From assembly GCA_001543015.1 (NCBI GenBank), contig LFLC01000033.1:1-32034 (forward strand): a DNA stretch of 32,034 nucleotides. Reading direction: 5' to 3'. Under the pieces are notes generated by a model. It had not been told where the DNA came from, ran no database searches, and saw only the letters and a program-made list of their open reading frames with translations. The stretch's first letter is position 1. Each line of letters starts with the position of its first letter. A program made the translations under genes and the position numbers. This document shows, piece after piece, positions 1 through 32,034 of the stretch. The DNA comes from Nitrosopumilus sp. LS_AOA. Lineage in GTDB: Archaea > Thermoproteota > Nitrososphaeria > Nitrososphaerales > Nitrosopumilaceae.

Positions 1-84
1 AAAATGCTAGTCTCTACAAGGCAAATTCAATTTAGAGAAGATCCATATTTCTCAAGTCCCGATAACTTCACAGAACCGAATTAA
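1..84 (+). CDS. C-terminal end of a gene cut by the window edge (possible)
   Basis: An open frame runs from the first base to a TAA at 82-84 and encodes 27 residues ending DNFTEPN. It holds one ATG (4-6) with no visible promoter in front, so it is more likely the tail of an upstream gene than a mini-gene. The sequence is too short to assign a family. It is followed by a 39-bp gap and then the secreted protein gene at 124. The frame could also be chance. Confidence 0.35.
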   Translation, partial: KMLVSTRQIQFREDPYFSSPDNFTEPN

Positions 85-123
85 GGTACTGTTATAAACC
101 ATTATTTTCTACTTTATACTAAG

Positions 124-1542
124 ATGAACAGATATATTATATTGGGTCTAATCTTGCTTACATTATTTCCATTTATAATATATCAGAATCAGGTATTTGG
201 TGATGAAACACAAGAGTTTCAAATGGAAACAGATAAGATAAATTACGTTCTAGGTGATACAATTAATTTTAATGGAATAGTACCTACTCGTTTATTTGAA
301 GAAAATCATACAACGCAGACACCAATCATAATCATAATATCAAATGAAAATCACGAATGGGTTCCAAAAATAACACCAGATAAAAATCTAAACTATCATA
401 CAGGTTTTAGCTTATCAGAACAGTTAGGATTTACAGAAGGCACATATCATGTGTTTGCATCATATGGTAATTATTTCAAAACCACAGACTTTACAGTAGG
501 AAAACAATTTTCCACATCCGAACCAACAAAACAAGAATCAACATTTACAATCACAACTGATAAAGAAAAATATGCATTTGGCGATAGAGCTTTATTCACA
601 GGATATCTAAAAAATCTTAAAGTATCTTCATATGCTGATGTCAATATTATAAACATACAGATTTTAGATGAGGATAAAAATTTACTTCAATCCAAATTCT
701 ACACACGTGGTAATAATGCAAAATTATCATCAATTCCTTCATTGTATGAGTTTAATGCATTTCCAAGAACAGGTACAGGTTATGCCATAGCTCAAGATAT
801 AGGAATTAATAAACTAAAAACATTAGAACCAAACGAGTATAGGTTTAGTGTATCAATCACACCACGTGACTTTATAGAAAACAAAACATATCACGCAGTA
901 GCAACATATGGTAAGGAAAAAATAGAAACATCATTTGTAGTGTATGATAAATTTGCACATATGACAGATCTCTTTGAAATTTATCTTGACGATACTAATT
1001 ATTCACTCGGTGATACTGTAACCATTACAGGTTTAGCTCCACATGCAGTAGCGGGTGGTGGTGGATCATCAAAAGAAGTAATCAAAGTAACTATTGACAA
1101 ACCAGATGAAAATTCACAAGGCAATCGTGACAATAGTTATGTAATGTACACTATTTCTGAACCTGATGGAGAAAAGGAAACAGGACAAATAAAAGTGGAA
1201 AATGGTGAATTTATCATAGATTATAAGATTTCAGAATATGCAAAATCTGATGATCAATATGAAAAATATACCATACAAACAAAGTGGTCTAATCATTATC
1301 AAGACTTGGATTTTATTGTACAAAAACCACTAAAGGAGTATAATAGACTCACCTATTATGATAACGTGCATGACTGTGAAGCACAAATAGAATTCATACA
1401 TGAGAGATCACAGACACATTTAACCATGTTTAATAATGCTATTCTATTGGAAGGTCATGAAAGAGAATTAGCACTTGAAAAAGCTAAAAATTACAAAATA
1501 GATAATGTTAACAAGTATCAACTTACTGATGATTGTAAATAA
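124..1542 (+). CDS. secreted multi-domain beta-sandwich (Ig-like/MG2-like) protein
   Basis: The 472-residue product starts with a signal peptide (about 1-26: NRY, a hydrophobic stretch, then VFGDE), so it is probably exported. The mature part has at least three copies of a module opening with a D-x-x-x-Y-x-x-G-D-x-x-x-x-x-G pattern: NYVLGDTINFNG near residue 40, KYAFGDRALFTG near 148 and NYSLGDTVTITG near 292. This pattern is typical of MG2/Ig-like beta-sandwiches in thaumarchaeal surface proteins and recurs once in the protein at 10675. A charged helical tail (about 405-472) with two cysteines closes the protein. No catalytic motif is visible; a structural or adhesive cell-surface role is inferred. 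ATG start. Confidence 0.8.
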   Translation: MNRYIILGLILLTLFPFIIYQNQVFGDETQEFQMETDKINYVLGDTINFNGIVPTRLFEENHTTQTPIIIIISNENHEWVPKITPDKNLNYHTGFSLSEQLGFTEGTYHVFASYGNYFKTTDFTVGKQFSTSEPTKQESTFTITTDKEKYAFGDRALFTGYLKNLKVSSYADVNIINIQILDEDKNLLQSKFYTRGNNAKLSSIPSLYEFNAFPRTGTGYAIAQDIGINKLKTLEPNEYRFSVSITPRDFIENKTYHAVATYGKEKIETSFVVYDKFAHMTDLFEIYLDDTNYSLGDTVTITGLAPHAVAGGGGSSKEVIKVTIDKPDENSQGNRDNSYVMYTISEPDGEKETGQIKVENGEFIIDYKISEYAKSDDQYEKYTIQTKWSNHYQDLDFIVQKPLKEYNRLTYYDNVHDCEAQIEFIHERSQTHLTMFNNAILLEGHERELALEKAKNYKIDNVNKYQLTDDCK

Positions 1543-1793
1543 AATATTATTTGTTTCCAAGTTGTAAAATTATGAGTTTAATTGATTGTTCATTGAGGTT
1601 CTGATAGAAAATAATGATCAGATCACCAAAATTCATCATAAAGGGAAATAGAATCGAGATTCAATCAGGTGATTAAATTTATCATCATTGAGATTTAATG
1701 GTGAAAATAAATGGATGGAAAAACAGGAATGAATCAATGATATTACAGCCAGAACACATGTTGGAAAAAGGTTGGATCGGTTAGATTTTATCA

Positions 1794-1847
1794 AATATTT
1801 TAAATGATGCAATGTTTAATATATTCCAAAATGTTACAACGTAACAT
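1794..1847 (+). promoter_or_regulatory. TATA box and palindrome before a small-gene operon
   Basis: A TATA-like ATATTTTAAAT (1794-1805) lies about 30 bp before a perfect inverted repeat, ATGTTAC-AAC-GTAACAT (1831-1847). The repeat contains two ATG triplets. The position, over the predicted transcription start, suits a repressor operator or a 5' hairpin in a leaderless transcript. The regulator is unknown. The 1543-1793 stretch before it shows nothing else recognisable. Confidence 0.4.
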
Positions 1848-1944
1848 GGCAACTAGAAACGTAAGACCATTTGATGGAAAACAATTGCAAAGGATTACAC
1901 TAAAAACAATTTTTAGAAATGACAAAAAAAATAATTTAATGTGA
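1831..1944 (+). CDS. small basic hypothetical protein (37 aa)
   Basis: The frame opens at ATG 1831, inside the palindrome and 25-30 bp after a TATA-like box, as expected for a leaderless archaeal gene. It encodes a basic 37-residue peptide (NVRPFDGKQLQRITLKTIF in its middle) and ends with TGA at 1942-1944, overlapping the GTG at 1941 of the next frame. ATG 1846 is an alternative start. No family is recognised. The overlap with the next gene suggests one transcript with the genes at 1947 and 2280. It could be a chance frame. Confidence 0.35.
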   Translation: MLQRNMATRNVRPFDGKQLQRITLKTIFRNDKKNNLM

Positions 1945-1946
1945 AT

Positions 1947-2255
1947 ATGAGTTTATTACAAGAAAAATCTGTAGAAGCAACTATTGAAGTTGCATATTCA
2001 GATTTAAGAAAATATGATATGAAAATAGAACATCAAAAAACTTGTTCACTTGTAATTAATATCATTAAACATATTTTTGAAAAACATAATATTAAACTAA
2101 ATGAAATATCAATACCTGTAAACAAAAACACAGATGTTGACATATATTTTGAGATCACTTTAGATTCTTTAAGAAATATAAATGATATTAAAAAAGACAT
2201 AATGGAAAAAACAGTAGGCAGTTTGTCTTCGATAGAAATTTTAATTGATGTATAG
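1947..2255 (+). CDS. hypothetical alpha/beta protein (102-104 aa)
   Basis: A small cytoplasmic-looking protein with no signal peptide or membrane segment. Its pattern of strands (VEATIEVAY, SISIPVNK-like) and lysine-rich helices suggests a compact alpha/beta fold. I do not recognise a family. ATG 1947 gives MSLLQEK; an in-frame GTG at 1941 would add two residues and overlap the preceding small frame. The gene at 2280 follows 24 bp later in the same direction, so the two are probably co-transcribed. A long opposite-strand frame (2033-2545) overlaps it but is judged a shadow. Confidence 0.6.
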   Translation: MSLLQEKSVEATIEVAYSDLRKYDMKIEHQKTCSLVINIIKHIFEKHNIKLNEISIPVNKNTDVDIYFEITLDSLRNINDIKKDIMEKTVGSLSSIEILIDV

Positions 2256-2279
2256 TTATAATATTTTGAGGTTTTATAA

Positions 2280-2723
2280 TTGAAAAGAAAATATAAAGTT
2301 TTAATCGATAAAGAAGATTTTAATACATTAAAAAGTGAATTAGAATCACTTGAATCATCAATACGCATTCCTGAATCATCTAAAAAAGAACAAAAACCAA
2401 TTATTAAAATCACTGTAACATTAATCAGTAAGAATAAAGGTGATTTGGTACTACAGACAATTAAATCAAATGATGGTGAAGTTGTAGGTGAACCTGTTGA
2501 TGTTGGAGAGTTTAATGAAAAAATATCTAAATTAAAAATTATCAAAAATAATTTGTTATCTTTAATATTTACTTGGTTAGCATTAACATTATTGAGTATT
2601 GTTTCTAATTTGGATAATTTAACAATATTAAAGATGATTGTGATTCCTGTTTCTGCTATTGCAATATCTTTTGCATTAGTTTTTGCTAAAAAATTACGTT
2701 TATCTATTTATGATGGTGATTAA
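2280..2723 (+). CDS. membrane protein with an N-terminal soluble domain
   Basis: The 147-residue product starts at TTG 2280. Residues 1-85 form a charged soluble domain with alternating strands (ITVTLISKN, DLVLQTI). It is followed by two hydrophobic helices (about 94-112 and 117-135) and a short tail ending LSIYDGD. The soluble part would lie in the cytoplasm if the positively charged N-terminus stays inside. No family is recognised. It sits 24 bp after the 1947 gene, and the pair looks like a small operon. Such two-gene sets of a soluble protein plus a two-helix protein occur in accessory and defence regions, but nothing here proves that role. Confidence 0.6.
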   Translation: MKRKYKVLIDKEDFNTLKSELESLESSIRIPESSKKEQKPIIKITVTLISKNKGDLVLQTIKSNDGEVVGEPVDVGEFNEKISKLKIIKNNLLSLIFTWLALTLLSIVSNLDNLTILKMIVIPVSAIAISFALVFAKKLRLSIYDGD

Positions 2724-2774
2724 TTAAAAAATTTAAACTTTAAATTTTTAAACAACAACCACCATTCAAAATCT

Positions 2775-2848
2775 AGCTGGGTGGGGAATCAAGTTGTCCC
2801 GATGGGCTCATAACCCGTAGATCAATGGTTCAAATCCATTCCTAGCTA
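2775..2848 (+). tRNA. initiator tRNA-Met (CAU)
   Basis: It folds as a full cloverleaf of 74 nt without intron. The acceptor is AGCTGGG/CCTAGCT with discriminator A, the D-stem GGGA/TCCC, the anticodon stem ATGGG/CCCGT around loop CTCATAA, and the T-arm AATGG/CCATT with loop TTCAAAT. The A1-U72 pair and three successive G-C pairs at the base of the anticodon stem are the known marks of archaeal initiator tRNA, which sets it apart from elongator Met or Ile2 tRNAs with the same anticodon. CCA is not encoded. Confidence 0.93.
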
Positions 2849-2981
2849 TAAATTATGACATATATTATTCACTAAATAACATCAGTACAATCAGAATAGA
2901 ATTATGGAAAAATAGAATTGAACCTAAAAATTAAAGAGTAACAAGATCCATTTTATATCATAGTATGATCGCTTCATATTA

Positions 2982-4316
2982 TTGAGAAATAATCACGCTA
3001 TACTTTTATCAATAATTTTGACAGTATCAGTTTTAACAATTTCATTACCGCAAGATGCAGAAGCTACACATCCAAGAAAAATTACAAATCTAACTGGAAC
3101 TGTTGACGACAGAGAAGTAAATCTCTCATGGGACACACCTCAAAAAGGCAATGCACCTCAAGACTATATCATACAGTACAAACAAACTTCATCTAGTTCT
3201 TGGATTACAATAACTGATAGTGTAAGCACTAGGACAAATATTACTATTACTGGATTTACAAACGGGGTATCTTATGATTTTAGAGTTACAGGTGAAACAT
3301 TAGGTAATTCTCTACATAGATACTCTGACCCAATTACATTAATCCCTCAATCAAGTACAACAATACAAACAGTTGATCCACCAACTAATCTTCAAGCTTA
3401 TCCTAAAGATGAATCCATGATTTTAGAATGGAATGCACCAAAAAATACTCCAGTTAGTGATTATGTAATTCAATACAAGAGAAACTATGAGAATGAATAC
3501 ACTCCATTTACTGGTAATGTAAATACAGATACAACTGTTAAAATTACTGGATTGGACAATGAAAGAGAATATCATTTTAAAGTTGCCTCAAAAGCTGGAA
3601 ATATAATAAGTGATTTTACAGATGTAAAAATTGCAACTCCAACTGAAAAATGTTCAGAGCTAGGAGCAGATAATATAGCTAAAAGATGTTATGCAACACA
3701 ATCTCTTATTATTGATCCAAACACAAAGAAATCAAGTAAACAGAATGTGAATGGTATCAAAGGAACAATCAACTTTGAAGACAATGATATTCAAAGTGGA
3801 ATTAATCAAGCTTCTTACTGGTTAACATTTAGAGATAATGCATTTACGAAAACATCTATTATTATGGAAGTTGGAATTCATGGTAATTCAGAAGGTTTGA
3901 AATTTGTTTGTGCTGTTGATGGAAAAATAAAATATCATAATTGGAATACCACGCCAAGAAACAATACTAATTACAATTTCCAAATTGAAGAATCTGGCAA
4001 CGATTGGATATTTACTGTAAATGGTGAGAATTGCTACACGTATGAAGATGTTCCAATAAATTTTTATCCTCAAGTATTCAAAAGAGGAACTGAAACTTCA
4101 AGAAACAACCATCCTGATTTTACCCAAGAGTTTGATAATATGAAAATGAAATGGTCAAATGGTATTTGGTATTATGTCCAAGAATTTTTTGGAGATGATA
4201 GTCCAGATTATTTAGAACGTGAATACTTTATTGATTTGTGTGGACGTTCAGGAGGTAGTGTAAGTGAAAACTTTTATCATATAGAAACTGGAAAAGGTGA
4301 GACAAGAAATTGTTAA
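2982..4316 (+). CDS. secreted protein with two fibronectin type III domains
   Basis: The TTG start at 2982 gives 444 residues. A signal peptide covers about 1-28 (hydrophobic ILLSIILTVSVLTISL, then AEATHP). Two fibronectin III domains follow, about residues 32-120 and 133-222, each with the standard W (LSWDTP, LEWNAP), a Y-x-I-Q-Y-K strand and a GL/GF-x-N-x-x-x-Y-x-F-x-V end. The rest (about 225-444) resembles a beta-sandwich carbohydrate-binding or laminin-G-like domain (W-L-T-F-R-D, I-x-M-E-V-G) with several cysteines, but this is a weak guess. It overlaps the next gene by 7 bp, so the two are probably translated together and act at the cell surface. Confidence 0.8.
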   Translation: MRNNHAILLSIILTVSVLTISLPQDAEATHPRKITNLTGTVDDREVNLSWDTPQKGNAPQDYIIQYKQTSSSSWITITDSVSTRTNITITGFTNGVSYDFRVTGETLGNSLHRYSDPITLIPQSSTTIQTVDPPTNLQAYPKDESMILEWNAPKNTPVSDYVIQYKRNYENEYTPFTGNVNTDTTVKITGLDNEREYHFKVASKAGNIISDFTDVKIATPTEKCSELGADNIAKRCYATQSLIIDPNTKKSSKQNVNGIKGTINFEDNDIQSGINQASYWLTFRDNAFTKTSIIMEVGIHGNSEGLKFVCAVDGKIKYHNWNTTPRNNTNYNFQIEESGNDWIFTVNGENCYTYEDVPINFYPQVFKRGTETSRNNHPDFTQEFDNMKMKWSNGIWYYVQEFFGDDSPDYLEREYFIDLCGRSGGSVSENFYHIETGKGETRNC

Positions 4317-5236
4317 AAAAATTACTAATTCCAACAACTCTTAGCGTTATAGTTATAGCTCTAGTTGTCTTCATAGCCTTTGATATGAATACTGATTCTG
4401 AAATAGTACAAATTGAAGAAACTGGAATAAGAGTAATTGATGTATCAGCCCAAATTGAAAAACATGATGCAGATCTTGAAGCAGGAATTCTACCAATGTC
4501 TGAAGAAGATATACTTCTTGTAGAATTAAAGTCACAAGGACGAAGTGACGAGGATATTGAAAAATATTTAATATTTTATGATCCTCCAGAATACGATGAA
4601 ACTTCTCTAGTAATTCCAGATGATTTATTGTTGAGACATTTTATTCATCATGATAAAATGTTTGAAGATGTAACTTACAAAACTTTAGATTATGATTATT
4701 TGAGTAATTTATTTGGTGATGATTATAGTGAGATAGTAATTTACAATATGGAAATCAAACATGATTACTATGAACCTTCATTTCCTTTAAAATTATCTGG
4801 ATTAACTGACGTAACTGAAGAAGAAATTAACGAAGCAAGAATTGAAATTATAAAATGGGTTGATGAAGGTGATGAAACTGCAACTATAATTTTCTTATCT
4901 AAATATTCCATAGATGATGATATGTATAGGAATGAATTTTTCTATCGTGATGGTGGAATTCAAATTAACATATCTCCTAAAGAAGAACTATCAGAAATTG
5001 AAATAAAATCGATGGGTACTTCTAAATACGATACTCCTCTAAATGTCAATCTTAGTAATAATCTTCAAGCTGGTTTAGCATCTTTAGATGATAAAGATTG
5101 GCAGGGTATACTTAACAAAAAATCTTCATTGTGGTTCATTGACAATGAAAATAGTGTTTCTATAAGTTCAACTCTAAACGATGATCAACTAATGAGATTA
5201 GGATTATTACTATCTACTGAAAATCCATTTAGATAA
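4310..5236 (+). CDS. membrane-anchored acidic extracytoplasmic protein
   Basis: The 308-residue product starts at TTG 4310, within the last codons of the fibronectin protein gene. An N-terminal hydrophobic helix (about 7-27, LIPTTLSVIVIALVVFIAF) lacks a clear cleavage site, so it probably acts as a membrane anchor. The rest is strongly acidic (many D/E) with no cysteines and no recognised motif. The translational overlap suggests it works with the fibronectin protein, perhaps as its anchor or partner on the outer face; that is inference. Confidence 0.7.
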   Translation: MLKKLLIPTTLSVIVIALVVFIAFDMNTDSEIVQIEETGIRVIDVSAQIEKHDADLEAGILPMSEEDILLVELKSQGRSDEDIEKYLIFYDPPEYDETSLVIPDDLLLRHFIHHDKMFEDVTYKTLDYDYLSNLFGDDYSEIVIYNMEIKHDYYEPSFPLKLSGLTDVTEEEINEARIEIIKWVDEGDETATIIFLSKYSIDDDMYRNEFFYRDGGIQINISPKEELSEIEIKSMGTSKYDTPLNVNLSNNLQAGLASLDDKDWQGILNKKSSLWFIDNENSVSISSTLNDDQLMRLGLLLSTENPFR

Positions 5237-5361
5237 TATTAAATTTATCATTATGAAGACAGATCCAATGGATAAAGTAAAAATAATTATTAAAATATTT
5301 TTAGTTCATGTCTTGTAGAAATGTTATTTTACTATTAACTATCAAATACCAATTATCTGCT

Positions 5362-5387
5362 GTAATTTCAAAATTACGGTTAAATAG
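5362..5387 (+). promoter_or_regulatory. palindromic operator next to a TATA box
   Basis: An inverted repeat GTAATTT-CA-AAATTAC (5362-5377) ends three bases before a TATA-like TTAAATAG (5380-5387), where the TFB recognition element would lie. The start codon of the winged-helix gene follows 25 bp after the box centre, so the gene is probably leaderless. A protein on this palindrome would block TFB. The adjacent regulator is the natural candidate, by autoregulation. Confidence 0.5.
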
Positions 5388-5407
5388 TTTTTTTACAATA
5401 CCCTGAT

Positions 5408-5719
5408 ATGAGGAATGGAAAATATTTTGAGTATTTTTTAATAATTTTGAATCACCTAATAAACAAAGATTCAATTAATTCGAAATTAACTAAATTTTCA
5501 GAGGAATTAGTTATACCAAAATCATCATTTTATGAAACATTGCATAGGTTAGAAAGAGAGGGATTTATAGAAATAACAATAAAATATTATGATGGAAATT
5601 TTGATCACAGAGTCAAAAAAATATTACAAATCAGTGTCCAACCAAAAGGTATTGATTTTTTTTGGAGAAATGTGACCAATGTTGATACATCCAAATTAGA
5701 AAAAAGTGTCCATGATTAG
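5408..5719 (+). CDS. small winged-helix DNA-binding regulator
   Basis: The 103-residue protein carries a winged-helix fold. An N-terminal helix (YFEYFLIILNHLI) is followed by a helix-turn-helix (about 28-55; IPKSSFYETLHRLEREGF is the recognition part) and a wing (IEITIKYYDGNFDHRVKKILQ strands). The layout is like PadR/MarR-type small archaeal regulators but lacks their C-terminal dimer helix. It probably binds DNA as a dimer; the palindrome just upstream suggests autoregulation. Two small genes follow at 5756 and 5901. Ligand and targets cannot be told from sequence. Confidence 0.7.
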   Translation: MRNGKYFEYFLIILNHLINKDSINSKLTKFSEELVIPKSSFYETLHRLEREGFIEITIKYYDGNFDHRVKKILQISVQPKGIDFFWRNVTNVDTSKLEKSVHD

Positions 5720-5755
5720 ATATACGCTTATAATGATTTTTTGTAAAAAATCAAT

Positions 5756-5893
5756 ATGATTCACATTGTCAATAAAGAACAAAAAATGAAAGAGATATTC
5801 GAAATAGCTCAAAAAGTAAAAAGTGGGAAAATAGTACCTGCAAACACATATGACAGTATTGATGATTTTGCAAATAAATTGAGATCAAAGTGA
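5756..5893 (+). CDS. small hypothetical protein (45 aa)
   Basis: ATG 5756 to TGA 5893 encodes 45 residues, mostly helical and charged (MKEIFEIAQKVKSGKIVPA), ending FANKLRSK. The pattern suits a short helix-loop-helix peptide. It lies 36 bp after the winged-helix gene and 7 bp before the next gene, so the three could share a transcript. No family is recognised. The tight spacing is the main support that it is real. Confidence 0.45.
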   Translation: MIHIVNKEQKMKEIFEIAQKVKSGKIVPANTYDSIDDFANKLRSK

Positions 5894-5900
5894 TTCTAAA

Positions 5901-6155
5901 ATGTGGGGAATCATAGTAGTAAACCAAAAAGATAATGATTTATTATTTGAATTACCAAAAGAATCATTTGAAGAAGTCATAAGTTATTTTACTGATATGA
6001 GAAATAAATTCTCAAAATTTGATAAAACTGTTTTTTGTAGTAGTGGTATTCATCAAATAGAATCATATGATAAGGATGGTCAAAGACTTTCAATACATTA
6101 TCACATAGATAATGAGGATAAAATATTCAAAATAACTAAAGCTGAGTTATGGTGA
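5901..6155 (+). CDS. small hypothetical protein (84 aa)
   Basis: The ATG at 5901 opens an 84-residue protein with a helical segment (SFEEVISYFTDMRNKFSKF) between beta strands (WGIIVVNQ, RLSIHYHI, KIFKITKAELW). One cysteine, no signal peptide and no membrane segment are present. I do not recognise the family. It ends a cluster of three small genes that begins with the winged-helix regulator at 5408. Confidence 0.5.
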   Translation: MWGIIVVNQKDNDLLFELPKESFEEVISYFTDMRNKFSKFDKTVFCSSGIHQIESYDKDGQRLSIHYHIDNEDKIFKITKAELW

Positions 6156-6346
6156 TTAATTAAAAAAATTCATAACAGAAAGATCCATAATGTATAATTT
6201 ATCAATATAAAGGATCTCTAAGATTATTTGACCTGTAGATGATACAGCATATCTATCAGATAAGTTTAAGATCTACTGCGATCAGAAATTATAGAATGAA
6301 ATCCTCACAAAGTTTCTTCAAAAGTCATTGTGGGGGATTCTATTGT

Positions 6347-6439
6347 TTATAGCACTACTTTGATTATGTCTTTACCAAAGACATAGGCTAGTCCTACAAT
6401 AGTAAGGACTAGTCCAGTAGTGATATGAAATTTTTTCAT
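6347..6439 (-). CDS. single-helix membrane mini-protein (30 aa)
   Basis: The reverse strand from ATG 6439 to TAA 6347 encodes MKKFHI, a hydrophobic helix (TGLVLTIVGLAYVFG) and KDIIKVVL. This is a plausible 30-residue inner-membrane peptide with a basic N-terminus. It resembles in layout the mini-proteins at 9289 and 13625. Three strong inverted repeats cover nearly the whole frame (GTGATATGAA/TTCATATCAC, CTAGTCCT/AGGACTAG, TATGTCTTT/AAAGACATA), so the segment could instead act as structured RNA or DNA. Function unknown. Confidence 0.5.
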   Translation of the reverse strand: MKKFHITTGLVLTIVGLAYVFGKDIIKVVL

Positions 6440-6622
6440 ATCACATCGTTGCATACAAAATTATCATTTGAACCTGTTTGATTCAGATAATTTGACCTGT
6501 AAATTATAAAAAATATCGATCAACTTATCATTCTAATTTACCATGTGAGGTAAAATCATTCTAGAAATCACCAGAACAAAATACTCAAAACTGTTAAATT
6601 TCGCTCAAATTTCTAGTCTTTT

Positions 6623-6743
6623 GGAGGAGTAATCAAGCCTGGCCAAAGTAAGCACATTTGCTTTTGGACATGCAGGACTTAAGATCAAATAATGGGTGAT
6701 CCTGTCTTTCAGGAGTTCGTGGGTTCAAATCCCACCTCCTCCA
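6623..6743 (+). tRNA. tRNA-Leu (UAA) with two introns
   Basis: The acceptor GGAGGAG/CTCCTCC, a long variable arm and T-arm GTGGG/CCCAC with loop TTCAAAT define a class II tRNA with anticodon TAA. Two insertions break the cloverleaf. The first is 21 nt (6649-6669) in the D-arm. It folds as bulge-helix-bulge: CCAA pairs with TTGG, with 3-nt bulges AGT and ACA cut as AG^T and AC^A. Removing it restores D-stem pairs 10-25, 11-24 and 12-23. The second is 15 nt (6684-6698) at the usual 37/38 site and restores the stem CAGGA/TCCTG. CCA is not encoded. Confidence 0.9.
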
Positions 6744-6749
6744 CACAAT

Positions 6750-7136
6750 CTATCTTGGATTTTTGATACCTTTAGAGTTTAGAACTTCGTAGACATCTGG
6801 TAATGAAAATACAAAACCAACATGTACACAATCTTTTTCATCACAGAGCTGGCAGAATAATTCTCCTTTTTGAACTGCAACTTCAGCAATTCTATTTCTA
6901 ATATTGTCTTTTAGTATAACACGATCATCATCGACTGAAATTTTTTCAATCTTTGGAGCATATCTTGCAAAGGTTTTGTCCTTTTGCATCATCTCCTCTA
7001 ACATGTAAGTTACATAACCTGAAAAACTGTTGACCCCTTTCATTGTCAGGTCGTCTTTACTCTTTTGATAAATATCGTGGAATTTATCGTAGACTGTTTC
7101 TGATACTGTAATTGATTTGAATCCGGCTTTTGGCAA
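6750..7136 (-). CDS. ribbon-helix-helix-like protein with a C-terminal Cys/His cluster
   Basis: The 128-residue product uses a TTG start at 7136. The N-terminal half (FKSITVSETVYDKFHDIY, then SFSGYVTYMLEEMM) has the strand-helix-helix pattern of ribbon-helix-helix DNA-binding proteins. The second half has C95-x2-C98-x4-C103-x-H105, a likely zinc site resembling a short SWIM-type finger. A TATA-like box (CATTATATAG on this strand, about 7173-7182) and a small inverted repeat CCTTA/TAAGG (7146-7163) lie upstream. The combination suggests a zinc-bound transcription regulator in the cytoplasm; the target is unknown. The gene ends 7 bp from the tRNA-Leu gene. Confidence 0.6.
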   Translation of the reverse strand: MPKAGFKSITVSETVYDKFHDIYQKSKDDLTMKGVNSFSGYVTYMLEEMMQKDKTFARYAPKIEKISVDDDRVILKDNIRNRIAEVAVQKGELFCQLCDEKDCVHVGFVFSLPDVYEVLNSKGIKNPR

Positions 7137-7286
7137 TTTACTTTTCCTTACCGTACAATAAGGTACTCAACTATATAATGTTTTATTTTAATGGTGCTGT
7201 AGTAGTTATCGGTTGATCTTCTACTTGTTACCCTTAGGTTGATATGAAAATCAAAACTAAAGTATTATTTTATCATAATATTCTAT

Positions 7287-7442
7287 ATGTTTCAATGTCC
7301 TAAATGTGGTTCAAAGTTTACAGAAGAAAAACGTCTAAAAATACATTTTAAAACCCATGAAAAAAGAGATGCAAAAAATAAGATATCAAAGAAAACAACA
7401 ATGCCTGATTTTGATAAACCTGATTTTTCACAGGTAATGTGA
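7287..7442 (+). CDS. single C2H2 zinc-finger mini-protein (51 aa)
   Basis: ATG 7287 to TGA 7442 encodes 51 residues. Residues 4-24 form a classical C2H2 finger (C4-x2-C7-x12-H20-x3-H24) of the form FQCPKCGSKF...IHFKTH, followed by a lysine-rich linker and an acidic tail. The metal ligands and the hydrophobic core (F11, L17) are all present. It probably binds nucleic acid or protein. It lies 57 bp before the HTH/B12-like gene and could be co-transcribed with it. Confidence 0.7.
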   Translation: MFQCPKCGSKFTEEKRLKIHFKTHEKRDAKNKISKKTTMPDFDKPDFSQVM

Positions 7443-7499
7443 GATACGTCAATGTTGGTCTGAATTAGTCTTTATACAATACTATAATCCAAAAGCACT

Positions 7500-8393
7500 A
7501 TGGGTAGGGGATATTCAACTGAGGATATCAGAGAAAAACTAATTTTAATTTTAAAAGATTCTAACTCTGGAATGTCTGGAGTTGAGATTTCAGAAAAAGT
7601 CAATATCAATAGAATTACAATGATAAAATATCTCAAAGTTTTTGCAGCTGAGGGATTACTACGACAAAAAAATATTGGTAATGTTACTTTATGGTTTTTG
7701 GAACCTGGTCAAGAATCATTTGTTTTTCCAGATGATTATTTCAAAGTAACATCGAGGTATGCTGAATACTTGATCAAAGGTACAGAAGATCAAGTATATT
7801 CCTTGATTAGAAATTGTCTGCATTCTGGTGCAATTATAACTCGTTTAATTATTGAAGTAATTCTACCTGCAATTGATTCTGTAAAGAATTTGTATGATGA
7901 GGGTAAGATTGGAACTTCAGAATTAAACTTACTTCAAACAACTATCTCAAAATCACTCCAAATCTTTAACCAATTACGGGTAGTATCTGAACCTAAAAAG
8001 AACATAATAGTTCTCGCAGCTGATGCTCAAAGTAATCTAATTTCTGAAGCATCATCATCTTCATATCATTCTAATGGTTGGAATGTTTTTCATTTAGGTG
8101 ATATGTCATCTGCCATCAATGTTTTGTTTGATCTCGATTTTCAAAAATTAGTTGGAAAAATCTGGAAACAAAAACTAGGTATTTTGATTGTAGTTGTTTT
8201 CTCACAAACTGGTCAGGGACTAAACTTTTTTGCAGATTCAATAAATCCAATAAAAGAAAAATCTGGAAAACGTATGAAATTAGTACTATGTGGAAAAATA
8301 TCTAAAAAAAGTAAAATCCAGTCTGATCTGACATCTGAAAAAATTGAAGATATTTTACAATGGTCTCAAACTGTATTTGAAAATTTAAAATAA
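7500..8393 (+). CDS. HTH regulator with a CarH-like B12-binding fold lacking the cobalamin ligands
   Basis: 297 residues. An N-terminal winged helix (about 5-70; SGVEISEKVNINRITMIKYL) is followed by a four-helix cap domain (about 82-160, YAEYLIKGTEDQVYSLI onward) and a Rossmann-like domain (about 165-297, NIIVLAADAQSN ... NVFHLGDMSS). The order matches light and B12 sensors of the CarH/CarA/MlrA type, though the HTH is archaeal rather than MerR-type. Aligned by eye to CarH, the axial histidine is serine (DAQSN region), and the cap W...EH motif reads Y...LN. It therefore probably does not bind cobalamin in the usual way and may sense another ligand or none. Cytoplasmic transcription regulator; targets unknown. 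Confidence 0.72.
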   Translation: MGRGYSTEDIREKLILILKDSNSGMSGVEISEKVNINRITMIKYLKVFAAEGLLRQKNIGNVTLWFLEPGQESFVFPDDYFKVTSRYAEYLIKGTEDQVYSLIRNCLHSGAIITRLIIEVILPAIDSVKNLYDEGKIGTSELNLLQTTISKSLQIFNQLRVVSEPKKNIIVLAADAQSNLISEASSSSYHSNGWNVFHLGDMSSAINVLFDLDFQKLVGKIWKQKLGILIVVVFSQTGQGLNFFADSINPIKEKSGKRMKLVLCGKISKKSKIQSDLTSEKIEDILQWSQTVFENLK

Positions 8394-8399
8394 TGAAAA

Positions 8400-8474
8400 T
8401 GGGCCCGATGTGATTCGAACACATGACCTTTCGATTATCAGTCGAACGCTCCAGCCAAGCTGAGCTACGAGCCC
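8400..8474 (-). tRNA. tRNA-Ile (GAU)
   Basis: On the reverse strand the acceptor GGGCTCG pairs with CGGGCCC, the anticodon stem is TTCGA/TCGAA around CTGATAA (anticodon GAT), and the T-arm is ATGTG/CACAT with loop TTCGAAT. Discriminator A, 75 nt, no intron, no encoded CCA. It lies between the convergent ends of the HTH gene and the thioredoxin-like gene. Confidence 0.95.
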
Positions 8475-8507
8475 ACGAACAAATCTCTAGGCAAGAGTCA
8501 TTTAAGT

Positions 8508-9062
8508 TTAATTTTCTTTCCATTTGATTGAACAGCCAATTGACGGGTCAAAATCTTTTTCAATTTTTTCATTTGCAAGCAGTTTTTGCATATTGATAAT
8601 CATTGTCTTTTCTGTAGCCTTATCTTCAGGTTTCATGGCATTATCTAACTTACCGTGAAAAACTAGCTGTTTTTGACTATTGAACAAGAATGGATCTGGT
8701 GTACACATTGCACCATATTTTTTTGCAATTTCTTGAGTTTCATCAACTAAATAATCAAATTCAAATCCTTTCTCTTTTGCTGTTTGCTTCATTGCATCAA
8801 AACTATCTTCAGGATAATCAGTTGAGTCATTACTGTTAATTCCTATGATTGCAATATCTTGGCCACATTTTTCATATAGCTCGTTTAGAGCATCTACTTT
8901 TGCCTTTACGTATGGACAATGATTGCACATGAAAATTATCAAAATTCCTTTGTAACTACTGTAATCATTTAGAGAATGTTTTTTGTCATCAATTCCTAAT
9001 AATTCAAAATCTGGAGCAATGTCTCCTGTTTTTAGTTTAATTTGTGATTCTAAAAGTACCAT
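8508..9062 (-). CDS. thioredoxin-fold (AhpC/TSA-type) redox protein
   Basis: 184 residues from ATG 9062 (a TTG two codons earlier, at 9068, is a less likely start). The protein has the peroxiredoxin/thioredoxin fold: an N-terminal GDIAPDFELLG strand, a hydrophobic strand ending in the active site C46-N-H-C49-P, a helix with YVKAKVDALNELY, and the later cis-proline region CTPDPFLF. The CNHCP motif with an AhpC/TSA-like frame is typical of the widespread thioredoxin family proteins of about 180-200 aa. It probably acts as a cytoplasmic disulfide reductase or peroxide-linked redox protein, with no signal peptide. The substrate is unknown. Confidence 0.85.
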   Translation of the reverse strand: MVLLESQIKLKTGDIAPDFELLGIDDKKHSLNDYSSYKGILIIFMCNHCPYVKAKVDALNELYEKCGQDIAIIGINSNDSTDYPEDSFDAMKQTAKEKGFEFDYLVDETQEIAKKYGAMCTPDPFLFNSQKQLVFHGKLDNAMKPEDKATEKTMIINMQKLLANEKIEKDFDPSIGCSIKWKEN

Positions 9063-9142
9063 GAACAAATTATTCTGTTTTCAAATAAAATTCTTGCCAA
9101 GAAGACAACAATTAAAATCCACACTTTGAGCATTCTTTGTGT

Positions 9143-9216
9143 GGGCCGGTAGTATAGCCTGGTAGTATACCCGCCTTGCACGCGGGGGGTCACGGATTCG
9201 AATTCCGTCCGGTCCA
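9143..9216 (+). tRNA. tRNA-Ala (UGC)
   Basis: Acceptor GGGCCGG/CCGGTCC includes the G3-U70 wobble that identifies alanine tRNA. The anticodon stem is CCCGC/GCGGG around CTTGCAC (anticodon TGC), and the T-arm is ACGGA/TCCGT. Discriminator A, 74 nt, no intron, no encoded CCA. Confidence 0.95.
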
Positions 9217-9288
9217 CTTCTATTTTGATCCATTCTGAATTTCGGACTGCTGGATGGATTTAAATAGGATAAGTTTCAGTTTTTTCGT

Positions 9289-9390
9289 ATGACAAGCGCA
9301 GCAGATGGATGGCCAGTTTTCATTCCACTTATTGTCGGTTTACTTCCGGGATTAATTTACTGGATTGCAATTACCGCAAAGAAAAACTAG
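9289..9390 (+). CDS. single-helix membrane mini-protein (33 aa)
   Basis: ATG 9289 to TAG 9390 encodes 33 residues: a short polar start (MTSAADGWP), one hydrophobic helix (VFIPLIVGLLPGLIYWIA) and a basic end (AKKN). The positive C-terminus suggests N-out/C-in insertion. A TATA-like TTTAAATAGG (about 9259-9268) sits some 25 bp before the ATG, as for a leaderless archaeal gene. Such mini-proteins may be small subunits of membrane complexes; nothing here shows which. Confidence 0.65.
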   Translation: MTSAADGWPVFIPLIVGLLPGLIYWIAITAKKN

Positions 9391-9510
9391 ATTTGTTTCT
9401 CTTTTTATTATTTTTAATGACCTAGTGTAAACTAGGTTAAACGTTGTTACCTGTTTTGTTCACTATATGATATGTTACATGAAATTAATCTCTAATCTTA
9501 AAGAAATCTA

Positions 9511-10581
9511 ATGCAGAAACTAATTCTCGGCATATTTTTGACTTTACTCTTAATTCCATTATCTCAGGCATTCTCCGCAGAAACTACCGATACCCCTTCT
9601 ACACTATCAGTATCCTTACAAAATGATACTCCTTTCATTTATCAAGATTCTGAGGGATATACTGTTGTAGTTGGAGTAGTTGAAAATCATGATTCACAAA
9701 CATCTGTGAATAATGTTGTTATTCGAGTAAACTTTTTTGATGATTTTAATTCCAACCCCCTTGAAGTTGTTTCAGGAAATACCACTCTTCAAGTGATTCC
9801 TACAAATGGACAATCTCCCTTTGCTATTCGTTCTCCAACTCCAAATCCTGACATTACTCAGGTATCTGTATCCCTTTTAGGATTTGATTCTTCAGCAGAA
9901 AAACAAAAAGAGCTAATTGTGTATTCTAGTAATACAATATTAGATTCCTCTTTTAGATTTTCAGGTGTTTTACAAAATGGAGGTGCACCAAATTCTGATA
10001 CAAATGTCTATCTTGCTTTCTATGATGGATTTGAACCACCTAGAATACTTAGTGTATCAATAATTGAATTAGGAGATGTGGAATCAGATTCAGAAATTAA
10101 ATTTGAACTTGTAGATGAAATTAATTCAAAAGCAGTTGGCTTTTTGTTATTTGCAGAATCTGATATTTTTTATTCTGATTTTGTAGATGTAAAAATTCCT
10201 GCAAAACAATCAATTACAAAACTGGTTTCAATTTCTGGTGTTACAATAAAGGATACTGAGGGGATTACACTTTCTGAAATTATACTTGGTTCAACAGTAA
10301 ACATTGAAAGTAAAACTGTGGTACAATTTTCAGAAGACCAGAGTACAGATGAAACTCCATACACGTACTATATTCAAATTAAAGAATCCGGTAAATCTCC
10401 TACCGTTGAATATATTGGAAAATATGACGGTCGCTTTATTGGAACTGGAACTCAGTATCAAACCATTGATTGGGTGCCTGAAAAAGGTGGTTTATTTTTC
10501 ATTGAGACATTTGTATGGGATAGAAATAATATTCCACTATCAGAACAAGGTCCATTTATTCTGATTCATGTAAAAGAATAA
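9511..10581 (+). CDS. secreted protein with Ig-like domains
   Basis: 356 residues with a clear signal peptide (1-23, LILGIFLTLLLIPLSQAFSAE). The mature part is mostly beta strands in about three segments (roughly 30-130, 135-230, 235-356). The first has an N-V-V-I-R-V-N-F-F-D pattern like extracellular Ig-like or transglutaminase-adjacent domains of archaeal surface proteins. There are no cysteines and no catalytic signature. A surface-structural role is inferred. It is followed 93 bp later by another secreted protein gene. Confidence 0.75.
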   Translation: MQKLILGIFLTLLLIPLSQAFSAETTDTPSTLSVSLQNDTPFIYQDSEGYTVVVGVVENHDSQTSVNNVVIRVNFFDDFNSNPLEVVSGNTTLQVIPTNGQSPFAIRSPTPNPDITQVSVSLLGFDSSAEKQKELIVYSSNTILDSSFRFSGVLQNGGAPNSDTNVYLAFYDGFEPPRILSVSIIELGDVESDSEIKFELVDEINSKAVGFLLFAESDIFYSDFVDVKIPAKQSITKLVSISGVTIKDTEGITLSEIILGSTVNIESKTVVQFSEDQSTDETPYTYYIQIKESGKSPTVEYIGKYDGRFIGTGTQYQTIDWVPEKGGLFFIETFVWDRNNIPLSEQGPFILIHVKE

Positions 10582-10642
10582 AACCCAAAATATATCAAAA
10601 AATTAGATTTTTTTAAAATTCACTTTTTCACATTTCTTATCG

Positions 10643-10650
10643 TTTAAATG
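10643..10650 (+). promoter_or_regulatory. TATA box of the 10675 gene
   Basis: GTTTAAAT lies with its centre about 28 bp before ATG 10675, the archaeal TATA spacing for a leaderless mRNA. This decides the start: the earlier in-frame ATG at 10648 overlaps the box and cannot be transcribed from it. Confidence 0.6.
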
Positions 10651-10674
10651 CCAAAAGAAATGCTAATGTATATT

Positions 10675-11370
10675 ATGAAATTAAATAAAATTTTCATTAT
10701 TTCTATAATTACATTGTTTGTTGTAACATCAGGTCAGATGGCATTTGGTTATGGTGGACCACCTGCACAAAGTAGTGCTAATAATTACACTGTAGAGATT
10801 TACACTGACAATGAATCATACATGCTTGGAGACACTATCACATTTACTGGTACTGTCAACAAATATGATGATGGTAGAAATTTAAGAATTACAATTTTTG
10901 ATTCTACTGATCGTTATCTAATAACTCAAAAAACTTCAGTTAATCCTGATGGCACATTTTCACATAGTATAGAATTAAACAAAAAATTCTCTGATGGTAA
11001 ATTTATCGTCAAAACTCAATATGGTAGTACAAACACTACAGTCAAAATAACATCATTTGTAATATCTTCAAACAATGATACTATAATTTCTCAAGATAAT
11101 GAAATTCCTTCTTGGCTAAAAACTACTGTAGGATATTGGGCAGATGGTGTTTCTTCAGATGGTGAGTTCATTAATGCAATTAAATTCTTAATTGAAGATG
11201 GAATAATACAAATTCCTTCAACAACTCAAGGTACTGGTAATACAGATCAAATTCCTTCTTGGCTAAAAACTACTGTAGGATATTGGGCAGATGGTGTTTC
11301 TTCAGATGGTGAATTCATTAACACAATTAAATTCTTAATTGAAAATGGATTAATGACAATATCAAATTAA
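10675..11370 (+). CDS. secreted protein: one MG2-like domain plus two GYW repeats
   Basis: 231 residues from ATG 10675. A signal peptide (LNKIFIISIITLFVVTSG, then AFG) is followed by one beta-sandwich module with the SYMLGDTITFTGTV signature. Two nearly identical C-terminal repeats follow (residue stretches encoded by 11104-11202 and 11251-11349), each with P-S-W-L-K-T-T-V-G-Y-W, D-G-E-F-I-N and KFLIE. This helical GYW repeat recurs once in the protein at 30866. In thaumarchaea it is attached to many secreted proteins; its role is unknown, perhaps binding to the cell surface or S-layer. A longer start at 10648 is possible but would put nine residues before the signal peptide. Confidence 0.78.
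   Translation: MKLNKIFIISIITLFVVTSGQMAFGYGGPPAQSSANNYTVEIYTDNESYMLGDTITFTGTVNKYDDGRNLRITIFDSTDRYLITQKTSVNPDGTFSHSIELNKKFSDGKFIVKTQYGSTNTTVKITSFVISSNNDTIISQDNEIPSWLKTTVGYWADGVSSDGEFINAIKFLIEDGIIQIPSTTQGTGNTDQIPSWLKTTVGYWADGVSSDGEFINTIKFLIENGLMTISN
11104..11349 (+). repeat. two-copy direct repeat encoding the GYW domain
   Basis: The segments 11104-11202 and 11251-11349 (offset 147 bp) differ at only a few bases, several of them synonymous. Each encodes one GYW domain. The closeness of the DNA copies suggests a fairly recent internal duplication. Confidence 0.85.
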
Positions 11371-11458
11371 CATAAAATTTGATCATTTTACTCCAAGTGC
11401 TTGATAGTTTAAACTCAAAATATAGTAGATTTATTTTCAATGAATTCTAAATAATTAC

Positions 11459-11935
11459 ATGTCTAAATTCTCTTTAATTGCAATGGGTGGCACATTTGAT
11501 ATTATTCATAGGGGTCATCTTACTTTACTATCCAACGCATTTGAGATTTCAGATAAAGTAATCATTGGATTAACAAGTGATGCGTTTGCTGAAAAGAAAG
11601 GAAAAATTCCAAATAACAAATATGATCAACGACTAGAAAATTTAATCACTACAATATCCAAAGAATTTCCAAACTCTTCATTTGAAATAAGTAAATTAGA
11701 TAATGATTTTGGACCTGCCGTTTTAGAAAGAGATGTTGAGGCCTTAGTTGTAAGTGATGAAACAAAAAATCAAGGAAATGTACTAAACAAGTTACGGGCA
11801 GAAAAGAATCTCCCACTAGTTGAAATCATTAATGTGCCTATGTTTTTGGCAAAAGATGGAACACGAATATCGACTACTAGAATCAAAAACTCAGAAATTG
11901 ACTCTGAGGGAAACTTGTTATCAATTGACAAGTAG
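11459..11935 (+). CDS. coaD: phosphopantetheine adenylyltransferase (archaeal type)
   Basis: 158 residues, the usual length of archaeal PPAT. It transfers AMP from ATP to 4'-phosphopantetheine to give dephospho-CoA, the next-to-last step of CoA synthesis, in the cytoplasm. The nucleotidyltransferase signature GGTFDIIHRGH (about 10-20) includes the HxGH motif (H17, H20). The second signature is ISTTRI near 138, and the R-x-x-x-L region (YDQRLENL) follows the first fold. The start is ATG 11459. The small gene at 11988 follows 52 bp later. This nucleotidyltransferase superfamily also holds FMN and glycerol-phosphate cytidylyltransferases, but the length and SETKNQG-like middle (VSDETKNQGNVLNKLR) fit PPAT. 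Confidence 0.92.
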   Translation: MSKFSLIAMGGTFDIIHRGHLTLLSNAFEISDKVIIGLTSDAFAEKKGKIPNNKYDQRLENLITTISKEFPNSSFEISKLDNDFGPAVLERDVEALVVSDETKNQGNVLNKLRAEKNLPLVEIINVPMFLAKDGTRISTTRIKNSEIDSEGNLLSIDK

Positions 11936-11987
11936 CTTGCAGAACTTTGAGTAATTGGAATAAAACAAAATTCTAGGATTCAGCCTC

Positions 11988-12317
11988 ATGGCAATCATTA
12001 ATCATATGATGAAAAAAATTGATAATGATGTATCTAACCTCAAACAGGGTTTGCACCCACAAAATCTTTCATATTGGTATAAAAAAATTATCAAAGAAAC
12101 AATAGAGATGGCACCTCCTTGGCTTCAAGACAAAATTAAAGTTCATCAAGATCCAATTCTTACAATGAAATTTAATTTAGATATCTCAAAACGTGCTGTA
12201 AGATATTTTATGATTGTAGTTGATAATAATTTGGATGACATGCCATATTCTACACGGCTTTATTTTCTCAAAGTTCAAGAAATAATGTCCACTGAAATGG
12301 ATAAACCTCTAGTTTGA
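11988..12317 (+). CDS. conserved-looking helical hypothetical protein (109 aa)
   Basis: 109 residues from ATG 11988, rich in helix and with no signal peptide or membrane segment. Notable stretches are APPWLQDKIKVHQDP and KRAVRYFMIVVDNN. No metal or nucleotide motif is visible, and I do not recognise the family. It lies between PPAT and the zinc-repeat protein with short gaps, within the conserved-looking part of the window. Confidence 0.6.
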   Translation: MAIINHMMKKIDNDVSNLKQGLHPQNLSYWYKKIIKETIEMAPPWLQDKIKVHQDPILTMKFNLDISKRAVRYFMIVVDNNLDDMPYSTRLYFLKVQEIMSTEMDKPLV

Positions 12318-12390
12318 GAGATTTTTTAAATTCTAGGCATAAATTAAAGCTCAAGGTATCTATAATCAATTAAACTCAAACTCTCTATTA

Positions 12391-13563
12391 ATGGACCTAT
12401 ACAAATCAAAGTATTCAGATGGAAAGACCGATGGAAGAGATTCAAGACGAGACAATGAACCATATCGATCTTATAGAAACTCTGGTGATGATAGAGGCTC
12501 AAGAGATGGCGATAGAGAATCTACAACTGTAACTTGTTCTGATTGTGGAAATCAATGTACAGTTCCGTTTGTTCCAAGAAATGACAAACCAGTTTACTGT
12601 AGTGATTGTTTCAGACAACACAAACCAGATGATTCAAGAAATGATAGATATTCAAGAGATGATAGAGGTTCAAGAAATTCAAGAGATGATAGATATTCAA
12701 AATATTCAAGAGATGACAGAGGTTCAAGAGATAATGATAGAGAAGATACCGAGGTAACTTGTGCTGATTGTGGAAATCAATGTACAGTTCCGTTTGTTCC
12801 AAGAAGTAACAAACCAGTTTACTGCAGTGATTGTTTCAGACAACACAAACCAGATGATTCAAGAGATGATAGACGTTCAGGAAATGATAGATATTCAAGA
12901 GACGATAGAGGTTCAAGATATTCAAGAGATGACAGAGGTTCAAGAGATAATGATAGAGAAGATACCGAGGTAACTTGTGCTGATTGTGGAAATCAATGTA
13001 CAGTTCCGTTTGTTCCAAGAAGTAACAAACCAGTTTACTGCAGTGATTGTTTCAGACAACACAAACCAGATGATTCAAGAGATGATAGACGTTCAGGAAA
13101 TGATAGATATTCAAGAGACGATAGAGGTTCAAGATATTCAAGAAATGATAGAAATTCAAGATCATCATATGGACGAGAATCAAGTAGAGATAGTTCTAGA
13201 TCAAGAAATCCACGAAATGACAAATTTTCAAAAAAACAAGAGAGTTTCTTTGCAAATGGTTCAGACAAATTTTATGAAACAATTAAAGAAAAATTATTTG
13301 AAATTTTGGGTGGAAAAACTTGTTCCAATTGTGGCTTTAAAGATGAAAGAGCTTTGGGTATTACTCCAGTATCTGGTAATGATTCTAATGATAATGGACG
13401 TGGTGGAGATGCATCATCATGGGGAAAATACATTTCAGCACCTGACCTTGCTCGAGAAAATCTAAAGGTATTATGCTTAAACTGTAATCAAATAAGAGAA
13501 CCTGCATCAAAACCAAAAGAAGATTCTCCAAAACCAAAAAAGAGTAAATATTTTCCTAGATAA
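12391..13563 (+). CDS. CxxC-repeat zinc protein with Arg/Ser/Asp linkers and a degenerate HNH-like end
   Basis: 390 residues. Three copies of a C-x2-C-x17-C-x2-C zinc domain (first cysteines at residues 49, 124 and 196; core VPFVPR...KPVYC) are joined by low-complexity linkers of SRDDR/RGS/DRYS repeats. This is the known CxxC-x17-CxxC domain of short archaeal proteins. A C-terminal domain (about 290-375) has C-S-N-C-G-F, D-E-R-A-L and L-C-L-N-C-N, like a small HNH domain, but where HNH nucleases have D-H after the RAL segment it reads T-P. It is therefore probably a binding domain, not a nuclease. The Arg-rich linkers suggest RNA or ribonucleoprotein binding (inference). The second and third zinc units are almost identical at DNA level. 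Confidence 0.75.
   Translation: MDLYKSKYSDGKTDGRDSRRDNEPYRSYRNSGDDRGSRDGDRESTTVTCSDCGNQCTVPFVPRNDKPVYCSDCFRQHKPDDSRNDRYSRDDRGSRNSRDDRYSKYSRDDRGSRDNDREDTEVTCADCGNQCTVPFVPRSNKPVYCSDCFRQHKPDDSRDDRRSGNDRYSRDDRGSRYSRDDRGSRDNDREDTEVTCADCGNQCTVPFVPRSNKPVYCSDCFRQHKPDDSRDDRRSGNDRYSRDDRGSRYSRNDRNSRSSYGRESSRDSSRSRNPRNDKFSKKQESFFANGSDKFYETIKEKLFEILGGKTCSNCGFKDERALGITPVSGNDSNDNGRGGDASSWGKYISAPDLARENLKVLCLNCNQIREPASKPKEDSPKPKKSKYFPR
12704..13136 (+). repeat. 216-bp tandem repeat within the CxxC gene
   Basis: Segments about 12704-12920 and 12920-13136 are nearly identical, with a period of 216 bp (72 codons), each holding one zinc domain plus linker. The first zinc unit (from about 12535) is an older, diverged copy. 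The copies suggest recent unequal recombination, so unit number may differ between strains. Confidence 0.85.
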
Positions 13564-13624
13564 TCATAGAATCATCTTTGAGAATTTGTTAACACTTTAA
13601 TTGTAATTCTTTTAAAATTTAGAC

Positions 13625-13711
13625 ATGAATGGTGACTTTAAGGCACTAGGAATATCATTGATTGCCATGGTTGGAATTGTAACCGGGTATTATGTTGTAT
13701 TTGGATTCTAG
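13625..13711 (+). CDS. single-helix membrane mini-protein (28 aa)
   Basis: ATG 13625 to TAG 13711 encodes 28 residues: MNGDFKA, then an uninterrupted hydrophobic helix (LGISLIAMVGIVTGYYVVFGF) that reaches the end. An AT-rich box (TTTTAAAATT, about 13610-13619) lies only some 10 bp before the ATG; no well-spaced TATA box is clear. It has the layout of the mini-proteins at 6347 and 9289. It is convergent with the gene ending at 13714, with only 2 bp between stops. Confidence 0.55.
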   Translation: MNGDFKALGISLIAMVGIVTGYYVVFGF

Positions 13712-13713
13712 AT

Positions 13714-13995
13714 TTACTCTTTTTCCATTTCTACTTCATGCTCAATTAATTTAGTAGATAGTAATTTGTGTTCTTTATCTATAACTGATTGAATGAAATC
13801 TGCAAATTTCTCTACATTTGACTCATCTTTTAGTACGATACTATGAGCTGATTTGTCTTTCAATGAAATAACTAGTTCATTACCAATAATATTTAGAATT
13901 GATGTGATGAATGTCTCTTTTCCATCATTTATGAAAATTAGACTAGCTAATTTCTGAGCTTCGTATTTGTCATCACAAGTTATGATAATTTTCAT
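13714..13995 (-). CDS. small hypothetical protein co-transcribed with trpS
   Basis: 93 residues from ATG 13995. The start overlaps the stop of trpS (ATGA at 13995-13992), so it is probably translated right after TrpRS from one mRNA. The protein alternates strands and helices (MKIIITCDD, ELVISLKD, VEKFADFIQSVIDKEHKLL) in a compact alpha/beta pattern. It has no motif I recognise and one cysteine. The link to TrpRS is by position only. Confidence 0.7.
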   Translation of the reverse strand: MKIIITCDDKYEAQKLASLIFINDGKETFITSILNIIGNELVISLKDKSAHSIVLKDESNVEKFADFIQSVIDKEHKLLSTKLIEHEVEMEKE

Positions 13996-15104
13996 TTATT
14001 CTCAAAAAGAAATTTGTTTATTTGATCTTTTGCCTTTTCTCTTTTTTCTTGATGAATTAATAAAAATTCATTTATTTTTTCAATCAAAATAGCTTTTAGT
14101 TCTCCTGAAAGAAGTTTTCCAGATTTATAATCATCATAAATTGATTTTAACTTGTTATCATCTTGCTCAAAAAATATTCTTAGATATTGATATGAAACAT
14201 CAATGTCTGGATTTCCTCCAAGTTTTCTATGTTCCTCAACACTTGTTTGTCCGCCAGAAAATGCATACTTGTTGATTTTCTTTTTTACCACACCTGGAGA
14301 ATCCGTTGTGTAAATTGTACCATTTTCATTAGAAGCTGACATTTTTCCACCAGGTCCTTCTAATCCTGGAATCATAATGTTGTGAATTAATGCTGGTTTT
14401 GTTTTTCCAATTTTTGGCGCAATGTCTCTTGTTAATCTAAAGTGAGGATCTTGGTCTACTCCTAGTGGAATCAAAACTGGTTTATCTTCAATGAAACATG
14501 GCGCTGATTGTAATGCTGTGTAAAAAATCATTCCAATATTTGTTTCATTAGTGAATCCAAATGTTGCTTTTGTATTTGAAAAATTAATTTTCTTTGCAAC
14601 TTTAGCTGCAATAGGATAAAGTGTCTCAATATTTCTTGTGTTGATAATAATTTTTGTTTTTTCTGGTTTAAACCCTAATGCGATAAAATCTAACGCATTT
14701 TCATATGCAAATTTTCCAGTTTCTTCTAAAGTAAGATTCTGTTTTGAATAAAATTTTTCATCATCAGTTAGTTGGAAATACAGGTTAACATCAAATTTTT
14801 CTTGTAACCATTTTGCAAAAACCCATGGTACCAAATGTCCAATATGGGTATGTCCCGAAGGACCTCTTCCAGTATATAGAAAGAATTTTTTACCTTTTTC
14901 ATAATCATCAAGAATTCTGTTCATTTCCCTATGTGAGAAAAAAATCCCTCTTCTAAGCATAAAATGATCCTCATTTGTAATTTTCTTGAATCTCTCAATT
15001 AATTCTGAAGAAATCTTTTCAGTACCAAATTTTTTGATTAATTTATCATAATCGATGTCCCCTTCTACATGCCAAGGAGTTACAATAAAGTCATCAGCAG
15101 ACAT
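13992..15104 (-). CDS. trpS: tryptophanyl-tRNA synthetase
   Basis: 370 residues, the length of archaeal/eukaryotic-type TrpRS. It is a class I synthetase that charges tRNA-Trp in the cytoplasm. The HIGH-type motif is GPSGHTHIGHL (about 81-91), and the KMSKS-type motif is KMSAS after GPGG (about 250). The VTPWHVEGDIDYDKLIKKFG start and GIFFSHREM segment are the archaeal/eukaryotic N-terminal extension. ATG 15104 is 24-25 bp from the shared TATA box, which fits a leaderless transcript. The gene diverges from pheS and overlaps the small gene at 13714 by 4 bp. Confidence 0.95.
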   Translation of the reverse strand: MSADDFIVTPWHVEGDIDYDKLIKKFGTEKISSELIERFKKITNEDHFMLRRGIFFSHREMNRILDDYEKGKKFFLYTGRGPSGHTHIGHLVPWVFAKWLQEKFDVNLYFQLTDDEKFYSKQNLTLEETGKFAYENALDFIALGFKPEKTKIIINTRNIETLYPIAAKVAKKINFSNTKATFGFTNETNIGMIFYTALQSAPCFIEDKPVLIPLGVDQDPHFRLTRDIAPKIGKTKPALIHNIMIPGLEGPGGKMSASNENGTIYTTDSPGVVKKKINKYAFSGGQTSVEEHRKLGGNPDIDVSYQYLRIFFEQDDNKLKSIYDDYKSGKLLSGELKAILIEKINEFLLIHQEKREKAKDQINKFLFENK

Positions 15105-15125
15105 TCAAATTGACTTAGGTTAAGG

Positions 15126-15131
15126 TTTAAA
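15126..15131. promoter_or_regulatory. shared palindromic TATA box between trpS and pheS
   Basis: TTTAAA sits in the 50-bp gap between divergent genes. Its centre is about 24.5 bp from the trpS ATG (15104) and 26.5 bp from the pheS TTG (15155). Both distances fit leaderless archaeal transcription, so one symmetric box may serve both genes. Purine-rich AGG (about 15116-15125) on the pheS side may act as the TFB element; the opposite side has AAAAGACTTT. Confidence 0.6.
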
Positions 15132-15154
15132 AAGTCTTTTTCGAACTTTTACTG

Positions 15155-16615
15155 TTGTCACAAGTTTTTCATCCTATTGAAAAAGAAATTATGATTGTAT
15201 TACAGAAAAACCCTAATCTTTCAGTTGAAGAAATACAAGAAAAAACAAATCTTTCAATTGATCAAGTTCGTAGAGGGATAGAATGGTTACGTCATAAACA
15301 ACTTGTAGTAGTTAATACCTCAAAAAAAGAATATGCTATTTTAGGAAAAATAGACATACCTAACTTTGAATTACCCGAACAAAAATTATTTGAAAAATTA
15401 AAAGAGAAGAATCAAATTCCTATGAATGAATTACATCAATTTTTAGATAAAAATGAATTTAATGTTGCAATTTCTCAATTGAAAAAAAATAATTTTATTG
15501 AAATGATTAAAAATGCAAATGAAATTTTAATATCTTTAAATAAAAATATTTCTGCAAATATCCCATCTGTAGAATTGTTCAGGAAAATTTCTGAACAAAA
15601 TAAAATCCTAAAGAATAACATTAAGGATTTACCTGCTTTAGAAAATTTAACACAAAGAAAATTAATCGCAATAGAACCTGAAGTGATGAAACGATTTATT
15701 TTAACAGCTTCTGGATTAATCCAATCACAAAAGGAAAGTCTTCAAAAATCAAAAACTTTCTCTGCTGATACGATTTTGGTAGAATCGTCTGAAAAACGTG
15801 CTATAGATGTTGAAGCTACAGTACCTGAAACTTTTGTAGCAAGAACACATCCATTAAAAGATACAATAGATGAAATTCGAGAAATATTTGTCACATTAGG
15901 ATTTTCAGAAATAATTGGAAATATGACTCAATCCAGTTTTTGGAATTTTGATGCATTATTTACTCCTCAAGATCATCCCGCACGAGAATTACAAGATACA
16001 TTTTATCTTGACGGAATTTCTGCAAAAAAAATTGCAACCCCTGAACAAATTAGAAAAGTTTCTGAATCTCACAAAAAGAATTGGCGATATTTTTGGGATA
16101 TTAATGAAGCAAGAAAAATGGTATTAAGAACTCATACAACAGGCGTTACTATCAAACATTTAGCTGAAAACAAACCTGATGAGGCTAGAATTTTTTCATT
16201 AGGACGAGTATTTAGAAATGAAAAGGTCAGCTACAAACACCTTGTAGAATTTAATCAAATTGAAGGAGTTGTTGTTGGCAAAGATGCAAATTTAAGAAAT
16301 TTAATGGGAATACAACGAGAATTTTACAAAAGAATTGGAATTACAAAAATAAAATTTTGGCCAACATTTTTTCCATACACTGAACCATCTCTTCAAACAA
16401 TGGTGTATAATGAAAAATTAGGAAAATGGATTGAACTATTTGGAATGGGAATTTTCAGACCCGAAGTAACAAAACCTCTCGGAATTACTAAACCTGTTTT
16501 AGCATGGGGTGGTGGAATTGAAAGAATTGCAATGTTAAAGTATGGTCTTGATGATGTTAGAGAATTTTATAATAATAATCTAAATTGGTTGAGGAGTGCT
16601 ACAAAATGCCAGTAA
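15155..16615 (+). CDS. pheS: phenylalanyl-tRNA synthetase alpha subunit
   Basis: 486 residues, typical of archaeal PheS. It is the class II catalytic subunit of the (alpha-beta)2 enzyme that charges tRNA-Phe. The N-terminal part (1 to about 185) has winged-helix-like modules used to bind tRNA, for example NLSVEEIQEKTNLSIDQVRRG. The catalytic core follows from about residue 225. Motif 2 is ARIFSLGRVFRNE, with YKHLVEFNQIEG after it, and motif 3 is GGGIERIAMLKYG near the end. The TTG start at 15155 is set by the TATA box 26 bp upstream. The gene overlaps pheT by 10 bp. Confidence 0.95.
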   Translation: MSQVFHPIEKEIMIVLQKNPNLSVEEIQEKTNLSIDQVRRGIEWLRHKQLVVVNTSKKEYAILGKIDIPNFELPEQKLFEKLKEKNQIPMNELHQFLDKNEFNVAISQLKKNNFIEMIKNANEILISLNKNISANIPSVELFRKISEQNKILKNNIKDLPALENLTQRKLIAIEPEVMKRFILTASGLIQSQKESLQKSKTFSADTILVESSEKRAIDVEATVPETFVARTHPLKDTIDEIREIFVTLGFSEIIGNMTQSSFWNFDALFTPQDHPARELQDTFYLDGISAKKIATPEQIRKVSESHKKNWRYFWDINEARKMVLRTHTTGVTIKHLAENKPDEARIFSLGRVFRNEKVSYKHLVEFNQIEGVVVGKDANLRNLMGIQREFYKRIGITKIKFWPTFFPYTEPSLQTMVYNEKLGKWIELFGMGIFRPEVTKPLGITKPVLAWGGGIERIAMLKYGLDDVREFYNNNLNWLRSATKCQ

Positions 16616-18249
16616 TTGAATTATCTTATTCACGCCTTCAAAAATTAGTTGGTAAGGTAACAAAAAAGCAAATTTCTGATTCTCTACCTTTTCTTGGATT
16701 AGATATTGAATCTGAAAATAAAGATCTAGTTAGAATTGAATACAGTCCAAATAGACCTGATTATTCAACTGATTTTGGAATTGCACTTGGATTACAAGGA
16801 TTATTGGGAACCAAAACTGGAGCAATTAAACTAAATGTCAAAAAATCTAACAAATACAAAATTTCTGTAAGACCTGAAGTATCAAAAATTCGTCCTTTTG
16901 TTACTGGAATTGTTGCAAAAAATGGAAAAATTGATGATAAAACAATTAAACAATTCATGGCAATGCAAGAAGATCTTCATTTTGGAATTGGACGAAAAAG
17001 AAAAAAATCCTCTATTGGAATTCATGATTTAGATAAAATTTCTTTTCCTCTAGTTTACACAGCTATTACTAGAAATCATAAATTCATTCCATTAGCATCT
17101 GAAAAAGAACTTTCAATTTCTGAAATTCTTGAAAAAACTGATGTAGGAAAAGATTATGGCAAAATACTTGAAAATTCAACCAAAGTTCCTATCATTTTAG
17201 ATGCAAATCAAGATACAGTATCTTTTCCTCCAATAATTAATGCTGCAATAACCACAGTTACAACTAAAACAAAAAATCTCTTCGTTGAGGTAACTGGAAT
17301 TAATAAAGAAGATTCTGAAGATATGCTCTCAGTTGTTGCAACAATTTTACAAAAGGCAGGATTCACTTTAGAAACAGTCCAGATAACTGGTGCAAAAAAT
17401 TCTACTGCAAAATTTGAACAAAAGAAAATCAAAATTAATCCTACATTGATTAATCAAATGCTTGGTTTGAATATTAGTACATCAAAAATTATTTCATCAT
17501 TAAAAAAATCTAGATTAGATGCTTCAATAAAGGGCAAAGATATTGTTTGTACCATTCCTGCATATAGATTTGATATATTTGGACCAATGGATTTAGTTGA
17601 AGAAGCTGCTTTAGGATATGGAATTCAAAATCTTACACCAACTATGGCTCCACCTCAAACACTTGGCCAAATAAATCCTGTTTCATCTCAGATTAAATCT
17701 CTCAGTCAGACAATGGTTGGACTAGGATATTTGGAATCACTGAATTCAAGTTTAACTAGTAAACGTGTGCTTTATGAGATGACTAATCGGAATACATCAA
17801 AAATTATTTCTGTACTTGATTCAAAAAGCCAAGAACACACAATTTTACGTGACACTATACTTCCTGGATTATTAGAAAACCTTTCTAGAAATATTCATGA
17901 ATCATATCCACAAAAAATGTTTGAGACTGGTACAGTATTTACTTTAGATGATCCAATTTCTGAAAAAACTAATCTCTCAAGTATTAGTGCTCACAAGGAT
18001 GCAAATTTTACAGAAATAAAATCAATATTGCAATCTGCATTAAAGACTGGTTTTGGAATCCACATTGATACCAGGACTACTACTCATCCATCATTTGAAG
18101 AAGGACGATGTGCAAATATCATTGTAAATAAAAAATCAATTGGTATTGTTGGAGAAATTAATTCAAAAATCATTGAGAATTATAAAATACGTGTTCCTGT
18201 AGTTGGTTTTGAAATATCTCTATCTGAATCCATTCTCAAATCTATTTAG
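16606..18249 (+). CDS. pheT: phenylalanyl-tRNA synthetase beta subunit
   Basis: 547 residues, the archaeal length (bacterial PheT is near 800, with extra N-terminal EMAP and C-terminal anticodon domains). ATG 16606 gives the conserved MPVIELSYSRLQKLVGK start and has a ribosome-binding site GAGGAG 9-10 bp upstream, inside pheS; an upstream GTG-type start at 16585 would add seven residues and is less likely. A B3/B4 editing domain (about 95-250, with GIHDLDK), a B5 domain (about 265-350, with CTIPAYRFDI) and a class II-like core (about 355-545) follow. It pairs with PheS and edits mischarged Tyr-tRNA-Phe. Confidence 0.94.
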   Translation: MPVIELSYSRLQKLVGKVTKKQISDSLPFLGLDIESENKDLVRIEYSPNRPDYSTDFGIALGLQGLLGTKTGAIKLNVKKSNKYKISVRPEVSKIRPFVTGIVAKNGKIDDKTIKQFMAMQEDLHFGIGRKRKKSSIGIHDLDKISFPLVYTAITRNHKFIPLASEKELSISEILEKTDVGKDYGKILENSTKVPIILDANQDTVSFPPIINAAITTVTTKTKNLFVEVTGINKEDSEDMLSVVATILQKAGFTLETVQITGAKNSTAKFEQKKIKINPTLINQMLGLNISTSKIISSLKKSRLDASIKGKDIVCTIPAYRFDIFGPMDLVEEAALGYGIQNLTPTMAPPQTLGQINPVSSQIKSLSQTMVGLGYLESLNSSLTSKRVLYEMTNRNTSKIISVLDSKSQEHTILRDTILPGLLENLSRNIHESYPQKMFETGTVFTLDDPISEKTNLSSISAHKDANFTEIKSILQSALKTGFGIHIDTRTTTHPSFEEGRCANIIVNKKSIGIVGEINSKIIENYKIRVPVVGFEISLSESILKSI

Positions 18250-18480
18250 AAAAGAACCTACTAACAGTAATCCTCCTAGTCCTAAAATTACCAACCCTAT
18301 AGTAAATTCAATAATCAATCTTTGATGAATTTCTTTTTCTTTATCTAATAGTGAATAATATAATTCAAAATCAATATTTTCAAAATACTCTATTTGTGGA
18401 TAATCAAAAATTATGATGAGTGTTCCTAAAACTAGTACAATAATTCCCACAAGAAATAATGTTACATTTTTGATTTCCAT
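18220..18480 (-). CDS. two-helix membrane protein (86 aa)
   Basis: 86 residues with hydrophobic helices at about 7-27 (TLFLVGIIVLVLGTLIIIF) and 59-79 (FTIGLVILGLGGLLLVGSF), a polar acidic stretch between, and a basic tail (NRFENGFR). The two-helix pattern predicts both ends on the same side of the membrane. It overlaps the 3' end of pheT by 30 bp on the opposite strand. ATG 18480. No family recognised. Confidence 0.65.
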   Translation of the reverse strand: MEIKNVTLFLVGIIVLVLGTLIIIFDYPQIEYFENIDFELYYSLLDKEKEIHQRLIIEFTIGLVILGLGGLLLVGSFLNRFENGFR

Positions 18481-18551
18481 TAAAACTCTCTTTTGAGAAA
18501 TGATTCAATTTTAGTTTTAAAACTTTGTTAAATGAATTGATAATTTCTTCA

Positions 18552-18760
18552 ATGGTTTTTAGTAGGATGAGATCTACCATTAAACGCCCAAGAGCAGGCA
18601 CACAGACGGATTGGGATGATGCGATCGTGATGATACCAGTGATTTCCAATTCACCCAGGTGTGCTACATTATATGGGCAACCCCGGTTTCAGAACGCGAG
18701 GAGGCATATGGCTATGTTCCCATGAATTTGTGCGAGTCAGAACCGGGGAACATTAACCAT
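18552..18760 (+). ncRNA. unidentified structured RNA, about 210 nt
   Basis: This stretch is much richer in G+C than its surroundings and has no convincing gene. The ends pair (ATGGTT 18552-18557 with AACCAT 18755-18760). Inside are a short hairpin (GTAG/CTAC), a long arm (GCCCA/TGGGC, GCACAC/GTGTGC, GGATTGG/CCAATTC, 18586-18678) and a second arm (CCCCGGTT 18681-18688 with AACCGGGG 18741-18748, then CGCG/TGCG). Several pairs are G-U on the plus strand and would be A-C on the minus strand, which favours plus. A TATA-like TTTTAAAA (18515-18522) lies about 30 bp upstream. It lacks the SRP GGAAGGAAGCA loop and the usual RNase P conserved blocks, so I do not name it. Confidence 0.6.
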
Positions 18761-18801
18761 CCCAAAACGATTAAACAACTGCAAAAAATACTGAAACTAA
18801 A

Positions 18802-19221
18802 ATGGTAAACTATTGGTTGGCAAAACAAGAACCTAGTGGACCTAGAGGATATAATTTTGAAAAACTAAAAAAAGAAAAAACTACTGTTTGGGATGGAGTT
18901 CATAATAATCTTGCATTAAAACATATGAGGGAAATGAAACCCGGTGATCTTGTTTTGTTTTATCATACTGGTGATGAAAGACAAGCTGTAGGAATTATGC
19001 AAATAACTTCTAAACCTTATCCTAATCCAGAAGAAGACAAAGAACGTTTCATTGTTGTAGATGTTAAATATAAAAAATCATTAAAACGTCCTGTAACACT
19101 TGATGAACTGAAAAAAAATAAAAAATTTCAGGATTGGGAATTAATTAGAATTTCACGATTATCTATAATGCCTGTGCCTAAATCAATTTGGGATGAGATT
19201 TTAACAATTTCTCAAAGCTGA
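18802..19221 (+). CDS. EVE-domain protein
   Basis: 139 residues, almost all EVE domain, a PUA-like fold proposed to bind modified bases in nucleic acids. The opening NYWLAKQEP and TVWDGVHNNLALKHM segments, then MKPGDLVLFYHTGDERQAVG and the later PVTLDELKKN, are the family pattern. It has no other domain. A TATA-like GATTAAACA (18769-18777) lies about 28 bp before ATG 18802, so the gene is likely leaderless. It is the last backbone-like gene before the recombinase. EVE genes often lie near restriction systems, but this type is also common as a housekeeping gene. Confidence 0.88.
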   Translation: MVNYWLAKQEPSGPRGYNFEKLKKEKTTVWDGVHNNLALKHMREMKPGDLVLFYHTGDERQAVGIMQITSKPYPNPEEDKERFIVVDVKYKKSLKRPVTLDELKKNKKFQDWELIRISRLSIMPVPKSIWDEILTISQS

Positions 19222-19295
19222 ATATAATCGGTTTATTGATATAATCCGAGTATAAGCCATAGGTTTAAGTATTGAGTTAGTTGATCAAATATTGA

Positions 19296-20399
19296 ATGTC
19301 CACTATTCTATCTAATGAGCGAAATAAAGAAAGTTTTGAAGAAAAAATCAAGGCTAAATCTCTAAACACCCAAAGAAATATCAAATATGCCATAAAGAAT
19401 TTTGAGAAATTTTGTTTAGCAAAGTATGATCTTTCTGCTGATATGATAATTAAAGAATACAATAAAGCTGATCAAGATCAGCTTTTCGATTCTCTCCAAG
19501 CTTGGATTAATTGGAATAAAGAAAATGGAATAAGCCCTAATGTGATAATTATGTGGTTTTCATTTTTGAAGAAATATCTTAAATACCAAAAAGTTAAACT
19601 ATACACTGAAGAAGCTAAAGATAATTTGGATTTTCCTCATTCTGTTAGAATTGAAAAAGAACCATTAACTAAAGACCAAATTCGGAAAATTTTAACCGTT
19701 GCTAGTTTTAAGAATAGGTTAAGAATTATTGCACAAATTTCAAGCGGTTTAAGACGTGGTGAATTATTAAAATTACAAAAAAAGCATTTTGATTTAACAT
19801 ATTCTAGAATTATGGTTAAAGTCCCTGCTGAAATTACAAAGTCAAAAAAGACAAGAACTGTATTTTTTACTAAAGAAATTCAAGTTGATCTTACCAAAAT
19901 ATTAAATAAATTAAATGATAATGATTTTGTTTTTGGCAGTGATAAAGTAAAAAGCCTCAATATTGGGGATGCTTATCAACAGGCAATTAATAGATATTTA
20001 GTAAAAACTGATTTACATCAAACTTATGAAAATGGAATTAGAACCATTACAACTCATTCTTTTAGATCATATTTTATCACTAGATTTTCAAGACATGATC
20101 CTAATTTGGCTAAATATTTTGCAGGTCAAGATCAATCTAAAGATTTACTTGTTTATGATAGATTAACTTTAGAAGAAAAATTAGAAAAATTTTTAGAAAT
20201 TGAATCTGATTTATTAATCTATGATGATGATAAAGAAGATAAACAAAGTAAGGTTATAGACGCACTTGAAGAAAAAATACAAAAACTAACCAAAGAAAAG
20301 GCTGAATTAAAAGATAAGGATTCTAATAATGATGATCTATATGATATGGTATTAGAATTAAAGAAAAGACTTGATGAATCACAATCTAACAAAAAATAA
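19296..20399 (+). CDS. tyrosine recombinase/integrase
   Basis: 367 residues. The N-terminal core-binding domain (about 15-115, LNTQRNIKYAIKNFEKF) is followed by a catalytic domain with R153 (SSGLRRGELLKL), likely K182 or K184, H254-x-x-R257 (THSFRSYF) and the probable nucleophile Y287 (VYDRLT). A charged coiled-coil tail (about 325-367) extends beyond the catalytic domain. It should cut and join DNA for integration and excision of the element. A TATA-like GTTTAAGTA (about 19262-19270) lies some 28 bp before ATG 19296, so it is probably leaderless. Its site near the left end of the variable region fits an integrase at an element boundary. Confidence 0.88.
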   Translation: MSTILSNERNKESFEEKIKAKSLNTQRNIKYAIKNFEKFCLAKYDLSADMIIKEYNKADQDQLFDSLQAWINWNKENGISPNVIIMWFSFLKKYLKYQKVKLYTEEAKDNLDFPHSVRIEKEPLTKDQIRKILTVASFKNRLRIIAQISSGLRRGELLKLQKKHFDLTYSRIMVKVPAEITKSKKTRTVFFTKEIQVDLTKILNKLNDNDFVFGSDKVKSLNIGDAYQQAINRYLVKTDLHQTYENGIRTITTHSFRSYFITRFSRHDPNLAKYFAGQDQSKDLLVYDRLTLEEKLEKFLEIESDLLIYDDDKEDKQSKVIDALEEKIQKLTKEKAELKDKDSNNDDLYDMVLELKKRLDESQSNKK

Positions 20400-20403
20400 T
20401 TTA

Positions 20404-21156
20404 CTATCTATAATTATCTATTTTATCAACTTCATACGTTAATCTTCTAATTATGTTTAATGTCAATTTAAAATTATTAATTAATATTTCATCATCTTTT
20501 GGATGAAGATTCTTTATAATTTCATTCATTCCACGTTTAATTAGTAAATATGCTAAATCGTGATATGCTTTTTTATGTTTTATTTGATAACGTGGCTCAA
20601 ACATATCATTTGAATTTTTATAACTTGCAAAATCTCCAATTTCTTGAGATAATATACCATTTGGATGAAACATAAAAATAGAATCTAATAATTTATTGGT
20701 ATACTTCTTATCAAAAATATTAAACATTATATCCCGTTGAATATTTTTTAAAATCTCTACGTTATTAGGTTCACCAATTAAATCCAATTCAAGAGTTCGG
20801 ATAATTATCTCTTTATCCAATGTTGTGTAAATTTCTCTGGTATATTCTCTTTTTGAATATGGATGATCTTCAATTTTATTTTTTTCATCAGTAGGTGTGT
20901 TTGAACTTTCTGATTTTGGATAAGCTGTATCCCCCTCCCCTATTTCATCAGAAGTTATGTTTGAAATTCTTATAATTTCTGATAAATTATAAAGAGCATC
21001 TATGTCCCTTTGTATTCTCTCAATAATGTCTTTTCGTGATTTTGATAATCTTTTTGTTTCTATGATTTTTTGACTACTATTTGTTTGAATTCCTTTATAT
21101 TTGGACAATAGAAAATCTATAATTTTAAGGGTGAATTTTGAAGGCTTAATAATCAT
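20404..21156 (-). CDS. large hypothetical protein of the mobile element
   Basis: 250 residues, charged and mostly helical. An N-terminal segment with basic helices (KFTLKIIDFLLSKYKG, RKDIIERIQRDIDALYNL) is followed by a polar linker (about 75-105) and a helical C-terminal half (IQRDIMFNIFD, AYHDLAYLLIKRGMNEIIKN). One aromatic motif stands out (FMFHPNGILSQEIGDF). No family, zinc site or nucleotide motif is recognised. It converges with the recombinase (4 bp between stops) and diverges from the mini-gene operon at 21261 across a control region with a direct repeat. A regulatory or replication role is possible but unproven. Confidence 0.65.
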   Translation of the reverse strand: MIIKPSKFTLKIIDFLLSKYKGIQTNSSQKIIETKRLSKSRKDIIERIQRDIDALYNLSEIIRISNITSDEIGEGDTAYPKSESSNTPTDEKNKIEDHPYSKREYTREIYTTLDKEIIIRTLELDLIGEPNNVEILKNIQRDIMFNIFDKKYTNKLLDSIFMFHPNGILSQEIGDFASYKNSNDMFEPRYQIKHKKAYHDLAYLLIKRGMNEIIKNLHPKDDEILINNFKLTLNIIRRLTYEVDKIDNYR

Positions 21157-21163
21157 ATTATAT

Positions 21164-21232
21164 GTAAAAGTAGAGCTATATTAAAAGTTTATAGTAAAGT
21201 ATTATGCGTAAAAGTAGAGATACATTAAAAGT
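21164..21232. promoter_or_regulatory. direct repeat in a divergent promoter region
   Basis: A 25-bp sequence starting GTAAAAGTAGAG and ending ATTAAAAGT occurs at 21164-21188 and 21208-21232 with two mismatches, spaced 44 bp (four helical turns). Read on the minus strand, the first copy contains a TATA-like CTTTTAATATAG, about 25 bp before the 21156 start. The repeats are good candidates for operator sites, perhaps for the ribbon-helix-helix protein encoded at 21261. Confidence 0.5.
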
Positions 21233-21260
21233 CTACTATTGTAATATTGTATTATAGAAA

Positions 21261-21425
21261 ATGAATAACAAGAAAAATACTTCAATGCAAATTAGTAAAG
21301 TTACTTTAAAACGATTATCAGAATTTGGGGAATTTCAAGAACAGTATGAACCAATATTGATTAGACTTTTAGATCATGCCGAAAAATGCCAAAAATTCCT
21401 AAAAAATAGCGAGGATGAGAAATAA
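21261..21425 (+). CDS. ribbon-helix-helix-like mini-protein (54 aa)
   Basis: ATG 21261 to TAA 21425 encodes 54 residues. The pattern is a short strand (SMQISKVTLKRL), a first helix (KRLSEFGEF) and a longer helix (YEPILIRLLDHAEKCQKFL), as in ribbon-helix-helix repressors and antitoxins. Its stop overlaps the start of the next mini-gene (TAATG). It would act as a dimer on DNA; the direct repeats just upstream are the natural targets. No partner toxin is evident. Confidence 0.6.
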   Translation: MNNKKNTSMQISKVTLKRLSEFGEFQEQYEPILIRLLDHAEKCQKFLKNSEDEK

Positions 21426-21544
21426 TGGCTAAATCTAAAAAATGCCAAATTTGTAATTATTCATTAAAAAATCACAGTATTGAGAAATTATCTTCATGTA
21501 TTGAAGAATTGAGATCAAAAAATTCGAGGAATCATAATGGCTAA
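21425..21544 (+). CDS. CxxC mini-protein, copy 1 (39 aa)
   Basis: ATG 21425 overlaps the stop of the previous gene by one base (TAATG). The 39-residue product begins MAKSKKCQICNYSLKNHSI and carries C-x2-C plus a later cysteine (LSSC), so a small zinc site, perhaps completed by dimerisation, is possible. Its last codons overlap the start of the next, similar mini-gene. The chained overlaps suggest translational coupling. Function unknown. Confidence 0.5.
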   Translation: MAKSKKCQICNYSLKNHSIEKLSSCIEELRSKNSRNHNG

Positions 21545-21644
21545 ATCTAAATATTCAATTTGTAATTATTCATTAAAAAAAGACAACATTGAGGAATTAT
21601 TCTCATGTATTGAAGATACAATCTTGGAAAATAATAGAGGTTAA
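21537..21644 (+). CDS. CxxC mini-protein, copy 2 (35 aa)
   Basis: ATG 21537 lies 8 bp inside the previous gene, in another frame. The 35 residues begin MAKSKYSICNYSLKKDNI and are clearly a duplicate of the 21425 product, but the first cysteine of the CxxC is replaced (YSIC), so metal binding is doubtful. About 85 bp of DNA is repeated between the two copies. It could be a decaying copy. Confidence 0.45.
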   Translation: MAKSKYSICNYSLKKDNIEELFSCIEDTILENNRG

Positions 21645-21689
21645 AAAAAATGTTCAATGAATTAAGGATTAAACAAGGGGGAAATTATT

Positions 21690-22430
21690 TTGCATAAATT
21701 AACATCTACAAAAAAAAAATCTCACCCGCCAATTAATTCCTCAAAATCAAAAAAAACATGGAAACTATTTAAAATTAGAGATATTGACGATCAAGATGAA
21801 ATAATATGCACGCTTTGTGATCAACCTATAATCTTTGATGACACTAATGATTATCAAATGACAATAGGACACATTAATTATCCATCACCTGAATACGAAA
21901 ACATCTATAACACTAATGATGAAGTTAATCTAACGCCTCAACATTCTCGTTGTAATAAACTTCTTCAAGGAAAAGATTTCTATAACCAACACAAAGACAA
22001 ACTTCTTAAAACCTTACAAAAAAACATAGCATTCTCAAAATCTCAACAAAAACACAAATTGGAATTTTCTCGGGATAATTCAGTTTTAGAAGATTCAAGT
22101 TCAATACAAGACAAGAAAAGTAAAATTTATGACGCTACGTGCGAACAATATCTATCTGAATACCTAGTTAATCCAACATCAAAGATAGAGTTTGATACTG
22201 CAAAAAACGATATTACTGGAATTGTTCAATCAAAATATGGTTTTGGTAGTGAAGTGTCAACTAAAAGACATTTAATAAAAACCTGCAGTCGATTCGTATT
22301 AAAATATGTGATTGAACCTAATGAAGATTCAATTAAAATAATTCGCTTAATGCGATCTGATGAAAAGGAGCAATACAAATTCCATCTAAATCGCTTTGAA
22401 AACAAAAATGATATGAAATTATATATCTGA
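21690..22430 (+). CDS. HNH-type nuclease-like protein
   Basis: 246 residues from TTG 21690, with a strong ribosome-binding site (AAGGGGG, 21676-21682) that supports this start. Residues 40-90 resemble an HNH endonuclease: C40-x2-C43, then IGHI with H61, N80-L, and H85-x2-C88-N with K90. The second half of the usual CxxC zinc pair has become H-x2-C. A basic N-terminus (1-25) and a 150-residue C-terminal part of unknown fold follow. It could be a homing or restriction nuclease of the element. The loss of the usual D before H61 (G-H here) is common in active relatives, but activity is not shown. Confidence 0.68.
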   Translation: MHKLTSTKKKSHPPINSSKSKKTWKLFKIRDIDDQDEIICTLCDQPIIFDDTNDYQMTIGHINYPSPEYENIYNTNDEVNLTPQHSRCNKLLQGKDFYNQHKDKLLKTLQKNIAFSKSQQKHKLEFSRDNSVLEDSSSIQDKKSKIYDATCEQYLSEYLVNPTSKIEFDTAKNDITGIVQSKYGFGSEVSTKRHLIKTCSRFVLKYVIEPNEDSIKIIRLMRSDEKEQYKFHLNRFENKNDMKLYI

Positions 22431-22431
22431 T

Positions 22432-22567
22432 CACACACACAGAACTTTTTTTTATTTTTCTATAATTGCTATCTTCATTATTTTACTATTGAAATAATTA
22501 CAACTTTTCATTCTAAATATTGTAAATTAGAAGACGTATTATCACTGTGTGTGTGTGTGTGTGTGTG
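22432..22567 (+). repeat. CA tract and (TG)11 microsatellite
   Basis: A short CACACACACA (22432-22441) follows the HNH stop codon, and a run of eleven TG units (22546-22567) lies about 105 bp later. The two can pair on either strand to give a long stem with a loop of about 105 nt. TG runs of this length are prone to slippage. The 22568-22623 stretch before the second recombinase holds only a weak purine-rich ribosome-binding site. Confidence 0.7.
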
Positions 22568-22623
22568 AATTTATGGCAAAACGACACCCACAAAAACAAA
22601 CATAGAAATTGAGATGATGATAA

Positions 22624-23586
22624 ATGTATAACATTGAAAATACTCTAAATAATATTAATGAAAATATTAAACAATTAAATCAAAATTCAAAATTAATTCA
22701 AGATGATCTAAACTTAATCAAAAAATCTCTTAACATTTTACCTGATAAATTTACACAAATTGAGGATATTGAAAAAAGCATTATTAAATATGAAAATTAT
22801 GCTCAAAGCAATAATCTAAATCAAACTACAATTAATAATCAAAAATCAGCAATTAGAGGATTCTTAGTATTCTCAAAAGGAATCATAAACCCTGATACAG
22901 TAAAAAATTATCTTAATTCTAATGATAAAAACACATGGAAATCAAATCAGGTCAAAGCTCTAAGAAAATACATACGGGATTATCTAAAACTTGGAAACTG
23001 GATTAATAAATTTGAATTCAAAAAAGATAAAGCTAAAATTAAGAAAATTCCTAATGTAGATGAATTATCACAATTTTGTAGTTCACTTCATTTTCCTACA
23101 TGGTTAATTTTTCTCTTAACGTATAATTCAGGATTAAGAATAGGTGAAATTTTAGCCCTTAAAGTATCTAACATTAATTTTGAATTAAACATGATAGACG
23201 CTAGTAATATTCACAAATCAGAAATTAAGGAATCATGGATCAGCTTTTTTACTGATCAAACAGCTAATTTATTAAAACAAACAATTAGTCAAATTACCAA
23301 TATTGAAGATGACCCTTTAATTTTTGATATTTCTTACAAATCAATTCAAGAATCATTTAAACAAGTTTCAGAAAATACAGGTATTAAGATAACCCCTCAT
23401 CTTTTAAGAACAGCATTTACAGAAAAATGTACCGAAGCCAATATCTCAGAAAAATACATTAATGCTTTTTGTGGGCGAGTAAATCAAAAAATTATTTCAA
23501 AGCATTATACTGATTATTCCCCCCAATCACTAAGAAGACAGTATGATAAGGTCGAATCATTTTTAGTTCTTAATTTTAAAAATTAA
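22624..23586 (+). CDS. second tyrosine recombinase/integrase
   Basis: 320 residues. An N-terminal coiled coil (about 1-40) precedes a core-binding domain (about 45-130) and a catalytic domain with R172 (NSGLRIGEILAL), K198, H259-x-x-R262 (TPHLLRTAF), G284-R285 and the probable nucleophile Y295 (SKHYTDYS). It differs strongly from the recombinase at 19296, so it was gained separately or serves another role (resolution, inversion or integration of a nested element). It lies directly before the repeat-rich non-coding region, which may hold its sites. Confidence 0.85.
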   Translation: MYNIENTLNNINENIKQLNQNSKLIQDDLNLIKKSLNILPDKFTQIEDIEKSIIKYENYAQSNNLNQTTINNQKSAIRGFLVFSKGIINPDTVKNYLNSNDKNTWKSNQVKALRKYIRDYLKLGNWINKFEFKKDKAKIKKIPNVDELSQFCSSLHFPTWLIFLLTYNSGLRIGEILALKVSNINFELNMIDASNIHKSEIKESWISFFTDQTANLLKQTISQITNIEDDPLIFDISYKSIQESFKQVSENTGIKITPHLLRTAFTEKCTEANISEKYINAFCGRVNQKIISKHYTDYSPQSLRRQYDKVESFLVLNFKN

Positions 23587-25048
23587 TTTAAATTGTATTT
23601 CTAATTCATTTTATTTATGGCTGATAAAAAAACTATAATTATACATACTAAAATATCATTTAATCCTAATCTAATTGCCCTAATCACAATAGCTTAGTTG
23701 TGTTGCTTTTCATTATGGATAAATTGGGCATTTATCCCCCCCCCTATCTATCTCTAAGCTAGGTTCTAGCTTATTGGTTGCAGATTCTATCATACTCTCA
23801 AAAAAAGGTTCAAAAACATATTCAATCCCAAGCTTAACTAATAATTTTCTTACTCCTTTATGGATTATTTACCCTATCTACTCACTGGATTGGCAGAAAA
23901 AGAGCTTAAAGCTTTCTAGCTTTCAAGCTATGCCCTACGCGTTCGATAATGGATCAGTGCGTAATACTAGCTTTTCTAGTGCGTAATATTTTGCTATCCC
24001 CTAACCCTAGCTAGCTAAAAGCTAGGTTCTAGCTATCTCTAAGCTAGTTTCTAGCTTTTAATCATTGAAAAATTTACTAATCTTTAGATTATTTTTAGTT
24101 TGTATGAAATAGTTAATCAATATTGTAATTTTCTAGCAATTAAAATTGCAGTTATTGGCACACTCTTAATTTACTTGGTAATAGCACTGCATTTATCATC
24201 AAAATTACTCATAAAACACACAATAACAAAATGCTATCAATGTATTATCTAGTTAGTATCTGCTATATTGTATGACGTTTAATGATTATAAAACATAATT
24301 TTAACACTGTATTTGTGCGTAAGATATAATCTAACTTTGCCATATTCTCTAATCTTTGCATAATCTATGGATAACATAGATTAGTAGTCGTAAATTATCT
24401 TAAATCACTATTCGCAAAAACATGAAATTATAGAATACAAAATAATGATAAATTAAAATCAAAGTCAATAAACAAAAAAACCATAACGACCTTTTTTTAG
24501 GATAGTAATTTGATTGATTCTTGGGAAATTATCCAAAGTCTTATTGGTTGTTAGATCAATAGACCCTATGGAAATATTACCATAGGTTCAACTCAAAAAA
24601 AGCTTCAAATATTTTTTAGACTAATCCTTAAACATTATAATTTTCGTAATCCATATTCGGATTATGAAGTATAACTAGGCATTGTATTTCATTAAATCAC
24701 ATACAATTAGCAAATTAAATAATTATGGCTCTAATACCCTTTAACTACATTGTAAAGAGCTGGAATGTATGTTTGAGATAGCTTGATTGTAATTCAACGC
24801 CTAAATTAATCTAATATTCTAGGCATTAAAAAAAAGAGCTTGGTTAGTTTGATAAAATTAAATGAATAACAACGTTAGATAATCCAACACTTTTTCTAAT
24901 TCTTTGTAATCATTTTATAATTATCCCCAGTCTAATTCACCTTTTATTACATCTATGATAGTTTGTGTTTGATTTACTGTCATATTCTCTATAATACAAA
25001 AGAAACAAAGATCGCAATTATTTTATACTAATTTATTGAAAATCAAAT
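23587..25048. other. 1.46-kb gene-free region with palindromes (candidate origin or control region)
   Basis: No convincing gene lies here; one 70-codon frame (23774-23986) crosses the repeats and looks random. The left half has a run of nine C (23736-23744), three AAGCTAG-NTT-CTAGCTW palindromes, further CTAGCTT copies, and AGTGCGTAATA twice (23956-23966, 23978-23988) around ACTAG/CTAGT. The right half holds hairpins CCTATGG/CCATAGG (24565-24586) and TAATCC/GGATTA (24647-24664). Very high A+T with iterated palindromes suits a replication origin or recombination site. Confidence 0.5.
23747..24060. repeat. iterated AAGCTAG palindromes
   Basis: Three copies: AAGCTAG-GTT-CTAGCTT at 23756-23772, AAGCTAG-GTT-CTAGCTA at 24019-24035 and AAGCTAG-TTT-CTAGCTT at 24041-24057. 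The first and third are preceded by the same TATCTCT. More half-sites (AAAGCTTTCTAGCTTTCAAGCT-like stretch around 23908-23932, and CTAGCTAGCTA at 24007-24017) lie between. These resemble binding sites for a dimeric protein. Confidence 0.7.
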
Positions 25049-25291
25049 ATGGATAAAAAAACAATTATTGATGAAATAAAAAACAAGGTCACTACATATT
25101 CTTCTTGGCAAATTGGAATAACTGATGATCTACAAAGACGAAAAGGAGAACATGACAATCCTGAACATTGGAGATCATGGATAGCTGATAGTGAAGATGA
25201 TGCACGGAGCATTGAAAAATATTTCCTTGATAAAGGAATGAAAGGAGATATAGGCGGGGGTATTAGTCCAAATAAAGTCTATATTTTCTAA
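25049..25291 (+). CDS. short GIY-YIG-like protein
   Basis: 80 residues from ATG 25049. The SWQIGITDDLQRRKGEH segment matches the second half of a GIY-YIG nuclease core (the YIG strand, the following arginines and the helix), and a glutamate in ARSIEKYFL fits the catalytic E position. The N-terminal GIY strand is missing or replaced (TTYSSW), so activity is doubtful. A TATA-like TTTTATACTA (about 25020-25030) lies 25 bp before the start, so it is likely leaderless. A terminator-like hairpin follows directly. Confidence 0.55.
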   Translation: MDKKTIIDEIKNKVTTYSSWQIGITDDLQRRKGEHDNPEHWRSWIADSEDDARSIEKYFLDKGMKGDIGGGISPNKVYIF

Positions 25292-25295
25292 AAAT

Positions 25296-25327
25296 AGAGA
25301 TTAAAATCTCTAAGCTTTTTTATTTTT
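25296..25327 (+). terminator. hairpin followed by T-rich run
   Basis: AGAGATT (25296-25302) pairs with AATCTCT (25305-25311), and a T-rich stretch follows (25315-25327). It lies 5 bp after the stop of the GIY-YIG-like gene. Archaeal termination depends mainly on the T run; the hairpin may protect the RNA end. Confidence 0.5.
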
Positions 25328-25476
25328 TGAAATAATTTGAATCAATACAGAAATGATTAATCTTATCTAAAAATAGAGTTAAACTATTTTATTCTAAATG
25401 TCATTAATTTTTTCTAATGCTATTTCAAAAACATAATAATCTAAAAACAATTAATATCAAATACCCCTGAAATAAA

Positions 25477-28400
25477 ATGCAATCATTAAACCCACTATTC
25501 AACAAAAAAGCCATTAAAGAATTAGTTAATGATGTGCAAATTTCAGATAAGCAAAAAGAATCATCTAAAAAATGGCTTGATTTACTGGATAAAAACAAGC
25601 TAGAAAATGAAAAAAGCAATTATCCAAAATTCATGTCAATAGTTTTAGATAATATTTTGGGTTATCCAATAGAGGAAATAGACTTTGAGAAAAATAATGT
25701 AGAGTTTTCATTTTCAAACAAAGACAGAAAAAAAATATTATGCTTTGAGGTTAAGGGAACTATAACTAAAGATTTACACGCAATTCAGCACAGATCAAAA
25801 AAAGAACATTCCACGCCAATAAAACAAACATGGGACTATATGGGAAGTATGGGGCTTGATTATGGTATTTGCACAAATTACAAAGAATTTATTTTAATAA
25901 CCAAAGAATACGGATACTCTAAGGAATATAATTTTGATTTTACTACAATAAAAAATAACGAATCAAAATTAAAAGAGTTTATCGGGATTTTCTCAAAAGA
26001 AAGAATTATTGAATCAGGTTTTATTAAAAAACTTCATACACAATCTCAAAATGTAGAAAAAGAATTTACTAAAGAATTCTACAAACTATATCACGAAACT
26101 AGGTTAATGCTCAAAATGTCTTTTGAGGAAAATCAAAAAGTTAGTAGTAATGAAGCAATATACTATACACAATTATTTCTTAATCGATTAATTTTCATAT
26201 TCTTTGTAGAGGATAGAGGCTTTATTTCTGATTCAAAATTATTCAGAAAAAGAATTTTAAATATTTTAGATCAAGGGCAATTAACTGAACATTCAAAGAA
26301 AATCTATGATGATATTAAGGAATTGTTTATCTCTTTTGATAAGGGTTCTGATATTTTAGGGGTTTTTGGATTTAATGGCGGTTTATTTAATGGTATAATG
26401 CCTGAAAAAATATTATTTCCTGATCTTAAAGATGATACTTTTTTTAATGATGTAAAACAAAATTCAAAATTATTAAAATCTACTAAACTAAATGATAATG
26501 AAGAAATTATTATCAAAAAACATAATTCACTAAACCCCATAATTTCCAATTTACTAATTATGGATTCTTTTGATTTTAATACCGAAGTTAATGTAAATAT
26601 TTTAGGTCATATTTTCGAGCAATCAATATCTGATTTAGAGGAGCTAAAAAAATCAGGAATTTCTAGTAGAAAAAAAGAGGGCGTATATTATACCCCTGAA
26701 TATATCACTGATTTTATTTGCAGAAATACAATAATTCCTCATCTATCAAAGAATGGCACTAATGATATTTCAAAGTTAATTGATGAATACAAAAACGATA
26801 TTGAAACACTAGAAAAGAAATTTAATGAAATTAAAATTTTAGACCCAGCTTGTGGTTCAGGTGCATTTTTAATTAAAGCCATTGATATTTTACTTGAAAT
26901 TAATCGGGAAATTCAAAATAAAAAAAATACCAAATACACTATTGAACAAAAACAGATAACCCATGACTTTGATGAGGAAAGCCAAATTAGATTTATTGTT
27001 GAAAATAATATTTATGGCGTTGATCTAAATCCTGAATCAATCGAAATTACACAGCTAAGCATTTTTCTTAAAATTGCTAGTAATACTAGAAAATTAATTG
27101 GGCTATCAAAGAATATTCAAAATGGAAATAGCTTAATTTCTAATAAAGAAATTGATGTGAAAGCTTTTGTTTGGGCTGATAAATTCCCTGAAATTCTTAG
27201 CCATTTAATTAAAGATAATGGCTTTGATATTATAATTGGAAATCCCCCATACGTTAGACAAGAAACATTAAACAATAAGGAATCTATGATCTTACCTAAA
27301 AATCACACTTTGAAATTACCTGAAAATTTTATTATTGATAGTAAATCTGATTTGAGCTGTTATTTTCATTATCATGCTTTAAACCTGCTAAAAGATGGGG
27401 GGATTCTTGGTTTTATTTCAAGTGATTCATGGTTACATTTTGATTATGGTAAAAATATCCGTAAATTGTTTTTAGATAATTGTGATATACTGGAAATAAC
27501 AAAAACTAATTTTAATGTCTTTGAGGATGCCGATATTTCAACTGCAATAATATTATTAAAAAAATCACAAACAAAAGATCATAATGCTTTATTTAAAACA
27601 GTGAATAAGGGGGGCTTTGAAAGTAATAATTTCACTAAAACAGAAAAATCACAAAATAAACTTAATACTGATAATTGGAATAATAATTTTTCAGATTTTA
27701 AATTAATGCCAAAAATTGATATGGTAAAAATGGAAGATGTTGGAATTATTAAAAGAGGAAAAACTACGGGATGCAATGATTTTTTTATCTTAACTAAAGA
27801 TGTTATAGAAAAATATGGAATTGCAGAACAATACGTTTATCCTTGTGTCTCTAGAAATATTACAAGTATTGATCTTAATGATGTTAATCCTGATGAATAT
27901 TTGTTAAATGTAAATGAGACTAAAGGACAATTAACAAAAACAAAAGACGGGAAAAAAATTTTAGAATATATAGAAAAAATGGGATCAAAAAAGATTATTC
28001 CAAAAAAAGGATCACTTTCAAAAGAATGTAAAATAAAAGATTTAGAAACAATATCTAATAGAAAAATTTGGTATTCTTTAGGTTTAGATAAATCTCAATT
28101 ACCATTAATCATTTTAGCTAGATTCGCACATGGACGAATGAAAATATATGAAAATAATGGTAATTATTTTTCACGGGATAACTGTGTATGGTTTATTCCT
28201 CATAGTGAGAAATTTGTTAAACCTATTCTAGCTTATCTGTCAAGTTCATATTTTACTCTATTATCTGAAATATGTGGACATTCTCAATCAGGTAAAAGCG
28301 GAAGTGCATTACAACTTTTAACAGGTGATTGGAAAAAAATTTATTTACCTGATTTAACTAAAATTGATAAAATTTGTGAAATATTAACTGATACTTGGAA

Positions 28401-28602
28401 TACTTACAAAAATGATTTAGATTTAGAAAAATTAGATGATACTGTAATTTCTATACTATTTCAATCCAATAATTTAAAACACATTCAAAAAATTAAACAA
28501 ACTATACGATTGGAAATTATGAATAAAATAAATCAAAGAGGTAGATTAAATGCGTATATTAAAGAAATTAAAAATCTAAATATTGAATTCATACCTGAAT
28601 AA
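25477..28602 (+). CDS. type IIG restriction-modification enzyme (Eco57I-like, single chain)
   Basis: 1041 residues. The N-terminal part (about 1-200) has a PD-(D/E)xK-like nuclease core with the E-x-K motif at E91-V-K93 (CFEVKG). A helical linker leads to an N6-adenine methyltransferase: SAM motif I DPACGSGAFL at about 456-465, a second acidic motif in YGVDLNPESIEITQLS, and catalytic NPPYV at about 589. The C-terminal third (about 740-1041) is a TaqI/Eco57I-type target-recognition domain (SGKSGSALQLL near 950). One protein would thus cut and methylate the same asymmetric site, protecting the host of the element. It is not a PglX-like protein, which lacks the nuclease. No separate methylase or specificity gene is seen. 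Probably an element-borne defence or addiction gene. Confidence 0.85.
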   Translation: MQSLNPLFNKKAIKELVNDVQISDKQKESSKKWLDLLDKNKLENEKSNYPKFMSIVLDNILGYPIEEIDFEKNNVEFSFSNKDRKKILCFEVKGTITKDLHAIQHRSKKEHSTPIKQTWDYMGSMGLDYGICTNYKEFILITKEYGYSKEYNFDFTTIKNNESKLKEFIGIFSKERIIESGFIKKLHTQSQNVEKEFTKEFYKLYHETRLMLKMSFEENQKVSSNEAIYYTQLFLNRLIFIFFVEDRGFISDSKLFRKRILNILDQGQLTEHSKKIYDDIKELFISFDKGSDILGVFGFNGGLFNGIMPEKILFPDLKDDTFFNDVKQNSKLLKSTKLNDNEEIIIKKHNSLNPIISNLLIMDSFDFNTEVNVNILGHIFEQSISDLEELKKSGISSRKKEGVYYTPEYITDFICRNTIIPHLSKNGTNDISKLIDEYKNDIETLEKKFNEIKILDPACGSGAFLIKAIDILLEINREIQNKKNTKYTIEQKQITHDFDEESQIRFIVENNIYGVDLNPESIEITQLSIFLKIASNTRKLIGLSKNIQNGNSLISNKEIDVKAFVWADKFPEILSHLIKDNGFDIIIGNPPYVRQETLNNKESMILPKNHTLKLPENFIIDSKSDLSCYFHYHALNLLKDGGILGFISSDSWLHFDYGKNIRKLFLDNCDILEITKTNFNVFEDADISTAIILLKKSQTKDHNALFKTVNKGGFESNNFTKTEKSQNKLNTDNWNNNFSDFKLMPKIDMVKMEDVGIIKRGKTTGCNDFFILTKDVIEKYGIAEQYVYPCVSRNITSIDLNDVNPDEYLLNVNETKGQLTKTKDGKKILEYIEKMGSKKIIPKKGSLSKECKIKDLETISNRKIWYSLGLDKSQLPLIILARFAHGRMKIYENNGNYFSRDNCVWFIPHSEKFVKPILAYLSSSYFTLLSEICGHSQSGKSGSALQLLTGDWKKIYLPDLTKIDKICEILTDTWNTYKNDLDLEKLDDTVISILFQSNNLKHIQKIKQTIRLEIMNKINQRGRLNAYIKEIKNLNIEFIPE

Positions 28603-28682
28603 ATAGAAAAAAATAGCTAAACTCGGTATTATTTTTTATAATAATCCTAATATTCATTAACTTCTTTATCTGATATTATAAC

Positions 28683-28838
28683 ATGAAGATACTATATTAT
28701 TGTAAAAACAAACATCTAGTTATAGAAAAAACAAGTCCTGATACTGTCATGCTATCCATTACAGATAAAGACGTTATGACAAAATGTGAAGAATGCGATC
28801 AGAAAATAGATATTCCAAATATCAAAATTATCGTTTAA
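28683..28838 (+). CDS. small Cys-rich protein (51 aa)
   Basis: ATG 28683 to TAA 28838 encodes 51 residues: MKILYYCKNKHLVIEK at the start and KCEECDQKIDIP near the end. C7, H11 and the C-x2-C pair could bind one zinc, like a small zinc ribbon. It follows the restriction enzyme by 80 bp in the same direction. No family recognised. Confidence 0.5.
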   Translation: MKILYYCKNKHLVIEKTSPDTVMLSITDKDVMTKCEECDQKIDIPNIKIIV

Positions 28839-28938
28839 CTATAATTTACTTTTTTAAATTATAATCACATTTTAAAATAGAGCTATGGTAAATTAAAAAA
28901 ATGGATCAGTTTAATTAATTGTCTGATTTATTACTATT

Positions 28939-29256
28939 ATGACAAAATCAGTTTATGATCAAAACTGTTTATCATGCAATAGTGTAAACTTGGAGTATTT
29001 TGGAAATTACTATATTAATTGTTTTCAGACAAACGCTAATGGCTGTGAACCTATGGTAAATTTAATTCATTGTAGGGATTGTCATTTTGTATCTGTTGTT
29101 ATGATAACTAAAGGAGAGGTTGATAATCATAGAAAAATTGGCAAAAATCCTCAAAATGAGACTATTCAGAATATATCAAATAATAAACCAGACAGTAAAC
29201 CCATCAGTTCGTATTCCTTATCCCTAATTGCTGATTTAATGAAAGTTGATGAATAA
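28939..29256 (+). CDS. zinc-ribbon-like protein (105 aa)
   Basis: 105 residues from ATG 28939. The N-terminal half has C-x2-C (NCLSCNS), two further cysteines (NCFQ, GCEP) and C-x2-C (HCRDCHF), a likely zinc ribbon. The C-terminal half is polar (NHRKIGKNPQNE onward) and ends with SYSLSLIADLMKVDE. The end of the gene lies in a segment repeated just after it (29252-29288), so the C-terminus may have been reshaped by duplication. A nucleic-acid- or protein-binding role is a guess. Confidence 0.6.
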   Translation: MTKSVYDQNCLSCNSVNLEYFGNYYINCFQTNANGCEPMVNLIHCRDCHFVSVVMITKGEVDNHRKIGKNPQNETIQNISNNKPDSKPISSYSLSLIADLMKVDE

Positions 29257-29288
29257 ACCAAACAGTAAACCCATCAGTTCGTATTCCT
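29182..29288 (+). repeat. 37-bp direct repeat, period 70 bp
   Basis: AATAAACCA, one variable base, then ACAGTAAACCCATCAG and TTCGTATTCCT occur at 29182-29218 and 29252-29288 with one mismatch. The first copy is inside the zinc-ribbon gene; the second runs through its stop codon. It looks like a small tandem duplication. Confidence 0.8.
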
Positions 29289-29304
29289 GTTATTGTTAAA
29301 AATT

Positions 29305-29330
29305 AAACCGATAATGTTTGAAATCGGTTT
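29305..29330 (+). terminator. hairpin after the zinc-ribbon gene
   Basis: AAACCGAT (29305-29312) and ATCGGTTT (29323-29330) form an 8-bp stem with a 10-nt loop about 50 bp after the stop. The T run is short, so it may be a transcript end or an RNA stability element. Confidence 0.4.
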
Positions 29331-29380
29331 TAGAATTCTACATCAAAATCTAAATAATTTTATAAAATCACAAAAACTTC

Positions 29381-29495
29381 AATCCCAAAATCCACACTTT
29401 CTTTTTTTTATTATTTAGTTTTTATATCCCTAAAATTTCATTTTATCATTGAAAATTCTAATTGGTATTCTATTATCTGTTGTAATAATTTCAGG
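29381..29495 (+). repeat. promoter plus signal-peptide segment, copy 1
   Basis: Almost the same sequence as 30800-30912: ATCCCAAAATCCACACTTTC, a T-rich stretch, a TATA-like TTTATATCCC, the TTG start and the codons of the signal peptide MKILIGILLSVVIISGI. The identity stops soon after the signal peptide, where the two genes encode unrelated proteins. Confidence 0.85.
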
Positions 29496-30078
29496 AATTG
29501 GGTTGGCATATTCACAAACAGAATTAGATGTTATTGGGGAAATTGAAAAACTACAAAAAAAGATTGATACTTTTCAACGGATGATTGATAGGTTACAGGC
29601 ATTGATTGATTTATCACAATCAAGGATTGATGATTTAAAAAATGAAAATTATGTTTTAGAAAAGTTTCCATATACACTTAGTCAAGGTGAAGTTGAGGAT
29701 AATTGTAAAATAACAATTTTAGGATTTGAACTTTATCAAGAAGGAAGTGAAAGAGACCGATACATAATAGGATATGATACAACAAGCATGAAAAAAGATA
29801 TATCTGGATGTGATTCTGCAATTTATTCGATTTATGCAGAAACTGAAGATGGTTTGAATTTAAATACTTGTGGTTGGTGTGATATAGGAAGATCTCATTT
29901 GTATCCTAATGATAAAATGTATACTAGCCCAGCTACATCAGATCAGGGTTTTAAATTAAATCATAATGATAAAGTAAAAAGAATTGCAATAACAATTAGT
30001 GATCGTCATGGAATTTATGAAGGAGACCCATACACTAGATACTTTGAATTCAAAGTAATTGATAATCCTTATAGATAA
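29449..30078 (+). CDS. secreted coiled-coil protein
   Basis: 209 residues from TTG 29449, placed by the TATA box (TTTATATCC about 28 bp upstream). Signal peptide (1-22, ending LAYSQ), then a coiled coil (about 25-68, IEKLQKKIDTFQRMIDRLQ onward) and a C-terminal beta-rich domain (about 80-209) with four or five cysteines (NCKI, GCDS, NTCGWCDIG). The coiled coil suggests oligomers at the cell surface. No family recognised for the C-terminal domain. Confidence 0.7.
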   Translation: MKILIGILLSVVIISGIGLAYSQTELDVIGEIEKLQKKIDTFQRMIDRLQALIDLSQSRIDDLKNENYVLEKFPYTLSQGEVEDNCKITILGFELYQEGSERDRYIIGYDTTSMKKDISGCDSAIYSIYAETEDGLNLNTCGWCDIGRSHLYPNDKMYTSPATSDQGFKLNHNDKVKRIAITISDRHGIYEGDPYTRYFEFKVIDNPYR

Positions 30079-30351
30079 TATTTTAGAGTAAACAAGCGTT
30101 ATTTGTTCTGATCTAAAATATCAATTAATAGAAAATTCATATTTCATTCCTATCACGATAACCCGACAGAACCATAAAACAATATTTTTAAATAAAATAT
30201 TTGAGATACCAAATTGAGCCTGAATTCTGAAACTCATTTTCTAACATTCTTAGTTTCATTTTCGCAAAAAAAGGAATGATGATGGCTCGTAAATCAAAAT
30301 AATTAATCAAATATAGCAAAGTCTAAATCAAATTAAAATATCATTAATCCA

Positions 30352-30801
30352 ATGACGAAAAAAATCGTAATTAGTGCTATTGTATTAATGGCAATAGTAA
30401 CAACAATGGGGATAATGCCCGCATACGCTACTATACATTCAACACAAATTATACAACGTGTTGAGGGAGTAGATGAAAGATCAACATACATATCTGAAGA
30501 ATCAACTCAAAGGTGTGCAGGTGTTAATGACGCATGCGGGTCAAAGCTAAAAGTCAAAAATGGATATTATAACGACTTCATTTACACATACTACAAGATA
30601 GGTGGTAAAGGTGTAATGTGTGACATGAACACCATAATAAAAATAAATGGTGAGATAATAGCTGATACCACATACATAGAAAAGGAAACATACGGTAAGT
30701 GGAAATATGGAGTTCATCTTGCAGATAATTTACAAGAAGGTGATACCATCGAAACCATAACAACATTTAGTAGTTGTTGGAAACAAACATTTACACGATA
30801 A
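30352..30801 (+). CDS. small secreted cysteine-containing protein (149 aa)
   Basis: 149 residues with a signal peptide (1-26, VISAIVLMAIVTTMGIMPAYA). The mature part is beta-rich with four cysteines (RCAGVNDACG, VMCDM, SSCWK), enough for two disulfides. No family recognised. Between 30079 and 30351 nothing but AT-rich sequence is seen. The stop codon at 30801 touches the repeated promoter segment of the next gene. Confidence 0.7.
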   Translation: MTKKIVISAIVLMAIVTTMGIMPAYATIHSTQIIQRVEGVDERSTYISEESTQRCAGVNDACGSKLKVKNGYYNDFIYTYYKIGGKGVMCDMNTIIKINGEIIADTTYIEKETYGKWKYGVHLADNLQEGDTIETITTFSSCWKQTFTR

Positions 30802-30912
30802 TCCCAAAATCCACACTTTCTTTTTTTTATTATAGTTTTTATATCCCTAAAACTTTCATTTTTCATTGAAGATTCTAATTGGTATTTTATTATCAGTTGT
30901 AATAATTTCAGG
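30800..30912 (+). repeat. promoter plus signal-peptide segment, copy 2
   Basis: This copy starts at the stop codon of the preceding gene, matches 29381-29495 with few changes and small indels in the T-rich part, and ends in the signal peptide of the 30866 gene. The sharp start at a stop codon suggests insertion of the whole unit. Confidence 0.85.
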
Positions 30913-31732
30913 TATTAGTGTATCATATTCTCAAAGTGATTCAATACCTGCATGGATTAAAGGAATAGCTGGATATTGGGTAGAGGATAAGATAACGGAT
31001 TCAGAATTTATAGAAGCATTAGAATTTTTAATTGAATCAGATGTAATCAAAGTTAGTAATAATAAAATAATGGAATTAGAAAATCAATCAGATATTATAA
31101 AAAAACAGTCATTCAAGAAACAATATCCCAACGGACAATTAGAAATGGAAATTAAATTCTATGAGAATGGACTTTATGAATCAGAAAAAAGATATTATGA
31201 AGATGGAATATTAGAACTTGAAACTAAATTCCAGGATAATGGATATCTTAAATCATTAATGTCATATTATGAAGATGGAGCATTAGAAGTTGAAAGCAAA
31301 TATCATGATGATAATGGATATCCTAAATCAGACCAATGGTATTATGAAGATGGAATAGTAAAAGCTGAAATACAATATCATGATGATAGTGGATATACTA
31401 AATCAGATAAACGGTATTATGAAAATGGATCAATAGAAATTGAAATCCAATATTATGAAGATGGATATCCTAAATTAGAACAACGGTATTATGAAAATGG
31501 AGTATTAGAAGTTGAAAGCAAATATCATAAGAGTGGATATATAGAATTAGGTAAATGGTATTATGAAAATGGATCAATAGAAATTGAAATCCAATATCAT
31601 AATAATGGATATCCTAAATTAGAACAACGGTATTATGAAAATGGAATAGTTGGATCAACATCAATTTATAATTTTGATGGATATATGGTATCAGAAAAAT
31701 ATTATGATTATGATGGAAATTTGATACAATAA
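30866..31732 (+). CDS. secreted GYW-domain protein with MORN-2-like repeats
   Basis: 288 residues from TTG 30866. The signal peptide MKILIGILLSVVIISGI is shared with the 29449 gene. Next comes one GYW domain (about 28-65; IPAWIKGIAGYW, D-S-E-F-I-E-A-L-E-F-L-I), the same domain as in the 10675 protein. From about residue 85 to 285 there are about ten repeats of 20-22 residues of the form RYYENG-x3-x-E-I-x-Y-x-x-x-G-Y-x-K, like MORN-2 repeats of YwqK-type proteins. These would make an extended beta-hairpin rod outside the cell. Whether it binds lipid, sugar or protein is unknown. Confidence 0.8.
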   Translation: MKILIGILLSVVIISGISVSYSQSDSIPAWIKGIAGYWVEDKITDSEFIEALEFLIESDVIKVSNNKIMELENQSDIIKKQSFKKQYPNGQLEMEIKFYENGLYESEKRYYEDGILELETKFQDNGYLKSLMSYYEDGALEVESKYHDDNGYPKSDQWYYEDGIVKAEIQYHDDSGYTKSDKRYYENGSIEIEIQYYEDGYPKLEQRYYENGVLEVESKYHKSGYIELGKWYYENGSIEIEIQYHNNGYPKLEQRYYENGIVGSTSIYNFDGYMVSEKYYDYDGNLIQ

Positions 31733-31779
31733 TTAATTTATCAAAATTTTGACTTGTAATTATCAATTAAATTTTCATA

Positions 31780-31938
31780 ATGACTAAATCAAACAAAGAA
31801 GAAATTAAAGACTATGAGGATTCTAATGATAAATTCATCAAATATTGTAAATTCTGTAAATATTCAACACTTCGTTCATCAATGGATAATTCAAAATGTT
31901 CAATGTGTCAGAAATTTTATGATTCAGGAAAAAAATAA
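31780..31938 (+). CDS. zinc-ribbon mini-protein (52 aa)
   Basis: ATG 31780 to TAA 31938 encodes 52 residues. An acidic start (NKEEIKDYEDSND) is followed by C-x2-C (YCKFCKYS) and C-x2-C (KCSMCQKF), about 14 residues apart, a complete small zinc ribbon. It resembles in size and layout the mini-proteins at 21425, 28683 and 28939, so such ribbons recur across the variable part of the window. Confidence 0.6.
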   Translation: MTKSNKEEIKDYEDSNDKFIKYCKFCKYSTLRSSMDNSKCSMCQKFYDSGKK

Positions 31939-32034
31939 ACATTATTTTTTTTAAAACTTAACAAATTATTCACAAAAAAAGACAAAAGTATAAAATCAAG
32001 ATTCACAATAATAAAACTATGAAAATAAATAGTA

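Follow-up and report, generated by a model that had tools for sequence, protein, structure and literature searches.

How did two neighbouring genes that encode different secreted proteins come to begin with almost the same 130 or so nucleotides? The genes lie near the end of the window, a stretch of 32,034 nt that makes up the whole of contig C61 in a draft genome of 1.93 Mb and 67 contigs. In the following, C-numbers denote contigs of this genome (G000) and other G-numbers denote other genomes. The gene content, which includes a secreted protein ending in PEFG on contig C12, appears to be that of a Nitrosopumilus-type archaeon of the ammonia-oxidising kind. Many secreted proteins of such archaea have no known relatives. 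The initial annotation had interpreted the shared start as a ready-made export cassette that is copied in front of new surface domains and builds a variable surface repertoire. The features on which the analysis turns are as follows.

29381-29518, + strand: cassette copy A1, consisting of 68 nt of upstream DNA, the TTG start and the signal-peptide codons of gene 1; 90% identity to A2
30800-30935, + strand: cassette copy A2, consisting of the upstream region, the TTG start and the signal-peptide codons of gene 3; recognised by identity to A1
29419-29427, + strand: TATA-like box TTTTTATAT of A1, 21 nt before the TTG; putative function, from the sequence and archaeal promoter spacing
30836-30844, + strand: TATA-like box TTTTTATAT of A2, 21 nt before the TTG; putative function, from the sequence
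29449-30078, + strand: gene 1 (209 aa), signal peptide, predicted coiled coil and orphan C-terminal domain
30352-30801, + strand: gene 2 (149 aa), small secreted orphan with a different signal peptide, between A1 and A2
30866-31732, + strand: gene 3 (288 aa), signal peptide, GYW module, short coil and MORN_2 repeats
30929-31054, + strand: GYW module of gene 3; 79% DNA identity to C19:1152-1277
31130-31678, + strand: MORN-like tandem repeats of gene 3 in units of 72 nt (24 aa); repeat family D1, MORN_2 profile
19228-19243, + strand: left att-like 16-bp repeat TCGGTTTATTGATATA of the island; right copy at C21:943-958, single copy in G015
19296-20399, + strand: tyrosine integrase 1 of the island; Pfam Phage_integrase, 1.9e-12
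22624-23586, + strand: tyrosine integrase 2 of the island; Pfam Phage_integrase, 2.5e-14

A shared start in front of unrelated proteins

A1 and A2 could be aligned over 139 columns with 89.9% identity (E 3e-44), a score 26 s.d. above that of dinucleotide shuffles, with flanks (100 bp upstream, 200 bp downstream) that scored at chance level and showed no similarity. The near-identity that the initial annotation had placed in about 115 bp of promoter, TTG start and signal peptide was confirmed, and extends over the full intervals listed above. Its far edge is sharp; genes 1 and 3 begin to diverge at codon 18, and identity drops from about 90% to chance level across a few codons. The second copy was found to begin exactly at a stop codon, as had been proposed, its first two bases being the AA of the TAA of gene 2 (30799-30801). 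Both copies carry the same T8 tract, and repeat analysis found no inverted repeats at the junctions. A 37-bp direct repeat (29182-29218 and 29252-29288, 97%) is located just upstream of A1, and duplicates the 3' end of the gene at 28939-29256 immediately past its stop codon.

Upstream of the TTG (66-68 nt), A1 and A2 differ by no substitution and by indels of 2, 1 and 1 nt, and codons 2-17 carry four silent changes that leave the amino acids unchanged. The upstream DNA is more conserved than the silent sites of the signal peptide (0 substitutions versus 4; rough Fisher p = 0.002, from two sequences only). Since the silent sites have diverged more than the upstream DNA, the copies may be not very recent, or may have been partly homogenised. 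The distance from the TATA-like TTTTTATAT to the TTG is 21 nt in both copies, two indels between box and start cancelling out so that the spacing is kept. We take this distance to reflect an archaeal promoter with a leaderless transcript, and the upstream region is probably such a promoter. The N-termini of genes 1 and 3, called by a simple hydrophobicity rule, are Sec-like, with K, a hydrophobic core and small residues; their signal-peptide junctions read AYSQT and SYSQS, without a lipobox cysteine. The same simple rule gave no indication of a type III or IV translocation signal. Both products are, on these features, predicted to be exported.

The mature parts of genes 1 and 3 are unrelated, as the initial annotation had stated (BLASTP E = 15). 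Gene 3 carries a GYW module and MORN_2 repeats (profile match, E 1.5e-17). The AlphaFold model of gene 1 showed, with low confidence, a helix at residues 2-65 (the predicted coiled coil), and its C-terminal domain did not fold confidently (mean pLDDT about 50). GYW relatives of gene 3 occur in 95 of the 95 congeneric genomes; relatives of gene 1 were found in none of the 95 congeneric or 250 family genomes, relatives of gene 2 in none of the 95, and among the 250 family genomes no source of the mature part of gene 1 could be identified. In a phage collection gene 1 had no match, and the similarity to gene 3 was confined to unrelated MORN-like sequences. Viral contigs gave no match to genes 1 and 2, the primase-like protein of C19 or an exact promoter pattern, nor did genome contigs to gene 1 and the same primase-like protein, and Rfam gave none at 28500-32034. 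Searches of NCBIfam and solved structures returned only weak coiled-coil noise.

The GYW/WW module is about 40 aa long, has the consensus IPxWIKxxAxWWxxxxIxDxxFxxxIxFLIxxxII, often occurs as tandem pairs, and is present at 10648-11370, at 30929-31054 and at about 40 places genome-wide; no Pfam or NCBIfam family matched it above cut-off. Elsewhere in the window, the gene at 12391-13563 contains three internal repeats of 216-225 bp, with copies up to 98% identical, each having CxxC-type pairs and an Arg/Ser/Asp-rich linker.

A decayed copy on a mosaic gene

The initial annotation had suggested a genome search for further copies. This yielded one decayed relic, at C19:1781-1719 (84% over 64 nt, E 1e-10), and left the two copies in the window as the only intact ones in the genome. 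The relic was detected with the gene 3 version as query, and was missed by the gene 1 version. Among 94 congeners, with few candidates scored per genome so that diverged copies could escape, we found no reliable copy and only weak AT-rich matches. A third DNA match at C60:34834 and its counterpart in G015 were judged to be chance, being antisense, AT-rich and both within and beside a GYW gene; matches on C49 and C39 were likewise dismissed as chance, as no signal peptide follows them.

C19 (9.7 kb), which has an integrase and a primase-like gene, is probably part of a mobile element, as its integrase, DUF5906 protein and ParB/methylase protein suggest. The gene with the relic is a mosaic in which a decayed cassette A is followed by a second start, an N-terminal segment and a GYW module. 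The decayed cassette keeps the reading frame and the 21-nt spacing, ends in a stop, and lacks the portion upstream of the TATA-like box. The second start (-40 to +38) matches C27:17159 at 86% over 81 nt, and the mature parts behind the two are unrelated. The GYW module (C19:1152-1277), at 79% DNA identity to that of gene 3, makes its source identifiable. C19 thus shows start-swapping directly. The simplest reading is that cassette A was joined straight to GYW in the ancestor of this gene, as it is in gene 3, and that a different start was later inserted at their junction. An old start that has decayed under a newer one offers a concrete, testable order of events.

The island, and shared 5' ends among secreted genes

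Genes 1-3 are the cargo of an integrated island, which starts at about 19247. G015, a near relative, matches the window at 98% identity as far as 19246 and then runs directly into the next core gene, without the island; in the window genome that core gene lies on C21. The 16-bp repeat TCGGTTTATTGATATA stands at both ends of the island and as a single copy in the unoccupied G015 site, the right end being on C21, which is not joined to the window contig. With two tyrosine integrases, flanking direct repeats and an unoccupied site, the island has the features of an integrated element, and G068 has related integrases in the corresponding position. The island integrases are not adjacent to the A1/A2 repeat, and are not close relatives of the C19 integrase.

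Some further observations concern the island and its site. C21:1-942 (L258) contains a reading frame that we take to be LINE retrotransposon endonuclease-like (IEINPGP...CISETYLDS), and this stretch at the right island end is probably animal host contamination or part of a chimeric contig. The G068 occupant of the site (L135, contig C154 of G068, 304-9135) has helicase, large DNA methylase-like and large ATPase-like genes, presumably a defence system. An imperfect tandem duplication of 83-86 bp (21422-21507 and 21534-21616, 85%) lies upstream of an HNH-like island gene.

The recurrence of such shared starts was assessed by comparing the 5' ends of all predicted genes in 0.77 Mb of this genome (about 40%, the first stretches having been chosen to include GYW genes) and in 0.4 Mb from each of four congeners, five genomes in total. 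Pairs were scored when they were similar across the start codon and had unrelated mature parts, secreted genes being those with a signal peptide by the simple hydrophobicity rule. We found 8 such pairs among 25,640 secreted-secreted pairs, as compared with 1 among 740,876 others (p = 1.4e-11, an optimistic value, as the pairs fall into 6 clusters and are not fully independent). The lone non-secreted pair may be a mis-called start. The six clusters are the window pair, C12, C19/C27, C34, a trio in G093 and a pair in G055; the samples of G001 and G026 contained none. In the C12, G093 and G055 clusters, all outside the window, the shared part includes upstream DNA. In the C34 pair the shared part is confined to the signal-peptide codons, and the G055 pair is messier, as the upstream DNA in common comes from a related preceding gene, of which it is the 3' end. 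The genes of the C34 and C12 clusters are also neighbours.

As a control, upstream DNA was compared alone, giving 7 of 25,640 secreted pairs versus 13 of 738,212 non-secreted pairs (odds ratio about 15). Since upstream-only sharing also occurs between non-secreted genes, the copying of promoters is not in itself specific to secretion; what is special to the secreted genes is that the shared piece continues into the signal peptide. On C42 (L151:6577-10748), universal-stress-protein-like genes and unrelated neighbours have promoter-only similarity of 75-83% over 71 nt. Two secreted genes, L211:3267-3932 and L146:10456-11316, differ in their N-termini and have a common C-terminal segment, C-LIATA-YGSE-PQV--LREIRDN, which may be another sign of mosaic secreted genes.

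These data bear out one part of the proposed export cassette, in that unrelated secreted proteins with a common promoter and signal peptide are found repeatedly, in this genome as well as in two further species, with strong enrichment over non-secreted genes. The C19 relic and the sharp edge at the signal peptide also support it. The distribution does not: this segment is not widespread in the genome or among the 94 congeners, and because every case involves a separate small group of two or three genes, no single ready-made cassette is indicated.

Origin of the shared start, and known systems

We consider it fairly likely that existing 5' ends of secreted genes have been joined to new mature domains, either through duplication or through illegitimate recombination, here as cargo of the island. 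The 115-139 bp repeat would be a shared 5' gene end made up of a promoter, a TTG start and a Sec-type signal peptide. A break at the junction between signal peptide and mature protein, a fusion point that selection may tolerate, would have let this end be fused to mature proteins of different kinds, each thereby supplied with a ready start for expression and export. The signal peptide with GYW, as in gene 3, is probably the older arrangement because the C19 gene keeps the decayed same start and the same GYW module; gene 1 would be the recipient of cassette A, although this direction of copying is one that we infer, and the exchange that made gene 1 is not seen directly because its mature part has no known donor gene. 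The same kind of re-use appears to have been repeated among secreted genes of this genus. Ordinary whole-gene duplication is disfavoured because the similarity does not extend past the signal peptide. If 5' ends are routinely re-used, a single step could yield a new protein that is expressed and exported from the outset.

Other histories would leave a similar repeat. Selection or gene conversion might keep the upstream regions identical because genes 1 and 3 are co-expressed and contribute to one surface structure, a possible, if somewhat unlikely, account. It agrees with the preserved TATA-to-start spacing and with an upstream region free of substitutions where 17 codons have 4 silent changes (p = 0.002 in a rough Fisher test), but the comparison comes from only two sequences and the C19 relic lacks the DNA ahead of the TATA-like box. 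It is unlikely that a whole secreted gene was duplicated in tandem and that quickly evolving mature parts then changed past recognition, leaving promoter and signal peptide recognisable. Secreted proteins can evolve fast, genes 1 and 3 point the same way at a distance of 1.4 kb, and neighbouring genes recur in the C34 and C12 clusters; against this, the fall from about 90% to chance takes only a few codons, the GYW of gene 3 is recognisable genus-wide and has left no trace in gene 1, and in C19 a new start has been inserted between the old start and GYW.

Just as unlikely, or a shade more so, is the insertion of genes 1 and 2 beside gene 3 by a single (Campbell-type) crossover with a circular DNA that carried a secreted gene with a similar 5' end, the repeat being the crossover product. 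Genes 1 and 2 are precisely what the repeat encloses (29381 to 30799), as expected of such an insertion, and the region belongs to an integrated island; yet two different genes would still have had to share a 5' end beforehand, and no close relative carries either state. A further reading, in which an active thaumarchaeal process tied to integrated elements copies promoter-plus-signal-peptide starts in front of new ORFs and continually makes orphan secreted proteins from non-exported or non-coding DNA, is also unlikely. A phase-variable system that switches one cassette between silent mature genes is most improbable. Its geometry would resemble that of some bacterial variable surface loci with common 5' ends and signal peptides (PMC2824730), but genes 1 and 3 each have their own promoter and start, so that neither is silent, neither promoterless mature genes nor inverted repeats at the junctions were found, and the island integrases do not adjoin the repeat. 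For the variable surface repertoire suggested in the initial annotation there is no support here, and we saw no sign of genes that are switched or vary antigenically.

The re-use of 5' ends that we favour has partial parallels. It shares with ordinary tandem duplication the neighbouring position, orientation and similar 5' ends of the genes, but the similarity ends at the signal peptide, with none in the mature protein. In the Vpma/Spma variable surface lipoprotein families of Mycoplasma, the signal peptides of Spma products are homologous, the repeated motifs behind them differ, and the repertoire varies among strains (PMC2824730). The 5' region and signal peptide are likewise in common here, but unlike the Vpma/Spma loci, which have many members, there are two intact members and one relic, no lipobox cysteine, poly-G tracts, shufflon or sign of phase variation, and the mature parts are wholly unrelated. 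Cryptic integrated elements of thaumarchaea have a tyrosine integrase and short direct-repeat att sites, with targets including the 3' ends of protein genes and intergenic DNA (PMC6563490). The island resembles them in its tyrosine integrases, direct-repeat att sites and a site unoccupied in a relative, and differs in its secreted cargo with shared starts; the words "cargo" and "secreted" are absent from PMC6563490. For archaeal shuffling of signal peptides or promoters, including thaumarchaeal surface proteins, no archaeal description was found in the open-licence literature.

The closest likeness in mode of action may be terminal reassortment of bacterial effectors, a concept of Stavrinides et al. 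2006, which is described in PMC5675462 as the fusion of a secretion-signal end to unrelated functional parts. In both cases a secretion-signal end with an unrelated remainder would give a new secreted protein in one step. The A1/A2 arrangement works like terminal reassortment but lacks defining features of it as a family: the signals are of the archaeal Sec type and not those of type III/IV effectors, the promoter is carried along, and no host target is implied. Taken together, the re-use of gene fronts suggests how such archaea acquire new secreted proteins.
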